The notes beneath the pieces were generated by a model. That model worked only from the letters and a program-made list of their open reading frames with translations, made no database searches and was not told where the DNA came from. Shown one piece after another: positions 1 to 64,000 of a stretch of DNA of 64,000 nucleotides (positions are counted from its first letter, which is position 1; each line of letters opens with the position of its first letter). Source of the DNA: Streptomyces sp. NBC_00286 (lineage in GTDB: Bacteria; Actinomycetota; Actinomycetes; Streptomycetales; Streptomycetaceae); NCBI RefSeq assembly GCF_036173125.1, contig NZ_CP108054.1, forward strand, positions 9,679,501 to 9,743,500. Direction: 5' to 3'. The translations under genes and the position numbers were made by a program.

Positions 1-810
1 TTGTGGGATTCCTGGGAGGCGGACGCGGTCGTCATGGACCGCGAGACCAACACCTACGCGGACTACCGCAAGGTCCGCACCATCGACTTCGACGGCAAGT
101 ACTTCAAGTCCCGCGGCCCGCTCAACACCGTGCCCTCGCCCCAGCACCGCCCGGCCTTCTTCCAGGCGGGTGCCTCCCCCCGCGGCCGCGCGTTCGCGGC
201 GGGGGCGGCTGACGCGATCATCGCGGTCGGTACCGGCACCGCGGGCATGAAGGAGTACCGCGACGACATCCGGGCCCGCGCCGAAGCGGCCGGCCGCGAC
301 CCCGACGAGATCAAGCTCCTCTTCGTCGTCTCACCCACCATCGCCGCCACCGAAGCCGAAGCGACCGCCGCTCACCAACGCTTCGGCCAGTCGGACCTGT
401 TCGTGGAGAAGGCACTCGTGGGCATCTCGTCGAACACCGAGATCGACTTCAAGCAGTTCGACCTGGACGAGCCGCTCCCCGAGGGCCTGACCACCAACGG
501 CGAGCGCGGATCCCTCGAACACTTCATGCGGGGCGACGGCAGCCCCGGCCCCAAGACCCTGCGTCAACTCGCGATCGCGGCGAGCTCGTTCGGCCTGGAG
601 TTCATCGGCACTCCCGGACAGGTCGCCGACCAGATGCAAGAAGTGATGGAGCAGGTCGGCGGCGACGGCTTCCTCATCCACCGCAGGGGTCTGACGCGTA
701 AGTACATCACAGACATCTGCGACGGCCTCGTCCCCGAGCTCCAACGACGTGGGCTGACCCGCACCGAGTACACCGGGTCCACCTTGCGCGAGACCCTCGG
801 CGAGTTCTGA
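1..810 (+). CDS. LLM-class FMN-dependent monooxygenase, NtaA/DszA/SnaA type (5' end missing), copy 1
   Basis: This is the C-terminal 269 residues of a flavin-dependent monooxygenase; comparison with the next gene shows about 167 N-terminal residues lie beyond the left edge. It is nearly identical to the two following genes through ADAVVMDRETNTYADYRKVR and the FDGKYFKSRGPLNTVPSPQ block, and differs in a short stretch near 361-408 and in its last 80 residues. The family (nitrilotriacetate, dibenzothiophene-sulfone and pristinamycin IIA monooxygenases) uses FMNH2 and O2 and normally needs a separate flavin reductase; none is adjacent. The substrate cannot be told from sequence. It lies 13 bp upstream of copy 2, so the copies are probably one operon. 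Confidence 0.9.
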   Translation: MWDSWEADAVVMDRETNTYADYRKVRTIDFDGKYFKSRGPLNTVPSPQHRPAFFQAGASPRGRAFAAGAADAIIAVGTGTAGMKEYRDDIRARAEAAGRDPDEIKLLFVVSPTIAATEAEATAAHQRFGQSDLFVEKALVGISSNTEIDFKQFDLDEPLPEGLTTNGERGSLEHFMRGDGSPGPKTLRQLAIAASSFGLEFIGTPGQVADQMQEVMEQVGGDGFLIHRRGLTRKYITDICDGLVPELQRRGLTRTEYTGSTLRETLGEF

Positions 811-823
811 AAGGCAGACGCAC

Positions 824-2140
824 ATGACGCAGATGTTCCACCTGGGTTGGTTCATGAACTTCACGCCGCCGGACTGGCAGTCGGAGTGGGCTTCTCCGGA
901 TGTGAGGAACTGGGCCAACGGCAAGTTCCACGTCGACATGGCTCAGTCGATGGAGCGGGCGTGCTTCGACTTCATGATGATCGAGGACACCGTGATGGTG
1001 GCCGACGCGTACGGCGGCACGATGGAGGGTTCGCTGAAGAACGCCGTGTTCGCGCCCAAGCAGGACCCGATCCCGCTGGCCGTCATGGTTGCTGCGAACA
1101 CGTCGAAAATGGGTGTGGTGGCGACGATGTCGACGTCGTTCTACCCGCCGTATCTGCTGGCCCGTGCCTGTTCCACGGTGGACTCGATCGCCGAAGGCCG
1201 GTTCGGGTGGAACATCGTCTCCTCCGCCGAGGACCGTGCGGCCCAGAACTTCGGTCTTGAGGGTCTTCCCGAGCATGACGAGCGGTACAACGTGGCCGAG
1301 GAGTACTTCGACGTCGTCACCCAGCTGTGGGACTCGTGGGAGGCGGACGCGGTCGTCATGGACCGCGAGACCAACACCTACGCCGACTACCGCAAGGTCC
1401 GCACCATCGACTTCGATGGCAAGTACTTCAAGTCCCGCGGCCCCCTCAACACGGTGCCCTCACCCCAGCACCGCCCGGCCTTCTTCCAGGCGGGTGCCTC
1501 TCCCCGTGGTCGTGCGTTCGCGGCGGGAGCCGCCGACGCGATCATCGCGGTGGGTACCGGTACCGCGGGCATGAAGGAGTACCGCGACGACATCCGCGCC
1601 CGCGCCGAAGCAGCCGGCCGCGACCCCGACGACATCAAGCTCCTCTTCGTCGTCTCACCCACCATCGCCGCCACCGAAGCCGAAGCCCGCGAGCAGGAGG
1701 CGCGGATCATCGCGACCGACTCCTTCATCGAGAAGGCACTCGTCGGCATCTCCTCGAACACCGAGATCGACTTCAAGCAGTTCGACCTGGACGAGCCGCT
1801 CCCCGAAGGCCTGACCACCAACGGCGAGCGCGGATCCCTCGAACACTTCATGCGGGGCGACGGCAGCCCCGGCCCCAAGACACTGCGTCAGATGGTCATG
1901 GCTCGCAACAAGCGGGGCCTGGAGCTGGTGGGCACTCCGGAGCAGGTCGCCAAGAAGATGGGCGAAGCGATGGAGGAGATCGGCGGCGACGGCTTCCTGA
2001 TCAACAAGGGCGGTCGCGACCTCTCCCGGCAGTACATCACCGACATCTGCGACGGCCTGGTGCCCGCGCTCCAGCGCCTGGGCCTCACCCGCACCGCGTA
2101 CACCAAGTCCACCCTGCGCGAGACGCTCCGCGAGTTCTGA
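824..2140 (+). CDS. LLM-class FMN-dependent monooxygenase, NtaA/DszA/SnaA type, copy 2
   Basis: A complete 438-residue TIM-barrel monooxygenase, the usual length for the NtaA/SnaA/DszA family. The N-terminus (MTQMFHLGWFMNF) and the segment RFGWNIVSSAEDRAAQNFGL are typical of the family, which oxidises substrates with FMNH2 supplied by a partner reductase. The ATG follows an AAAGG sequence about 10 nt upstream. It differs from copies 1 and 3 mainly at residues near 287-300 (EAREQEARIIATDSF) and in the C-terminal 80 residues. Paralogue divergence confined to these blocks suggests related but not identical substrates, or recent duplication with gene conversion. The substrate is unknown. Confidence 0.93.
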   Translation: MTQMFHLGWFMNFTPPDWQSEWASPDVRNWANGKFHVDMAQSMERACFDFMMIEDTVMVADAYGGTMEGSLKNAVFAPKQDPIPLAVMVAANTSKMGVVATMSTSFYPPYLLARACSTVDSIAEGRFGWNIVSSAEDRAAQNFGLEGLPEHDERYNVAEEYFDVVTQLWDSWEADAVVMDRETNTYADYRKVRTIDFDGKYFKSRGPLNTVPSPQHRPAFFQAGASPRGRAFAAGAADAIIAVGTGTAGMKEYRDDIRARAEAAGRDPDDIKLLFVVSPTIAATEAEAREQEARIIATDSFIEKALVGISSNTEIDFKQFDLDEPLPEGLTTNGERGSLEHFMRGDGSPGPKTLRQMVMARNKRGLELVGTPEQVAKKMGEAMEEIGGDGFLINKGGRDLSRQYITDICDGLVPALQRLGLTRTAYTKSTLRETLREF

Positions 2141-2201
2141 GCCCACCGCAGACATCCCCGGCCTTCCCAGAGCACCGAGCCACGACCGAGCAGGAGACAT
2201 C

Positions 2202-3518
2202 ATGCCGAAGAAGTTCCACATGGGTTGGTTCATGAACTTCATCCCGCCGGAGTGGGACACCGAGTGGGCATCCCCGGACGTGAAGAACTGGGCCAACGGC
2301 AAGTTCTACGTCGACATGGCCCAGTCGATGGAGCGGGCGTGCTTCGACCTGATCATGATCGAGGACACCGTGATGGTGGCCGACGCGTACGGCGGCACCA
2401 TGGAAGGCGCGTTGAAGCACTCGGCGTTCGCGCCCAAGCACGACCCGATCCCGTTGGCCGTCATGGTCGCTGCCGGTACGTCCAAAATGGGCGTGGTCGC
2501 AACCATGTCGACCTCGTTCTACCCGCCGTATCTGCTGGCCCGCGCCTGCTCCACCGTCGACTCGATCGCCGAAGGCCGGTTCGGCTGGAACATCGTCTCC
2601 TCCGCCGAGGACCGTGCCGCCCAGAACTTCGGTCTTGAGGGTCTTCCCGAGCATGACGAGCGCTACAACGTCGCCGAGGAGTACTTCGACGTCGTCACCC
2701 AGCTCTGGGACTCCTGGGAAGCCGACGCGGTCGTCATGGACCGCGAGACCAACACCTACGCCGACTACCGCAAAGTCCGCACCATCGACTTCGACGGCAA
2801 GTACTTCAAGTCCCGCGGCCCCCTCAACACCGTCCCCTCACCCCAGCACCGCCCCGCGTTCCTCCAAGCGGGAGCCTCCCCCCGCGGTCGTGCGTTCGCC
2901 GCAGGCGCCGCCGACGCGATCATCGCGGTGGGTACCGGCGTCGAAGGTATGAAGGAGTATCGCGACGACATCCGCGCCCGCGCCGAAGCGGCCGGCCGCG
3001 ACCCCGACGACATCAAGCTCCTCTTCGTCGTCTCACCCACCATCGCCGCCACCGAGGCAGAAGCCCGCGCCGAGGTCGAGCGGATTCACAACCACCCGTC
3101 GTACATCGAGAAGTCGCTGGTGAACATCTCGTCCAACACCGAGATCGACTTCAAGCAGTTCGACCTGGACGAGCCGCTCCCCGAAGGCCTGACCACCAAC
3201 GGCGAGCGAGGATCCCTGGAGTACTTCATGCGGGGCGACGGCAGCCCGGGCCCCAAGACGCTGCGCGAGTTGGTGTTGCACCGCGCCAAGCGGGGTCTGG
3301 AGCTGGTGGGCACTCCGGAGCAGGTCGCCAAGAAGATGGGCGAGGCGATGGAGGAGGTCGGCGGTGACGGCTTCCTGATCAGCAAGCCCGGCTGGGACCT
3401 GTCCCGCACCTACATCAACGCCATCTGTGACGGGCTGATGCCCGCGCTGCAGCGCCAGGGCCTCACCCGCACCGAGTACACCAAGTCCACCCTGCGCGAG
3501 ACCCTCCGTGAGTTCTGA
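2202..3518 (+). CDS. LLM-class FMN-dependent monooxygenase, NtaA/DszA/SnaA type, copy 3
   Basis: The third tandem copy, also 438 residues, starts at ATG behind a CAGGAG ribosome site. The N-terminal 20 residues (MPKKFHMGWFMNF, then PPEWDTEWASPDV) and the C-terminal part have drifted, while residues of about 40-285 are almost the same as copy 2 at DNA level. The variable block reads EARAEVERIHNHPSYIEKSL. It is separated from copy 2 by 61 bp and from the MFS gene by 9 bp, which supports one transcript with the transporter. The function is inferred from family membership only: oxygenation of a small organic compound using reduced FMN. Confidence 0.93.
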   Translation: MPKKFHMGWFMNFIPPEWDTEWASPDVKNWANGKFYVDMAQSMERACFDLIMIEDTVMVADAYGGTMEGALKHSAFAPKHDPIPLAVMVAAGTSKMGVVATMSTSFYPPYLLARACSTVDSIAEGRFGWNIVSSAEDRAAQNFGLEGLPEHDERYNVAEEYFDVVTQLWDSWEADAVVMDRETNTYADYRKVRTIDFDGKYFKSRGPLNTVPSPQHRPAFLQAGASPRGRAFAAGAADAIIAVGTGVEGMKEYRDDIRARAEAAGRDPDDIKLLFVVSPTIAATEAEARAEVERIHNHPSYIEKSLVNISSNTEIDFKQFDLDEPLPEGLTTNGERGSLEYFMRGDGSPGPKTLRELVLHRAKRGLELVGTPEQVAKKMGEAMEEVGGDGFLISKPGWDLSRTYINAICDGLMPALQRQGLTRTEYTKSTLRETLREF

Positions 3519-3527
3519 TCGCGTGCG

Positions 3528-4733
3528 GTGGTGACCGCACCGAACACGTCCCACGGCAGCGCGCTTGCCCGGTTCCGGGAGTCGGCCGGGCATCCGCTGA
3601 CGATGGTCCTGGTCGGTTTCGTGATGGCCATGACCGCGCCGATCGAGTTGCTCTACGCGATCAAGCTGGGACTCAGCCCGGTCCTCGTCACCGTCTTCAT
3701 CGTGAGCTCCGCGGCCGGGCTCATGCTGGTCGACGTCCTCGGAACGAGGGTCGTCACCCGGATCGATGCTCGCTCGACGGCCGCCGTCGGAATGGTGCTG
3801 TTCGCGGTCAGCGAGGCCTGTTACGGGCTGGCTGACCGCGCGCCGGAGCTGATCGCCGCCCGGGTCGTCCAGGGCTTGGCCAGCGCGGTGGTCGCAGGTG
3901 CGGCGCTGCAGGTGACGGTGCGGATGCGCCCTCGCTCGCATCGCGCTCTCGGCTCGAACGCGAGCCTGCAGATGCTCGGAGGCTCCGTCGGCGCCCCGGT
4001 CGGCGGCATCCTGGCCACACAGCACGCGGGGGTCGACGGCTACCGGCTCGCCTTCGCGGTCTGCTGCGGAGCCGGCCTTGCGGCGGGCGCGCTGGTGGTC
4101 CTGCTGCTACCGTGCCTGCCGGCCTCGGAGGAAGTCGGCAAACCCCGTATCGGTCTGCCCCGGCTGGCGGTCGGCCGAGCAGTCCGCGTCGCCCTCGCGC
4201 TGGGGCTCATCGGCAACTACCTGCGCAGTGGGATCGAGAACACCGCTTTCCCGCTGATCGGGGATGCAGCGGGTCTCAACGCCGCCGGCATCGGAATCTC
4301 CCTGGGCGTGCTCTCCATGGTGGAGATCGTGGTCCTCGGCACCTCGGGCACGCTGTTCGAGAAGGTCCCGCCAGCTCGAGCGCTCGTGTGGGCGCTCGGG
4401 CTCGGTGTGATCGCCTTGGTCGCACTTCTGGTCGCACATTCGCTCAGTGGCTTCCTCGCCGCGGCTGTGCTGTTCGGGCTCGTCGACGGAGTCGCTCTGG
4501 CAGCGCCACCGGTGCTGGTCGTCGTCACCAGCCCGGACCCCTCCATCGCCGTGGCCAACTACCGGATCGCCTGCGGGGTGGGCTCGTTCAGCGGCTCGGG
4601 CAGCGTCAACCTGCTCTTCGGGGCGCTGGGGACGACTGGGTGCGTGGTCGGAGGAGGGCTCGTCCTGCTGTCCGCAGCAGTGCTGGCCGGGTCGAAATCC
4701 CTGGCTGAAACGCGCGCGACACGCGCGCAATGA
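3528..4733 (+). CDS. MFS transporter
   Basis: A 401-residue integral membrane protein with about 12 hydrophobic segments and the short basic loops expected of a drug:H+ antiporter-like major facilitator. The start is taken as the first of two consecutive GTG codons (3528, 3531), 9 bp after the third monooxygenase; no clear ribosome site is seen, so translation may be coupled. Position suggests it imports the monooxygenase substrate or exports a product. Direction and substrate cannot be judged. The 3' end contains a GC inverted repeat (4711-4728) that lacks a T tract and is a weak terminator candidate at best. Confidence 0.85.
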   Translation: MVTAPNTSHGSALARFRESAGHPLTMVLVGFVMAMTAPIELLYAIKLGLSPVLVTVFIVSSAAGLMLVDVLGTRVVTRIDARSTAAVGMVLFAVSEACYGLADRAPELIAARVVQGLASAVVAGAALQVTVRMRPRSHRALGSNASLQMLGGSVGAPVGGILATQHAGVDGYRLAFAVCCGAGLAAGALVVLLLPCLPASEEVGKPRIGLPRLAVGRAVRVALALGLIGNYLRSGIENTAFPLIGDAAGLNAAGIGISLGVLSMVEIVVLGTSGTLFEKVPPARALVWALGLGVIALVALLVAHSLSGFLAAAVLFGLVDGVALAAPPVLVVVTSPDPSIAVANYRIACGVGSFSGSGSVNLLFGALGTTGCVVGGGLVLLSAAVLAGSKSLAETRATRAQ

Positions 4734-4858
4734 ACCAGCAACGCGAATTGAGCTTTCAATGACACCCGCGAGCGGTGCACTAGTTCCCCGATGGATCGCA
4801 TCACAAGCCCGTTACCGCAGAGTCGAGGACCAGCGGGCCGTCGAAATTCGGAGGAGCT

Positions 4859-5737
4859 ATGGCCATTGCTGAGCCCTACGTCGCGAAAGATCTGGTCCCG
4901 GTCGGGACCAGATTCGGTCAAGGCCTCAGGCAGTATTTCCAGGGCACACCGGTGGCCGGCTGGGTCGCCTTCACCGCGCTGGCAGCGATGTTCCTCATCG
5001 CGATCTTCGCCGAGGCCATCGCGCCCTATGACCCCCTGGTGCCGGCCGGACAACCGATGTCCGCGCCCGGTTCCGGCTATCTCCTCGGGACCGACACGGT
5101 GGGACGTGACGTGCTCAGTCGCGTTCTCGTCGGCATGTCCACCAGCTGGTGGGGCGCCCTGGCGGTCGTCGCCTCCGGTGTCGTCTTCGGGGGACTGGTC
5201 GGCCTGGTCGCCGGGGCTGTCGGCGGCATCGTCGACAGCATCCTGATGCGGATCACCGACGTGTTCCTGGCGCTCCCCGGGCCGATCCTTGCGGTTGCGG
5301 TGGTCGCGGCCCTCGGCCCGTCCTACTTCCACACCCTCGTCGGCGTCGCGATCGTGTGGTGGCCGTTGTACACGCGCATCATCCGCGCCGAGGTACGCAA
5401 GTTGCGGGCCTCTCCCCACATGGAGGCGGCCAAGATCTCGGGGGCCGGACCGGTGCGCCGACTCACCAGACATCTGCTGCCCGGAGCGGTCCCGGTCACC
5501 ATCATCACCGCGAGCCTGGACGTGTCGGCACTGGTGCTGATGCTCTCGAGCCTGTCGTTCCTCGGTCTGGGCGCCCCGCAGCCCGCGCCGGAGCTGGGGG
5601 CCATGAGTGCCCAAGGGATGACCAACATCTTCAGCGCGTGGTGGATCCCCGTGTTCCCTGCCGCAGCCGTCGCCCTGATCGCCATCGTGAGCAACTTCGC
5701 CGGCGACGCACTCAGGGACCGCATCCGTGACCGCTGA
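4859..5737 (+). CDS. ABC transporter permease, DppC/OppC type
   Basis: A 292-residue inner-membrane permease of the peptide/nickel uptake class. It shows the OppC/DppC N-terminal signature (LLGTDTVGRDVLSRVLVGM) and the cytoplasmic EAA loop (MEAAKISGAG) that docks the ATPase, with about six membrane spans. The ATG has a strong GGAGGAG site. It is followed by the DppB-type gene after 29 bp. Neither a substrate-binding protein nor an ATP-binding subunit is present in the window, so these must come from beyond the left edge or from elsewhere in the genome. By context it may import the compound oxidised by the monooxygenases; that is inference. Confidence 0.92.
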   Translation: MAIAEPYVAKDLVPVGTRFGQGLRQYFQGTPVAGWVAFTALAAMFLIAIFAEAIAPYDPLVPAGQPMSAPGSGYLLGTDTVGRDVLSRVLVGMSTSWWGALAVVASGVVFGGLVGLVAGAVGGIVDSILMRITDVFLALPGPILAVAVVAALGPSYFHTLVGVAIVWWPLYTRIIRAEVRKLRASPHMEAAKISGAGPVRRLTRHLLPGAVPVTIITASLDVSALVLMLSSLSFLGLGAPQPAPELGAMSAQGMTNIFSAWWIPVFPAAAVALIAIVSNFAGDALRDRIRDR

Positions 5738-5766
5738 CCGGTACGGACCAACGTAGAGGTGACATC

Positions 5767-6762
5767 ATGCTGCTGATCTTGGGTCGCCGGCTCCTGGGAG
5801 CGCTTCCCGTCCTCATCGCACTAGTCCTGGTGGTCTTCGTCCTGCAGAAGGTGGCGCCCGTCGACCCTGTCGTGGCCCTGGTAGGGGAGAAGGCACCGCC
5901 AGAGGTGTACGAAGCAGCCCGCCAGGAACTGGGACTCGACAAGCCGGTGCCGGTGCAGTTCGTCAACTACCTGGGGGATGCGGCGCAGGGTGACCTCGGG
6001 ACCTCGTCGGTGACGCGCACGCTGGTCGCGTCGGACATCGTGAAGTTCCTGCCGGTCACGCTGGAACTCGTGTTCATGGCGCTCGTGCTGATCGCCCTGA
6101 TCGGGTTCTTCCTCGGGTTCGCCACGGCGCAACGGTGGCGCGGATCAGGGGTGCTGCGGGTGGTGATGATCTCCGGCGCGTCGGTGCCCGTGTTTCTGGC
6201 CTGCCTGATCGCGATGCTGGTCTTCTACCGCTGGCTCGACCTACTGCCGGTCACCGGCCAGACATCGGCGTACGACGCACCGTCGGGCCCGACCGGCTTC
6301 CTCCTGGTGGACAGTCTGGTGGCGGGTCGGCCCGGCCTGTTCCTCGACGACCTGAAACATCTCATCCTCCCGGCGTTGTGCATCGCAATCGGTCCTGCTG
6401 TCGCCGTCGGCCGCGTCCTGAGAAGCAGCCTGGAGGGCACCCTCCGGGCGGAGTACGCCCGTACAGCCAGGGCCAAAGGCCTGAGCGGAACGCAGGTCCT
6501 CATCAAGCACGCGCTCCGCAACGCCCTCGGCCCGGTGCTCGCGCTGATCGGACTGCAGCTCGCCGGGATGATCGGGAACAGCATCCTGGTCGAAGCGATC
6601 TTCGCCAGACCCGGCATCGGCCTGTACATCTCGCAGTCGATCGGCAAGGGAGACTTCAACACCATCGCCGGAATCACGCTGGTCGTCGGCCTCCTCTACG
6701 TGATGGCCAACATCGTCGTCGACGTCCTCCAGGCCGCAGCCGATCCACGGATCGCCGTCTAG
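5767..6762 (+). CDS. ABC transporter permease, DppB/OppB type
   Basis: A 331-residue permease partner of the preceding gene. It has the DppB-type N-terminal membrane helix (LLGALPVLIALVLVVFVLQK), a large periplasmic segment, and an EAA-like loop (YARTARAKGLSGTQVLIKHA) near residue 230. The start ATG follows GAGGTGACATC. The order C then B is the reverse of the usual dppB-dppC arrangement. A long perfect hairpin follows the stop codon at 6794-6831, marking the end of the unit. Confidence 0.92.
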   Translation: MLLILGRRLLGALPVLIALVLVVFVLQKVAPVDPVVALVGEKAPPEVYEAARQELGLDKPVPVQFVNYLGDAAQGDLGTSSVTRTLVASDIVKFLPVTLELVFMALVLIALIGFFLGFATAQRWRGSGVLRVVMISGASVPVFLACLIAMLVFYRWLDLLPVTGQTSAYDAPSGPTGFLLVDSLVAGRPGLFLDDLKHLILPALCIAIGPAVAVGRVLRSSLEGTLRAEYARTARAKGLSGTQVLIKHALRNALGPVLALIGLQLAGMIGNSILVEAIFARPGIGLYISQSIGKGDFNTIAGITLVVGLLYVMANIVVDVLQAAADPRIAV

Positions 6763-6793
6763 GGGACTCCAGGGGCGCAATCGGCCGGCAATG

Positions 6794-6831
6794 CAGGAGA
6801 AGGGGCGCGGAAATCCGCGCCCCTTCTCCTG
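6794..6831. terminator. 18-bp perfect hairpin, probable terminator of the permease unit
   Basis: The left arm 6794-6811 (CAGGAGAAGGGGCGCGGA) pairs perfectly with 6814-6831, with only AA between them. It starts 31 bp after the dppB-type stop codon and ends 5 bp before the ABC exporter ATG. There is no T tract, as is common in Streptomyces. Because it abuts the next start codon it could also hide or replace that gene's ribosome site. Confidence 0.75.
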
Positions 6832-6836
6832 TGCCC

Positions 6837-9800
6837 ATGACCACCCCACTCGACATGCGCGAAGCAGACTCCCTCGAGCCCGACGTGGAGGTGGACAACC
6901 GGTATCGTCCGGTGTACGCGCGAGGGACCCTCCAACTGCTGGCACCCGTGCTCGACCGGCGGGAGCGCTTCCGCATTTGGCTCGGCATCGGGTTCGCCGT
7001 CGTCGCGATGGCCCTGATGGGCCTCATCCCGCTGATCCAGCAGGTCGTTCTCGATGACACGATCCTCTCCGAGAGGCGTTCCCGAGGCGTCTGGATCGTG
7101 CTCCTGCTCGTCGCCGGACTCACCGGCTTCGTGGCGAACTACCTGCGCCGCACGATCGGCGGGAGAGCCGCCGTGCGCGTCCAGCGGGACCTCCAGATCA
7201 AGCTGCACCGGCACATGCAGTACTTGGACGCCTCGCGGCGCGACGAGCTGCGTTCGGGCGACGTGATGTCCCGGGCGACATCGGATCTCACCCTGATCCA
7301 GATGTTCCTCCAGCAGCTCGGCCTGGCCTACGGCAACGTCACCCTGCTCATCGTGTCGCTGGCCGTGATGGTCGCCCTCTCCCCACTCCTGGCAGCAGTG
7401 ATGCTGGTGGCCGTACCCGTGTTCCTCGCCGTGGCCATGAGGTTCCGCAGCCGGTCGTTCCCCGCGAGCTGGATGGATCAGCGGTTCCAGGGCGGCGTGG
7501 CCGGGGTGGTGGAGGAGGCGGTCACCGGAGTCCGGGTCGTCAAGGCTTTCGGGCAAGAGGAGCAGGAGCAGGCATCGCTCAACGGCGAGGCACGCAAGCT
7601 TTTCCAGTCCCGGCTCCGCACCGCGAGAATCACCGCGGTGTTCGGCGCCGGCATGGATGCCATCCCCGGACTCACGCAGCTGGCCATCCTCGGCTTCGGC
7701 GGCTGGCTTGTCATGGAGGACCAGGTCTCACTCGGCGTGTTCCTGGCCTTCTCCAGCTACGTCCTGCAACTGGTCGCTCCGGTGCGCTTCCTTTCAGGTC
7801 TGATGGCCACCAGCCAGCAGGCGCGAGCCGGTGCCCAGCGGGTCGTGGAGCTTTTGTCGACGCAGGCGCGCGTGCAGGACCGTCCCCACGCCGTCCGGCT
7901 GGAGAACTCCTCAGGCCTGGTCGAGCTCGAGCATGTCGACTTCCATTACCCCGGTGGCGACGTCGTGTTGCGCGACATCTCGCTGCGGGTGAATCCGGGG
8001 GAGCGGATCGCCATCGTGGGGGCCTCGGGTTCGGGGAAGTCCACCCTGGCTCACCTCATCGCCCGGTTCCACGACCCCACGTCGGGAGTGGTGCGCATCG
8101 ACGGCCGCGACATCCGTGAGTACACCCTGACCTCGCTGCGTGACGCGGTCGGGATCGTGTTCGAGGAAGGCTTCCTCTTCGGGACGACGATCCGCGACAA
8201 CATCGCGTTCGGCAGGCCGACGGCCACCATCGACGAGGTGGAGCACGCGGCGGTCGCGGTCCATGCGCACGGCTTCATCGCCGGGCTCCCCGACGGCTAC
8301 GACACCGTCGTGGGCGAACGCGGCTTCACCCTGTCCGGCGGGCAACGGCAACGACTCGCACTCGCCCGAGCGGCACTGACCAGCCCTCAGGTACTGATCC
8401 TCGACGACGCCACATCGGCCATCGACGCACGGACGGAGCACGCCATCCACCGCTCGCTCGGAGAGGTCCTCGCCGAGCGGACGACCGTGCTGATCGCCCA
8501 CCGGCACTCGACCCTGCTCCTGGCGGATCGCGTCATCGTGCTCGACCACGGCCGGATCGTCGACGTCGGGACCACCGAAGAGCTGCTCGAGACCTCCCAG
8601 CTCTTCCGAGAGCTCCTGACCGGACCCGACGCGGACTTCGTGGCAGAACCCGAGGAACTGGTCACCGATCTGGAACCCGCCGCCTGGCCGGAGGGTGTGT
8701 CACGGCAGGGCGCACCCAAGATCAGCAGCCACACCAGCGAGGCCGCCACGCGGGCGGCGTCCGGCTCGCACGGCCCCGGAATGAGTGGCGACACCTCGAC
8801 CCTCGCCGGTTTGGCCACGGTGTCGCCCACACTGCTCAAGGCCGTGGAGCGCCTTCCCGAACTGCGCGGCGAGCCCGACATCGACCTCACGGAAGCAGTG
8901 GCACCACAGAGCCAGTTCACCATGGGGAGCGTCTTCCGGCCCTTCACCAAGCCGCTGCTGCTGGCCTCGGTCATGGTGGTCGTCGATGCCGTGTCGTGGA
9001 TCGCGACGCCGGTGCTGATCAGGTTCGGCATCGACCACGGCGTCCTCCAGGACTCCTTTCGGATGCTGGCCTGGATCTGTGTGGCCCTCCTGGCCATCCA
9101 AGGCGTCATCTGGGTCAACAGCAGGGTGATGATCTACTTCGCCCAGCTCATTGCCGAGCGCATGCTGTTCGGGCTGCGGGTGCGTACGTTCGCGCACCTG
9201 CAGCGACTCTCGCTCAACTACTACGAGCAGCACATGGCCGGCAAGATCATGACCCGGATGACCTCCGACATCGAAGCCTTCGCCCAGCTGCTGCAGCAGG
9301 GACTGCTGACCGCGATGGTGAGTCTGCTGGCGTGTTTCGGCATCGCCGTCGGCCTCGTCGTCTTCGACGCCCAGCTCGCCCTCGCGGTCTCGCCGGTGCT
9401 GTTGATCCTGCTGGCTTCGACGCTGTGGTTCCGCTCGGCTTCAGGGAAGACCTACCTGATCGCGCGCCACCGGGTGTCGGTGCTCTACGCCGACATGCAG
9501 GAGAGCCTCGCCGGCGTCGCGGTCAGCCAGGCCTACAGCCAGCAGCAGGCGAACGAACAGCGGTTCGCGGTGCTGGCCGACTCCTACTGCGAGGCCAGGA
9601 TTCGCTCGGCCGAGCTGATCGCCCGGTTCTTCCCGGTACTCCAGCTGCTGAGCACCGTAGCGAAGGCCATCGCGCTCGCGGTCGCCGCTCCGCGCGTCAT
9701 CGAGGGTGACCTGTCCTACGGGCTGCTGATCGCGTTTCTGCTCTACCTCGACCAGTTCTTCACGCCGATCCAGCAGCTGTCCTTCGTCTTCGACCAGTGG

Positions 9801-10646
9801 CTGCAGGCGAAGGTCGCGGTCGTCCAGCTGCGAGAGCTCCTGCAGACGCCGACGGGCACCCCCCTCGCGGAGGACGCCGTCGCCCCGAAGCGCATGTCCG
9901 GCAGGATCTCCCTGGACCATGTGACGTTCGCCTACGAGAGCACAGGCCTGGTCGCGATGGACGACGTCAGCCTCGAGATCCCGCCCGGGCAGGTCGTCGC
10001 CCTGGTCGGCACCACCGGTGCGGGCAAGTCGACCCTGGTCAAGCTGGTGGCCCGGTTCTACGACACTTCCGCGGGCACGGTGAGCCTCGACGGCATTCCG
10101 ATCAAGCAGCTCGACCTGGCGGCTTACCGCCACCAGCTCGGGTTCGTCCCCCAGGAACCCTTCCTCTTCTCGGGGACGATCCGTTCCAACATCGCCTACG
10201 GGAACCCCGAGGCGCCCGACCTCCTCGTGGAGCAGGCTGCCCGTGCAGTCGGGGCACATGCCTTCATCGCCGAGCTGCCCCTCGGCTACCACACCCCGGT
10301 GAGCGAGCAGGGCCGGTCACTGTCGGCCGGCCAACGCCAGCTGCTGAGCCTGGCACGGGCACTCGTCGTCGACCCCGCGATCCTGCTGCTCGACGAGGCG
10401 ACGGCGAACCTGGACCTCGCCACGGAGGCACGCGTCCAGCGAGCGATGGGACTGGTCGCGCGGGGGCGTACGACGCTGCTGATCGCACACCGGCTCCAGA
10501 CGGCACGAGCCTCGCAGCGCATCCTGGTCGTGGACAACGGCCTGATCGTCGAGGACGGCTCACACGACGAGCTCCTCGGGCTCGGGGGCCACTACGCGGC
10601 GCTGTGGGCGGCGATGGTGACGAGTACCGCCCACAGCCATGAGTGA
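6837..10646 (+). CDS. double-length ABC exporter (TMD-NBD-TMD-NBD in one chain)
   Basis: A 1269-residue exporter made of two fused half-transporters. The first NBD has Walker A GASGSGKSTL, signature LSGGQRQRLALARA and Walker B LILDDATSAID; the second has Walker A GTTGAGKSTL, signature LSAGQRQLLSLARAL and Walker B ILLLDEATANLD. In NBD1 the catalytic glutamate after Walker B is aspartate, so one ATP site is probably weak, as in heterodimeric exporters such as TM287/288. The ATG at 6837 is the first in-frame start matching the family; no ribosome site is visible because a hairpin ends 5 bp upstream. An alternative ATG is at 6855. Likely a lipid or drug exporter; the substrate is unknown. Confidence 0.9.
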   Translation: MTTPLDMREADSLEPDVEVDNRYRPVYARGTLQLLAPVLDRRERFRIWLGIGFAVVAMALMGLIPLIQQVVLDDTILSERRSRGVWIVLLLVAGLTGFVANYLRRTIGGRAAVRVQRDLQIKLHRHMQYLDASRRDELRSGDVMSRATSDLTLIQMFLQQLGLAYGNVTLLIVSLAVMVALSPLLAAVMLVAVPVFLAVAMRFRSRSFPASWMDQRFQGGVAGVVEEAVTGVRVVKAFGQEEQEQASLNGEARKLFQSRLRTARITAVFGAGMDAIPGLTQLAILGFGGWLVMEDQVSLGVFLAFSSYVLQLVAPVRFLSGLMATSQQARAGAQRVVELLSTQARVQDRPHAVRLENSSGLVELEHVDFHYPGGDVVLRDISLRVNPGERIAIVGASGSGKSTLAHLIARFHDPTSGVVRIDGRDIREYTLTSLRDAVGIVFEEGFLFGTTIRDNIAFGRPTATIDEVEHAAVAVHAHGFIAGLPDGYDTVVGERGFTLSGGQRQRLALARAALTSPQVLILDDATSAIDARTEHAIHRSLGEVLAERTTVLIAHRHSTLLLADRVIVLDHGRIVDVGTTEELLETSQLFRELLTGPDADFVAEPEELVTDLEPAAWPEGVSRQGAPKISSHTSEAATRAASGSHGPGMSGDTSTLAGLATVSPTLLKAVERLPELRGEPDIDLTEAVAPQSQFTMGSVFRPFTKPLLLASVMVVVDAVSWIATPVLIRFGIDHGVLQDSFRMLAWICVALLAIQGVIWVNSRVMIYFAQLIAERMLFGLRVRTFAHLQRLSLNYYEQHMAGKIMTRMTSDIEAFAQLLQQGLLTAMVSLLACFGIAVGLVVFDAQLALAVSPVLLILLASTLWFRSASGKTYLIARHRVSVLYADMQESLAGVAVSQAYSQQQANEQRFAVLADSYCEARIRSAELIARFFPVLQLLSTVAKAIALAVAAPRVIEGDLSYGLLIAFLLYLDQFFTPIQQLSFVFDQWLQAKVAVVQLRELLQTPTGTPLAEDAVAPKRMSGRISLDHVTFAYESTGLVAMDDVSLEIPPGQVVALVGTTGAGKSTLVKLVARFYDTSAGTVSLDGIPIKQLDLAAYRHQLGFVPQEPFLFSGTIRSNIAYGNPEAPDLLVEQAARAVGAHAFIAELPLGYHTPVSEQGRSLSAGQRQLLSLARALVVDPAILLLDEATANLDLATEARVQRAMGLVARGRTTLLIAHRLQTARASQRILVVDNGLIVEDGSHDELLGLGGHYAALWAAMVTSTAHSHE

Positions 10647-10669
10647 GGGCAGCCAGCCACGAGTGAGAA

Positions 10670-10731
10670 CAGCCCACGCCCCCACCCGCCAGGCGCAAGG
10701 GTCGGCGCCTGGCGGGTGGGGGCGTGGGCTG
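10670..10731. terminator. 27-bp perfect hairpin between convergent genes
   Basis: Positions 10670-10696 and 10705-10731 form a perfect 27-bp stem with an 8-nt loop. It lies between the ends of the ABC exporter (plus) and the GntR gene (minus) and is very likely a bidirectional terminator. Confidence 0.9.
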
Positions 10732-10758
10732 GGCCCTTCGGAAGCTGATCGACCCCGG

Positions 10759-11580
10759 TCAGGCCGATCGGACGGCGTGGGTCTGGAAGGCGATCAGATC
10801 GCTCCTCAGCCGGAACTGCGACAGCGCCCTGGCCTGGCCGTTCTCGTCCTCCAGGACGTCTTCCAAGAAGAGCATGGGCGCTCCGACCTCCACACCCACC
10901 AACCGCGCGGACTGCTCGTCGGCTGCTGTCGCACCGATCGTCGTCGATTTGCTTCCGCGGATCCTGACGTCAAAGTGCCTCTCCAAGAACAAGATCGCGT
11001 CCGGTTCGTCGACAACGACGTCTCGGGACTCCTCGGGGCTCAGCGCGACGTAACTCACCGAGATGCCCAGCACCATCTCGTGCTGGAGGAGGAGCGACTC
11101 CAGCATGAGCACTGTCCAGTCCCCTGTGAGCTCCAGCCGCTCACGCACCAGGCCCGGGCATCCCAGGATCTGGTAATCCAGCGCACGAAGCTCAGTGTGG
11201 ATGGCCCTCTCGCCGCCGAACGCCTCGACGGGGGCGATGTGGTTGATCCGCAAGGTCGTGACGCGGGCAGAGCGCGTGCCCCGCTTCGGGCTGCGCGTGA
11301 CCAGACCGTCCTTGGCCAGGAGCTGCAGGACCGCACGCACCGTGTTTCGGCTCGCCGACAAGGCGTGTGTCAGCTCACCCTCGACCAGGTACTGGCTGTC
11401 GGCGCTGCTCTGCAGGGAGGAACGCAGGAGGTCGTAGGTCCTGCGCATCGAGTTGTTCAGCCGGTCCGGCGTCTGGCGATGCCGTTGGTACAGCGTCTCC
11501 GGGCGCACCGGCCCGACAGGGTGTGCCGCCACCGACCGCCACGGTTCTGCAGCGGGACGAGGCAACAGGTCGTCTGCCAC
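10759..11580 (-). CDS. GntR/HutC-family transcriptional regulator
   Basis: A 273-residue repressor-type protein. An N-terminal winged helix (about residues 45-105, with GELTHALSASRNTVRAVLQLLAKDGLVTRSPKRG) is followed by a UTRA-type ligand-binding domain (about 120-265), which in HutC-type regulators senses a small molecule. The GTG start follows a GGGGG tract 7 nt upstream. It faces the ABC exporter tail-to-tail and lies upstream of a riboflavin kinase gene on the same strand. By position it may control the monooxygenase/transport locus or itself; no operator could be assigned. Confidence 0.88.
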   Translation of the reverse strand: MADDLLPRPAAEPWRSVAAHPVGPVRPETLYQRHRQTPDRLNNSMRRTYDLLRSSLQSSADSQYLVEGELTHALSASRNTVRAVLQLLAKDGLVTRSPKRGTRSARVTTLRINHIAPVEAFGGERAIHTELRALDYQILGCPGLVRERLELTGDWTVLMLESLLLQHEMVLGISVSYVALSPEESRDVVVDEPDAILFLERHFDVRIRGSKSTTIGATAADEQSARLVGVEVGAPMLFLEDVLEDENGQARALSQFRLRSDLIAFQTHAVRSA

Positions 11581-11709
11581 GAGGAAACCCCCTTCGAAAA
11601 GGCGTTCATCCAGCCTGATCAGGGAAGCACCGGAGTGTTGCCTGGATCGCCCTCGAATGCGACGTACATATTGCGCCCTCGGTGGCCCGCGGGGACAGCG
11701 CCTCGCCGC

Positions 11710-12216
11710 TCAGGGTTGGTCGGCGATGCCGCCGGAGACCCTCGGGCACGCGTTCGAGTGCAGCCAGAGCCGGGCATCGGCGATGTCCTGATGCATCTGC
11801 TTCACCAGCGCCTCGACTTCGAAGAAACGGCGCTGGGGCCGAATCCTGTGATCGAGCCTGACACGCAGCCACTGACCGTAGAGGTCGCCGCAGAAGTCCA
11901 GCAGGTGTGCTTCGAGGAGGCGGATACCGTCGCGACCGTAGAAGGTGGCCCTGCGGCCTACCGACACGGCCGCGCCGTACGTGGCGCCGTCGGGCAGCCG
12001 GACGAGCCCGGCCCACACACCGTCGCTCACGCTCTCGTCGCCCAGCACGATGTTGGCGGTGGGGAAACCGAGCTCGCGGCCCCGCCGGTCGCCATACTCG
12101 ACCCGTCCCTCGATGAGCCCCATCTGCTTGGACGCTGATCTGTCCCACGATCGACGAAGCTTCGGTCGCGAACCAAACGGCACGCCGAGGACGCCGCTGG
12201 CCAGGGTCCAGTCCAT
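11710..12216 (-). CDS. stand-alone riboflavin kinase (flavokinase domain only)
   Basis: A 168-residue protein matching the C-terminal kinase half of RibF, which phosphorylates riboflavin to FMN. The ATP/flavin loop GRVEYGDRRGRELGFPTANI (about residues 35-54) and the LLEAHLLDFCGDLYG segment with its catalytic glutamate are present, while the N-terminal FAD synthetase domain of normal bacterial RibF is absent. The ATG at 12216 has an AAGGAG site; a longer frame to 12375 lacks one. Lying at the edge of a locus with three FMN-using monooxygenases, it may raise FMN supply for them. The genome must encode a bifunctional RibF elsewhere for FAD. Confidence 0.85.
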   Translation of the reverse strand: MDWTLASGVLGVPFGSRPKLRRSWDRSASKQMGLIEGRVEYGDRRGRELGFPTANIVLGDESVSDGVWAGLVRLPDGATYGAAVSVGRRATFYGRDGIRLLEAHLLDFCGDLYGQWLRVRLDHRIRPQRRFFEVEALVKQMHQDIADARLWLHSNACPRVSGGIADQP

Positions 12217-12452
12217 CTTGTCTGCTCCTTCGGCACGGGAAGAACGGGTAGTCAAGGACCAGTGCGACGGATCCCCGTTGCGGGCGAACGAGTCGGCGGT
12301 GACGTCTGGATTGCGCCGTCCCCGTGCCGCGATGCGCGTCCTACTGGCGCGCCTCAGGACGTCAACACGGGCCACGGCATGCCTGGCCGGCGCAAAGGAC
12401 CCGCAACCAGAGAGTGACCCTTGGGCAACAGTGGCGCGCTTGACTCCCCGGC

Positions 12453-12845
12453 ATGACGTTTCGAAGCACCAGGCATGGGCGCTGGCACGGCGCTCGGAGT
12501 AAAAGCCCGCGCGACTATCGCGTCATCGTTTCAGACCGGGCCACTCGCCGCACTCGGCTGCTGGCCGCTGCCGCCCGGCAGGCCGGCCCCACCGAACTCA
12601 ACCACGAGTGGCTGGCCGACCGAACGGGGGTCCCCCTCGGATACCTCGTCTGGCGGTATCCCACCACAGCCGACCTGTGCGCACTCCGGTCGCTGTCCAT
12701 GTGAGCCGCGCTCCGGTACGGGGCACGGCGATTCGACAGAAACGATCAGAAGCTGCTCAGGTTCCGTCAGCGGTACGGCGAGTCGCAGGATCCGGGCAGG
12801 CCCGCTGAGTTGGAGCTCCAGGCCAGACAGGCCACTTCAGCCGTG
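12453..12845 (+). pseudogene. possible decayed TetR-like regulator remnant
   Basis: The frame from 12453 contains a helix-turn-helix-like segment (LLAAAARQAGPTELNHEWLADRTGVPLGYLVWRYPTTADL) in the layout of a TetR N-terminus, then meets a TGA at 12702-12704. The same frame continues with protein-like residues (RRFDRNDQKLLRFRQRYGES, then QDPGRPAELELQARQAT) to about 12845, after which coding character moves to another frame (DLADLLGDLGRL). This looks like a gene with a nonsense codon and a later frameshift. The TetR assignment is tentative; key glycines are present but the overall match is weak. Confidence 0.35.
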
Positions 12846-12877
12846 ACCTCGCCGATCTCCTCGGCGACCTCGGCCGG

Positions 12878-15112
<2,235 letters not shown>

Positions 15113-15125
15113 GGTGTCAGCCTCC

Positions 15126-16526
15126 TCAGGCGTTGTGGGAGAACGAAGGGGCCGGCGGGCCATTGCCGGAGGGCGTTCGGTCGGGTTCGGCGAGGCGGGC
15201 GATCGCCGCCAGCGGTACGGGCAGCCAGTCGGGTCGGTGCCGGGCCTCGTACAGCACCTCGTACACCGCGCGGTCCGTCTCGTAGCCGCGCAGCAGACCG
15301 GGTTCCTCCCGCGGATCCCATCCCGCCTCCGCGGCGTACCCGGCGCAGTAGGCGTCCCGGCAGCGCCGCGCCCACGCCGGCCGCCACGGGCGGCGGCTGC
15401 GGGCGGCGTAGTCGAAGGAGCGCAGCATGCCCGCCACATCGCGTACGGGGGACTGGCGGCGACGGCGTTCCGCGAGCGGGCGGGCCGGCTCGCCCTCGAA
15501 GTCGATGATGAACCAGCGTGGCCCGGCACGCAGCACCTGACCGAGGTGGAAGTCGCCGTGGATCCGCTGCGCGGGACGCGTCGCGTCGAGCTCGGCGAGC
15601 GCGTCGAAGGCGGCCCGCAACCCGGGGGCGTACGGCAGGAGTTCGGGCACGGACTGGCTCGTGGCGGCCAGGCGTTCGGTCATCGCGGCCGCAAGTTCCC
15701 TGTTCTGGCGCCGACTTGGCGTCTCGGAGGGGAAGGCGGCGGCCAGCGCCAGGTGCACCTCGGCGGTGGCGCACCCCAGTTCGTACGCCTCCTCGGTGAA
15801 ATCCCTTCCCGAGGTGAGGGATTGAAGCGCCAGCGTCCAGCCGTCCGTGGCCTCGGGCAGGAACGGCTGGAGCACGCCGAGCGTCGCCTCCCGCGGCCGC
15901 GAGGTCCGGAACCATGCCACGGGGGGAGGGACGCGCGTGCAGCCCTGGCGGACCAGCGCCCACGGCACCTCAAGATCCGGATTGATGCCGGGCTGGATGC
16001 GCCGGAAGACCTTCAGGATGTACGAATCCCCGTATACGACCGAGGAGTTGGACTGCTCGGCGTCGAGGAGCCGGGGAGTGAGCCCGGCGGGCACCGTCAC
16101 CTGCGGGTCGCGTTCGAAGCGCAGCGGGCCCGCCGTGCCCGGATGACGCAGCCGCTCCAGCAGCAGTCCGGTGGAGCCGGGGTCGCGGAAGGCGTCGTAC
16201 ACCATCAGTCCGGCCAGCGGTCCCTCGCTCGCCCGGCCGATGTAGGCGTGGACCAAGCGGGGCGGCAGGAACTCCCTTACACCAAGCAGCAGTTGGTAGC
16301 AGTCGCCGGACGGGGGTGCCCCGGCGCCGTGCTGCGCATGCACCAGCAGATGCAGACACCCTGGATGCAGCTCGGTCGCGGACAGAAGCGTCAGATCCGT
16401 GACGGGCCGCCCCTTGCCCGCGAACCACCGCTGCCGTGGCAGCCAGGCCCGCAGCAACGCCGCGACCGAGGTCAGCAGTGCGGCCGAGCCGAGGCTGTCC
16501 GGTATGAGCGGTGCGGTCCTGGACAT
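15126..16526 (-). CDS. pep2: maltokinase Pep2 (Mak)
   Basis: A 466-residue kinase that phosphorylates maltose to maltose-1-phosphate, the donor used by GlgE. It has the N-terminal [17 protein letters not shown] region typical of maltokinases and an aminoglycoside-phosphotransferase-like active site: [12 protein letters not shown] (catalytic Asp, about residue 320) and [14 protein letters not shown] (metal Asp). The ATG at 16526 follows an AAGGGA sequence. It lies 41 nt downstream of treS and 13 nt upstream of glgB, so the three are one operon. In mycobacteria TreS and Mak form a complex; the same is plausible here. Confidence 0.94.
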
Positions 16527-16567
16527 GGAGACACGTCCCTTCGAGGCACACGAGGTGAGGCACACGA

Positions 16568-18289
<1,722 letters not shown>

Positions 18290-18332
18290 GGTGTGGGTGA
18301 CCCTCCGATCGCACCCGGCTTCGTAAGTCCGC

Positions 18333-18626
18333 CTATCGCGCCGGCGCCGTCGCCAGTCCCGTCGGTCGGGTGCGGGCGCCGTTTCGGCGGCGGGGCCTGG
18401 TGCCACGGTTTGCGAAGTACAGCGCTAAATCGGCGCCCAAGTAGCGCTCCGCCGCGTCAGCCGCTTCGCGGGCGCAGCGTTTGCCCATCAGTACGCACAG
18501 GGTGTAGCCGGTGCTCTCGAAGTTGTCCCGTGCCAGGCGGTCGGCGGGGGCGGCGAGCATCAGGCGTTCCCAGGCTCGGTACTGCTCCAGATGCCTGGCG
18601 ACCTCGGCTTTGGCAGGCAGCAGCAT
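18333..18626 (-). CDS. DUF5133-domain protein
   Basis: A small protein of about 97 residues ([20 protein letters not shown], then [10 protein letters not shown]) matching DUF5133, a family seen in Streptomyces regulatory and secondary-metabolic contexts with no established biochemical role. The ATG at 18626 fits homologues; a GTG at 18638 lies closer to AGGAGGAAG. The C-terminal 25 residues are Arg/Thr/Pro-rich and probably disordered. It lies 43 nt before treS on the same strand, so it may be the first gene of that operon, in the place where glgE is usually found. Confidence 0.75.
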
Positions 18627-18943
18627 CTCACTGGTCACCTTCCTCCTCGCGGGTGCGCACGGTTCACCTGGACGGTGCGCGAAGGCCGTGCACGGAGAGG
18701 CACCGACCGGTTACAGAGTCGAGGCCTTCACTCATGGTGCATGTGGCGCCACGGAACGTCCTGTTGTCTCTTCAACGACATACGGCGCTTGCGTCCGGCT
18801 GACGGCTCTCGTGTTGCACGAACGGAGTAGCACTCTCACCCTGGAGTGACTCAGGAGCGATCAGCGCTCACGCTTCGTGTTCGGGGCACGGCCCGCAAGG
18901 GCTGAGGGGGAGCGAGAGCTTCGCCGGTGAGGAGCCAACGACG
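18627..18943. other. divergent intergenic region
   Basis: A spacer of about 300 bp between the divergent DUF5133/treS operon and the ATP-binding protein gene must hold promoters for both. A CIRCE-like imperfect inverted repeat (TAGCACTC, 8 nt, GAGTGACT) lies at 18828-18851. The GAGGAG ribosome site of the downstream gene is at its right end. No further gene was recognised. Confidence 0.5.
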
Positions 18944-19510
18944 ATGAAGACCGTAGTGCCCTGCTACTACCACCTCGACGTGGAGGTCAGCCCGGAACGG
19001 GTCGAACAGGTCAGGCGCATTCTGGCCGCCCACCTCCGGTACTGGAACCTGGACGATCTCGTCGAGCCCGTCTGTGACTGCGCCGAGGTGCTGCTGCACA
19101 CGATCGACGAGCACGCCGCGGACAAGAACACCACGATCGAGATGTGGTGGACCGGCCAGCATCTCATCACCGCCATCGCGGACAACGACGCGGACCTGCA
19201 CGCGAAGTACGCCCAGCCGGGCTGCCTGGCCCATATCGCCGCCGTGAGCGACGGCTGGGGCTGCTGCGCCACGGGAACCGGCGGCAAGATCATCTGGTTC
19301 TCGCGCCGGGCCCGTGCCATCGAGCGCGCTCCGCTGGTTCCGATACGCCCGGCCCCCAGCCTGCGTACGGCACGCCCGATGCCCCGCGAGGCGCCGGTGC
19401 CCGCGCTGGCCGGTTCCGCGCCGACGAGTCTGCTCACGGCGGCGGCCGACGTCGGCGTACGGGATCCCGATGGCTCGCCGGGCGCGACCGTGCCGCGTAC
19501 CTCGCTCTGA
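18944..19510 (+). CDS. ATP-binding (RsbW-like HATPase) regulatory protein
   Basis: A 188-residue protein whose first 125 residues resemble the Streptomyces serine-kinase/anti-sigma-like HATPase family: a long helix (PERVEQVRRILAAHLRYWNL), an N-box-like region (DCAEVLLHTIDEHAADKNTT) and a glycine-containing lid (GWGCCATGTGGKIIWF). The usual N-box Asn is not obvious, so kinase activity is uncertain. The remainder is Pro/Ala/Arg-rich and probably disordered. The ATG has a GAGGAG site. Streptomyces genomes carry many such proteins with mostly unknown partners. It is divergent from the treS operon. Confidence 0.65.
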   Translation: MKTVVPCYYHLDVEVSPERVEQVRRILAAHLRYWNLDDLVEPVCDCAEVLLHTIDEHAADKNTTIEMWWTGQHLITAIADNDADLHAKYAQPGCLAHIAAVSDGWGCCATGTGGKIIWFSRRARAIERAPLVPIRPAPSLRTARPMPREAPVPALAGSAPTSLLTAAADVGVRDPDGSPGATVPRTSL

Positions 19511-19528
19511 GCCCCGCCACTGCGAAAG

Positions 19529-19556
19529 CGCGCCCGCTCTTCGGTCAGCGGGCGCG
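19529..19556. terminator. hairpin between convergent genes
   Basis: Arms 19529-19538 (CGCGCCCGCT) and 19547-19556 pair perfectly around an 8-nt loop. The hairpin sits at the meeting point of the ATP-binding protein gene and the PPOX gene, overlapping the last codons of the latter. Confidence 0.65.
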
Positions 19557-19985
19557 GGGCACTCCGTACGCCCGCTCGATCCGCAGACGCAGCACGAGGC
19601 GGCGGTCGCGGACCATGGCGGCGCGGTAGTCGTCCCAGTCGGGGTGCTCGCCCAGGACGTCGCGGTAGAGCCGGATGAGTTCCTCGACCGTCTCGTCCTG
19701 CGGATCCGTCGCGACGGGGGAGAGGTCGGCGACGCCCTCGACGACGGTGTAGGCCCAGCGGTCGTCGCTGGTCACGTGGTACGACACCCGCGGATCCCGG
19801 CGCATGTTGCGCGTCTTGGCGCGGTCGTCCGTGATCGAGACGCGCACGGTCCGTTCGTCGGGGTAGTACGCGTGGTTGACGTTCGAGAGCTGCGGCCGAC
19901 CGTCGCGTTTGAGGGTGACCAGCACTCCGCCGTCGTACTCGCCGAGCAGCTTGAGCAGGGCGTTCTGCTTCGTGTCGTGGGACAT
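19545..19985 (-). CDS. F420-dependent PPOX-class oxidoreductase (TIGR03618 type)
   Basis: A protein of about 146 residues with the split-barrel flavin/deazaflavin fold. The pattern GGVLVTLKRDGRPQLSNVNH followed by RTVRVSITDDRAKTRNMRRD is typical of the TIGR03618 subgroup, whose members often bind F420. The ATG at 19985 is chosen by family length; the frame is open to 20111 and another ATG (MPRQILDVEQR) lies 12 codons upstream. No strong ribosome site is seen. Substrate unknown. It lies directly downstream of the acyl-CoA synthetase gene on the same strand and may share its transcript. Confidence 0.8.
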   Translation of the reverse strand: MSHDTKQNALLKLLGEYDGGVLVTLKRDGRPQLSNVNHAYYPDERTVRVSITDDRAKTRNMRRDPRVSYHVTSDDRWAYTVVEGVADLSPVATDPQDETVEELIRLYRDVLGEHPDWDDYRAAMVRDRRLVLRLRIERAYGVPRAR

Positions 19986-20107
19986 GCGTTGTTCAACGTC
20001 CAGGATCTGCCGGGGCATTCCGTTGCGATTTTTTCGCAGTCGGCGGCGGAATGTGAGGAACGCGCTCGGGCTACCGGGGTCCGCGGTCCTGTTCGGACGA
20101 GGCCGGC

Positions 20108-22006
20108 TCACCGGAACACGTTGTCGTCCTCCCAGGCGAAGGGCTCGATGGTCGGGCTGCGTCGCGCGGCTCTCGATGTCGCATACATCGCGTCGATCTC
20201 GGCCGCGAAGTGGTGCGCGATGGCGTCCCTGCGCAGCTTCATGGACGGGGTCATCAGCCCGGTCGCCGGGTCGATGGGCTCCGGGAGGATGCGGAACACC
20301 CGGATGGACTCAGAACGCGACACCGAGCTGTTGGCCGCCGCGATCGCGCGCCTGACCTCTTCCCGCAGGGCGTTCTGCTCCCGTACCTCCCGGTTCGACG
20401 CCTGGCCGCCCAGGGGCAGGGTCGCGCGCCAGTGGGCGAGGAATTCCGGGTCCAGGGTGATCAGGGCGCCCACGCAGGGGCGGTTGTCACCCACGACGAC
20501 CGCCTGGTGGATGAGCGGATGGATCCGCAGACGCTCTTCGAGGGCTGCCGGGGCCACGCTCTTGCCGCCGCTCGTGATGATGATGTCCTTCTTGCGCCCG
20601 GTGATGGCCAGATACCCGTCCATGTCGATCCGGCCGATGTCCCCCGTGGCCAGCCAGCCACCGCGGAGCGCCTCCTGAGTGCCGGGCACGTCATTGATGT
20701 AACCCTGGAACACCGAGGGGCCGTGCACCAGGATCTCCCCGTCCTCGGCCACACGGACCTCCATGCCCGGCAGCGGGCGTCCGACGGTGCCGAACTTGTG
20801 CCGCCCGACAGGCTGCGCGGTCATCCCGCCACCCGTCTCGGTGAGCCCGTACCCGTCGTGGATGAAGATCCCGATTCCCGTGTAGAAGAGGGCGAGTTGG
20901 CGGTTCAGGGGCGAGCCGCCCGAGCATGCGCCGCAGACTCGTCCGCCCAGGGCGGCGCGCAGTTTCCGGTACACGGTCCTTTCGTAGAAGGCGTGTTGGG
21001 CACGCAGTTCGAGGCCGGGCCCGGAGCCCGTGCCCAGTTGCTGGCGCTCCACGGCGGCGGCGAATCGCCGTGCGACGCGGGCCGCGCGGTCGAACAGGGC
21101 GCCGTGGCCCGTCTGTTGGGCCTCGCGCAGGAAGTTCTTGTAGATCTTCTCGAAGACGAACGGGACACCGAACACGAAAGTGGGGCGAAAGGAGAGGAAC
21201 GCCTCGGAAAGCGCCTCACCATTCATCTCGGACTCGTGCCCCAGCAGCAGCCCGCCGCGTACACAGATCCCTTGGATCATGAGGCCGTACACATGGGAGA
21301 AGGGTAGGAAGGCGAGGATGGCCGGCTGCCGGCCGGGCGGCGCCGTCGTGTGGGCCCAGCCGGCCAGCAGCGCGTCGCAGGGGCTGGCCAGATTGCGATG
21401 GCTCAGAGCGCAGCCTCGGGGGTGCCCCGTCGTGCCGGACGTGTACGCGATGACCGCGGTCGATCCGGGGACCACCATCCGGCGCATCGAGTCGACGGCC
21501 TCGCGCGGCACCGACCGGCCCAGTTCCACGAGCTGGGCGAGGGAACCGGCGTCCAACTGCCAGACGTGGCGCAACTGCGGCAGCTCGGCGCACGCCGAGC
21601 CGACCGTCATCAAGCCCTGCTCGTCCTCGACGATCACACCGGCACAGTTTGCGTCGCGCAGGATCCACGCGACCTGGTCGTGCGAGGAAGTCGGGTAGAT
21701 CGGGACGATCTCGGCTCCCACCGCCCACAGTGCGTAGCTGAGCACGGTCCACTCGTAGCGCGTACGGGCCATGATGGCCACGCGGTGTCCCGGATACAGC
21801 CCCGACGCGATGAACCCCCTGGCAAGATCGACCACTTCATCCCGCAACTCGACCGCGGTCACCGGCGACCAGGTGGGGGGAGAGGATTCGGAACGGCGCG
21901 CGACCTGCGGCAGCAACGGTATGCGCTCCGCCGTGTCGAAGAGACTGTCGGCCAGTCCTCCCTGCATCAAGGGCTGAGCCGTTGACGGAACTTCGGACAC
22001 ATGCAT
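20108..22006 (-). CDS. AMP-dependent long-chain acyl-CoA synthetase (FadD15-like)
   Basis: A 632-residue ANL-superfamily ligase that activates carboxylic acids as acyl-adenylates and then thioesters. The P-loop motif AVIAYTSGTTGHPRG (about residue 185), the GYGLTETGG motif and the hinge region YLAITGRKKDIIITSGGKSVA are all intact. The ATG at 22006 has GGAG 6 nt upstream; an upstream ATG at 22021 is less well placed. It is close to the FadD15-like group of actinobacteria that act on long-chain fatty acids. It is transcribed away from the membrane glycosyltransferase gene across a region with a clear palindrome. Confidence 0.9.
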   Translation of the reverse strand: MHVSEVPSTAQPLMQGGLADSLFDTAERIPLLPQVARRSESSPPTWSPVTAVELRDEVVDLARGFIASGLYPGHRVAIMARTRYEWTVLSYALWAVGAEIVPIYPTSSHDQVAWILRDANCAGVIVEDEQGLMTVGSACAELPQLRHVWQLDAGSLAQLVELGRSVPREAVDSMRRMVVPGSTAVIAYTSGTTGHPRGCALSHRNLASPCDALLAGWAHTTAPPGRQPAILAFLPFSHVYGLMIQGICVRGGLLLGHESEMNGEALSEAFLSFRPTFVFGVPFVFEKIYKNFLREAQQTGHGALFDRAARVARRFAAAVERQQLGTGSGPGLELRAQHAFYERTVYRKLRAALGGRVCGACSGGSPLNRQLALFYTGIGIFIHDGYGLTETGGGMTAQPVGRHKFGTVGRPLPGMEVRVAEDGEILVHGPSVFQGYINDVPGTQEALRGGWLATGDIGRIDMDGYLAITGRKKDIIITSGGKSVAPAALEERLRIHPLIHQAVVVGDNRPCVGALITLDPEFLAHWRATLPLGGQASNREVREQNALREEVRRAIAAANSSVSRSESIRVFRILPEPIDPATGLMTPSMKLRRDAIAHHFAAEIDAMYATSRAARRSPTIEPFAWEDDNVFR

Positions 22007-22154
22007 GCGCCGCTCCAGCATTCTTCTCGCAGCGCCCTCGGGGATTGAGGCTTGGGGGGAACCGAGGGCTTCTGAAATCTAGTCCACGCCGACGACGGCC
22101 GTGTCCGGAACCGCCAAGTGACTTGATCTGACGTCTTATCAGGCCTGAAGGGGT

Positions 22155-22168
22155 GTTCCGTACGGAAC
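22155..22168. promoter_or_regulatory. perfect 14-bp palindrome, probable operator
   Basis: GTTCCGTACGGAAC is a perfect palindrome and extends to 20 bp (22152-22171) with one mismatched pair. It sits in the 230-bp region between the divergent acyl-CoA synthetase and GT39 genes, a typical place for a regulator site. The regulator is unknown. Confidence 0.55.
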
Positions 22169-22186
22169 GCCGGGCGGACGATACGC

Positions 22187-22216
22187 GCGGGGATGAGCAG
22201 TGCGGGGATGAGCAGT
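22187..22216. repeat. two adjacent 15-bp direct repeats
   Basis: GCGGGGATGAGCAGT occurs twice head-to-tail at 22187-22201 and 22202-22216, 22 bp before the GT39 start. It may be a slippage product or a paired binding site. Confidence 0.6.
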
Positions 22217-22238
22217 CTCGTACGGGACGGACGTAATC

Positions 22239-23999
22239 ATGCGTATGCCGACGTTCATGGCGATCAGGCGCGCTGAACCGACCGCCGCCGCGCCCGGTCC
22301 CGGCGGCCCTGACGGCCCCGCCCCGGCATCCGCCGCGACCCCGCGGAGCCGTGTCGAGGTGCTGCGACGTCACCGGCGCTGGCTGCTACCACTCATCGTG
22401 GCCGTACTGCTGGCCCAGATGGCCGCCGCGATGATCACCACGGCCGTGCAGCAGACGCCGACCATCGACGAGCCCGTGTACGTGGGGACCGCCGAGGTCT
22501 ACCTGGAACAGCGCGACCTGCGCTACAACACCGAACATCCGCCGCTCGGCAAGCTGATCATCGCGTCCGGACTGGCCTTCACCGATGTGCGCCTCGACCC
22601 CGGCTTCACCGGCGACCAGACCGCGCTGGGACGGCATGTGCTGTACGAAGCGGGCAACGATCCGTGGCGAGTGATGCTGTTCGCGCGACTCCCGGTGATC
22701 GCGCTGACCCTGCTGTTCGGCCTGGTCGTCTTCGCGTTCGCGCGCGATCTCGTCGGTGCGGTGGGCGGGGTGGCGGCACTCGCGCTGTACGCGTTCTCGC
22801 CCGACGTCATCGCGCACGGATCGCTGGCCACGCTCGACGTGCCCGCGGCCGGTTTCCTGCTGACCTCGGTGTGGCTGTTCTGGCGGGCGCGCGGCGCTCC
22901 GTTCCGCTACCTACCGCTGGCGGGCCTGGCTCTCGGCGCGGCGCTGGCGACCCGTATGAACACCCTGGCGGCGGTGCCGGTACTGCTGCTCCTGGCCGCC
23001 TGGTCGTTCTGGTCCGCCCGTCGCACACCCGGCCTCGACCCCGGCAGACGCGGGACGCTGCGGCTGATCGCGTACGGCGTCATGGCGGCGGCCGGTGTGG
23101 CGCTCGTCGCCGTCACAGTGGTGTGGGCCAGTTACCTGGTTGTCGACCCGCGGCCGCCCTGGACGACCCCCAGGAATGTGCCGGACATAGGCGGCAAGCG
23201 CGGCCTCGTCACCGACTGGCTGCCTGTGCCGGAGCCGTACCGGGACGGGATGCGCATCCAGTTCGGCATCGAGTACTCGACGCAGGGCGGCGGTTTCCTG
23301 TTCGGCCGGCGCTACTTCGGCTCGCTCTGGTACTACCTGCCGGCCGCGGTGCTGGTGAAGACACCGCTGGGCATGCTCGCGCTGTGGGCGGCGGGCGCCG
23401 TGGCCGTGTTGACGGCTCGCCGCCTGAGGCTCGCGGCGCCGTACCTGCTGCTGCTCCCGGCGGTGCTGATGGCCGTGCTCCTCGACGGGTCGCGCGGCTT
23501 CGGAGTCCGGTACGCCATCTTCCTGCCGATGTTCCTGGCCGTCGCCGCGGCCGGTGTACTCGTCCACCGCAGACGGTGGGTGTACGGGATGACGGCGGCG
23601 CTGGTCGTGTTCGTCGCGGTCAGTTCGCTGCGGACCTTTCCGTACTACCTGCCGTACTCCAATGAGGCGTTCGGCGGGACCGCGAAGACGCATCTGCATC
23701 TGCACGACTCGAACGTCGACTGGGGCCAGGACCTGGGACGGCTGGCCGACCACCTCCGGCGGCACTACGCGGACGAACGGGTTTGGCTCGCCTACAAGGG
23801 GAGCGGGGTGCCGTCGTACTACGGCATCGACGCCCGCGATCCCTTCAAGGCGAAGCCGGAGGATGTGCGAGGGCTGCTCGTCATCTCGAACTCGGCGGTT
23901 GCCAAGGCCGAGCCCGGGGGGCCGCTCGAGGCCTTGGCCGAATCCAGCAGGCCGATCGACCAGGTCGGCCACTCGATCACGATCTACCGCCGGGAGTGA
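22239..23999 (+). CDS. membrane glycosyltransferase, GT39/PMT-ArnT-like
   Basis: A 586-residue GT-C-fold protein with roughly ten membrane spans, expected to transfer a sugar from a polyprenyl-phosphate donor outside the membrane. After a Pro/Ala-rich cytoplasmic tail and first helix comes the loop TIDEPVYVGTAEVYLEQRDL, with the acidic DE pair, followed by NTEHPPLGKLI, typical of the family. The C-terminal domain is soluble and hydrophilic (DSNVDWGQDLGRLADHLRRH). The ATG at 22239 has a second in-frame ATG at 22245. No glycosylation partner lies next to it. Confidence 0.82.
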   Translation: MRMPTFMAIRRAEPTAAAPGPGGPDGPAPASAATPRSRVEVLRRHRRWLLPLIVAVLLAQMAAAMITTAVQQTPTIDEPVYVGTAEVYLEQRDLRYNTEHPPLGKLIIASGLAFTDVRLDPGFTGDQTALGRHVLYEAGNDPWRVMLFARLPVIALTLLFGLVVFAFARDLVGAVGGVAALALYAFSPDVIAHGSLATLDVPAAGFLLTSVWLFWRARGAPFRYLPLAGLALGAALATRMNTLAAVPVLLLLAAWSFWSARRTPGLDPGRRGTLRLIAYGVMAAAGVALVAVTVVWASYLVVDPRPPWTTPRNVPDIGGKRGLVTDWLPVPEPYRDGMRIQFGIEYSTQGGGFLFGRRYFGSLWYYLPAAVLVKTPLGMLALWAAGAVAVLTARRLRLAAPYLLLLPAVLMAVLLDGSRGFGVRYAIFLPMFLAVAAAGVLVHRRRWVYGMTAALVVFVAVSSLRTFPYYLPYSNEAFGGTAKTHLHLHDSNVDWGQDLGRLADHLRRHYADERVWLAYKGSGVPSYYGIDARDPFKAKPEDVRGLLVISNSAVAKAEPGGPLEALAESSRPIDQVGHSITIYRRE

Positions 24000-24480
24000 C
24001 GGGGGTACGGGGGGAGGGGGACGGCTGGGCGATCGCGGCGGGCTTGTTTCGCCCCCGCCGCCCCTACCCGTCCCATCCCAGGGCCAGCCCCGGACCCCGC
24101 TGGGGGCTGCGCCCACAGACCCCAGCGGGGCTGCGCCCCTGACCCCTCACGGGGCTCCGCCCCGGACCTCGGCCATGGGCTGTGCCCCTGGACCCGGTCG
24201 GGGACCCTTCGGGGCTTCGCCCCGGACCCCGTTCGGGGGCCAGCCCCCGGACCCCCGCTCCTCAAACTCCCCCAGCTACCGCTGGGGGTGCCCCAGAGGT
24301 GCCCCCAAGGGGCTGATTTTCAGCCCGTCCGGCGTTTGAGGACGAGGCCGTTCAGGCCGATGGGGTCCAGGGGCGGAGCCCCTGGTGGGGTAAGGGGCTC
24401 CGCCCCAGCGGGGTCGCAGGGGCGGAGCCCCTTGGTATGGGACGGGTAAGGGCGGCGGGGGCGAGGTCCCGCTGCCGGTG
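24000..24480. repeat. GC-hairpin repeat spacer (Streptomyces intergenic repeat type)
   Basis: This 480-bp spacer has no convincing gene. It contains many copies of short imperfect palindromes of the GGGGCTNCGCCCC type on both strands, a clean hairpin CCCCCAGC-TACC-GCTGGGGG (24269-24288), and the motif CAGCCCGTCCGGCGTTTGAG near 24321-24340, which I recognise as a recurrent intergenic sequence in Streptomyces genomes. It separates the GT39 gene from the convergent FMN reductase and may terminate transcription from both sides. Confidence 0.8.
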
Positions 24481-25038
24481 CTAGGCCGCGGAGGGCGTCG
24501 CCTGGGAGAGCTGCTGGATGACCTGGGTCAGGCCGGTGACCACCTCGGTGTCGTCGGAGGGGTGGGTCTCCGCGAAGCGGGTGACCGAGCCGGGGATGGA
24601 CAGCTTGGCGTCCTCCAAGACCGAGGCGCCCGCGATACCCAGGGCCTTGCGGGCCTCATCCTGCGCCCACACGCCGCCGAACTGGCCGAAGGCGGTGCCG
24701 ACCACGGCGACGGGCTTGCCGGAGAGCGCACCGGCGCCGTACGGACGGGACAGCCAGTCGATCGCGTTCTTCAGCACGGCGGGAATCGTGCCGTTGTACT
24801 CCGGCGAGAACAGCAGGAAGCCGTCGATCTGACCGGCCGCGGCACGCAGCCGGGCGGCGGCCTCGGGCACGCTGCCCTCGACGTCGATGTCCTCATTGTA
24901 GAACGGCACGTCGGCCAGGCCCTCGAAGAGCGTGATCTCGACGCCGGCGGGAGCGTGCTTGACGGCCGTCTCGGCGAGCTGGCGGTTGTGCGAACCAGCG
25001 CGGAGGCTGCCGACGAGCGCGAGGATGCGAACAGACAT
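24481..25038 (-). CDS. NAD(P)H-dependent FMN reductase family protein
   Basis: A 185-residue flavodoxin-fold reductase. The phosphate-binding loop LVGSLRAGSHNRQLAETA and the flavin-contacting SPEYNGTIPAVLKNAIDWLSRP are both present. Such enzymes reduce FMN, quinones or azo compounds with NAD(P)H. The ATG at 25038 has GGAG 9 nt upstream. It is divergent from a TetR gene, with three matching palindromes between them, so it is very likely repressed by that regulator. It is one candidate source of FMNH2 for the monooxygenases at the left end, but it is 20 kb away and the link is only speculation. Confidence 0.9.
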   Translation of the reverse strand: MSVRILALVGSLRAGSHNRQLAETAVKHAPAGVEITLFEGLADVPFYNEDIDVEGSVPEAAARLRAAAGQIDGFLLFSPEYNGTIPAVLKNAIDWLSRPYGAGALSGKPVAVVGTAFGQFGGVWAQDEARKALGIAGASVLEDAKLSIPGSVTRFAETHPSDDTEVVTGLTQVIQQLSQATPSAA

Positions 25039-25075
25039 GGGGTGGAACTCCAGAAGAGAGAGGGCCGGAACAAGC

Positions 25076-25154
25076 GGACCGAGGTCCGTTGAATGTTGTA
25101 TCACTTAACCGGACCGCGGTCCAGTTCTGTGCCAGGCTAACCGGACCGCGGTCC
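25076..25154. promoter_or_regulatory. three related palindromes, probable TetR operators
   Basis: GGACCGAGGTCC (25076-25087) and two perfect copies of GGACCGCGGTCC (25111-25122 and 25143-25154) lie between the divergent FMN reductase and TetR genes. The two perfect copies share the left flank AACC and are 32 bp apart, about three helical turns. This is the arrangement expected for autoregulation and repression of the reductase by the adjacent TetR protein. Confidence 0.75.
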
Positions 25155-25185
25155 CCTTCTATTCCCGCGGCGGTAGGCTGAACGC

Positions 25186-25839
25186 ATGACCGAGCCGCTC
25201 CCACTCCTTCCGACCCAGGCGGAACCACCCTCCGGACAGGTGGATCTCACCCTCACTCAGACCGAGGAGCAGCCCCGGCTGCGGGCCGACGCCGCACGCA
25301 ACCGCACCCGCCTGCTGGAAGTGGCCGCCGAACTCGCCGCCGAGCGCGGGATCGGAAACGTGAGCATGGAGGCCGTCGCCACCGCCGCCAAGGTCGGCAA
25401 GGGAACCGTCTTCCGGCGGTTCGGCGACCGCGCCGGGCTCATGCTTGCCCTCCTGGACCACCACGAGCAGCAACTCCAGTCCGCCTTCCTCATGGGTCCG
25501 CCCCCGCTGGGTCCTGACGCGCCCGCCGCCGAGCGCCTGCGCGCCTTCGGCCCCGCCGTCCTCCGCCACGAACGCGCTCACCGCGACCTCTACGTGGCCG
25601 CCCACGCGGACCTGGCTCGCCATTACCTCAGCCCGGCGAACCACCTCAGGCTCGGCCATCTCGCGTTACTGCTACGGCAGTTGAAAGCCCCCGGCGACAT
25701 CGAACTCATCGCGCACACACTGCTCGGCTACCTCTCCACCCTCCTCGCCGACCACCTGCTCACCGAGCGAGGGATGTCCATGGAGCGACTGGAGGCCGGC
25801 TGGTACGACCTCGTCGAGCGCCTGGGAGCGACCGAGTAG
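25186..25839 (+). CDS. TetR-family transcriptional regulator
   Basis: A 217-residue repressor. After a 30-residue Pro/Thr/Gln-rich lead comes the TetR DNA-binding domain (about 35-95): RNRTRLLEVAAELAAERG, then VSMEAVATAAKVGKGTVFRRFGDRAGL. The remaining helical part is the ligand-binding/dimer domain. The start ATG is the first in frame; the leader may mean a later start is used. It is transcribed away from the FMN reductase gene, which it probably represses through the palindromes at 25076-25154. The inducer is unknown, perhaps a quinone or other electrophile. Confidence 0.9.
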   Translation: MTEPLPLLPTQAEPPSGQVDLTLTQTEEQPRLRADAARNRTRLLEVAAELAAERGIGNVSMEAVATAAKVGKGTVFRRFGDRAGLMLALLDHHEQQLQSAFLMGPPPLGPDAPAAERLRAFGPAVLRHERAHRDLYVAAHADLARHYLSPANHLRLGHLALLLRQLKAPGDIELIAHTLLGYLSTLLADHLLTERGMSMERLEAGWYDLVERLGATE

Positions 25840-25972
25840 CGGACCCTGTACGAACGCCGCGCAGCGGCCACCGTAAGATTTCGGCCACGGGCGGCAACCT
25901 TTGTGCGGCTGGTGGCGACCGAGGGGTGCGGGACCAACTCGAAACTGCACTCCCTCGAAGGACAGCAACGAC

Positions 25973-26980
25973 GTGGGTAAGAGAGCAGCCCATCGCGGGC
26001 CGCGGCGAAAGCAGTCGAAGCGCCGAAGAAACGCGCTGATCATCGCGCTGGCAGCGACCCTGACCTGCGGCGCGATCGTCGGCGGGGTACTCATGTCGGA
26101 CTCCGAGTCCGGACCCGACGCGGTGTCCGACGTGGCTCCTACGCCCTCGGTATCGCCGTCGTCCGCGTCTTCTTCGGCTTCGGCGTCGCCCTCGGCATCC
26201 CCGTCCGCCTCTGCCTCGCCGTCGGCGTCGCGGAGCAAGGCCGCCGCCCCCAAGGCCTCGGCGACCCGACCCCGTACGCCCTCCCAGGGCGCCGCCCTCG
26301 GCGCGTGGCCGAATGCCCCGGCGGGTGAGTCGGTGTCCGCCACCATCGAGGTCTCGGGCAGTTACGACGGCGGTTTGAAGCGCTACTCCGGTTCGGGCGC
26401 ACTGGGCGGCGGTGGCCAGGACGAGGACCAGGACGCCCTGTTCGAGCTGGCCGACGGCGCCGTGCTGAAGAACGTCATCCTGGGAGCCCCGGCCGCCGAC
26501 GGCATTCACTGCCTGGGCAGTTGCACCCTGCAGAACGTGTGGTGGGAGGACGTCGGCGAGGACGCCGCCACCTTCAAGGGCACGTCGGCCTCGGCCACGT
26601 ACACCATCGTCGGCGGCGGCGCGAGGTACGCCGACGACAAGGTCTTCCAGCACAACGGCGCCGGCACCGTGACGATCAAGAACTTCCAGGTCGAGGACTT
26701 CGGCAAGCTCTACCGGTCCTGCGGCAACTGCGACACCCAGTACGAGCGCCATGTCGTCGTCAGCAATGTGAAGGCGACCAACGGCGGCGAGTCGCTGGTC
26801 GGCGTCAACGCCAACTACGGCGACACCGCCGAGCTCTCCGGAATCACCATCGTCGGCGGGGAGATAGACATCTGCGAACGCTTCCAGGGCAACGAATCCG
26901 GCGACGAACCGACGAAACTCGGCAGCGGCGCCGACGGCACCCACTGCCGCTACAGCGCTTCGAGCATCAAGTACCAGTGA
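25973..26980 (+). CDS. secreted or anchored pectate lyase (PL3 family)
   Basis: A 335-residue protein. A basic N-terminus (RRKQSKRRRN) and a hydrophobic segment (ALIIALAATLTCGAIVGGVL) form a signal or anchor, followed by a Ser/Ala/Pro linker (about 45-95) and a right-handed beta-helix domain matching pectate lyase family 3 (VLKNVILGAPAADGIHCLGS, then WEDVGEDAATFKG and FQHNGAGTVTIKNF). It would cleave polygalacturonate by beta-elimination, aiding plant-matter use. The GTG at 25973 has AAGGA 10 nt upstream. The Ser/Ala codons of the linker form low-complexity DNA. Confidence 0.88.
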   Translation: MGKRAAHRGPRRKQSKRRRNALIIALAATLTCGAIVGGVLMSDSESGPDAVSDVAPTPSVSPSSASSSASASPSASPSASASPSASRSKAAAPKASATRPRTPSQGAALGAWPNAPAGESVSATIEVSGSYDGGLKRYSGSGALGGGGQDEDQDALFELADGAVLKNVILGAPAADGIHCLGSCTLQNVWWEDVGEDAATFKGTSASATYTIVGGGARYADDKVFQHNGAGTVTIKNFQVEDFGKLYRSCGNCDTQYERHVVVSNVKATNGGESLVGVNANYGDTAELSGITIVGGEIDICERFQGNESGDEPTKLGSGADGTHCRYSASSIKYQ

Positions 26981-27011
26981 TCAGAGGAGCGAGCGGCATC
27001 GCAGGGCGGTG

Positions 27012-27908
27012 TCATCCACCCTGGCTGCGATCGGCATCGGTGAGAACCGCGTGGATGACGCGTCGTGCGATGGTCGCCATGACCGGATTCGTCTCCCGGT
27101 AGTAGCGCAGTTCGTCAAGCGCGATCGACAGAGCCCAGCCGCGGCCCCGCTGCCAGGCGGCGTCGTCGCGCTCCAGAGCGGAGCGGAAGACGGCGCGTGC
27201 TTGGGCGGGGAGCACGTACCAGGCCGCGATCAGATCGACGGCCGGATCGCCCAGGCCCAGGCAGCCGAAATCGATCACGGCGCTGAGCTGCCCGTCGGTG
27301 ATCAGTACGTTCCCCGGTTGCAGGTCCGCGTGGATCCAGACCGGCGGACCGGGCCACGCGGGGGCGTTCAGAGCCGCTTCCCATACGGCGGCCGCCGCGT
27401 CGGCGTCGACGACTTCGCGCAGTTCCCCGATCGCGGCACGCGTCGTCGTGTCCCGCGCGGCCAGGGACTCGCTTCGGTACGAGGCAGGCCCGCCCTCGGG
27501 ATCGATCCGGCGCAACGCGGACACGAACTCGGCCAGATCCTTGGCGACTTGGCTGGGATCCGCGATACGCCCGTCTACCGGAGTCTCGCCGTCCAGCCAC
27601 CGGTAGACGGCCCACGGCCAGGGAAAGTCCCCGTCGGGCACGCTCTTGACCAGCGGTACCGGAACGGCGACCGGAAGCGAGGGGGCGAGCCGGGGCAGCC
27701 ACCGGTGCTCCTTCTCCACATCGCCCGCCGCGCCTTCGATACGGGGCAGTCGTACGGCCATGTCCTCGCCGAGCCGGAACATGGCGTTGGCCGTACCGGC
27801 GGACTCGACCCGGGCGACCGGAAGATCCGCCCACCGCGGAAACTGCGCCGCGATCAGCCGACGTACGAGAGATGTGTCGATGGCGTCTGTGCCGATCCCG
27901 GCGCCCAT
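27012..27908 (-). CDS. aminoglycoside-phosphotransferase-fold kinase
   Basis: A 298-residue APH-family kinase. The catalytic loop WIHADLQPGNVLI and the metal-binding segment AVIDFGCLGLGDPAVDL are intact, as are an N-terminal AMFRLGEDMAVRLPR strand with the ATP-binding lysine replaced by Arg in this region, and the FPWPWAVYRWLDGE hinge typical of a Streptomyces/Bacillus subgroup annotated as aminoglycoside phosphotransferase. Whether it acts on an antibiotic is uncertain. The ATG at 27908 has AGGAAGG 5 nt upstream. It is convergent with the pectate lyase gene. Confidence 0.82.
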   Translation of the reverse strand: MGAGIGTDAIDTSLVRRLIAAQFPRWADLPVARVESAGTANAMFRLGEDMAVRLPRIEGAAGDVEKEHRWLPRLAPSLPVAVPVPLVKSVPDGDFPWPWAVYRWLDGETPVDGRIADPSQVAKDLAEFVSALRRIDPEGGPASYRSESLAARDTTTRAAIGELREVVDADAAAAVWEAALNAPAWPGPPVWIHADLQPGNVLITDGQLSAVIDFGCLGLGDPAVDLIAAWYVLPAQARAVFRSALERDDAAWQRGRGWALSIALDELRYYRETNPVMATIARRVIHAVLTDADRSQGG

Positions 27909-27996
27909 GTGCACCTTCCTGGAGTGTGGCTGTGGTCGGCCGCCATACGAACCGTCCGGCCCTTCACCCGTCAACCGATTTCCGTACGCTGGAGAC

Positions 27997-29142
27997 ATGG
28001 GCGGCGGCGTCGTGACGCTGTTCCTCTGCGGCGATGTGATGCTTGGGCGCGGCGTCGACCAGATCCTTCCGCATCGGGGTGACCCGACACTGCGCGAAGG
28101 CTACGTCCGCGACGCCCGCTCCTACGTCGAGTCCGCCGAGGCCGTGAACGGCCCGATCCCCGCGCCGGTCGAGCCCTCCTGGCCCTGGGGCGAAGCGCTC
28201 CGGGTGCTGGAGGAGGCCGCCCCGGACGCCAGGATCGTGAACCTGGAGACGGCCGTCACCCGCAGCGACACCTTCGAGCCGGGCAAGGAGATCCACTACC
28301 GGATGCACCCGGCCAATATGCCCGCCCTGGCCGTGGCACGGCCCGACGTCTGCGTCCTGGCCAACAACCATGTGCTGGACTTCGGCCACCTCGGTCTCGA
28401 GGAGACGCTTCATTCGCTGTACCGGGCAGGTCTGCGGGCGGTCGGCGCGGGGCGCAACGCCGACGAGGCGCACGCGCCCGCGACGGTCACCGTCAGCCGC
28501 ACGGCACGTGTGCTGGTGTTCGCCCTCGGGATGGAGTCCAGCGGCATCCCGCCGAGCTGGGCGGCCACCGAGTACGTGCCCGGTGTCGCCCATGTCGTCG
28601 AGCCGTCGGCCGCCGCTGCCGCCGAGACGGTCCGGCGGGTACGGCAGGAGAAGCTGCCCGGTGACATCACGGTCGCCTCCGTGCACTGGGGCTCCAACTG
28701 GGGTTACCGCATCCCCCGGGAGCACATCCGCTTCGCACGCGCTTTGGTGGACGGCGGCGTCGACGTCGTCCACGGGCACTCCTCGCACCATCCCCGCACC
28801 ATCGAGGTGTACCGCGACCGGCTGATCCTCTACGGCTGCGGCGACTTCATCGACGACTACGAGGGCATCTCGGGCTACGAGCAGTACCGCGACGACCTCC
28901 GGCTCGCCTACTTCGTCTCCGTGGAGGCGGACAGCGGACGGCTGGCCGGACTGCGCATCGTGCCGCTGCGGGTCCGGCGGATGCGGCTGGAGCCCGTGAC
29001 GGACGAGGACCGGGACTGGCTGCGCTCCACCCTCGACCGGGTCAGCGACTCCATCCACCTCACCCTGGAGGCAGACGGTGCGCTCACCCTCGTACACCCG
29101 GCTGCCGCGCACGGGACGACGCGGACGGAGCACGGCCGATGA
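27997..29142 (+). CDS. CapA-family (PGA_cap) metallophosphoesterase-like protein
   Basis: A 381-residue protein of the CapA/PgsA family, related to calcineurin-like phosphoesterases and linked to poly-gamma-glutamate capsule formation in Bacillus. It has the family blocks LFLCGDVMLGRGVDQILPH, NLETAVTRSD, LANNHVLDFGHLGLEET, VHWGSNWGYRIP, VHGHSSHHPRTIEVY and YGCGDFIDDY. Without a signal peptide it may be cytoplasmic. The ATG at 27997 sits close to GGAG; a GTG at about 28012 is possible. The stop overlaps the next gene's start by 4 nt (ATGA), so the two are co-translated. A capsule role is not supported by other genes here. Confidence 0.87.
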   Translation: MGGGVVTLFLCGDVMLGRGVDQILPHRGDPTLREGYVRDARSYVESAEAVNGPIPAPVEPSWPWGEALRVLEEAAPDARIVNLETAVTRSDTFEPGKEIHYRMHPANMPALAVARPDVCVLANNHVLDFGHLGLEETLHSLYRAGLRAVGAGRNADEAHAPATVTVSRTARVLVFALGMESSGIPPSWAATEYVPGVAHVVEPSAAAAAETVRRVRQEKLPGDITVASVHWGSNWGYRIPREHIRFARALVDGGVDVVHGHSSHHPRTIEVYRDRLILYGCGDFIDDYEGISGYEQYRDDLRLAYFVSVEADSGRLAGLRIVPLRVRRMRLEPVTDEDRDWLRSTLDRVSDSIHLTLEADGALTLVHPAAAHGTTRTEHGR

Positions 29143-29822
29143 ACCACCTGCTGCGGCTGACCCTCCTCGGCGTGGGCGCGATGAACTCGCCGCGGTTCGC
29201 CCCGGCCGGTCTGCTGCTGCGCTGCCCAGGGCATCGGGTGGCTTTCGACGGTGGGCCCGGGGCCGAGCCACCGCCCGGACGGCTCGACGCCTGGCTCGTC
29301 ACCGACGAGCAGGCGGAACTGCGCTCCGAACTGCGACGGCGAGCGGTCGGCCGGGGCGTATCGGTGCGGGCCGGTGACCTGGAACTCGATGGTGTACGGG
29401 TCCGCTGCTGCCCGGTGGCGCATACCTCGCATCCCGCGTACGGCTATCGCATCGAGGCGGGCGCACTGGTGGTGGCCTGGGCCCCGGAGTTCTGGGAGTT
29501 CCCACGCTGGGCACAGCGGGCGGACCTGATGTTCGCGGAGGCCGCCGGCTGGGACCGGCCGATACGGTTCCGGGGTGGCGTGGGCGGCCATATGTGCGTA
29601 AGGAACGTCAGCGAGCAGGCGGTGCGGTACGGGGTGCGGCGACTGGTGTACGCGCATATCGGGCGGCCCACGCTGCGGGCGATCGACGCCGGGTTGAAGC
29701 CTCCGGCCGGTGAATGGGGCGTCGAAGGGCGGACCTACACCCTTCGGTGGGAGGACGCATCGCGGTGGGACGAGCGTGCCGCCGTCGCCCGCGGCAGCGC
29801 GAGCCCGCGGCGGGGCCGGTGA
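29139..29822 (+). CDS. MBL-fold metallo-hydrolase-like protein
   Basis: A 227-residue protein whose start overlaps the CapA stop (ATGA). The layout resembles metallo-beta-lactamase-fold hydrolases of the RNase Z/AHL-lactonase breadth: an N-terminal strand with LTLLGVGAMNSPRFAPAGLLL and late LVYAHIGRPTLRAID. The usual HxHxDH metal motif is not visible; the region where it should be reads WLVTDEQAE, so activity is doubtful or uses other residues. It probably works with CapA; the function is unknown. Confidence 0.65.
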   Translation: MNHLLRLTLLGVGAMNSPRFAPAGLLLRCPGHRVAFDGGPGAEPPPGRLDAWLVTDEQAELRSELRRRAVGRGVSVRAGDLELDGVRVRCCPVAHTSHPAYGYRIEAGALVVAWAPEFWEFPRWAQRADLMFAEAAGWDRPIRFRGGVGGHMCVRNVSEQAVRYGVRRLVYAHIGRPTLRAIDAGLKPPAGEWGVEGRTYTLRWEDASRWDERAAVARGSASPRRGR

Positions 29823-29830
29823 CACGACGC

Positions 29831-30580
29831 TCAGCCGCCACCCTCGTCGTACGGGTCGCGCGGGGCCGGGACCGGTGTGGCTTTGGTGACCTTGATGAAG
29901 GGGATGACACCGTCGTTGACCGGGTCTTTGGTGCGTTTGCCGGTGTAGGTGCCGGTGACTTCGAGCCAGGTGTCGGGCTGCAGGACGGGCGGGGTCTTTC
30001 CGGCCAGTCCGACCTTGACGGGCTGGCCGTCGGCGGCGCAGCAGTTGAGCGCCATGCGGACCAGGTACGGCGTACCGCCCCGGTCCAGGGCGACAAATCC
30101 GGTGATCTTGACCTGTCGGTCGCGGATGGAGCGTCCCTCGTCGTAGGCCGCGCGGCCCGCGTAGTCGACCAGGCTCATCCGTACCGGGTCGCCCGCCGGA
30201 AGGTCGGCGAAGCCCCACGGTTTCTGCAAGGCGGTGCCGGTGCGCATGGCGCTGTAGGAGCCGAGCGCGGGCGGGGCGACCAGGATGAGCGCGAGGATGG
30301 GCAGGGCGAGGAGCCAGGCAATGCGCGGTTCGCGGTGGGCGTGACCGTGCCCGTCATCGTGCTCGGACTCGCGCTCTGCGGCCTGCCCCTTGACCACGCG
30401 CGGCCGCCGCAGCTCGTACCAGACGGTGGCGACGGCCGCGACGATCAGGACGACGCCGGCCACCAGCAGCAGCGGACGCAGCCCGGCCTTCACGTACCGC
30501 AGGTAGAGATCGGTGAAGCTCGCGTGCAGCAGTGCCCCGCCGATGAGGAACAGCACCGCTGCCTGTGCCTGCCGGCTCAC
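29831..30580 (-). CDS. TIGR03943-family membrane protein, partner of permease
   Basis: A 249-residue protein with two N-terminal membrane helices, a His/Glu/Asp-rich cytoplasmic stretch (ESEHDDGHGHAHREP), a third helix and an extracytoplasmic domain containing the pair NCCAAD. It matches the TIGR03943 family, which always accompanies UPF0718-type permeases. The His-rich loop hints at metal binding. The GTG start overlaps the stop of the permease gene by 4 nt (GTGA), so the two are translationally coupled. Transport substrate unknown. Confidence 0.85.
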   Translation of the reverse strand: MSRQAQAAVLFLIGGALLHASFTDLYLRYVKAGLRPLLLVAGVVLIVAAVATVWYELRRPRVVKGQAAERESEHDDGHGHAHREPRIAWLLALPILALILVAPPALGSYSAMRTGTALQKPWGFADLPAGDPVRMSLVDYAGRAAYDEGRSIRDRQVKITGFVALDRGGTPYLVRMALNCCAADGQPVKVGLAGKTPPVLQPDTWLEVTGTYTGKRTKDPVNDGVIPFIKVTKATPVPAPRDPYDEGGG

Positions 30581-31587
30581 AGCAGCACCGCCCCGACCAG
30601 GACCGACACCAGCACGCCCAGGGCGAAGGTCACGGGGGCGAACCGCAGCGCGAAGCCACGGCCGAACGTGCCGACCTGCATGGCGAACAGTTTCAGGTCG
30701 ATCATCGGCCCGACCACGAGGAACGTCAGCCGGGCGGTGAGCGAGAACTGCGACAGGGACGCGGCCACGAATGCGTCCGCCTCCGAGCAGATCGACAACA
30801 GCACCGCGAGGACCGCCAGGGCGAGGACCGCGAGAACGGGGTTGTCGGCCGTGGCCTGCAGCCAGCTCGCCGGCACCACGGCCTTCAGCGTGGCCGCGGC
30901 CATCGCGCCGACGACGAGGAAACCGCCCGCGTGCATCACGTCATGCCGTACGGACCCCCAGAACGCCGCCCCCTTGCCCAGGCCCTCCGACTCGGGGCGG
31001 GCCGGCGGACGCAGCCAGTCCGCACGACCGAGCCGCTGCCACAGCCAGCCCATGGCACACGCCACCAGCAGACTCGCCACGAACCGTGCGAGGACCATCT
31101 CCGGCTTGCCGGGAAACGCGACGGCGGTGGCGGTCAGCACGATCGGGTTGATCGCCGGAGCGGACAGCAGGAACGTGAACGCCGCCGCGGGCGCGACGCC
31201 CCGGCGCACCAACGCCCCGGCCACCGGCACGGAAGCGCACTCACAGCCGGGCAGCACCGCTCCGCCCATCCCGGCGACCGGCACCGCCAGGGCGGGCCGT
31301 TTCGGCAGTGCGCGGGCGAAGAACGACGCCGGGACGAACACCGCGATGACCGCCGACAGCAGGACGCCGAGCACGAGGAACGGCAGGGCCTGGACCATCA
31401 CCGCGACGAACACCGTCATCCAGCTCTGCATCACCGGAGTCGACACGGCCTCGCGGATCGGCCCCTGCAGCGCCACCACCACGAGCAAAAGCATGATCAG
31501 GACGAGCGACGAGTCGACCCGCGACCCCCGCGGCTCGTCCCCATCGCGCCGATCGCCCCGGGGCGGGGCCTCCTTGGTGAGGGTCAC
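30577..31587 (-). CDS. UPF0718/DUF318-type permease
   Basis: A 336-residue membrane protein with about eight to ten helices. It has the family signatures GCECASVPVAGALVRRGVAPAA with a CxC motif and FTFLLSAPAINPIVL, and a second half repeating the pattern (SEADAFVAASL, then MIDLKLFAMQ). The family includes the ArsP-type organoarsenical and other anion or metal permeases. The GTG at 31587 has GGAGG about 10 nt upstream. It forms an operon with the TIGR03943 gene downstream; a metal or metalloid substrate is plausible because of the His-rich partner and the CxC motif, but is not proven. Confidence 0.85.
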   Translation of the reverse strand: MTLTKEAPPRGDRRDGDEPRGSRVDSSLVLIMLLLVVVALQGPIREAVSTPVMQSWMTVFVAVMVQALPFLVLGVLLSAVIAVFVPASFFARALPKRPALAVPVAGMGGAVLPGCECASVPVAGALVRRGVAPAAAFTFLLSAPAINPIVLTATAVAFPGKPEMVLARFVASLLVACAMGWLWQRLGRADWLRPPARPESEGLGKGAAFWGSVRHDVMHAGGFLVVGAMAAATLKAVVPASWLQATADNPVLAVLALAVLAVLLSICSEADAFVAASLSQFSLTARLTFLVVGPMIDLKLFAMQVGTFGRGFALRFAPVTFALGVLVSVLVGAVLL

Positions 31588-31767
31588 GGGTGGGATACCT
31601 CCAGCGTGGAGGGGCTTCGCGGGCGGATTTCCCTCCACCTTCCATACGCCGATTCAGGCTCGGTTGCTCAACTTGTGCGCCCCAACCTACGTGTGCGGTA
31701 CGTCTCCACACGAGGCGACCGGTGTTATGGCCATCCAACCGGGGCCTGTGGCTACACTCGCCCACCA

Positions 31768-31877
31768 TGTGCGAGGCCACCCCCACCAGTCAGCGGAAGA
31801 AACCGTCCAGCCGCCCACCCCGTGCGGAGAGAGGAAGAGAGGTCCGGGACGTCGCGAAGGGAGCTGACGTCTCTTGA
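31768..31877 (+). CDS. candidate short leader ORF before the NodB-GT2 gene
   Basis: A 36-codon ORF (MCEATPTSQRKKPSSRPPRA and onward) starts at ATG 31768, a few bases after a TACACT -10-like sequence, and ends in a TGA that overlaps the TTG start of the next gene (TTGA). This geometry suggests translational coupling. The peptide is basic, Ser/Pro-rich and resembles nothing I know. It could instead be only 5' untranslated sequence. Confidence 0.3.
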
Positions 31878-33952
31878 CGGCGCGCCACAAGCAGTCCCGC
31901 GACCCGCGTGGCCATTGGTGGTTACTCCTCCTCGTCCTGCCCTTGATGGCCGCGGTCCTGTTCTTCCAGGGCTGGACCAGCCACGAGGTCGACGAGGCGA
32001 AGACTCGCACACCCTGCACCGCGCCCGCACCGGACGCCGTCGCCCGCGGCGGACCCGTCATCGGCATCAACCGGGGTGGCGTCCAGACCGCCAGGATGCC
32101 CGCCCGCACCGTGGCCCTGACCTTCGACGGCGGCCCCAACCCCGTCTGGACCCCGCGCTTCCTCGACCTGCTGCGGCAGTACCGGGCACGCGCCACCTTC
32201 TTCGTCTTCGGCACCGATGCCGCGCGCTATCCCGAGCTGGTGCGGCGGATCCGCGCCGAGGGCCATGAGATCGCCTCGAACACGTACACCGGCGCCGTCA
32301 TGGGCGAGTCGTCGCCCACCCGCTTCTCCGCTGAACTCGACCTGACCGAGAGCGCGTTGGCGAGCACCGCGGGCCAACGCCCCAAGCTGCTGCGGCTGCC
32401 GCGGACCACCACGCCGGACACGCTGTGCGGCCGCGAGTGGCAGGCGGCACAGAAGGCCGCCGAACGGGGTTACGTCGTGGTCGCCGCCGACCCGGAGACC
32501 CGGAAGGCGAGGCAGGGCCTGGTCCGGCAGTTCAGCCAGACGTCGCTCGCCTACGGGGAGACGAAGAAGCTCCTGAAGAACAGGAACGTGGACCGCTTCA
32601 CGACTGTGTCGGCCGGGATGCGCCTCGACCCGTACGAGCCGGTGAGCACCGCCGAGCGCTGGCAGGGCACCTTCCTGACCTGGGTGACCAAGCTCGGGGA
32701 CGCCTTCTCCAGCGCCATGGCCTGGGTACTCGGCATCGCGGGCACCCTCGGACTGCTGCGCCTCGCGCTGCTCGCCTACTTCGCCCGGAAACACGTCCGC
32801 CGGCTCGAGAGCTCCCGCCCCGGCGCGCCCTGGCTGCCGGAGGTCACCGAACCGGTCACGGTGCTGGTTCCCGCGTACAACGAAGAGGCCGGCATCGAGT
32901 CCACCGTCCTGTCCCTGCTGGCGTCCACCCACCGGCAGTTGCAGATCATCGTGATCGACGACGGCTCGACGGACCGCACGGCGGACATCGCCGAGGGGAT
33001 CGGCGATCCGCGCGTGCAGGTGATCCGCAAGGTGAACGAGGGCAAGGCGGCCGCCCTCAACACCGGGCTCGCACACACACGGCACGACATCGTGGTCATG
33101 GTCGACGCCGACACCGTCTTCGAACCGGACGCCATCGGCCGGCTCATCCAGTCGCTGGCCCACCCCGCCGTCGGCGCCGTCAGCGGCAACGCCAAGGTCG
33201 GCAACCGGCGCCGCCTGCTGGCGAAGTGGCAGCACCTGGAGTACTGCTTCGGCTTCAACCTCGACCGCCGGATGTTCGAGGTCCTGGAGTGCATGACCAC
33301 GGTCCCCGGAGCCATCGGCGCCTACCGCCGGGACGCGCTGGTGAGTGTCGGCGGAGTCAGCGAGGACACCCTCGCCGAGGACACCGACCTCACGATGGCG
33401 CTGTGGCGGGCGGGCTGGCGGGTGCTCTACGAGGAGTCCGCCGTCGCCTGGACCGAAGTGCCCACCTCGCTGGGCCAGTTGTGGCGACAGCGCTACCGCT
33501 GGTGCTACGGCACGATCCAGGCCATGTGGAAGCACCGCGGTGCCGTCCTGGACCGGGGAGTGTCCGGGCGCTTCGGCCGCCGCGGACTCACCTACATCGC
33601 ACTGTTCCAGGTCCTCCTTCCGCTGCTCGCCCCGGTCATCGACGTGTTCGCCCTGTACGCGGTGCTGTTCCTCGACTCCTGGCTGGCGGCCGCCGTGTGG
33701 TTCAGCTTCGTGGGCGCCCAACTGGTCTGCGCCCACTACGCGTTGAAGCTCGACGGCGAGAAGGTGCGGGCCCTGTGGTCGATGCCGTTCCAGCTCTTCG
33801 TGTACCGGCAGCTGACGTACCTGGTCGTCATCCAGTCCATGGTCGCCCTGCTGTTCGGCAGCCGGCTCAAATGGCATCGCATGCGGCGTTCCGGCTCGGC
33901 CGCTGAACAGATCGGCGGCGCCGACTCGTATAAGAGCCTGACCACGAGGTGA
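31874..33952 (+). CDS. NodB-like domain fused to processive GT2 glycosyltransferase
   Basis: A 692-residue membrane protein: N-terminal helix, NodB polysaccharide-deacetylase-like domain (about 60-265), membrane helix, GT2 domain (about 330-560) and three or four C-terminal helices. The GT2 part looks active: VIDDGSTDRT, VDAD, EDTD and QRYRW (QxxRW) are all present, as in PgaC/hyaluronan-type synthases. The NodB part looks dead: TFDGGPNP replaces TFDDGP, and the HxxxH metal motif reads NTYTG. The layout resembles MatB-type proteins linked to Streptomyces extracellular glycan. TTG start at 31874 with GGGAG 10-11 nt upstream. Confidence 0.85.
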   Translation: MTARHKQSRDPRGHWWLLLLVLPLMAAVLFFQGWTSHEVDEAKTRTPCTAPAPDAVARGGPVIGINRGGVQTARMPARTVALTFDGGPNPVWTPRFLDLLRQYRARATFFVFGTDAARYPELVRRIRAEGHEIASNTYTGAVMGESSPTRFSAELDLTESALASTAGQRPKLLRLPRTTTPDTLCGREWQAAQKAAERGYVVVAADPETRKARQGLVRQFSQTSLAYGETKKLLKNRNVDRFTTVSAGMRLDPYEPVSTAERWQGTFLTWVTKLGDAFSSAMAWVLGIAGTLGLLRLALLAYFARKHVRRLESSRPGAPWLPEVTEPVTVLVPAYNEEAGIESTVLSLLASTHRQLQIIVIDDGSTDRTADIAEGIGDPRVQVIRKVNEGKAAALNTGLAHTRHDIVVMVDADTVFEPDAIGRLIQSLAHPAVGAVSGNAKVGNRRRLLAKWQHLEYCFGFNLDRRMFEVLECMTTVPGAIGAYRRDALVSVGGVSEDTLAEDTDLTMALWRAGWRVLYEESAVAWTEVPTSLGQLWRQRYRWCYGTIQAMWKHRGAVLDRGVSGRFGRRGLTYIALFQVLLPLLAPVIDVFALYAVLFLDSWLAAAVWFSFVGAQLVCAHYALKLDGEKVRALWSMPFQLFVYRQLTYLVVIQSMVALLFGSRLKWHRMRRSGSAAEQIGGADSYKSLTTR

Positions 33953-33981
33953 GCGAGATGGCGTGAGGACTGGACAGACCG

Positions 33982-35250
33982 ATGAGCGAGTGGACTGACC
34001 GTCTGCCGGACAACGACGGGGGTGGATGGAGAGACGCCGGCTGGGACGGGAGCGCCCGGCCGGACCTGGCGCGGGGCGACCGGGCGCCAGTGACGGACGG
34101 AAGCCCGGCCCCGCCCCCGTGGCGCACCGCGCCCCTGCCCGGTATGCCGTCGTCCGCCGGAGCGGGCCGTATGGACGCCGAGCACCAGCCCCACCGGCAT
34201 CGCGCCAGATCCCGCAGAGGCAGGGTCCCCGACAGCGGCGGCAGACCCACCAGGCGCCGCCCCGCCCGGCGTAAGCGGACCGTGCGGGTGGCGATCGTCG
34301 GGCTCGCCGTCCTGCTCGTCTCTCCTCTTGGCGCGTACGTGTGGGCCGACACCGAGCTCACCAAGGAGGTCGACCTGGGCGCGCTCCCGGAGCGCCCCGC
34401 GCGGGGCAAGGGGACCAACTATCTGATCGTTGGCTCGGACAGCCGCGAGGGTCTGTCCGAGCAGGCCAGGCAGGATCTGCGGGCCGGCTCGACCGAGGGC
34501 CGCCGCACGGACTCGATGATCCTGCTGCACACCGGCGCGAACGGCACCACGATGATGAGCCTGCCACGCGACTCATGGGTGACCCTCCCGTCGTTCGTCC
34601 GCCCCGAGAACGGCCAGAACTACCGCGGGCCGAACAAGCTGAACGCGTCGTTCTCCCTGGGCGGCCCCGAACTGCTCGTGCAGACCATCGAACGCAACAC
34701 CGGCCTGCACATCGACCACTACGCGGAGATCGGCTTCGCGGGCTTCGTCGGCATCGTGGACGCGGTCGGCGGCGTCGACATGTGCCTGGACCGCGCCATC
34801 AAGGACAAGGACTCGGGCGCGAACCTGCAGAAAGGCTGCCAGACCCTGAACGGCGCCGAGGCACTGGCGTTCGTACGGCAGCGCAAGCAGGAAGCCCAGG
34901 GCGACCTCGGCCGCACCCAGAACCAGCAGAAGTTCCTCGCCGCGCTCGCCAAGAAGGCCGTCAACCGCCAGACGCTCCTCAACCCGAGCAGGGTCTTACC
35001 GACCGCCGACGCCGGCCTCGACACCCTCATCGTGGACAAGGACACCAACCTGCCGGATCTCGTGGAACTGTTCCAGGCGATGCGCAAGGTCACGGCGGGC
35101 AACGGGCGCCAGATCAACGTCCCCGTCGCCGACCCGGCATTCAGGTCACCCCAGGGCGTCGCCGTGAAGTGGGACATGCGCCAGGCACGCCAGCTGTTCG
35201 CACAACTGCGGGAGGACCAGCCGGTGACCGTCCAGCAGCAGGGGCAGTGA
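33982..35250 (+). CDS. LCP (LytR-CpsA-Psr) family protein
   Basis: A 422-residue type II membrane protein: a 95-residue Arg/Pro/Gly-rich cytoplasmic tail, one helix (VAIVGLAVLLVSPLGAYVW) and an extracellular LCP domain (about 140-340). Conserved features are NYLIVGSDSREG, GRRTDSMILLH, MMSLPRDSWV, the NASFSLGGPELLVQTIE block and EALAFVRQRK. LCP enzymes transfer lipid-linked glycopolymers to peptidoglycan. It follows the GT2 gene by 29 bp on the same strand, so the two probably act together: one makes an extracellular polysaccharide, the other attaches it to the wall. Confidence 0.92.
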   Translation: MSEWTDRLPDNDGGGWRDAGWDGSARPDLARGDRAPVTDGSPAPPPWRTAPLPGMPSSAGAGRMDAEHQPHRHRARSRRGRVPDSGGRPTRRRPARRKRTVRVAIVGLAVLLVSPLGAYVWADTELTKEVDLGALPERPARGKGTNYLIVGSDSREGLSEQARQDLRAGSTEGRRTDSMILLHTGANGTTMMSLPRDSWVTLPSFVRPENGQNYRGPNKLNASFSLGGPELLVQTIERNTGLHIDHYAEIGFAGFVGIVDAVGGVDMCLDRAIKDKDSGANLQKGCQTLNGAEALAFVRQRKQEAQGDLGRTQNQQKFLAALAKKAVNRQTLLNPSRVLPTADAGLDTLIVDKDTNLPDLVELFQAMRKVTAGNGRQINVPVADPAFRSPQGVAVKWDMRQARQLFAQLREDQPVTVQQQGQ

Positions 35251-35474
35251 GCCCTGTGGCCCGTTACAGGAACGGCGTACCGGCATCCAGCCCGGACAGG
35301 ACCCGGCGTACAGCCTGACTCGTCTGCCATCTGGGCTCTGACCTGGTCTTATGGCCTGGTCGGGGCCTTTTGCCGTGTCGGGGCGCATCCCGCTTCTGCT
35401 CTGCGAGTTCCTGGGAGTTCCCGCGGAAGTGTGCACGCGTTGTGCACTGGGGCGGGTGTCTGGCGGTGGCTTCG

Positions 35475-36038
35475 ATGAGTGATGCCACGGGGCCGCCGGA
35501 CGGCGGGAGCCGGGGCTTCGATCTCGATACATGGATCCGGCCTCTGTGCGCTCTCGCAGTAGCAGGCGTTGCGGCCTACGCCTCGTATGTGCACCAGCGG
35601 GAGTTCGCTCTCCAAGGCGGAGCGGATGGGGTCAGCGCTTCGTTGTGGCCGCTGTCCGTGGATGGCCTTTTGCTCCTGGCGACGGTCGGCCTGTTGAGGC
35701 CTTACGATCCCGCACACGCCGTGCGCGGGGCGCTGTGTGGTCCGCCTTTCTGCTGGGGATCGCGGTGTCCCTGGCGGCCAATATCGCGGCGGCGCCTGCT
35801 CTGGAGTGGAAACCGGTGCTGGCCGCCGGTCGCGCTGCTGCTGTCGGTGGAACTCCTTGTGCACCGCCCGATCGATCGGCCGAGCGACGCAGTCACACAT
35901 CTGTGGGAGCGAAGTAGCCGTGCGAAAAGTGACCATCGGCAGGAAGGCGAGGATCCGGCGACCCGCCCCCCGCCACCGACGCGCGGCACCACTGTCAAAC
36001 GGCCCGACCAATCGAGCTTTAAACGGCCCAGCCCATAA
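35475..36038 (+). pseudogene. frameshifted DUF2637 (Spd-like) membrane protein
   Basis: The frame starting MSDATGPPDGG reads well through WIRPLCALAVAGVAAYASY and LWPLSVDGLLLLATVGLL, then coding sense moves to another frame (AVWSAFLLGIAVSLAANIAA, then PALEWKPVLAAG) near 35735 and returns near 35830 (WPPVALLLSVELLVHRP). Joined, this is a typical DUF2637 protein as found in Streptomyces integrative and conjugative elements. Two shifts mean it is dead or a sequencing problem. No integrase, rep gene or att site was seen nearby, so it is probably an isolated relic. The 220 bp upstream (35251-35474) hold no gene. Confidence 0.7.
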
Positions 36039-36047
36039 AGCACAAGA

Positions 36048-38516
36048 TCAGCCTCTCGCAGGGTGCCGGCTGTCGCGCTCGCGCGCACGCTCGTCCGGCA
36101 GGGGCTGTTCGGCCCAGATCGTCTTGCCGACGGAGGTCTGGCGGCTGCCCCAGCGCTCGGCGACCTGGGCGACGAGCAGCAGTCCGCGTCCGCCCTCGTC
36201 GAAGACGCGGGCCCGCCGCAGGTGCGGGGCTGTGCTGCTGCCGTCGGAGACTTCGCAGATGAGTGCGTCGGCGCGGATGAGCCGCAGCTGGACGGGGTCG
36301 TTGCCGTAACGGATGGCGTTGGTGACCAGCTCGCTGACGATCAGCTCGGTGGCGAACTCGAGCTCGGCCAGCCCCCAGGCGTCCAGCTGCTCGGCCGCCA
36401 CCTTGCGGGCCCCGGCGACGGCCGCGGGATCCATGGGCAGCGGCCAGGTGTGTACCTGGCCGGCGCCGAGTGTGGAGGTGCGGGCCAGGAGCAGGACGAT
36501 GTCGTCGGCAGAGGGGTCGGGCCGTACCTTGCGCAGCACTTCGTCGCAGGTTCCCTCCAGGTCGGCGGCCGGGCGGCGCAGCGCTTCACTCAGCAGCTCG
36601 AGTCCGACATCGATGTCGCGGCCGGGGGCCTCGATCAGGCCGTCGGTGTAGAGGGCGAGCAGGCTGCCCTCGCCCATGTCGATCCGGGCGGTCTCGAAGG
36701 GCAGTCCACCCAGGCCGAGCGGTGGCCCGACGGGCAGGTCCAGGACTTGTGCGGTGCCGTCGGGGGTTACCAGCACGGGCGGCGGGTGCCCTGCCCGTGC
36801 CAGGTCACAGCGGCCTGCGACGGGGTCGTAGACGGCGTAGAGGCAGGTGGCACCGACTTCTCCGGAAGCCTCCTCCGCCTGCCCACGCATGTCCGGCCCC
36901 TCCTCCCGGTCGAGGCGGATGACCAGGTCGTCCAGCCGGGTGAGCAGCTCGTCGGGTGTGAAATCGGCGTCGGCGAGGGTGCGTACGGCGGTGCGCAGAC
37001 GGCCCATCGTGGCCGCGGCGTGCACGCCGTGGCCCACGACGTCGCCCACCACCAGCGCGACCCGTCCCCCGGACAGTGCGATGACGTCGAACCAGTCTCC
37101 GCCGACCTCGCCCCCTGAACCGGCGGGGAGGTACCGGTAGGCGAGATCCGCCGCCTCCGCTCGTGGCAGCCGCTCGGGCAGCAGGCTGCGTTGGAGTGTG
37201 AGGGCGGTCCGGTGCTCGCGTGTGTAGCGGCGGGCGTTGTCGATGCTCAAGGCCGCCCTGGCGGCGATCTCCTCGGCGAGCGTCAGATCGTCCTGGACGA
37301 AGGGATCCGCGGTGCGGTGCCGCAGGAGGTGCATCACACCCAAGGTGACTCCCCGGGCGCGCAGCGGCACCATCATCACCGAATGGATCTTGAATCTCCT
37401 GATGCTCTCGGCCCGGGCCGGGGAGGCCGCCGACCACTCGCGCAGCGGCGGGTCGCCCACACGGTAGAAGGCGCCCCGGCCGGTGTTCAGCGCCTGCGCC
37501 GGTGGCGAGCCAGGAGGGTAGACATCGACGTCGCCCGCCGGGACCACGGATTCCGGGCACCCCCGGAGCACCGACCGTTGCGCGGTACGGCGGAAGACGA
37601 CCGGCGTGGCGGGGGGTATCGGTTGCGGCTCGTGTCCCTGGACGACCGACTCCAGCAGGTCGACGGTGACGAAGTCGGCGAACCCCGCCACGGCCACCTC
37701 GGCCAGTTCCTCGGCAGTCCGGGTCACGTCCAGGGTGCTGCCGATGCGCACGCTGGCGTCGTTCAGCACGGCGAGGCGACGTCGGGCCCAGTACTGCTCG
37801 GTGATGTCGATCACCAACGCCGACATCCCCAGCACCTCGCCCGCCCGGTCCTTCAGCGGGGAGAGGAAGAGCGACCACGCGTGATCGCGGACCTCACCCG
37901 AGGCCCGGAAAGGCTGCTCCTCGCGGAAGATCATCTCGCCGGTGCGCACGACCTGGTGCTGAAGGCGGTCGATCTCGTCCAGGGGCGGGGTGGGATACAT
38001 CTCCCACAACGTCAGACCCCTCATCTCCTCCGGCTTCAGCCCCATGGCACGGCTCATCACCTGGTTACAGGTGACGAACCGCGCCTCACTGTCGTAGACG
38101 GCCACGGGCAACGGGAGCTGGGCGAGCGTGAGGTCCCACAGCTGCCCCGCCCCCGCCTCGGTCGGCCCGGCGGCGTACGTGACCTCCGCCGGGGTGACGA
38201 CCCAGTGGGTCCTGCCCTCCGCGTCCGCCAGCGGCGTGCCCCGGAGCTGCACGGTGACACGGTCTCCGTGCCGGTTCCGCAGCGTCAGATCACTCGTCCA
38301 CGGTTCCCTGGCGGCCAGGTGGCGCCGCAGCGCGACGGGCAGCCTCGCGGCGAGCAGGCCGGCCGCCGGCCTGCCCACCACGTCCTCGGGCTCGTACCCG
38401 AGCAGGCGCCCGGCTCCCTCGCTCCACACCATGACTGCCCCGCGGGCGTCGATGACGACCGCGAAGTCCTCGGGTGCTGCCGCACCCCCTGCTCCTGTGT
38501 CGGGCTCGTTGTCCAT
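36048..38516 (-). CDS. SpoIIE-type PP2C phosphatase with PAS, GAF and HATPase domains
   Basis: An 822-residue signalling protein. From the N-terminus: two PAS domains (about 15-130 and 145-270), a GAF domain (about 280-440), a PP2C/SpoIIE phosphatase (about 460-670: GGEVGGDWFDVIALSGGRVA, GDVVGHGVHAAATMG, LLALYTDGLIEA) and a C-terminal RsbW-like HATPase (LIVSELVTNAIRYG). Such proteins dephosphorylate anti-sigma-factor antagonists and so release sigma factors in response to PAS/GAF signals; the HATPase adds kinase capacity. The ATG at 38516 has GAGG about 12 nt upstream. The gene at 40956-43034 is a paralogue. Confidence 0.9.
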   Translation of the reverse strand: MDNEPDTGAGGAAAPEDFAVVIDARGAVMVWSEGAGRLLGYEPEDVVGRPAAGLLAARLPVALRRHLAAREPWTSDLTLRNRHGDRVTVQLRGTPLADAEGRTHWVVTPAEVTYAAGPTEAGAGQLWDLTLAQLPLPVAVYDSEARFVTCNQVMSRAMGLKPEEMRGLTLWEMYPTPPLDEIDRLQHQVVRTGEMIFREEQPFRASGEVRDHAWSLFLSPLKDRAGEVLGMSALVIDITEQYWARRRLAVLNDASVRIGSTLDVTRTAEELAEVAVAGFADFVTVDLLESVVQGHEPQPIPPATPVVFRRTAQRSVLRGCPESVVPAGDVDVYPPGSPPAQALNTGRGAFYRVGDPPLREWSAASPARAESIRRFKIHSVMMVPLRARGVTLGVMHLLRHRTADPFVQDDLTLAEEIAARAALSIDNARRYTREHRTALTLQRSLLPERLPRAEAADLAYRYLPAGSGGEVGGDWFDVIALSGGRVALVVGDVVGHGVHAAATMGRLRTAVRTLADADFTPDELLTRLDDLVIRLDREEGPDMRGQAEEASGEVGATCLYAVYDPVAGRCDLARAGHPPPVLVTPDGTAQVLDLPVGPPLGLGGLPFETARIDMGEGSLLALYTDGLIEAPGRDIDVGLELLSEALRRPAADLEGTCDEVLRKVRPDPSADDIVLLLARTSTLGAGQVHTWPLPMDPAAVAGARKVAAEQLDAWGLAELEFATELIVSELVTNAIRYGNDPVQLRLIRADALICEVSDGSSTAPHLRRARVFDEGGRGLLLVAQVAERWGSRQTSVGKTIWAEQPLPDERARERDSRHPARG

Positions 38517-38713
38517 GGGGTATCCCGACCTCGTCCCTGCCGCGGCCCAGAACGGCGCTGCGTCACGCGTCACGGGCGCTGCCTCCAGCATCCCGCCGCG
38601 GCCCACCCCGCTCAACCGGCCGCAGCAGGCACGCCGACTGCCAGGCCTCGGAAATCTGCGGGCAGGTGACACCGTCCCGGGGTTTGCCGGTCCGGTCATG
38701 CAGGTAGGGCGGA

Positions 38714-38914
38714 ATGGGCGGCGCGGATCCGCAGCCCCTCCCCTGTCCTCGGTTACCGGAAGAGGCGCTGCGGGACCGGCGCCTGGCACTCCTGAAGACC
38801 GCCTTCCTGGAACACGCCGCCCAGCACAACCTCCGTACGGTCATCCGCGAGGGCGCCGGCCTCGGCATCGACATCGACCCCGACAAGCTGGCCCGCTACC
38901 GCCAGGACCGCTGA
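38714..38914 (+). pseudogene. short ORF, possible C-terminal gene remnant before catA
   Basis: A 66-codon ORF that ends EGAGLGIDIDPDKLARYRQDR. That tail resembles the C-terminus of enolase-superfamily enzymes such as muconate cycloisomerase (CatB), which would be expected next to catA and catC; the preceding helix (RRLALLKTAFLEHAAQHNL) does not help. It lies 47 bp before catA. I treat it as a probable relic; it may instead be an unrelated small protein. Confidence 0.35.
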
Positions 38915-38961
38915 CGGACATCACCGGACATCCGGACAGACCGAGATCAAAGGACGGGACA

Positions 38962-39840
38962 ATGACCGACATCATCACCGAGCAGGCCACGGCCGCAGCC
39001 TCCGGCGCCGCGGCCACCGAGCAGTTCCGCACCAGGCAGCGCGAGGGCGCGGCCGACGCCGACACCCAGCGCGTGGACACGCTCGCGACTGATCTCATCA
39101 CCGCCGTCCACGACGTCGTCCGCCGCCACAAGGTCACTTACGCCGAGTACGACGCCCTCAAGGCATGGCTGATCCACGTCGGCCAGGACGGCGAGTGGCC
39201 GCTCTTCCTGGACGTATGGATCGAGCATGTGGTGGAGGAGGTCACGAGCGAGAGCCGCGAGGGCAGCAAGGGCACCATCGAGGGCCCTTACTACGTCCCT
39301 GACGCTCCGCGTCTGCCCGCCGAGGCGACCCTGCCGATGCGGGAGGGCGAGGAGGGCACGCCGCTGCTTTTCCAGGGGCAGGTGACGAGCGTGGACGGCA
39401 CTCCGCTCTCCGGCGCCACGGTGGAAATCTGGCACGCCGACAACGACGGCTACTACTCGCAGTTCGCCCCCGGTCTGCCCGAGTGGAACCTGCGCGGCCA
39501 CGTCGTGGCCGACGACCAGGGCGACTTCAAGATCCACACTATCCATCCGGCGCCGTACCAGATCCCGACCGACGGCTCCTGCGGCAGACTCATCGCCGCC
39601 GCGGGGTGGCACGCGTGGCGCCCCGCGCACCTCCACTTGAAGGTGTCGGCGCCGGGCCACCAACTCATCACCACCCAGCTGTATTTCCAGGGCGGCAGCC
39701 ATGTCGGGGACGACATCGCGCAGGCCGTGAAGCCCGAACTGGTCCTGGCCCCCACGCCCGTTGTGGACGGCGACGCCAACGGCATCGGCAACGGCAACGG
39801 CAACGAGGTCACGTACGACTTCGTCCTCGATAAGGCGTGA
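38962..39840 (+). CDS. catA: catechol 1,2-dioxygenase (intradiol)
   Basis: A 292-residue intradiol dioxygenase, which opens catechol to cis,cis-muconate with non-heme Fe(III). The N-terminal helical dimer/lipid domain (about 25-100) precedes the catalytic beta-sandwich. Iron ligands can be placed: Tyr in EGPYYVPDAP, Tyr in APYQIPTDG and two His in RPAHLHLKVSAPGH. The ATG at 38962 has AAAGGAC upstream; a longer frame to 38128 runs antisense to the phosphatase and is not used. The next pathway gene, catC, is broken, so the ortho-cleavage route cannot be completed from this locus alone. Confidence 0.93.
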   Translation: MTDIITEQATAAASGAAATEQFRTRQREGAADADTQRVDTLATDLITAVHDVVRRHKVTYAEYDALKAWLIHVGQDGEWPLFLDVWIEHVVEEVTSESREGSKGTIEGPYYVPDAPRLPAEATLPMREGEEGTPLLFQGQVTSVDGTPLSGATVEIWHADNDGYYSQFAPGLPEWNLRGHVVADDQGDFKIHTIHPAPYQIPTDGSCGRLIAAAGWHAWRPAHLHLKVSAPGHQLITTQLYFQGGSHVGDDIAQAVKPELVLAPTPVVDGDANGIGNGNGNEVTYDFVLDKA

Positions 39841-39846
39841 GGCCCG

Positions 39847-40144
39847 GTGCTGTTCACGGTACGGATGGACGTCGAGATTCCGCACGGCCTCGACCCCGGG
39901 GTGCGCGCCGACCTGGTTGGCGCGGGAGAAGGCCTACTGCCAGGAACTGCAGAAGTCGGGGGAGTGGGTGCACATCTGGCGGTGTGTCGGGCACTACGCG
40001 AACATCAGCGTCTTCGACGTCACCGACAACGAGGCGCTGCACCGCGTCCTGTGGAACCTCCCCCTCTTCCCTTACATGAAGGTCGACGTGACACCGCTGG
40101 CTCAGCACCCGTCCGACCTTGCCGCCGGTGAGGCCGGGGCGTGA
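39847..40144 (+). pseudogene. catC: muconolactone delta-isomerase, frameshifted
   Basis: The frame from GTG 39847 reads LFTVRMDVEIPHGLDPGVRA, then a one-base insertion at the TT of 39917-39918 moves the rest into another frame (AREKAYCQELQKSGEWVHIW, later [20 protein letters not shown]). Removing one T restores a 98-residue CatC, the normal length, ending at 40144. Either a true mutation or a sequencing error; the decayed surroundings favour a true mutation. It is 6 bp after catA. Confidence 0.88.
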
Positions 40145-40268
40145 TGATGGCCACCTCATCGGCCCCGACGTCACCGAACTTCTCCCCGAGCTGACCCTGG
40201 ACCAGCAGTGGGACCTCACCGTCCACGAGGTCGCCCGTAACATCCACGCCAACCCGATTCTGGGCACG
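40143..40268 (+). pseudogene. C-terminal fragment of dihydrolipoyl dehydrogenase
   Basis: About 42 codons ([19 protein letters not shown], then [20 protein letters not shown]) match the C-terminal dimer domain of E3 dihydrolipoyl dehydrogenases, including the region of the catalytic His-Pro (here HANP in place of HAHP). There is no N-terminal part and the fragment degenerates after position 40268. It is a gene relic between catC and the tnpB remnant. Confidence 0.6.
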
Positions 40269-40388
40269 CCGCGACGTCGCCCTGCTCAACGACGCGGCGG
40301 CTCTACGGCTGACGTCGCTGCGAAGTGTGCAGTGTGCGTTGCGGACGTCAGTCCGCTGTGCCGCTCAGCAGGGCTTCGAGCTCGGTAG

Positions 40389-40645
40389 CGGCGTTGGCGC
40401 AGGTTCTTCCCCTCCTCCAAGCTGTGCTCCGCCTGCGGCACCTTGCAGGACAAGATGCCGTTGGGCGTCCGCACCTGGACGTGCGACAGCTGTGGTACGG
40501 CCCATGACCGGGATGTGAACGCAGCAACAACCTTCTGGCCGCCGGGCTGGCGGCGACAGTCTGTGGAGCTGGTGTAAGACCTCAACGGAGAACTCCGGGC
40601 GGGCAGTCGGCGGTGAAGCAGAAAACCCCACGGCGCGAGCCGTAG
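40389..40645 (+). mobile_element. 3' end of an IS200/IS605-family tnpB
   Basis: The zinc-finger end of a TnpB nuclease is readable: RRFFPSSKLCSACG, then VRTWTCDSCGTAHDRDVNAA (four Cys), after which a frameshift near 40520 moves to LLAAGLAATVCGAGVRPQRR and a stop at 40643-40645. Only about the last 85 codons remain; the RuvC catalytic part and any tnpA are gone. A small hairpin-like sequence (CCCTCGTTCACGAGG) at about 40652-40666 and the following 30 bp may be the right end and omega-RNA tail of the old element. Confidence 0.8.
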
Positions 40646-40720
40646 GACTCCCCCTCGTTCACGAGGAGAAGGAAGTCAACCGGTGGATCCCGGCCTCCGT
40701 CCGTCAGCGCCCCGACGGAC

Positions 40721-40855
40721 TTAACTCGTCACCCGCCTTTCCTGTTCGGTGCGCAGGGCGTGCTCGCGGATGAGGGGCCGTAACGCCCGTACGCGTTCCA
40801 CGAGTTCGGCATCGCTGCGAGGTGCGGTGGGACGAGGTGCGGACGACACAGCCAT
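40721..40855 (-). pseudogene. N-terminal stub of an acyl-CoA-dehydrogenase/HsaA-like gene
   Basis: An ATG at 40855 with GGGAGG 8 nt upstream begins a 44-codon ORF (MAVSSAPRPTAPRSDAELVE, then RVRALRPLIREHALRTEQER) that looks like the first helix of acyl-CoA-dehydrogenase-fold monooxygenases such as HsaA. It ends abruptly in TAA at 40721-40723. The intact ribosome site but missing 90 percent of the gene points to a deletion whose edge lies at the old insertion element. Confidence 0.6.
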
Positions 40856-40955
40856 GGACGACGACCTCCCGGCACGACGAATCATCACCGTGACCCGGAT
40901 CGCCGGACACTGTCAACGCCCCTTTACGCCACGGGTGTTGAAGCCAGGCGAACCG

Positions 40956-43034
40956 TTACGTCTGCTCCTGGGCGCGGGCGATGAGCAGGGCCACGTCGTC
41001 GTGGTTGTCGGGGTGGTGCAGGGTGCTCAGGAGGAGGTCGCAGACGTCTTCCAGGGGGCGGGCGGGGTCGTCGAGGAGATTGAGGAGCGTGTCGAGGCGT
41101 TCGTCGAGGCTGTGCTGGCGGGTCTCGACGAGACCGTCCGTGTAGAACACCAGCTGGTCGCCGGGCTCGAGGTCGACGGTGGTCGTCGAGAAGGGCACAC
41201 CGCCCACGCCCAGCGGTGCCCCGGTGGGCAGTTCCAGCAGCTTCGGGTCGTGGCCGGCCCGGACCAGCGCGGGCGGCAGGTGCCCGGCGTTGGCGAAACT
41301 GCACTGCCCCTTATGGGGATCGTGCACGGCGTACACACAGGTCGCGATGTAGTGGTCCAGGCCCTCGGTGATCTTGTCGAGGTGCTCGAGGAGCCGGGCC
41401 GGATCCAGATCGAGCCCGGCCAGGGTGCTCGTCGCGGTCCGCAGCCGGCCCATCGTCGCGGCGGCGTTGATGCCGCTGCCCATCACGTCACCCACGACCA
41501 GCGCGGTCTTTCCGCCGTCCAGGGGGAGCACGTCGAACCAGTCGCCGCCGACCTCACCGACCGCACCCGCGGGCTGGTAGCGGGAGGCGACCTCGAGCCC
41601 GGTCGTCTCGGGCGGATGGCTGGGCAGCAGGCTGCGCTGCAGGGTGACGGCGGTGTTGCGGGCGTTCTGGTACCAGCGGGCGTTGTCGATCTGCACCGCC
41701 GCACGCGCGGCCAGCTCCCGCGCGAGCAGCAGGTCGTCCTCGCTGAACGGTCGCGGGTTACGGGTCCGTTTGAGCTCCAGGGCCCCGAGCACTTCGCCGC
41801 GCGCGATCAGCGGCACCGCCAGATACGAATGGACGCCAGCCCGCGCCTGAAGCGCCGCCGACTCCGGATCGCGGGCTATGCGGACCAGGTCTTTGTCCTC
41901 CACCCGCGCCACCAGGACCGGCACACCCGTCCGTACGCACTGAGTGACGAGCCGGTCCGGCTCATAGCGGGCGACCTGCCCGGCGGGGTCGGCCGCCCCG
42001 AGCGCTTCGCTGACATGGTCCGCCTGGACGGCCAGCGCGCGGATCACCGCCGGCTGAGCGGGCCGGAGAACGCTGGGGCGGCCCTCCATCACCGCTTCGA
42101 GCAGATCCACGGCCGCGACGTCGGCGAGTTCCGGCACGGCGACATCGGCCAACTCATGGGCGGTACGGTCCAGTTCGAGTGTGGTGCCGATACGGGTCGT
42201 GGCGTCGGCGATGACGGCCAGGCGCCGTCGCGCGGCCTCGGCCTCGATGTTCGCCCGGTGCCGCTCGGTGACGTCCACGACGGACGTGGCCACTCCCAGC
42301 ACCGTGCCGAGGGCGTCCTCCAGCCGGTAGAACGAGATCGACCAGGCGTGGTCCTCGTCCGGATCGGCCGGGGTACGGCCGACGGTGTGCTGCTCGACGA
42401 GCGGGACGCCGGTGGCCAGCACCTGGCGCGCCGCGGCCTCCAGGGCGCCGGCGTCGACGGACGGCAGGACCTCGGGGACCGTCCGGCCGATGTGCTCCTT
42501 GGCGGGGACGCCGTTGATGCGCTCCAGCGCCGGGTTGACCGACACGTACCGCAGATCGGTGTCCAGGACGGCCAGGCCGATCGGCGACTGCGAGACGATC
42601 CGCGCGGACAGCGCCACGTCCCGCTCAAGCCGGCGCACGGTCTCCTGATCGGCGGCGAGACCGAGGGCGTACACGGCACCGCGGTCGTCCAGGAGCCGCA
42701 TATTGCGGAACTCGACCAGCCGCGTGGTGCCGTCCTTGCGGCGTACGGGGAAGGCGCCGGCCCAGCCCTCACCGGTGAGCATCACGTCGGCGAAGAGTTT
42801 GACGACCAGATCGGCGTGCTGCTCGTGGACCATCAGCCTGGCCGCGTATTCGCCGAGCGCCTCCTGCGCCGTGTAGCCGAACAGCTCCTCGGCCTGCGGG
42901 CTCCACAGCACGACGCGCCCCTTGGTGTCCAGCACCACCGAGGCCACGCCCAGCACATCGAGCAGCCCGCTCGGCTGCACCGGTCCGCGAACGGGCTCCT
43001 CACCCTCGGTCACGGGAGATCCGGCTGCGCTCAT
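40956..43034 (-). CDS. SpoIIE-type PP2C phosphatase with PAS and GAF domains
   Basis: A 692-residue signalling protein, paralogous to the gene at 36048-38516: two PAS domains (about 25-140 and 150-275), GAF (about 285-445) and PP2C/SpoIIE (about 470-690: GGDWFDVLPLDGGKTALVVG, MGSGINAAATMGR, QLVFYTDGLVETR). It lacks the C-terminal HATPase of its paralogue. It would dephosphorylate an anti-anti-sigma factor; the partner is not in the window. The ATG at 43034 is chosen because the PAS domain begins soon after; the frame stays open to another ATG at 43142. Confidence 0.9.
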   Translation of the reverse strand: MSAAGSPVTEGEEPVRGPVQPSGLLDVLGVASVVLDTKGRVVLWSPQAEELFGYTAQEALGEYAARLMVHEQHADLVVKLFADVMLTGEGWAGAFPVRRKDGTTRLVEFRNMRLLDDRGAVYALGLAADQETVRRLERDVALSARIVSQSPIGLAVLDTDLRYVSVNPALERINGVPAKEHIGRTVPEVLPSVDAGALEAAARQVLATGVPLVEQHTVGRTPADPDEDHAWSISFYRLEDALGTVLGVATSVVDVTERHRANIEAEAARRRLAVIADATTRIGTTLELDRTAHELADVAVPELADVAAVDLLEAVMEGRPSVLRPAQPAVIRALAVQADHVSEALGAADPAGQVARYEPDRLVTQCVRTGVPVLVARVEDKDLVRIARDPESAALQARAGVHSYLAVPLIARGEVLGALELKRTRNPRPFSEDDLLLARELAARAAVQIDNARWYQNARNTAVTLQRSLLPSHPPETTGLEVASRYQPAGAVGEVGGDWFDVLPLDGGKTALVVGDVMGSGINAAATMGRLRTATSTLAGLDLDPARLLEHLDKITEGLDHYIATCVYAVHDPHKGQCSFANAGHLPPALVRAGHDPKLLELPTGAPLGVGGVPFSTTTVDLEPGDQLVFYTDGLVETRQHSLDERLDTLLNLLDDPARPLEDVCDLLLSTLHHPDNHDDVALLIARAQEQT

Positions 43035-43381
43035 CCCTCGCACCGCCTCAGGTCCTCGCGGCACACCGTTCCACGCGCCGACTGTCCCACTCTTATCGCG
43101 GCCACGCTGTCCTCCGGCATCACCTTCGTCTTTCTCCACCATCCCTCAACACAGCACCGGCTGTCCGGCGAAGACGCCGGGAGAGCAAGGGAGATCACGG
43201 CCGGACCGGCGACGCCTCGTAGCAGATCACCGCATACGCCACGATCCGCCGCCCCGGCGTGATGACGCTTCGGGCCCGCGATGTGGGGGAGCCGACGTGA
43301 CTTTCGTGACCTGGGCCATTTCTCCCCGGCGAGCGGCGGGCTACCGTTCTGCTCCCCACCCCCGGTGATTGCGGACGGCCC
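43035..43381. other. divergent intergenic region
   Basis: A spacer of 347 bp between the phosphatase and a hypothetical gene. It may include up to 36 extra N-terminal codons of the phosphatase (start at 43142). A small hairpin CCGGCG-AAGA-CGCCGG lies at 43165-43180. No further gene or clear operator was seen. Confidence 0.4.
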
Positions 43382-43909
43382 GTGCACGCAGAACTCTCCC
43401 CGGTCATAGCGGCGACCGCTCAGTGGCTGACGTGTGCGTATCCGCCGGGCGGCGGTGCGCTGGACGCCGCGCTCTGCGAGGCGCAAGCCCGGCAGGCCGT
43501 GACCGTCGCGGCGTGGCTGCGCTATCCGACACCGATGGACGCCGCGCTCGTCGGCGTCGCGGGACCCGGAGGCTCCGGCCGGCTCGACTGGATCACGGGA
43601 GCGGAGGGGGCCGCGGCCGACGACGCGGACGGGTACGCGTGGCGGACCTGGGTGGACGAGGTCGTGGCCAGCTGGGCGGCCTGCCTGCTCACCGACCCGC
43701 AGCTGGCCGGGCAGGCGGTGACCGCGCTCGCCGACTCCAGCCACACGGCCTCGGCTCCGGCCGAGTTCCGCCGCCTGACCGCACCCGACGACCGCGACCG
43801 GCGCGCGGCAGCGCTGCTGCGCCACCCCGACCTCCTCGCGCCGATAGCCGAGCTGCACCACGCGGACCTCCTCGACCGACTGCGGCCCGGGCAAGCGCTG
43901 AGCGCCTGA
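43382..43909 (+). CDS. hypothetical protein, Streptomyces type
   Basis: A 175-residue acidic, Ala-rich, mostly helical protein with no motif I recognise (MHAELSPVIAATAQWLTCAY, later DDADGYAWRTWVDEVVASWA). There is no signal peptide or membrane segment. The GTG start at 43382 is supported only by coding bias and the frame start. It stands alone between the phosphatase (divergent) and the heptose cluster, with a weak hairpin (CTGCCC-GA-GGGCAG) 30 bp after the stop. Function unknown. Confidence 0.65.
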   Translation: MHAELSPVIAATAQWLTCAYPPGGGALDAALCEAQARQAVTVAAWLRYPTPMDAALVGVAGPGGSGRLDWITGAEGAAADDADGYAWRTWVDEVVASWAACLLTDPQLAGQAVTALADSSHTASAPAEFRRLTAPDDRDRRAAALLRHPDLLAPIAELHHADLLDRLRPGQALSA

Positions 43910-44400
43910 AACAGTCGTAGATGCACCGACTGCCCGAGGGCAGGCATGCTCCTGGGGCAGTTGGGGACTCGGTGTGGCATGTCGAGCACCAAGCGAATCG
44001 ATGCCGCGAGCCGCAGGCCGTGCGCGAAGACGGCGAACGGTCCTCCGGCTGACGGGAGGCGCAGAGGACCGCGCTCAGGGCCCCTGCCCACGCCGCTTGC
44101 CCTTCGCTCGACCCCGAGTCGGTGACGCGCGGCCCGGCAGCCAATGCGTCCGTCTCCGGCTCCGACGACGGCAGCCCACAGTCCATCGACCTCGCTGTGA
44201 CAGCGCGGGGGGTGGACCGTCCGACCGGCGCCGGGACTCGGCCGTCGCTCTCCGTGCGTCACCCGAATGCAGTACACCACCGAGCCCGTGACGCCCCCGC
44301 GGCGGACGCTGATCGAGAGCTCGACGGCCTTCGGCCACGTCAGGAGCCCGGAGGCGAAGGACCGGGGGGCGATACGCCGTCGCCTACAGAGGAGATCTAC
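43910..44400. other. leader region of the heptose-glycan cluster
   Basis: A spacer of 490 bp without a convincing gene. It begins with a weak hairpin and ends with the AGGAG ribosome site of the UXS-like gene. An in-frame extension of that gene to 44122 lacks codon character and a ribosome site. The promoter of the cluster should be here; no consensus was assigned. Confidence 0.5.
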
Positions 44401-45375
44401 ATGAGCACCGATCTCGCCCGGAACTGGGACCATGCCGTCGTCACCGGCGGCGCGGGCTTCGTCGGTTCGCACCTGTGCAGCGCTCTGCTGGACTCCGGCA
44501 CGGCGGTGACCTGCGTGGACGACTTCAGCACCGGCCGGCCCGAGAACGTGGCCGCGCTGCTCGACCGTCCCGGTTTCACCCTCGTGCGAGCCAACGTCTC
44601 CGAGGGACTCACCGTCGAGCGGCCCCCCGATCTCGTACTGCACTTCGCCTCCCCGGCGTCCCCCGCCGACTACCTCCGGCTGCCCCTGCACACCATGGAG
44701 ACCGGCAGCCTCGGCACCCGCAACGCCCTGGAGCTCGCCCACGCCAGCGGAGCCCGCTTCCTCCTCGCGTCCACCTCCGAGATCTACGGCGACCCGCAGC
44801 AGCACCCCCAGGACGAGCGGTACTGGGGCAACGTGAACCCGGTCGGACCGCGCAGCGTGTACGACGAGGCCAAACGGTTCGGTGAGGCGCTGACCACCGC
44901 GCACGCCGAGACGCACGGCACCGACACCGGCATCGTGCGGCTGTTCAACACGTACGGCCCGAGGATGCGCGGTCACGACGGCCGCGCGGTTCCCACCTTC
45001 GTACGGCAGGCGCTGGACGGCGTACCCCTCACCGTCACCGGAGACGGACGCCAGACCCGCTCGCTGTGCTACGTCGACGACACCGTGCGCGGCATCCTCG
45101 CCGCGGCGGCACACGGTATGCGCGGCCCGGTCAACCTCGGCAACCCCACCGAGATCACCATGCTCGAGCTGGCCCGGCTCATCATCGAACTCACCGGATC
45201 CCGCTCCCAGATCAGCTTCATCGGACGCCCCACCGACGACCCCGCCGTGCGCTGCCCGGACATCACACTGGCCCGCGACAAGCTCGCCTGGGAACCGAGG
45301 GTGAGCGCCGAAGAAGGCCTGCGCCGCACCATCGCCTGGTTCCGCGAACGGGCGACCGCGACCTCCGGCCACTGA
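44401..45375 (+). CDS. NAD-dependent sugar-nucleotide decarboxylase/dehydratase (UXS-like SDR)
   Basis: A 324-residue extended SDR. It shows the NAD motif VVTGGAGFVGSHL, the HFASPASPADY loop, the catalytic pair LLASTSEIYGDP and YDEAKRFGEAL (YxxxK), and FNTYGPRMRGHDGRAVPTF plus RSLCYVDD. These blocks resemble UDP-glucuronate decarboxylase (UDP-xylose synthase). The ATG has AGGAG at 6 nt. As first gene of the cluster it probably supplies a second nucleotide sugar. It is not an HldD-type heptose epimerase by motif, though that was considered. Confidence 0.85.
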   Translation: MSTDLARNWDHAVVTGGAGFVGSHLCSALLDSGTAVTCVDDFSTGRPENVAALLDRPGFTLVRANVSEGLTVERPPDLVLHFASPASPADYLRLPLHTMETGSLGTRNALELAHASGARFLLASTSEIYGDPQQHPQDERYWGNVNPVGPRSVYDEAKRFGEALTTAHAETHGTDTGIVRLFNTYGPRMRGHDGRAVPTFVRQALDGVPLTVTGDGRQTRSLCYVDDTVRGILAAAAHGMRGPVNLGNPTEITMLELARLIIELTGSRSQISFIGRPTDDPAVRCPDITLARDKLAWEPRVSAEEGLRRTIAWFRERATATSGH

Positions 45376-45465
45376 ACCGGCGCACAGCGAACGCCCTCCC
45401 ACCGCCCCCCGTAAAACGCGGCGCCGCCTTCGCCCCGACCCGCCGAACGACCCGGGACTCGACCC

Positions 45466-47133
45466 ATGCGCATCCTCGGAATCAACGCACTCCTCCACGA
45501 CCCCGCCGCCGCCCTCGTGATCGACGGCAGGACCGTCGCCGCCGCGGAGGAGGAGCGGTTCTCCCGGCGCAAACACGGGAAGCGGCCGGTGCCGTTCTCC
45601 GCCTGGGAACTGCCGGAGAAGGCTGCCGCCTGGTGCCTGAAACGGGCCGGGCTGCGCCCGCAGGACCTCGACGCCGTCGCCTACTCCTTCGACCCGGAAC
45701 TCGCCCGGCCCGCTGAATCCATGGGCCTCGACGACCCCTGGGACCATCTGCGGCTGACGTACGCACGCGAGGCCCCCGGCTTCCTCAAGACCGCGCTGCC
45801 CGGACTCGACCCGGCCATCGTCCGCTTCGTACCGCACCACATGGCCCATGCCGCGTCGAGCGCCTTCGCCGCGCCCGACGCCGAGCCGTCCTCGGTACTC
45901 GTCCTGGACGGCCGCGGGGAACGGGCTTCGCACCTGGCCGCGTACCGGATACGGGACCGGCTGGCAGCCCTGCACGCCCAGGAACTCCCGCACTCCCTCG
46001 GACTCGTCTACGAGGAACTCACCGAACACCTCGGATTCCTGCGCTCCTCCGACGAGTTCAAGGTGATGGCCCTCGCCTCACACGGCACCCCGCGCATGCT
46101 GCCCGAGCTGCGGCGCCATGTGTATCCCACGGGCGACGGCGGATTCCACGCCACCGCCGTGCCCTGGCACGAACTGTGCGCACCCCGCGCCCCCGACGAG
46201 CCCTGGACACAGGACCACGCCGATACGGCCGCCAGTGCCCAGGCCGTACTGGAGGAGACCCTGCTCGACCTCGTCCGCTGGCTGCACGGCAAGACGCACC
46301 ACAGCACACTCACCCTCGCCGGAGGCGTCGCCCTCAACTGCGTCGCCAACACGCGGATCGCCCGCGAGGGCCCGTTCTCCCGGGTGTGGGTGCAGCCCGC
46401 GGCCGGTGACGCCGGTACGGCGCTGGGCGGCGCGCTGCTGCTCGCCGCGGACGGCGGGGACGAGCCGGACCCCATGTTCGGGGCCGACCTGGGACGGGAC
46501 TGGACGGACGCGGAACTCGGCGCCTGGCTGAAGACGGCCGCCGTGCCGTTCGACCGGCCGCCCGACATCGCGGCGACCGTGGCCCGCGCCGTGGCCGACA
46601 ACCAGATCGTCGCCTGGTTCCAGGGGCGCTCCGAGTACGGCCCCAGGGCGCTCGGACACCGCTCGCTGCTCGCCCACCCCGGCCATGCGGGCAATCTGGA
46701 GCGGCTCAACGACGTCAAGGGACGCGAGCAGTTCCGGCCGGTCGCGCCGATGGTGCTCGCCGACCGGGCCGCCGAGATCTTCGACGGGCCGCTGCCGAGC
46801 CCGTACATGCTCTTCGTCCACGATGTGGCCGAGCCTTGGCGCGAGCGCATCCCGGCCGTCGTGCACGTCGACGGAACCGCCCGCATCCAGACCGTAGATC
46901 CCGCCCGGGAGCCGCTGGTGGCCCGCATGCTCGGCGAGTTCGAGCGGCTCACCGGTCTGCCCGTGCTGGTCAACACCAGCCTCAACACGGCGGGCCGGCC
47001 GATGGTCGACGACCCGCGCGACGCACTGGAGTGCTTCGGCTCCTCGCCCGTCGACCTCCTGGCCATCGGGCCGTACGCGATCCGGCGCGAGGCCTTCTTC
47101 CGCTCCGGCCCGGCTGAAGGGGGCGAGCGATGA
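45466..47133 (+). CDS. NodU/CmcH-family O-carbamoyltransferase
   Basis: A 555-residue enzyme that moves a carbamoyl group from carbamoyl phosphate to a sugar hydroxyl via carbamoyl-adenylate. Both domains are intact: the N-terminal Kae1-like part (ILGINALLHDPAAALVIDG, VAAAEEERFSRRKHGKRPV, VPHHMAHAASSAFAAP) and the YrdC-like C-terminal part (FQGRSEYGPRALGHRSLLAH, later LVNTSLNTAGRPMV). Its stop overlaps the next start (ATGA at 47130). Its place with heptose genes suggests a carbamoylated heptose or xylose in the final glycan. Confidence 0.92.
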   Translation: MRILGINALLHDPAAALVIDGRTVAAAEEERFSRRKHGKRPVPFSAWELPEKAAAWCLKRAGLRPQDLDAVAYSFDPELARPAESMGLDDPWDHLRLTYAREAPGFLKTALPGLDPAIVRFVPHHMAHAASSAFAAPDAEPSSVLVLDGRGERASHLAAYRIRDRLAALHAQELPHSLGLVYEELTEHLGFLRSSDEFKVMALASHGTPRMLPELRRHVYPTGDGGFHATAVPWHELCAPRAPDEPWTQDHADTAASAQAVLEETLLDLVRWLHGKTHHSTLTLAGGVALNCVANTRIAREGPFSRVWVQPAAGDAGTALGGALLLAADGGDEPDPMFGADLGRDWTDAELGAWLKTAAVPFDRPPDIAATVARAVADNQIVAWFQGRSEYGPRALGHRSLLAHPGHAGNLERLNDVKGREQFRPVAPMVLADRAAEIFDGPLPSPYMLFVHDVAEPWRERIPAVVHVDGTARIQTVDPAREPLVARMLGEFERLTGLPVLVNTSLNTAGRPMVDDPRDALECFGSSPVDLLAIGPYAIRREAFFRSGPAEGGER

Positions 47134-48215
47134 CGGCGTACGGAGACGGAGAGGGGGCGGTGGCGGACGACGCCTCGTACGCCGTCGTGATCCCCACCCT
47201 GGGGCGGCCCAGTCTGTCCGCGTGTCTGCGCGCGCTCGCCGAAGCGGGTGGCCCGCGGCCGGTGCGCGTGGTTCTCGTCGACGACCGCCCGCGGACCGGC
47301 GGCGCACCCCTCTCGGCCGACGTCCCGGTGTCGCTGCGTTCGGTCACCACCGTCGTACGGGGCCGCGCCCGCGGACCGGCCGCCGCCCGCAACACGGGGT
47401 GGCGGGCGGCGGGCCGCGGGCCCTGGATCGTCTTCCTCGACGACGACGTGGTGCCCGGCCCCACCTGGGGTGACGACCTGGCCCTCGACCTCGCCGGAGC
47501 GACCTACCGGACCGCCGGGATCACCGCCCGCATCCGCGTCCCGCTGCCGACCGACCGCAGGCCCACGGACTGGGAACGCAACACCGCCGGGCTCGCCACC
47601 GCGCGCTGGATCACCGCCGACATGGCGTACCGGCGCGAAGCGCTGGAGGCCGTCGGCGGATTCGACGAACGGTTCCGGCGCGCCTTCAGGGAGGACGCGG
47701 ACCTGGCCCTGCGGGTACTCGCGGCGGGCTGGACGCTGACCGCCGGGGCCCGCACCACGACCCACCCGGTACGTCCGGCCGACCGCTGGATCTCCGTACG
47801 GCACCAGGCGGGCAACGCCGACGACGTACTGATGACCCGGCGGCACGGCCGCGACTGGTGGAGCCGCGCGGATGCCCCACGGGGCCGACGGCCACGGCAC
47901 CTGGCGGTGACGGGAGCGGCCGTCGCGGCCGTCTCCTGCGCCCTCGCCGGCAGGCACCGCGCCGCTCTAGCCAGCGGCGCCGCCTGGCTGGCCGGGACCG
48001 CCGAGTTCGCCCTGGCCCGGATCGGCCCGGGCCCGCGGACCCGCGACGAGCTCGTCACCATGACCCTGACCAGCGTGCTCATACCGCCAGCCGCCACCTG
48101 GCACTGGCTGCGCGGGCAGGTGCGGCACCGCGCGACGCCACCGCTGCGCCCGTACGAGTCCGCCGAACCGCCGCGCACACCGCGGGAGCCGGCCCAGGAA
48201 CGGGTGCGCCCATGA
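47130..48215 (+). CDS. glycosyltransferase family 2
   Basis: A 361-residue GT-A glycosyltransferase. The UDP-sugar fold is seen in YAVVIPTLGRPSLSACLRAL, AARNTGWRAAGRGPWIVFLD followed by DDD (metal-binding DxD), and GGFDERFRRAFREDADLALR (acceptor/base region). A C-terminal hydrophobic section (AVAAVSCALAGRHRAALASG and onward) may be a membrane helix pair. Start and stop overlap the neighbours by 4 nt (ATGA), so it is in the middle of one coupled operon. Acceptor unknown. Confidence 0.88.
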   Translation: MTAYGDGEGAVADDASYAVVIPTLGRPSLSACLRALAEAGGPRPVRVVLVDDRPRTGGAPLSADVPVSLRSVTTVVRGRARGPAAARNTGWRAAGRGPWIVFLDDDVVPGPTWGDDLALDLAGATYRTAGITARIRVPLPTDRRPTDWERNTAGLATARWITADMAYRREALEAVGGFDERFRRAFREDADLALRVLAAGWTLTAGARTTTHPVRPADRWISVRHQAGNADDVLMTRRHGRDWWSRADAPRGRRPRHLAVTGAAVAAVSCALAGRHRAALASGAAWLAGTAEFALARIGPGPRTRDELVTMTLTSVLIPPAATWHWLRGQVRHRATPPLRPYESAEPPRTPREPAQERVRP

Positions 48216-48901
48216 CCGGCCCGTGGCTCTTCGACGGACCGGCGGCCCCGCCGTCACGGGGGGAGGCCGACGGCGCCCTCCCAGCGGCGATCCTCTTCGA
48301 CCGGGACGGCACGCTGGTGGCAGACGTGCCTTACAACGGCGACCCTGCACGGGTCGAGCCGATGCCCACCGCGCGGGATGCGGTCGAGTCGGTACGCGCC
48401 CTGGGCATCCCGACCGGGGTCGTCAGCAACCAGTCGGGCGTGGCCCGCGACTTGCTGACGTACCGTCAAGTCGAGGCCGTACGCCACCGCGTGGACGACC
48501 TCCTAGGCCCATTCGCTGTCTGGGCAATCTGCCCACACGGCCCCGACGACGGCTGCGCCTGCCGCAAACCGGCACCGGGCCTGATCCTGGCCGCCTGCGA
48601 CCGCCTCGGCGTCCCCACCGAACACACCATCGTCATCGGCGACATCGGCGCTGACATGACCGCCGCCCACGCAGCGGGAGCCCACCGCGTACTGGTACCG
48701 ACGCCAGTGACCCGCCCCGAGGAGATCGAGGCCGCTGAGTCCACGGCTCCGGACCTGCTTGCGGCGGTGCGGCTGGTGTTGGGCCTGGGGCTCGACGGGA
48801 CGACGCCCGCGCACCCGGGTGACGGCACGTACGCAGCCTGCCCGGACCATGCACCGTCCGGCGCCCACCACGTCGGCCGTACCGCAGGGAAGGCGCAATG
48901 A
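48212..48901 (+). CDS. gmhB: D,D-heptose 1,7-bisphosphate phosphatase (GmhB-like HAD)
   Basis: A 229-residue HAD-IIIA phosphatase. It has the DxD motif AILFDRDGTLVADVPYNGDP, motif II GVVSNQSGVARDLLT, the zinc loop CPHGPDDGCACRKP that marks GmhB-type enzymes, and motif IV VIGDIGADMTAAHAAGA. It removes the 7-phosphate from heptose-1,7-bisphosphate between the two HldE reactions. The ATG at 48212 overlaps the GT2 stop (ATGA). The C-terminal 40 residues are not conserved. Confidence 0.88.
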   Translation: MTGPWLFDGPAAPPSRGEADGALPAAILFDRDGTLVADVPYNGDPARVEPMPTARDAVESVRALGIPTGVVSNQSGVARDLLTYRQVEAVRHRVDDLLGPFAVWAICPHGPDDGCACRKPAPGLILAACDRLGVPTEHTIVIGDIGADMTAAHAAGAHRVLVPTPVTRPEEIEAAESTAPDLLAAVRLVLGLGLDGTTPAHPGDGTYAACPDHAPSGAHHVGRTAGKAQ

Positions 48902-49989
48902 CCAGCTCCCGCCCCCTTCCCCGCACCCTCGTCGTGCGGCTCGACAGCGCCGGTGACGTGCTGCTCGCCGGGCCCGCCGTGCGTGCCGTTGCGGCCGGGT
49001 CCTCGTACACCGCCCTCTTGTGCGGGCCCCAGGGAGTGCAGGCGGGGCGGCTGCTGCCGGGGGTGGACGAGGTACTGACGTACGACGCTCCCTGGGTCGG
49101 GTTCGAACCGGCGCCGGTGTCGCGCGCGGAGACGCGCCGGCTGCTGGACACGCTGTCGGCGCGCCGTTTCGACCGGGCTCTCGTGCTTGCCTCGTATCAC
49201 CAGAGTCCGTTGCCGATCGCGCTGCTGCTGAAGCTGGCCGGAGTCGGCTGGACGGCGGCCGACAGCGAGGACTACCCGGGAGCCCTGCTCGATCTGCGGC
49301 ATCGCAGGCTGCCCCACCGGCACGAAGCGCTCGCGGCGCTCGACCTGGCCCGGGACGCCGGGTTCTCCCTGCCGCCCGGCGACGACGGGGCGTTGTGTAT
49401 CGAGGCACCGCCCGACACCACGCACCTCACCGGACCCGAGCCGTACGTGGTGCTGCATCCCGGAGCCGCCGTACCGGCCCGTGCATGGAGTCCCGCCCGG
49501 GCGGCCCGGGCCGTCGCCGCCCTCGCCGCCGAGGGATACCGGGTCGTGGTCACCGGTGGGCGCGCGGAGCGGGACCTGACCGCGCAGGTCGCCGGACGCC
49601 ACGCGCTGGATCTCGGCGGGGCCACCGATCTGCGGGAGCTGGCGGGCGTACTGGCCGGGGCGCGGGTGGCGGTGACCGGGAACACCGGGCCCGCGCATCT
49701 CGCCGCCGCGGTCGGGACGCCGGTGGTCTCCCTGTTCGCGCCGGTGGTTCCGGCGGAGCGCTGGGCCCCGTACGGCGTGCCGCATGTACTGCTCGGCGAT
49801 CAGGACGCGCCGTGCGCGGACAGCAGGGCCCGCCACTGCCCGCTGCCGGGGCACCCCTGCCTCGACGGGATCGGCGACGCCGAGGTGCTCGCCGCCGTGG
49901 CGGCGCTCGACGAGGACCGCACGGAGGCCGACGCGGAGCCGCCCCGCGAGGGCGGCGGCTCCGAAACGGAACGAGGAGCGACCGTATGA
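48898..49989 (+). CDS. glycosyltransferase family 9 (heptosyltransferase-like)
   Basis: A 363-residue GT-B enzyme of the family that transfers heptose from ADP-heptose. N-terminal TLVVRLDSAGDVLLAGPAVRA resembles the RxxxLGD region of WaaF/WaaC; the C-terminal donor half has YVVLHPGAAVPARAWSP and the GNTGPAHLAAAVGTPVVSLF block that contacts ADP-heptose. A second GT9 gene closes the cluster. The ATG overlaps the gmhB stop by 4 nt, and its own stop overlaps the next start. Confidence 0.88.
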   Translation: MTSSRPLPRTLVVRLDSAGDVLLAGPAVRAVAAGSSYTALLCGPQGVQAGRLLPGVDEVLTYDAPWVGFEPAPVSRAETRRLLDTLSARRFDRALVLASYHQSPLPIALLLKLAGVGWTAADSEDYPGALLDLRHRRLPHRHEALAALDLARDAGFSLPPGDDGALCIEAPPDTTHLTGPEPYVVLHPGAAVPARAWSPARAARAVAALAAEGYRVVVTGGRAERDLTAQVAGRHALDLGGATDLRELAGVLAGARVAVTGNTGPAHLAAAVGTPVVSLFAPVVPAERWAPYGVPHVLLGDQDAPCADSRARHCPLPGHPCLDGIGDAEVLAAVAALDEDRTEADAEPPREGGGSETERGATV

Positions 49990-50951
49990 ACATCCTGTTG
50001 TGGCATGTGCACGGATCCTGGACGACGGCCTTCGTCCAGGGCCCGCACACATACCTCGTTCCCGTCACACCGGCCCGCGACCCGGACGGCCTCGGCCGCG
50101 CCCGTACGTACTCCTGGCCCCCCGCGGTACATGAAGCGACCCCCGAGGAACTGCGCGACACGCCAGTGGACCTGGTCGTTCTTCAACGGCCGCACGAGCT
50201 GCGACTCGCCGAGCAGTGGCTCGGCGGACGCCGCCCCGGGCGGGACATCCCAGCCGTGTACCTGGAACACAACGCACCGGACGGCGACGTCCCCCGCACC
50301 CGGCACCCGTTCGCCGACCGGGACGACCTGACCCTGGTCCACGTCACCCACTTCAACCGGCTGTTCTGGGACTGCGGCTCCACCCGTACCGAGGTGATCG
50401 AGCACGGCATCGTCGACCCGGGACATCAGTACACCGGCCGGCTCGCCCGCGCGGCCGTCGTCGTCAACGAGCCGGTGCGGCGCGGCCGTTACACCGGTAC
50501 GGACCTCCTCCCCGCCTTGTCCGAGGCGGCACCGCTGGATGTCTTCGGCATGCGTACCGAAGGCCTCGCCGAGCATCTCGGCATCCCACCCGACCGCTGC
50601 CGCACCGCCGATCTGCCCCAGAGCGAGCTGCACGCGGCCCTCGCGGAGCGCCGCTGCTATCTGCACCCGGTGCGCTGGACGTCCCTCGGCCTCTCCCTGC
50701 TGGAGGCCATGCACCTGGGCATGCCCGTCGTCGCCCTCGCCACCACCGAGGCCGTCGAGGCGGTGCCGCCCGTCGCGGGCACCCTGTCCACCCGCCCCGA
50801 CGTGCTCGCCCGGGCCGTACGCCACTACATGGAGAACCCCGCCGCCGCGGCCGAGGACGGCGCACGGGCCCGCCAGGCGGCTCTCGGACGGTACGGGCTC
50901 AAGCGTTTCCTGGACGACTGGGAGCGCGTGATGACGGAGGCGCGCGCATGA
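49986..50951 (+). CDS. GT-B glycosyltransferase
   Basis: A 321-residue glycosyltransferase whose second half shows the donor site of GT4-like enzymes (TEVIEHGIVDPGHQYTG, then SLGLSLLEAMHLGMPVVALA). The first half begins MNILLWHVHGSWTTAFVQG and contains LVVLQRPHELRLAEQWLG, a pattern often seen in actinobacterial clusters. Both ends overlap the neighbours by 4 nt (ATGA). Donor and acceptor are unknown; it probably adds one sugar to the heptose-containing glycan. Confidence 0.85.
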   Translation: MNILLWHVHGSWTTAFVQGPHTYLVPVTPARDPDGLGRARTYSWPPAVHEATPEELRDTPVDLVVLQRPHELRLAEQWLGGRRPGRDIPAVYLEHNAPDGDVPRTRHPFADRDDLTLVHVTHFNRLFWDCGSTRTEVIEHGIVDPGHQYTGRLARAAVVVNEPVRRGRYTGTDLLPALSEAAPLDVFGMRTEGLAEHLGIPPDRCRTADLPQSELHAALAERRCYLHPVRWTSLGLSLLEAMHLGMPVVALATTEAVEAVPPVAGTLSTRPDVLARAVRHYMENPAAAAEDGARARQAALGRYGLKRFLDDWERVMTEARA

Positions 50952-52216
50952 CCTACGTCAGCACACCCACCGACACGTCCCCCGGCCCGCTCGGCCCCGA
51001 CACCATGGACATCGCCCTCGTCTCCGAGCACGCGAGCCCCCTCGCCGTACTCGGCGGCGTCGACGCGGGTGGCCAGAACGTACACGTCGCCTGCCTCGCG
51101 AGCGCACTCGCCGACCGCGGCCACCACGTCACCGTCCACACCCGGCGCGACTCGCCCGACCTGCCCGACCGGGTGCCGCTGCGCGAAGGCGTCGAAGTGC
51201 ACCATGTACCCGCGGGGCCGCCGGAGCCGATCCCCAAGGACGAACTGCTGCCCCACATGGGCGCCTTCGGCCGCCACCTCGCCAAGACCTGGCGGGACCG
51301 GCCGCCCGACCTGGTGCACTCGCACTTCTGGATGTCGGGCCTCGCCTCCCTGTGGGCGGCACACCGGCTGCGGCTGCCGATGCTGCACACGTACCACGCG
51401 CTCGGCACGGTCAAGCGACGCCACCAGCAGGACGCCGACACGAGCCCGCCCACCCGGATCGCCTGGGAGACGGAGGTGGGCCTCGGCTGCAACCGGGTGC
51501 TCGCCACCTGCCGCGACGAGGTCGTCGAACTGGAGCGGATGGGCATACCCGCCGAGCGGATCACCATCGTGCCGTGCGGCGTCGACACCGACCGCTTCAC
51601 GCCCCGAGGGCCGGTCGCCGAGCGCGGCCCGTACCGCCACCAACTGCTCCAGCTGGGCCGCCTCGTCCCACGCAAGGGAGCCGCCGTCTCCATCGCCGCG
51701 CTGACCCGGCTGCCCGACACGGAACTCGTCGTGGTCGGCGGCCCCACGCCGGACCGGCTCGATACCGACCCCGAGGTGCGCCGGCTGCGCGAGATCGCCC
51801 GCGCGGGCGGAGTCGCCCACCGCGTCCGCTTCACCGGAGGGGTGTCCAGCGATGACGTGCCGCCGCTGCTGCGGGCCGCCGATGTGGTGCTGTGCCCCGC
51901 GGACTACGAGCCGTTCGGCATCGTGCCGCTGGAGGCGATGGCCTGCGCGAAGCCGGTCGTCGCCAGCGCCGTGGGCGGGCAGCTGGACACCGTCGCCGAT
52001 CCGGGCACCGGACGCCTCGTACCGCCCCACGATCCCGAGGCCCTCGCTCGCGCGACCGGGCAGCTCCTCGCCGACCCGGCGATGCGCGAGGCCTGTGGGG
52101 CCGCCGGCCGGCGCCGCGTACTGAGCCGGTACGGCTGGTCGCGGGTCGCGGCGGCCACCGAGGCCGCGTACTGCTCGGTGCTCGACGCCGCGCCCGCCGT
52201 GACGGGGGTGGTCTGA
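50948..52216 (+). CDS. glycosyltransferase family 4
   Basis: A 422-residue GT4 enzyme. Clear signatures are LGGVDAGGQNVHVACLASAL at the N-terminus, VHSHFWMSGLASLWAA, VPCGVDTDRFTPRG, LQLGRLVPRKG and the EX7E motif EPFGIVPLEAMACAKPVVAS. The ATG overlaps the upstream stop. It is followed by 98 bp, the longest gap within the heptose gene run, before gmhA. The glycine-rich N-terminus resembles sucrose-synthase/MshA-type transferases, but the substrate is unknown. Confidence 0.9.
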   Translation: MTYVSTPTDTSPGPLGPDTMDIALVSEHASPLAVLGGVDAGGQNVHVACLASALADRGHHVTVHTRRDSPDLPDRVPLREGVEVHHVPAGPPEPIPKDELLPHMGAFGRHLAKTWRDRPPDLVHSHFWMSGLASLWAAHRLRLPMLHTYHALGTVKRRHQQDADTSPPTRIAWETEVGLGCNRVLATCRDEVVELERMGIPAERITIVPCGVDTDRFTPRGPVAERGPYRHQLLQLGRLVPRKGAAVSIAALTRLPDTELVVVGGPTPDRLDTDPEVRRLREIARAGGVAHRVRFTGGVSSDDVPPLLRAADVVLCPADYEPFGIVPLEAMACAKPVVASAVGGQLDTVADPGTGRLVPPHDPEALARATGQLLADPAMREACGAAGRRRVLSRYGWSRVAAATEAAYCSVLDAAPAVTGVV

Positions 52217-52314
52217 CACCCGTACTCGCCCCGATCCGACCGCCCGCAGCACCGTCGCACGAAGGAGGTGCGGGTCCGGCCGTCGTCCTCCACGACGCGG
52301 TACGCCCGATCAGC

Positions 52315-52944
52315 ATGACGGAATTCGCAGCGTCCCCCGCACTCGATGCCGCGCATCTGCACTGCCGGTCACTGCAGCAGGCGCTCGGCCGGTTCCGCCG
52401 GGACGGTCTCGGCCGGGTCGCGGAGTGGGGCGGCCGGCTCGCCGCCGCCCTGCCCGCCGGCGGCCGGCTGCTGGCCGCGGGCAACGGCGGCAGTGCCGCA
52501 CAGGCCCAGCATCTGACCGCCGAGCTGGTGGGACGGTACCGGCAGGAGCGGCCCGGCTATTCGGCCATCGCCCTGCACGCGGAGACGTCCAGCGTGACCG
52601 CCATCGGCAACGACTACGGGTTCGAGCACGTCTTCGCCCGGCAGGTGTCCGCCCACGGCCGCCCCGGAGATGTCCTCCTGCTCTTGTCCACGTCCGGCCG
52701 CAGCCCCCACCTGATCAGAGCCGCCGTGACGGGCCGTACGGCAGGGCTGCGCGTCTGGGCGATGACGGGGCCGCGGCCGAACCCGCTCGCGGAGGCCGCC
52801 GACGAGGCCCTGTGCATCGACGCCGACAGCACGGCGACCGTGCAGGAGGCCCACCTCGTCGCCGTACACCTCCTCTGCGAGTCTTTCGACGCGGCGCTCG
52901 CACCCGCCCCCAGCACGGTCGCCGCCCACCGGAGGGCATCGTGA
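52315..52944 (+). CDS. gmhA: sedoheptulose-7-phosphate isomerase (GmhA, SIS domain)
   Basis: A 209-residue SIS-domain protein that converts sedoheptulose-7-phosphate to heptose-7-phosphate, the first step of ADP-heptose synthesis. It shows LLAAGNGGSAAQAQHLTAEL and LLLLSTSGRSPHLIRA, both GmhA signatures. The ATG at 52315 lacks a clear ribosome site; GAAGGAGG lies 47 nt upstream at 52261-52268, and a TGA of another frame overlaps the ATG, so initiation may be unusual or start slightly upstream. The stop overlaps hldE (GTGA). Confidence 0.9.
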   Translation: MTEFAASPALDAAHLHCRSLQQALGRFRRDGLGRVAEWGGRLAAALPAGGRLLAAGNGGSAAQAQHLTAELVGRYRQERPGYSAIALHAETSSVTAIGNDYGFEHVFARQVSAHGRPGDVLLLLSTSGRSPHLIRAAVTGRTAGLRVWAMTGPRPNPLAEAADEALCIDADSTATVQEAHLVAVHLLCESFDAALAPAPSTVAAHRRAS

Positions 52945-54344
52945 ACGAACCGAAACCCCTCGTGGTCGTCGGAGACGTCCTGCTCGACGAGGACATCGAA
53001 GGCACCGCCACCCGGCTGTCCCCGGACGCCCCCGCCACCCCCGTCGTCGACGTCACCGGCGACCGGCGCCACCCCGGCGGAGCGGGCCTCGCCGCCGCAC
53101 TGGCGGCCCGGGGCGGTCGCGAAGTGACCTTGGTGACCGCCCTCGGCGACGACCCGGCCAGCGAAGCCGTACGCCGTGACCTGCGCGGCCGGGTCAACCT
53201 GCTGGAGCTCCCCCTCGACGGCACCCTGCCGGTCAAGACCCGCGTCCTGGCCAGCGGCCGTCCCGTGGTGCGCATCGACCGGGGCGGCGGCACGCCCGGC
53301 GAGCCGGACGACGCGGTACGGGACGCGCTGGCCCACGCTCACGCCGTACTCGTCGCCGACTACGGACGCCACACAGCGACCGCCGTAAGAGCCCATCTCG
53401 CCGCGGTCGCCCCCCGCACACCCCTGGTCTGGGACCCCCACCCCAAGGGCGACACGCCGGTGCCCGGAGCCCGGCTCGTCACCCCGAACGCGGCGGAGGC
53501 ACAAGCCCTGCGCCCCGGCGGCGACGAATCCCTGCGCGCGTACGCCGAGCGAGGCGCGGAACTCGCGGCCCACTGGCAGGCGGCGGGCGTCGCCGTGACC
53601 CTCGGGGAACGCGGTGTGCTGCTGACGAGGCCCGGCACCCGCACGCCGATGCTCGTCCCAGCGCCGTACCGGGCCACCGGCGACCCCTGCGGCGCGGGCG
53701 ACTGCTTCGCCGCGACCACGGCCGCGGCTCTCGCGGACGGGGCCCTCCCGGAGGAGGCCGTACAGCGGGCGGTCGCCGAAGCCGCCGCGTTCGTGTCGGC
53801 GGGCGGCGCCGGAAACCCGGCACTGTGGCGCACGGACTCCGCGTCCCGTCCCGAGGACGCGCCCGCCACCGACGCCTTCGCCGTCGCCGAACGCGTCCGG
53901 GCACGCGGCGGCACGGTGGTCGCCACCGGCGGCTGCTTCGACCTCCTGCACGCCGGCCACGTCGGCCTCCTGGAAAGCGCCCGGCGAATCGGCGACTGCC
54001 TCATCGTGTGCCTCAACTCCGACGCGTCCCTAGCCCGCCGCAAGGGCCCGGGCCGCCCCCTCACCCCGGAGCCGGACCGCGTACGGGTCCTCGCCGCCCT
54101 CGGCAGCGTCGACGCCGTAGCGGTCTTCGAGGAGGACACTCCCGAAGCATTGCTGAGCCGCCTGAAGCCCGACGTGTGGGTAAAGGGCGGCGACTACTCC
54201 GTCCAGGACCTGCCCGAGGCGGAGGTGCTACGCACCTGGGGCGGCCAGGCGCTCGTCCTGCCCTACCTCGACGGCCGCTCCACCACGCTGCTGGCCCGCC
54301 GGGCCGCGCGGGCGGCCGTGCCTGTGCGGATGCCACGGCCGTGA
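52941..54344 (+). CDS. hldE: bifunctional heptose-7-phosphate kinase / heptose-1-phosphate adenylyltransferase
   Basis: A 467-residue two-domain enzyme. The N-terminal PfkB-type kinase (about 1-310) has HPGGAGLAAALAARGG and DPCGAGDCFAATTAAAL; the C-terminal nucleotidyltransferase (about 330-460) has GGCFDLLHAGHVGLLESARR with the HxGH motif and WVKGGDYS. It makes heptose-1,7-bisphosphate and, after GmhB, ADP-heptose. The GTG start follows GGAGG at 5 nt. Whole-length fusion as in Gram-negatives; actinobacteria often lack it. Confidence 0.92.
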   Translation: MNEPKPLVVVGDVLLDEDIEGTATRLSPDAPATPVVDVTGDRRHPGGAGLAAALAARGGREVTLVTALGDDPASEAVRRDLRGRVNLLELPLDGTLPVKTRVLASGRPVVRIDRGGGTPGEPDDAVRDALAHAHAVLVADYGRHTATAVRAHLAAVAPRTPLVWDPHPKGDTPVPGARLVTPNAAEAQALRPGGDESLRAYAERGAELAAHWQAAGVAVTLGERGVLLTRPGTRTPMLVPAPYRATGDPCGAGDCFAATTAAALADGALPEEAVQRAVAEAAAFVSAGGAGNPALWRTDSASRPEDAPATDAFAVAERVRARGGTVVATGGCFDLLHAGHVGLLESARRIGDCLIVCLNSDASLARRKGPGRPLTPEPDRVRVLAALGSVDAVAVFEEDTPEALLSRLKPDVWVKGGDYSVQDLPEAEVLRTWGGQALVLPYLDGRSTTLLARRAARAAVPVRMPRP

Positions 54345-55375
54345 GCTCCGGGACGAGGCTTCGGGTGCTGGTGCTGCGCGCGCTGGGACTGGGCGATCTG
54401 CTGACCGCGGTGCCCGCCCTGCGGGCGCTGCGACGTCACTTGCCCGGTCACGAGATCGTCTTGGCCGCCCCCGAGCGGCTGGCCGAGCCGGCGGCGGCCA
54501 CCGGACTGGTGGACCGCCTGCTGCCGGCCTCCGGCCCCGGCCGGGCGGTGCCCGCGGACCTGGCCTGGGACGGGCCCCCGCCCGACCTCGCCGTGGACCT
54601 GCACGGCAACGGCCCTCAGAGCCATCAGCTGCTCCGTCGGCTGCGGCCCGGACGGCTCTTCGCGTACGCGCACCCGCAGATGTCCGACCTCTCCGGCCCC
54701 GCCTGGCAGCCCGACGAACACGAACGGGAACGCTGGTGCCGGCTCCTCCGCTGGTACGGCATCAAGGCGGACCCCGCTGACCTGCGCATCCCGCCGCCCA
54801 CGACCCCCTCCCCGGCCCCCGGCGCCATCGTCGTCCACCCCGGAGCCGACGCCGCCGCCCGCCGCTGGCCCAAGGAACGGTTCGCGGCCGTGGCGCGGGA
54901 GCTGCACCGCGGCGGTCACGAGGTCGTCGTGACCGCGGGCGGTGGCGAGGGGGCCCTGGCGCGCTTCGTGGCAACGGAGGCGGAGCTGCCGCCCGCCGCG
55001 GTGCTGGGGGGCGCCCGCGATGTGCCGTTCGATCAGCTGGCCGCGCTGGTTGCACGCGCCCGCTGCGTGGTGGTCGGCGACACCGGGCTCGCCCATCTGG
55101 CCACGGCGCTCGGCACTCCGTCCGTCGTCCTGTTCGGCCCGGTCGCCCCTCGCCTGTGGGGACCGCCCGCCGACCCACGGCACCGGGTGCTGTGGCATCC
55201 CGGGACCGACGACTCGCCCCGCCCCGGGGACGCGCACGGCCGGCACCCGGACGAACGGCTCTTGCGGATCACGGTCGACGAAGTCGTCGAGGCGGTACGC
55301 GAATTGCCGGAGCCTGACACGGACCCGTCGTACGAGCGGACGACGACGGCGCAGGGCCTACCGCCGTTGCCGTAG
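54341..55375 (+). CDS. glycosyltransferase family 9 (heptosyltransferase-like), second copy
   Basis: A 344-residue GT9 enzyme starting at GTG 54341, overlapping hldE by GTGA. The N-terminal RVLVLRALGLGDLLTAVPAL, AVDLHGNGPQSHQLLRRL and C-terminal IVVHPGADAAARRWPKERFA plus VVVGDTGLAHLATALGTPS are characteristic of heptosyltransferases. Together with the GT9 gene at 48898 it implies at least two heptose transfers or one heptose and one related sugar. It closes the cluster; no clear terminator follows. Confidence 0.9.
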   Translation: MSSGTRLRVLVLRALGLGDLLTAVPALRALRRHLPGHEIVLAAPERLAEPAAATGLVDRLLPASGPGRAVPADLAWDGPPPDLAVDLHGNGPQSHQLLRRLRPGRLFAYAHPQMSDLSGPAWQPDEHERERWCRLLRWYGIKADPADLRIPPPTTPSPAPGAIVVHPGADAAARRWPKERFAAVARELHRGGHEVVVTAGGGEGALARFVATEAELPPAAVLGGARDVPFDQLAALVARARCVVVGDTGLAHLATALGTPSVVLFGPVAPRLWGPPADPRHRVLWHPGTDDSPRPGDAHGRHPDERLLRITVDEVVEAVRELPEPDTDPSYERTTTAQGLPPLP

Positions 55376-55620
55376 AACTCGTACTGAACCCTGGTCCACG
55401 CACGGCGACGCCCCCCACTGCACGGCCGGCACACCCGCCACCATGAGACCTTCACCTCTGCGGCGAGCCGAGCGTGACGCCGAGCATCCCGTGGCCGCGT
55501 CACCGGCTAGAGCTTCGACCCCGCGACCCAGCCGCTGACCTGGGGCGACGACCAACTGGTCACCAGTACCACCCCGGGCGGGACCGGCAGCGGAACGCAG
55601 GCCGTGGCTGTCCGCACGCC
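55376..55620. other. spacer with possible gene relic
   Basis: The stretch 55503-55620 can be read as FDPATQPLTWGDDQLVTSTT and onward, which looks like a piece of a secreted protein, but it has no start and runs into the repeat array. Nothing else was recognised between the heptose cluster and the repeat. Confidence 0.3.
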
Positions 55621-55980
55621 GGGCGGACAGCCGGGACACTGGTCTCGGTCGCGTCCGGGGAGGCTCAGGCGGCGGTGTTCAGCCCGGGCGGCGCCGCACA
55701 CCGTGCCGGCCGGGCGGACAGCCGGGACACTGGTCTCGGTCGCGTCCGGGGAGGCTCAGGCGGCGGTGTTCAGCCCGGGACGCGCCGCACACCGTGCCGG
55801 CCGGGCGGACAGCCGGACACCGGTCTCCGTCGCGTCCGGGAAGACTCAGGCGGCGGTGTTCAGCCCGGGACGCGCCGCACACCGTGCCGGCCGGGCGGAC
55901 AGCCGGGCACCGGTCTCCGCCGCGCCCGCGAGGACTCAGGCCGCGGTGCTCAACCCGGGCCGCGCGCTCACGTCGCGTTC
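55621..55980. repeat. 91-bp tandem repeat, about four units, made of an MFS gene 3' end
   Basis: Units begin at 55621, 55712, 55803 and 55893 (spacing 91, 91, 90) with the shared start GGGCGGACAG. The unit nearest the MFS gene contains its stop codon and last codons (RPGLSTAA on the minus strand); the other units carry the same end as RPGLNTAA plus stop. Thus the gene's tail and downstream DNA were duplicated about three times. The first two units are nearly identical, the later ones diverged. Confidence 0.85.
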
Positions 55981-57306
55981 CTCGGTCCGGACGACCACCG
56001 GCTTAGCGGTCCGGCGTTCCCGGAGTACGTAACCCGCCCCGATCGAACCGGCGATGATCAGCCCTCCCGCCACGAGCGCCCCCCGCGCCCCCGCCAGCTC
56101 CATGAGGAGCCCCAGCGCAGGCGGCCCAGCGAGACCCCAGGCCGTACGGATGCTGCCCCAGACCCCGAGCACACGTCCCCGCAGATGAGCAGGCGGGTCG
56201 GTCTGCAGGACCGTAGTCCCGGCGGTGTCGGAGACGGACTCCACCACGGCCATCGGCAGGACGAGGACCAGCAGCAGCACGAGCGACGGCGACAGCCCCG
56301 CCACCGCCTGGAGCAGCCCGCCCGCCGCAGCCAAGGTCCCCACGAGCCGCACAGAGGGCCGCCGCAGCCGGGCACCCAGGACGGCGCCGACGATGCCACC
56401 GACGGCGAGAACAGTGGAGACCGTGCCGAACGCCCCGGCGCCCCCGGCGAGCGGCCCGGTGACGAGCACCGCCAGCGTGAGGCTGTAGTTCCGCCCGAAC
56501 ACCGCGCTGATCCCGGTCACGCCGGCCAGTGCGACCAGCCGCGGGCGGCGCATGAAGAACGCCAGCCCCTCCCGCATGGTCATGTCCTGACCCACGCTCT
56601 TGGACCCACGCTGAGCCGGAATCGCAGGAGCCGGAACCTCAGAACGCCGGGCCGCCTTGTAAACCGGCCGGAGAAACGGAATGACCGAGGCGACGAACAG
56701 AAAGGACACCCCGTTCGCGGCGTACGCGGCCGCCGTGCCGAAGAAGCCGACCGTCAGCCCGGCCAGCGCGGTACCGGCGAGCCGGCCCGCGTTGGACACC
56801 AGCGAGCCCACCCCGATCGCGGAGGGAACGTCCTCCGTACGTACGAGATCGTTGCCCAGCAGCGAGCACGCCGGCGCGTCGACCGTGGCGATGAGACCCG
56901 TAACGGCGGCCAGCACCATCAGCACAGGCACGTTCAGCTGATCGACCGCCACCAGGACGGCCGTCACGAACGCAACCAGGCCGAGCAGCGCCTGGCTGAC
57001 GCCCGCGGTCAGCTTGCGGGGCCAGCGGTCCACGGCCGCACCGCCGGCGAGGCTCATGAGCAGAGCGGGCGCGGCCTGCACCGACACGGAGAGACCCGTG
57101 GTGGCGGCGGAACCGGTGATCTGCAGGACCAGCAGGTTCTGCACCGTGAGCTGCATCCACGTACCGGCGTTCGACACGAGGTTCGCGACGGACCACCAGC
57201 GCATGCTGCGGTACTTCAGGGACCGCCACGGCGAACGGGACTCGCTCACGGGCGGCACATCGGTGGAGGCAGGGGCGGGCACGGGCGCGGAAGGAGAAGA
57301 AGACAC
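55936..57306 (-). CDS. MFS transporter (EntS/MFS_3-like)
   Basis: A 456-residue exporter-type MFS protein with 12 predicted helices and the MFS_3 pattern: WWSVANLVSNAGTWMQLTVQ at helix 1, the basic loop DRWPRKLTAG after helix 2, and DAPACSLLGNDLV in the middle. Similar proteins export siderophores or drugs. A GTG at 57306 starts the frame, without a strong ribosome site. The 3' end lies within the 91-bp tandem repeat. It is divergent from the SDR gene across 408 bp. Confidence 0.88.
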   Translation of the reverse strand: MSSSPSAPVPAPASTDVPPVSESRSPWRSLKYRSMRWWSVANLVSNAGTWMQLTVQNLLVLQITGSAATTGLSVSVQAAPALLMSLAGGAAVDRWPRKLTAGVSQALLGLVAFVTAVLVAVDQLNVPVLMVLAAVTGLIATVDAPACSLLGNDLVRTEDVPSAIGVGSLVSNAGRLAGTALAGLTVGFFGTAAAYAANGVSFLFVASVIPFLRPVYKAARRSEVPAPAIPAQRGSKSVGQDMTMREGLAFFMRRPRLVALAGVTGISAVFGRNYSLTLAVLVTGPLAGGAGAFGTVSTVLAVGGIVGAVLGARLRRPSVRLVGTLAAAGGLLQAVAGLSPSLVLLLVLVLPMAVVESVSDTAGTTVLQTDPPAHLRGRVLGVWGSIRTAWGLAGPPALGLLMELAGARGALVAGGLIIAGSIGAGYVLRERRTAKPVVVRTEERDVSARPGLSTAA

Positions 57307-57714
57307 AGTGAAGTACTCGAAAGACGAGTCCGGGGACTCAGGCGGAGGAATCGGCGGGAGCTCGGAATGCCGGCTGCGCTGCGCGGCCGCTCCACCGGAT
57401 CGGCGTCGCCCATCGTGGCAGACGGGACCGCCGAGTCAGGACAGACATCACTCCGTTTCGGTGCCGCAGGGGTGCGAAATCCCCGATCCCGTCGGGGAAT
57501 TGACGCTCGCCGTGGGGTTGATCACAGCACCCGAATACGCACATACGGCACGGACCGGATGCGGGCGGAGAGTGGCGGCGGCCACAGCCCCGTACCCGCT
57601 CCGCGGGCTAATCCGACATGCCGGGCCATTCCGTCACGGTCACAGTGGGACGTGAAGCGGTCGCCGAGCGTGCACCGCTGCATCCGGCCGGCACGACGAA
57701 AGGCAGAAGTGAAC
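57307..57714. other. divergent intergenic region
   Basis: A spacer of 408 bp between the MFS and SDR genes, with no convincing gene. A small imperfect palindrome ATCCCCGATCCCGTCGGGGA lies near 57480. It should hold both promoters; no operator could be assigned. Confidence 0.45.
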
Positions 57715-58461
57715 ATGGGCGGCGCAGTACAGGTCGATCTCCACGGCAAGCAGGCCCTCGTCACCGGCGGGGCACGAGGCCTGGGCGCCTCGATCACGCG
57801 GAAGCTGGCCGGAGCGGGAGCATCCGTACTGGTCGCCGACGTACGCAAGGACCTGGCCCAGGAACTCTGCGACGACCTTGCCCGCGCGGGCCGCGACGCA
57901 AGCTTCGTAGAGATGGACGTACGGGACGCCGACGCCGTCGCCGAGATCTTCCGGGACCTCGAGGAAACCGGGCAGCCGGTGGACGTGCTGGTCAACAACG
58001 CCGCCGTCGACGTCACGAAGCCGATCGAGCAGCTGACGGCCGACGAGGTGACACGGGTCGTCGCCACCAATCTGCTGGGGCCGATGTATCTGTGCCTGGA
58101 GACCTACCGGCGCATGGTCGCCCGAGGCGGCGGCCACATCGTCAATATCCTGTCCACGGCCGCGAACCGCACCTGGACCGAGGCCGGGCCCTACTCGGCG
58201 GGCAAGGCGGGGCTGCGCGCGTTCACCCACACCCTGTTCAAGGAGGCGCAGCGGGACTGTGTGGGGATCGGTGTCACGGGGATCATCGCCGGCGGCATGC
58301 ACACGCCGTTCATCCTCGACCGGTTCCCGGACGCCGACGTCTCGATGCTGCAGAGCCCCGACATCGTGGCCGACACCGTCCTGTACGCCCTGTCGGTCCC
58401 GTCCGGCAGCGCGGTGGCCGAACTCGTCGTCGTCCCGCGCAGGGAACCGTCCTGGCCCTGA
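57715..58461 (+). CDS. short-chain dehydrogenase/reductase
   Basis: A 248-residue classical SDR with the NAD(P) motif ALVTGGARGLGASI, an acidic residue at the end of strand 2 (LVADVRKD) that favours NAD(H), the NNAAVD motif, the serine in NILSTAANR and YSAGK as catalytic Tyr-Lys. The ATG at 57715 has AAAGG 12 nt upstream. Substrate unknown. A strong hairpin follows the stop. Confidence 0.9.
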   Translation: MGGAVQVDLHGKQALVTGGARGLGASITRKLAGAGASVLVADVRKDLAQELCDDLARAGRDASFVEMDVRDADAVAEIFRDLEETGQPVDVLVNNAAVDVTKPIEQLTADEVTRVVATNLLGPMYLCLETYRRMVARGGGHIVNILSTAANRTWTEAGPYSAGKAGLRAFTHTLFKEAQRDCVGIGVTGIIAGGMHTPFILDRFPDADVSMLQSPDIVADTVLYALSVPSGSAVAELVVVPRREPSWP

Positions 58462-58475
58462 CCTGGACACAACTG

Positions 58476-58506
58476 CGACGGCCGGGGCACAGGGCCCCGG
58501 CCGTCG
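58476..58506. terminator. 13-bp hairpin between convergent genes
   Basis: Arms 58476-58488 (CGACGGCCGGGGC) and 58494-58506 pair perfectly around a 5-nt loop, between the ends of the SDR gene (plus) and the DUF2795 gene (minus). Confidence 0.88.
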
Positions 58507-58524
58507 TTCATGGACGGAAGTCGG

Positions 58525-58719
58525 TCACTGGCTGCCGAAGACGGCCTTGCTCACCTCGGCCGGGTTCTCGAACTTCTTCTTCCCCAGGTGCGAGATGCGC
58601 TCGGTGAGTTCCTTCGGCGCGCCGTTGTCCCGGGCGGCCTTCGCAAGCTTCTTGGGGTCGGCCGGGTAGTCCACGCCGGACAAGGCCTTCTGCAGGTCGA
58701 TGGGGCTGACGTCTGCCAT
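58525..58719 (-). CDS. DUF2795-domain small protein
   Basis: A 64-residue protein (MADVSPIDLQKALSGVDYPA, then LGKKKFENPAEVSKAVFG) matching DUF2795, a small actinobacterial family of unknown function that often occurs near stress genes. The ATG has GGAGGG at 5 nt. It lies downstream of the hemerythrin-like gene on the same strand, 105 bp away. Confidence 0.88.
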   Translation of the reverse strand: MADVSPIDLQKALSGVDYPADPKKLAKAARDNGAPKELTERISHLGKKKFENPAEVSKAVFGSQ

Positions 58720-58824
58720 GGTGCCCTCCAGGCGGTGGTGTTGCCGGAACAGTTGCGGAGTGGGCGCTTCCTCTTGCGCCGACCATTCCCGCAGTACCCG
58801 CGACCCGCCGGACCAACCTCGCCG

Positions 58825-59388
58825 TCAGCTCTTCTTCCCGCGCCCGGTCAGCACGTCGCGCACCCGGTCGACCAGTCCGGCTCCGGGTGCCAGGAGCTTG
58901 TTGGCCGGGGGCTTGTCCGGTGCGGAGGGGTGCGGACGCGTCGGCGCCAGCTTCTTCGCCTGCCGGACCTTTTCACCCAGCTCGTCCAGGGCCTCGGCGG
59001 AAGCCGTGGTGCGCAGCATGGGGAAGAGGTTCTCCTCCTCATCGGCGATGTGCGAGCGGACCTCGTTCATCAGGCTGCCGATGAGCCGGTCGAACTCGGC
59101 GTCGCTCGCCTCGCAGCTCTCCAGGTCCTTCATGATCTGCTCGGCCTTGGAGTGGTCGTCGATCTCCTTGTCGGCCACCGCGTCCCCGTTGGGGACGTAC
59201 TGCCGCACGGCCGGGTACAGATACTCCTCCTCGGCCACCGAGTGCCGTACGAGCTCCATGGTGGCCTGGTCGGCGTAGAGCTTGCGGTCCTTGTCGCCGG
59301 GCGGCAGCGCCTCGATCCGGCCGAAGAGCTCCTCGACCTCCCGGTGGTCTGTCACCAGCTCGGTGATGACGTTTCCTTCGTGTGCCAT
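58825..59388 (-). CDS. hemerythrin HHE-domain protein
   Basis: A 187-residue protein with a four-helix HHE cation-binding bundle in its first 140 residues; His/Glu ligands are visible in TDHREVEELF, HSVAEEEYLYP, DDHSKAEQIM and HIADEEENLFPM. Such proteins bind a di-iron centre and sense or store O2, NO or iron. The C-terminal 45 residues are Pro/Lys-rich. The ATG at 59388 has GGAGG 8 nt upstream; an ATG at 59415 is less likely. Confidence 0.9.
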   Translation of the reverse strand: MAHEGNVITELVTDHREVEELFGRIEALPPGDKDRKLYADQATMELVRHSVAEEEYLYPAVRQYVPNGDAVADKEIDDHSKAEQIMKDLESCEASDAEFDRLIGSLMNEVRSHIADEEENLFPMLRTTASAEALDELGEKVRQAKKLAPTRPHPSAPDKPPANKLLAPGAGLVDRVRDVLTGRGKKS

Positions 59389-59497
59389 GTCCAGTACCTC
59401 CAGTACCTCCGTCAAGGTGCGGCGGCCCCTGGTCAGGACCCCACTCGGCCTCCGGGTGCCCCTGCCCGGGGAGAGTTAACGCCCGGCCGGCGCCCGC

Positions 59498-60265
59498 TCA
59501 GCCGGAGGCGCCCGCAGAGGCGGAAGCCGTCGCCGGCTCCTCGTGGCCGTGCAGGTGATACACGCTGAACGCCCTGCGGATGACCGGCTGCGCGACATTG
59601 CGGACCGGGACGCCGCCGCTGGTCATCCCGTGTTCCGTACCGGCGTGGGCGTGTCCGTGGACGGCCAGGTCCGCGCCCGCCGTGTCGATCGCCTCGGCCA
59701 GCAGATAGCTGCCGAGGAACGGATAGATCTCCGGGGGCTCACCGGCCAGCGTGTCGGGCACGGGGGAGAAGTGCGTGAGCGCGACCCGGGTCCCGCAGTC
59801 CTGCCCGGCCAGTTCGTCCAGAGCCGTACGCAGACCGTCGGCGCAGCGGCGCGTGTACCGGATGAACTCCTTCATCAGCGGCTCCCCGAACTCACTGCCA
59901 CTGCGGCCGACGAACCCGCCACCAAAGCCCTTCGTGCCCGCCACGCCGACACGCGCGCCGTCGACCTCGACGACCGTGCCCTGCCCCTCGAGAACCCGCA
60001 CACCCGCCGCGCGCAGAACGGCGGCGACCTCCTCCGGCCTCTCGTCGTGGTGGTCGTGATTGCCGAGCACGGCGACGACCGGCACCGGCAGCCCGGCCAC
60101 CTCCTCGGCGACCACCCGCGCCTCCTCAGGCGTGCCGTGCCGGGTCAGGTCACCGGCCAGGAGCAGCAGGTCGGCACAGTCGGGCAGCGTGTCGAAAGCC
60201 GGCCTGAGCAGGCCCTGGCTGTCCAGCCCCATATGTATGTCCCCGACGGCCGCGACGCGGATCAT
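59498..60265 (-). CDS. calcineurin-like metallophosphoesterase
   Basis: A 255-residue phosphoesterase with all metal motifs: AAVGDIHMG (DxH), LLAGDLTRHG (GD), VLGNHDHHDE (GNHD), ALTHFSPV and VHGHAHAG (GHxH). It would hydrolyse phosphomono- or diesters; the substrate is unknown. The ATG overlaps the stop of the upstream small gene (ATGA), making it the last gene of a three-gene coupled unit. Confidence 0.9.
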   Translation of the reverse strand: MIRVAAVGDIHMGLDSQGLLRPAFDTLPDCADLLLLAGDLTRHGTPEEARVVAEEVAGLPVPVVAVLGNHDHHDERPEEVAAVLRAAGVRVLEGQGTVVEVDGARVGVAGTKGFGGGFVGRSGSEFGEPLMKEFIRYTRRCADGLRTALDELAGQDCGTRVALTHFSPVPDTLAGEPPEIYPFLGSYLLAEAIDTAGADLAVHGHAHAGTEHGMTSGGVPVRNVAQPVIRRAFSVYHLHGHEEPATASASAGASG

Positions 60266-60540
60266 GCCACCTCCTCCGGATGATCGGGAGCCGCGGCCTC
60301 GGCCACGACGATGTCGTAGTGGACGGCGAGTCCGGCCAGTTCCTCGTCCACGGCGCGCAGCAGTTCCTCCCGGCAGTGCGCGGTCGGCACGGTGCCCATG
60401 ACCGCCACGGCCGATCCCCGTGGCTCGACGCGCATACCGAGCTCGCCCAACTCCCCGGCGGCGAGCCGCTCCTGCAGATGGGCGATGCGGTATTCGACGT
60501 TGTTCTCGGCCCGCTCGGCGTTTCCGGCATGGGCGTTCAT
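60262..60540 (-). CDS. small BON-like protein
   Basis: A 92-residue soluble protein (NVEYRIAHLQERLAAGELGE, then AVAVMGTVPTAHCREELLRA). The helix-strand pattern with a central G-x-V resembles a BON domain, but the match is weak. Both ends overlap the neighbours by ATGA, so it is made together with the nucleotidyltransferase and the phosphoesterase. Function unknown. Confidence 0.7.
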   Translation of the reverse strand: MNAHAGNAERAENNVEYRIAHLQERLAAGELGELGMRVEPRGSAVAVMGTVPTAHCREELLRAVDEELAGLAVHYDIVVAEAAAPDHPEEVA

Positions 60541-61226
60541 TGATCTCCTCCCTGCGGTGCGATGACGTCCAGGCGCTCCAGCAAGTACAGAAATGCGGCC
60601 GGCATGGGTACGTCCCCGAACTCGCGGCGGATCAGCGCCCAGTCGACCTTCTCGCGCAGCAGCCGGGCGATCGGCAGGACGGCGCCGAAATCGCAGTGGT
60701 GCTCGGAGAAGGCGGCGAGCAGACTCCGCAGCAGATCGGTGGGTGCCAGGACGGGCATCTGTACGGAGTCCACCGACAGTTCCTGCGCCCTGCCGAGCAA
60801 CTCGCTGCTGACCGGCCCATGGGCCAGCCCGAAGATCAGGTCCACGTCCTGCCCGAGGCACTTGGCCTTCAGCAGCCAGTCCTCGGGAGGCGCGTACACC
60901 GTCAGGCCCGCGTCCTCCAGCGTGGCCGCGACCGCTTCGGCGTCCTCGGGCCTGATGCAGAAGTCGGCATCGTGCTGGAGGCTGCCTTCCCCGCCGTGCG
61001 CGTAGACGGCGACACTCCCGGCGAGAGCGAAGTCGTGCCCCTGCCTCTTCAGCAGGGCGGCTACCTGCTTGGTCGCCTCCAGGATCGCCTGGTGGCGGTC
61101 GGGCGGAAGCTGCTCGGCAACGCGCGCATCGGGCGGACGGCTCCCCTCGGCCGCACCGCGCGCCAGATGCAGCTCAGGAGCCGGCCGCCGCCCGTCGAGA
61201 GCGGCGTCATCCGCGTTCTGCGCCAC
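60537..61226 (-). CDS. nucleotidyltransferase-fold protein
   Basis: A 229-residue protein with the nucleotidyltransferase pattern: FALAGSVAVYAHGGEGSLQH (GS motif) followed by DADFCI and, later, DVDLIFGL as acidic metal ligands. Similar proteins act as AbiEii-like or sugar-nucleotide enzymes, or as substrate-modifying transferases; the specific role is unknown. The GTG start has GGAG at 5 nt. First gene of a three-gene overlapping operon with a small protein and a phosphoesterase. Confidence 0.82.
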   Translation of the reverse strand: MAQNADDAALDGRRPAPELHLARGAAEGSRPPDARVAEQLPPDRHQAILEATKQVAALLKRQGHDFALAGSVAVYAHGGEGSLQHDADFCIRPEDAEAVAATLEDAGLTVYAPPEDWLLKAKCLGQDVDLIFGLAHGPVSSELLGRAQELSVDSVQMPVLAPTDLLRSLLAAFSEHHCDFGAVLPIARLLREKVDWALIRREFGDVPMPAAFLYLLERLDVIAPQGGDQ

Positions 61227-61326
61227 TGCTGCTCCCGTCTGAGACGAACCCTGCGCTGATGGCTGTACGGGTCTCCAGCGCGCGACGGATCAATCAGGTT
61301 CAGAAGGTACGGGAGGACAGCCGGCG

Positions 61327-62988
61327 TCAGGCGATCCCGGCCCCCGCCCTCCAGCGCTGGTCGTCGTCTCCGTCTTCCGGTTCGATGTCCAGGTCCTCGC
61401 CGCCGGCCGGGGTCACGGCGTGGTCGGGGGCGATGACCGGGCGGATGACACCCGTGCCGTCCACGGCGAACCGAAGGTTTTCGCCGTTGTCGCTGTCGAG
61501 GGATTCGCAGGTCCAGATGCCGAGCCCGTCGTCGACGGAGCCCCTGCTGTCCAGGCAGAAGTCCGGGTCGGCGAACGACTGGATGGCGCCCGTGTCGGCG
61601 TCGACCCGCCAGCGCTGGGAGCGCGACGCGGAGCAGTCGGCCGCGATGACGTCCGTACCGAGGTCGAAGTCGCCCCCCTCGACGTCCAGGCACTGGCCCG
61701 AGTCGACGTTCACCACCTGGGCGAAGGTGCCGTCCGGCGGCCCGGGCGCCGGGGGCTTCGAACGGGTCGGCGTCGTGGTCGGCGTGGGAGTGGGCGTCGG
61801 TTTCGGGCTCGGTGACGCCGAGCGCGTCGGCTTCGTCGGCTCGGGGGACGGCGACTGGGCCGTGGCGGACAGGGTCGGCGGCGGGGAGAACGTCGAGGTC
61901 ACCGTCGCCGAGGGCGGCCGCGTCGGCGTGTCCACGGCGCCGGCCGACTCCTGCGATCCCGAGTCGCCCTGCGTCAGCGCATAGACCAGCAGCGGTGCGA
62001 GCGCGACACCGAGCGCGGCCGATACGATCGCGACGCGGCGGGACGGCCACCAAGCCGACCAACTCCACCGGGCCGCCGAACGCTCGCCCTGCCCCGCCGC
62101 CGTACGCACTTCCTGCCGCGCCTCGTCGACCGCCCCGCCGCTCATGGCGTAGGCCGCGCCGCCCCAGGGCAGCAGCCCCTCGGCCAGAGCCGCACGCGGA
62201 GTGTCGCGCAGGGCCGCCAGCTCCTCGTACCCGGTGGCACAGTGCGGGCAGCCGCCCATATGGGCGTCCAGATCCGCGCTGCGGCGAGGGCGCTCGGGGC
62301 GTACCGCCTCCTCGATCAGGCGATGAAAATCCTGGCAGTCCGGATCGTCGGAACCGGCGAGGCGCGTGGTGAGCACGGACTGGCACAGGTCATGGAACGC
62401 GCCTTGCATGCCGTACGCCACGTCCTCGGGCGCAACGCCCAGAAAACGGGCGGTGTCGGCCTCGGACTCCCCGTCCACGACGCCGTACCAGACCAGCCCC
62501 TGCACCCGCGCGGGCAACGTCAGAAACGCGGCGAGCATCGGCGGGACGGGCCCTTCGGCGCCCGCATCCGCCTCACGCAGTGCGACGAGCAGACCAGGGT
62601 CGAGGCGGGCGCCACGTTCGTCGGCGGACCACTCGGCGGCCACCCGGCAGGCCAGCAGCAGGAGTTGATGCCGCCACGGGGTGGGCGGCTCGATACCGCG
62701 CGCCGTCTCCCGGGCCGCGAGGGTGAAGGCCGTCGCCGTGATCCGATGGGCCGCCGACTCGTCGACGGTGCACAGTCGGGCGTACGAGAGAACCGCGGGC
62801 CGGTGGCGGCTGCGCAGCTCGCGCCAGGCGGGGCGCGCGGTCCGGGCGTCGGCGCGCAGCAGATCGGTCAGCCGCTCGTCGGACACCGAAGAGAGTTCCT
62901 CCTGCTCCGGCGGCATCGGGTGCTGGGGGATCTGCGCGCCGCCGTCGGCCTCGGTGTCGTACTCGTCGGACTCGTCGCCCCGATCCAT
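61327..62988 (-). CDS. sigma-like/zinc-finger/ricin-lectin membrane fusion protein
   Basis: A 553-residue protein with an unusual domain order. Residues about 35-215 resemble sigma-70 region 2 and 4 (LSSVSDERLTDLLRADARTA, later LPARVQGLVWYGVVDGESEA); about 240-265 is an anti-sigma zinc finger (HMGGCPHC, i.e. Hx3Cx2C); about 320-340 is a membrane helix (VAIVSAALGVALAPLLVYAL); then a Ser/Thr/Pro linker and a C-terminal ricin-B lectin domain (CLDVEGGDFDLGTDVI, QRWRVD). It could be a membrane sensor that links extracellular sugar binding to cytoplasmic transcription control. ATG at 62988 with GGAGG 7 nt upstream. Confidence 0.85.
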   Translation of the reverse strand: MDRGDESDEYDTEADGGAQIPQHPMPPEQEELSSVSDERLTDLLRADARTARPAWRELRSRHRPAVLSYARLCTVDESAAHRITATAFTLAARETARGIEPPTPWRHQLLLLACRVAAEWSADERGARLDPGLLVALREADAGAEGPVPPMLAAFLTLPARVQGLVWYGVVDGESEADTARFLGVAPEDVAYGMQGAFHDLCQSVLTTRLAGSDDPDCQDFHRLIEEAVRPERPRRSADLDAHMGGCPHCATGYEELAALRDTPRAALAEGLLPWGGAAYAMSGGAVDEARQEVRTAAGQGERSAARWSWSAWWPSRRVAIVSAALGVALAPLLVYALTQGDSGSQESAGAVDTPTRPPSATVTSTFSPPPTLSATAQSPSPEPTKPTRSASPSPKPTPTPTPTTTPTRSKPPAPGPPDGTFAQVVNVDSGQCLDVEGGDFDLGTDVIAADCSASRSQRWRVDADTGAIQSFADPDFCLDSRGSVDDGLGIWTCESLDSDNGENLRFAVDGTGVIRPVIAPDHAVTPAGGEDLDIEPEDGDDDQRWRAGAGIA

Positions 62989-63108
62989 GCCCGCGCCTCC
63001 TCCCTCGCACTACGCGCTGTCACTGCCTGTCAGGATCTCGCTCTCGGTGTGTCTGTGGGTCTGGAGTGACCTTAGTGACGCCAGGGGGTGGAGCGGGCGG
63101 ACATGAAG

Positions 63109-63128
63109 ACATGAATGGCTCTTCATGT
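63109..63128. promoter_or_regulatory. ArsR/SmtB-like inverted repeat
   Basis: ACATGAA (63109-63115) and TTCATGT (63122-63128) form a perfect 7-bp inverted repeat with a 6-bp spacer, and an extra ACATGAA lies just upstream (63101-63107). This A/T-rich palindrome in very GC-rich DNA resembles operators of metal-sensing ArsR/SmtB repressors and sits 87 bp before the metal ATPase gene. Confidence 0.65.
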
Positions 63129-63215
63129 GATCCTGTATGGTGAGGGCGCGGCCCCGGGAGCCGCCGACTGCCCGTCTGCCCGTACGCCCCCATGCGTCCC
63201 TCACGAAGGACAGTG

Positions 63216-64000
63216 ATGACGTCCACGCTCACCCAGCCGTCGGTCGACCGGGCCGGACCCGCGCGCACCGCAACCGCGCCCCGGCGCCGCACCCGCATCC
63301 TGGCGCTCCCCGAGGCCCGCTGGGCCACCGCGGCCACCGCCCTCTTCCTGCTCGCACTGCCCCTCCAGCTGACCGGCGCCCCCGCCTGGACCTGGGGCCC
63401 GCTCTACGCACTGGCCTACGTCACCGGCGGCTGGGAACCGGGCTGGGAGGGACTCAAAGCCCTCAAGGAGAAGACCCTCGACGTCGACCTCCTGATGATC
63501 GTCGCCGCCCTCGGCGCGGCCTCGATCGGTCAGGTGATGGACGGCGCCCTGCTGATCGTCATCTTCGCGACATCCGGCGCGCTGGAGGCACTCGCCACCG
63601 CCCGCACCGCCGACTCCGTCCGCGGCCTGCTCGACCTGGCCCCCTCCACGGCCACCCGGCTGACTCCGGACGGCGGCGAACAGACCGTCTCCGTCGAGGA
63701 GTTGGCGGTCGGCGACACCATCCTCGTACGACCCGGAGAGCGCGTCGGCGCCGACGGCCGCGTACTGGACGGAGCGAGCGAAGTCGACCAGGCGACCATC
63801 ACCGGCGAACCGCTCCCCGCGCCGAAGGAGCCCGGCGACGAGGTCTTCGCGGGCACCCTCAACGGCACCGGAGCCTTGCGGGTCCGCGTCGAGCGCGACG
63901 CCTCCGACTCGGTGATCGCCCGGATCGTACGGATGGTGGAGGAGGCCTCCGAGACCAAGGCGCCCACGCAGCTGTTCATCGAGAAGGTCGAACAGCGTTA
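63216..64000 (+). CDS. heavy-metal P-type ATPase (P1B), 3' end missing
   Basis: The first 261 residues of a metal-transporting P-type ATPase. There is no N-terminal HMA domain; after a Pro/Arg-rich tail come the first membrane helices (ATALFLLALPLQLTGAPAW, then LLMIVAALGAASIGQV) and the actuator domain with VRPGERVGADGRVLDG and the TGEP motif (DQATITGEPLPAPKEPGDE, TGES in most members). The phosphorylation site lies beyond the right edge. It exports Zn/Cd/Co or Cu; which one needs the CPC/SPC helix. The ATG has AAGGA 6 nt upstream. Confidence 0.92.
   Translation, partial: MTSTLTQPSVDRAGPARTATAPRRRTRILALPEARWATAATALFLLALPLQLTGAPAWTWGPLYALAYVTGGWEPGWEGLKALKEKTLDVDLLMIVAALGAASIGQVMDGALLIVIFATSGALEALATARTADSVRGLLDLAPSTATRLTPDGGEQTVSVEELAVGDTILVRPGERVGADGRVLDGASEVDQATITGEPLPAPKEPGDEVFAGTLNGTGALRVRVERDASDSVIARIVRMVEEASETKAPTQLFIEKVEQR

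Follow-up and report, generated by a model that had tools for sequence, protein, structure and literature searches.

Overall, the window, that is, the whole 64,000-nucleotide stretch of Streptomyces sp. NBC_00286 that was analyzed, carries a ten-gene operon that appears, judging by its genes and their order, to be a second, divergent form of an already described cell wall operon of Streptomyces, cwg ("cell wall glycan"). With a probability of about 0.6, we propose that this clade-A, cwg-type operon on the chromosome arm directs the synthesis of a short carbamoylated oligosaccharide from an NDP-heptose, UDP-xylose and other sugars, and that the product is exported by an MFS transporter. Gene content, motifs, collinearity, co-occurrence and complementary gene loss were read directly from the sequences. 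In the putative mechanism, the UXS-type enzyme would convert UDP-glucuronate to UDP-xylose, and cytosolic glycosyltransferases (GT2, two GT9, two GT4 and the remote GT2 pair cwgK/cwgL) would build a short hetero-oligosaccharide. The carbamoyltransferase would add a carbamoyl group to a hydroxyl, and the adjoining MFS protein would take the product out of the cell. In several genomes with loci of both clades, genes missing from one locus are present at the other, which leaves roughly one complete set. We infer from the sequence patterns the sugars, the carbamoylation of the glycan, its transport, the interchangeability of the clades and a role in the envelope.

The operon (44401-55375) comprises ten plus-strand open reading frames, picked by codon-position GC, with successive junctions of 90, -4, -4, -4, -4, -4, 98, -4 and 20 nt. 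The initial annotation of ten same-direction genes with mostly 4-nt overlaps was therefore correct (six of nine junctions), but it named only eight functions and passed over two, the UXS-like SDR and the carbamoyltransferase. Pfam and NCBIfam profiles identified an extended SDR, a carbamoyltransferase (PF02543 and PF16861), a GT2, a HAD-IIIA/GmhB-like protein and a GT9 as genes 1-5, and a GT4-like protein, an MshA-like GT4, a SIS/GmhA protein, a PfkB plus CTP_transf protein (HldE) and a second GT9 as genes 6-10, which gives the cwg-type order UXS-CarbT-GT2-GmhB-GT9-GT4-GT4-GmhA-HldE-GT9. The NCBIfam equivalog cut-offs were mostly missed, and the catalytic motifs were kept; the earlier GmhA, HldE, GmhB and glycosyltransferase assignments stand. 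Identical gene order recurred in dozens of loci, which places the set beyond chance and bears out the earlier remark on related sets in other Streptomyces. No Rfam family matched anywhere in the window at gathering thresholds.

Gene 1 (cwgA-like, 44401..45375, +) encodes a UXS-type NDP-glucuronate decarboxylase predicted to supply UDP-xylose. Its best PDB relative is human UXS1, a UDP-glucuronate decarboxylase (2b69, E 4.5e-95), and the TSE.YG, Y...K and QTR motifs are present in it and in most relatives. A gene of the UDP-glucose dehydrogenase family adjoins the set in five class-level loci, one of them checked. Gene 1 was rejected as HldD on a score of 63.6 against a cut-off of 274.6 and its closest solved structure; the operon indeed lacks HldD, as first noted. 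Gene 2 (cwgB-like, 45466..47133, +) is an O-carbamoyltransferase of the NodU/TobZ/GdmN type, related to the novobiocin carbamoyltransferase (9s2t, E 3.2e-83), TobZ and GdmN. Profiles assign gene 3 (cwgC-like, 47130..48215, +) to GT2, with no hydrophobic run above threshold in the scan, gene 6 (cwgF-like, 49986..50951, +) to GT4-like enzymes and gene 7 (cwgG-like, 50948..52216, +) to MshA-like GT4.

The predicted heptose enzymes are encoded by genes 4, 8 and 9. Gene 4 (cwgD-like, 48212..48901, +) resembles GmhB, the heptose-bisphosphate phosphatase (2gmw, E 1.1e-15); it has a HAD-IIIA domain, D.DGT and the Cys/His motifs of the Zn type (CPH, C.CRKP), and scores 64.7 against an equivalog cut-off of 149.6. 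Gene 8 (cwgH-like, 52315..52944, +) encodes a GmhA-type sedoheptulose-7-phosphate isomerase (1tk9, E 6.4e-40) with a SIS fold and the Glu and His motifs, scoring 161.6 against 209.45 for TIGR00441. Gene 9 (cwgI-like, 52941..54344, +) encodes an HldE-type heptose-7-phosphate kinase/heptose-1-phosphate nucleotidyltransferase, both domains being present with GAGD and H.GH; its solved relatives include 5x9q (E 4.9e-35) and HldA 4e84 (E 6.3e-16). The whole protein (266.3 versus 521) and the kinase domain (120.1 versus 345) fall below their cut-offs, whereas the nucleotidyltransferase domain (domain II) passes its own (182.7 versus 181.5). Its YLDGRSTT motif has the Arg typical of STTR5, a motif reported to permit CDP- or UDP-heptose (Tang et al. 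2024, via PMC11461863). An NDP-heptose gene set is retained from the initial annotation, but given this Arg the nucleotide need not be ADP.

The two GT9 proteins differ at the donor site. GT9b (gene 10, cwgJ-like, 54365..55375, +) is heptosyltransferase-like (WaaF 1psw, E 2.2e-13) and has the donor-site Asp aligned with WaaF, whereas GT9a (gene 5, cwgE-like, 48898..49989, +) has Asn in its place. In two sets of relatives, with the window included and with loci L181, L209 and L212 of the same genus counted in the second set wherever they matched, the Asp was found in 81/82 and 22/22 GT9b proteins, and GT9a proteins showed the Asn pattern in 79/95 and 15/29 and the Asp pattern in 1/95 and 0/29. 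Of the two enzymes first proposed to use heptose, GT9a may have another donor.

The relation to cwg was drawn through L089, a locus preceded by the cwg promoter exactly as published. By promoter, gene order and annotation, we took its 12-gene operon for cwg of Streptomyces coelicolor (SCO6179-SCO6190; Hong et al. 2002, via PMC6767563 and PMC5839063); the order agrees with the annotations published for cwgB-E and cwgG-J. Genes 1-10 of this operon have collinear counterparts in the window operon at 60-75% identity, and the HldE and CarbT trees place the window operon in clade A, sister to the S. coelicolor-type clade (B). According to PMC6767563, S. coelicolor cwg has counted among the sigma-E targets since Hong et al. 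2002; it was one of only two in vivo targets known before the regulon study, is induced by vancomycin with partial sigma-E dependence, and does not appear among the 21 genus-conserved targets listed in section 15 of that paper. Sigma-E control of the window operon was dropped because no sigma-E site was found within 400 nt upstream. The strict pattern was not enriched in 69 clade-A-like upstream regions (1 versus 1.9 shuffled), and it occurred three times versus 1.0 shuffled in 46 other upstream regions, a group containing loci chosen by promoter string, with two of the three from one genome. The relaxed pattern gave 6/69 versus 5.2 and 8/46 versus 3.9, respectively. We found no description of the cwg product in open-licence PMC papers, in keeping with the initial remark that the product is not established.

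The cwgK/cwgL pair of GT2 genes is absent from the 3′ end of the window operon, which we therefore filed as a cwg-type variant. In this genome, the pair forms a two-gene remnant at G000:C1:9308009-9309764, 414 kb from the operon, and the 29 kb that were read there contain no further cwg gene, as expected if loci retain complementary genes. Five genomes with a pruned clade-A locus were read; clade-A and clade-B loci jointly comprise all 12 genes in four of them and 10 of the 12 in the remaining one. Pruned clade-A loci retain genes 1, 2, 3, 7, 8 and 9, under purifying selection (median pairwise dN/dS 0.14-0.30); the partner loci L214-L216 retain 3, 4, 5, 6, 10, K and L, L217 the same plus gene 7, and L218 genes 4, 5, 6 and 10. 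Against complementary loss, G334 has a pruned clade-A locus despite an intact clade-B operon, and both loci are nearly whole in G124. On this sequence evidence, the clades would be interchangeable, with several dual-locus genomes retaining about one full set. The idea that the pruned loci make GT9s dispensable was abandoned, as all five genomes searched carry GT9b and a GT9a-like gene elsewhere. Sorting by 70% HldE identity mislabels some loci (L082, L099, L101, L102 and L104-L106 are clade A in the trees including them), so the "B-ish" group is impure; 10 of its 45 loci have the MFS gene and 31 have 10-K-L. Ten of 139 locus rows have no labelled HldE and lie outside the clade counts (L069, L072, L083-L088, L096 and L112).

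The earlier statement that export genes are lacking is right for 44401-55375, but an MFS gene (55936-57258, -; PF07690 and PF05977 above cut-off, TIGR00900 below) starts 560 nt beyond. In 392 genomes, as raw counts uncorrected for shared ancestry, the MFS gene and HldE occurred together in 109, HldE only in 27, MFS only in 2 and neither in 254. HldE thus co-occurs in 109 of 111 MFS-bearing genomes, often with MFS unlinked from the operon, which makes the MFS protein the likely exporter; the match is missing in 18 of 127 cwg-type HldE genomes. An unrelated window gene, used as a control, showed no association (4/9, or 3/8 without the window genome, versus 79/199). Loci that were read from other genera contain no MFS relative, which would make the transporter particular to Streptomyces. 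A classical SDR (57709..58461, +; profiles) is a probable accessory gene, as HldE is present in 30 of the 31 genomes that have this SDR.

Relatives of the gene set occur across the class, and carbamoyltransferase relatives were found in 23 of its 97 sampled genera. At somewhat below even odds, we consider a broader picture in which a hitherto undescribed carbamoylated heptose-xylose oligosaccharide would be made class-wide from NDP-heptoses that are not only ADP-linked, with a dedicated MFS transporter for export in Streptomyces and a gene set that stays complete while reciprocal loss divides it between two paralogous loci of one chromosome. The spread of carbamoyltransferase relatives counts against the alternative that the product is not an envelope glycan but a small molecule for secretion, or an antibiotic-like oligosaccharide comparable to septacidin or everninomicin. 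Such a product seems rather unlikely, also because cwg is induced by vancomycin in S. coelicolor and depends in part on sigma-E (PMC6767563) and the ten-gene operon has no scaffold or regulator gene by Pfam/NCBIfam, even though an MFS protein is present and not Wzx or an ABC flippase, HldE is patchy (136/392 genomes) and the operon lies on the arm. Septacidin of S. fimbriatus also incorporates heptose, as described in PMC11461863, and a bifunctional decarboxylase that provides pentose donors belongs to the everninomicin cluster, as described in PMC10338323. A further point in its favor is that no polymerase, ligase or priming transferase was recognised among the 12 cwg-type genes. That neither a polymerase nor a flippase was recognised among them weighs against the lipid- or wall-linked polymer that the cwg name suggests, for which general export machinery would serve and the MFS gene would be incidental. 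We regard that polymer as distinctly unlikely: the control of S. coelicolor cwg by envelope stress (PMC6767563), the divergent polysaccharide deacetylase gene adjoining the S. coelicolor-type operon and the many clade-B genomes with MFS unlinked would fit it, but of the 256 genomes that lack HldE only 2 have MFS, and one of these two, G107, holds UXS-carbamoyltransferase-GT2.

The co-occurrence and the split loci could also be relics of ancestry, the MFS gene being left from a lost clade-A island with no present role. Flanking genes of the window island accompany MFS in 18 of 20 loci away from HldE, and a diverged UXS copy adjoins it in 7 of the 20. However, in most genomes MFS is nearly full-length with 66-85% identity, its dN/dS is about 0.18 in clade-A loci, and it is retained where the adjoining UXS has diverged; we therefore consider this account unlikely. 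Very unlikely, in our view, is a glycan without heptose, with the GmhA and HldE relatives acting on another sugar phosphate. The scores below equivalog cut-offs would allow it, as would L096, where an HldE-like protein lies beside a carbamoyltransferase and a GT9-like protein in a setting resembling bleomycin clusters, whose sugars we take to be hexoses. In contrast, the catalytic motifs are conserved, the closest relatives include solved heptose enzymes, GmhA, HldE and GmhB travel together across loci, and GT9b keeps its donor-site Asp. For the exported carbamoylated oligosaccharide that we prefer, the candidate exporter, the 12+1 gene set and the split-locus genomes offer direct tests of the cwg product. 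Confirmation of heptose would mean that NDP-heptoses, which vertebrates sense via ALPK1 (PMC11461863), are made by many Gram-positive bacteria of the soil and put to a use other than LPS.

Compared with the Gram-negative GmhA-HldE-GmhB(-HldD) pathway with WaaC/WaaF, the window operon has the three pathway enzymes and two GT9 proteins in common but lacks HldD, misses most equivalog cut-offs and adds UXS and a carbamoyltransferase. The hygromycin B route likewise draws heptose from sedoheptulose-7-phosphate in Streptomyces, as predicted here, and so does the septacidin route (PMC11461863). Unlike such clusters, the operon has no antibiotic-type scaffold gene recognised beside it in the genes of the window that were scanned from 38962 to 58461, and its relatives are spread over the class. 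Its HldE shares Arg at position 5 with the STTR5 HENases described in PMC11461863, but its motif starts with Tyr where theirs start with Phe or Leu. With S. coelicolor cwg, as represented by L089, the operon shares the same ten genes in the same order, but it belongs to the sister clade, lies on a chromosome arm where no sigma-E promoter was detected for it, lacks the upstream deacetylase gene, and has cwgK/cwgL elsewhere and an MFS gene adjoining.

Between positions 44401 and 55375 of the window (9679501-9743500 on one 9,853,519-base contig, a site that we took to be a chromosome arm), ten genes run on the plus strand. In order, they encode a UDP-xylose-synthase-type (UXS-type) decarboxylase, an O-carbamoyltransferase, a GT2, a GmhB-like phosphatase, a GT9 (GT9a), a GT4-like protein, an MshA-like GT4, GmhA, HldE and a second GT9 (GT9b), with junctions of 90, -4, -4, -4, -4, -4, 98, -4 and 20 nt. 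The one-direction, ten-gene operon described in the initial annotation stands. Its interpretation, ADP-heptose synthesis feeding a glycoside or surface glycan, holds for the heptose part as far as the sequence goes, and the remainder was incomplete. ARAGORN placed a tRNA-Ala (cgc) at 49887-49981 on the minus strand, antisense within GT9a; this is probably a spurious prediction arising in GC-rich coding DNA. Rfam gave no match in the whole window. Elsewhere, adjoining 438-aa ORFs at 824-2140 and 2202-3518, with similar N termini, are probably a tandem duplicate.

The published promoter string of S. coelicolor cwg (PMC6767563) was searched in 392 genomes of the genus, allowing at most two mismatches. 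Six genomes matched, one exactly (G246). The operon behind the exact match (locus L089) contains the window's ten genes in identical order at 60-75% identity, followed after gene 10 by two GT2 genes (cwgK and cwgL), and a divergent polysaccharide-deacetylase gene lies upstream. This order agrees with the annotations in the literature, where cwgB, C, E, G and J are transferases, cwgD is a 'dehydratase', cwgH a phosphoheptose isomerase and cwgI a bifunctional synthase, provided that the 'dehydratase' is the GmhB-like gene. By promoter, order and annotation, L089 would correspond to SCO6179-6190, and the window operon, judged from its sequence, is a variant of this known operon type. HldE was present in 136/392 genomes (E <= 1e-30), and the best 80 HldE relatives in genome contigs came from Streptomyces (79) and Actinobacteria bacterium OV450 (one). 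An HldE tree (71 of 129 rows used) placed the window's clade A apart from the cwg clade B, as did a carbamoyltransferase tree (54 of 141 rows, built by a quick, unbootstrapped method), in which both lay inside one genus clade; some genomes (G124, G334) carry both. The 400 nt upstream of the window's gene 1 contained no sigma-E-like site. The strict sigma-E pattern occurred in 1 of 69 clade-A-like upstreams versus 1.9 in shuffled sequence, and in 3 of 46 others versus 1.0, two of these three being from one genome and the group of 46 including loci chosen by the cwg promoter string; the relaxed pattern gave 6/69 (5.2 shuffled) and 8/46 (3.9 shuffled).

Clade-A loci are often pruned. Among 79 loci with HldE identity of at least 70%, 33 carried genes 1-9 in a row, 11 carried genes 1,2,3,7,8,9, six carried 1,2,3,6,7,8,9 and nine carried 1,2,6,7,8,9, the rest being cut by contig ends or of other make-up. 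An initial reading of the 1,2,3,7,8,9 type as loss of GT9 was dropped, as GT9b and a GT9a-like protein lay elsewhere in all five such genomes searched. Three of these genomes had genes 3,4,5,6,10,K,L in the second locus, a fourth had 3,4,5,6,7,10,K,L there and the fifth had 4,5,6,10; taken together, the two loci gave all twelve genes in four genomes and 10/12 in the fifth, and no more than two genes were present twice. If five losses fell randomly among twelve genes, the chance of sparing the six already lost would be 0.0076, which is a guide only, given that these are related genomes that lose genes in blocks. There are, however, counterexamples: in G334 the clade-A locus is pruned although the clade-B operon is intact, and G124 has clade-A genes 1-9 plus a full clade-B operon. 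Since the window operon lacks K and L, this complementarity predicted both elsewhere in its genome. A whole-genome cwgL search located the pair (K, 75.9% identity; L, 81.2%) 414 kb away from the operon, at 9308009-9309764. The surrounding 29 kb that were read contained no further cwg gene. Upstream of the pair lies a 263-aa SDR 32% identical to the window's SDR. Purifying selection acts on the genes left in 11 pruned loci (median pairwise dN/dS 0.14-0.30, compared with 0.13-0.31 in seven loci with genes 1-9).

An MFS transporter gene adjoins the operon at 55936-57258 on the minus strand. It was present in 70 of the 79 loci and in 63 of the 67 spanning at least 12 kb. Across 392 genomes, MFS (E <= 1e-90) and HldE occurred together in 109, HldE alone in 27, MFS alone in two and neither in 254; these, like the SDR and control counts below, are raw genome counts with shared ancestry left in. 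Of the 27 HldE-only genomes, nine were excluded as belonging to other types than cwg, four by reading loci (L096, L097, L098, L100) and five by identity alone; MFS was absent from all nine, which leaves 18 cwg-type genomes without an MFS match. Of the two MFS-only genomes, G107 has UXS-carbamoyltransferase-GT2 (L181), and in G102 the MFS gene sits on an 8,987-base contig (L213). The control, the window's catechol dioxygenase, occurred in 9/199 genomes, with HldE in 4/9 (3/8 without the window's genome) versus 79/199 overall. The SDR at 57709-58461 was found in 31/392 genomes, 30 of them with HldE. We also fetched 20 loci with MFS away from HldE, and 18 had flanking genes in common with the window (those at 43535-43909 in 11 loci, at 58825-59415 in 10 and at 59498-61226 in 14). 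These five recurring flanking genes (58825-61226 and 43535-43909), of which two look hemerythrin-like and phosphoesterase-like by eye and three have no recognised kind, form an arm island separate from the operon. A UXS copy of 47% identity adjoins MFS in seven of the 20 (L141, L142, L144, L146, L147, L148, L152), and the one inspected (L152) lacks the TSE.YG and Y...K catalytic residues. Another of the 20 (L143) has clade-A genes 1,2,3,5,6,7 beside MFS but neither GmhA nor HldE; its genome also carries a full clade-B operon (L115).

Carbamoyltransferase relatives (E <= 1e-100) occurred in 42/226 class genomes and 23/97 genera. We examined 33 more loci: 29 centred on the carbamoyltransferase outside the genus, two centred on it in genus members (L181, L209) and two centred on MFS (L212, L213). 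Of the 29, 27 had hldE, 23 had both gmhA and hldE, and none had an MFS relative; their order, with rearrangements, resembles CarbT-GT2-GT9a-GT4-GT4-gmhA-hldE-SDR-GT9b-UXS. A UDP-glucose-dehydrogenase-family gene adjoins the set in five class-level loci (one checked), which agrees with UXS using UDP-glucuronate. HldE-like proteins also occur in other settings. Loci L095, L097, L098 and L100, none cwg-type, have one ORF of 653-678 aa matching GmhA and HldE together, with SIS, PfkB and nucleotidyltransferase domains confirmed in L095. The HldE-like protein of L096 (G069:C1:9384000-9402000) scores 351.8 bits to NCBIfam HldE. Beside it are a carbamoyltransferase, a GT9-like protein and a pair of long ORFs, one of 991 aa (edge-cut) and one of 871 aa, a set reminiscent of bleomycin sugar genes.

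Overall, we provide a putative mechanism. NDP-heptose and UDP-xylose would most likely be synthesized in the cytosol, five to seven glycosyltransferases would assemble a short chain, a chain hydroxyl would then be carbamoylated, and the MFS protein would carry the chain out of the cell, to the envelope or the medium. None of the ten genes, nor cwgK/L, was recognised as encoding a polymerase, flippase or priming transferase. No hydrophobic run passed the threshold in the three GT2s, the second GT4 or the carbamoyltransferase. One run each was seen in GT9a (266-286), the GT4-like protein (234-252) and GT9b (1-19), and we took these to be buried core segments.

Catalytic motifs are conserved among relatives, even though the operon proteins missed most NCBIfam equivalog cut-offs. 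Among proteins at or above roughly 43-45% identity, in genus and in mostly class-level loci, respectively, TSE.YG of UXS was kept in 116/123 and 26/26, GAGD of HldE in 125/126 and 28/28, H.GH of HldE in 126/126 and 27/28, and STSG.S of GmhA in 120/120 and 25/26; GmhB rows were cut to 21 and 6 by a coverage rule. In GT9b, an Asp aligns with the WaaF Asp in 81/82 and 22/22, whereas GT9a has Asn there in 79/95 and 15/29 and Asp in 1/95 and 0/29. The corresponding Asp of WaaC is a heptose contact. Given its Asn, GT9a may use another donor. The window's HldE motif is YLDGRSTT; GRSTT is present in 91/126 and 11/28 HldE relatives, and any G.STT in 99/126 and 19/28. Arg at this site is reported to permit CDP- and UDP-heptose (PMC11461863). 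The window's HldE differs from the HENase motif published there at position 1, where it has Tyr instead of Phe/Leu.
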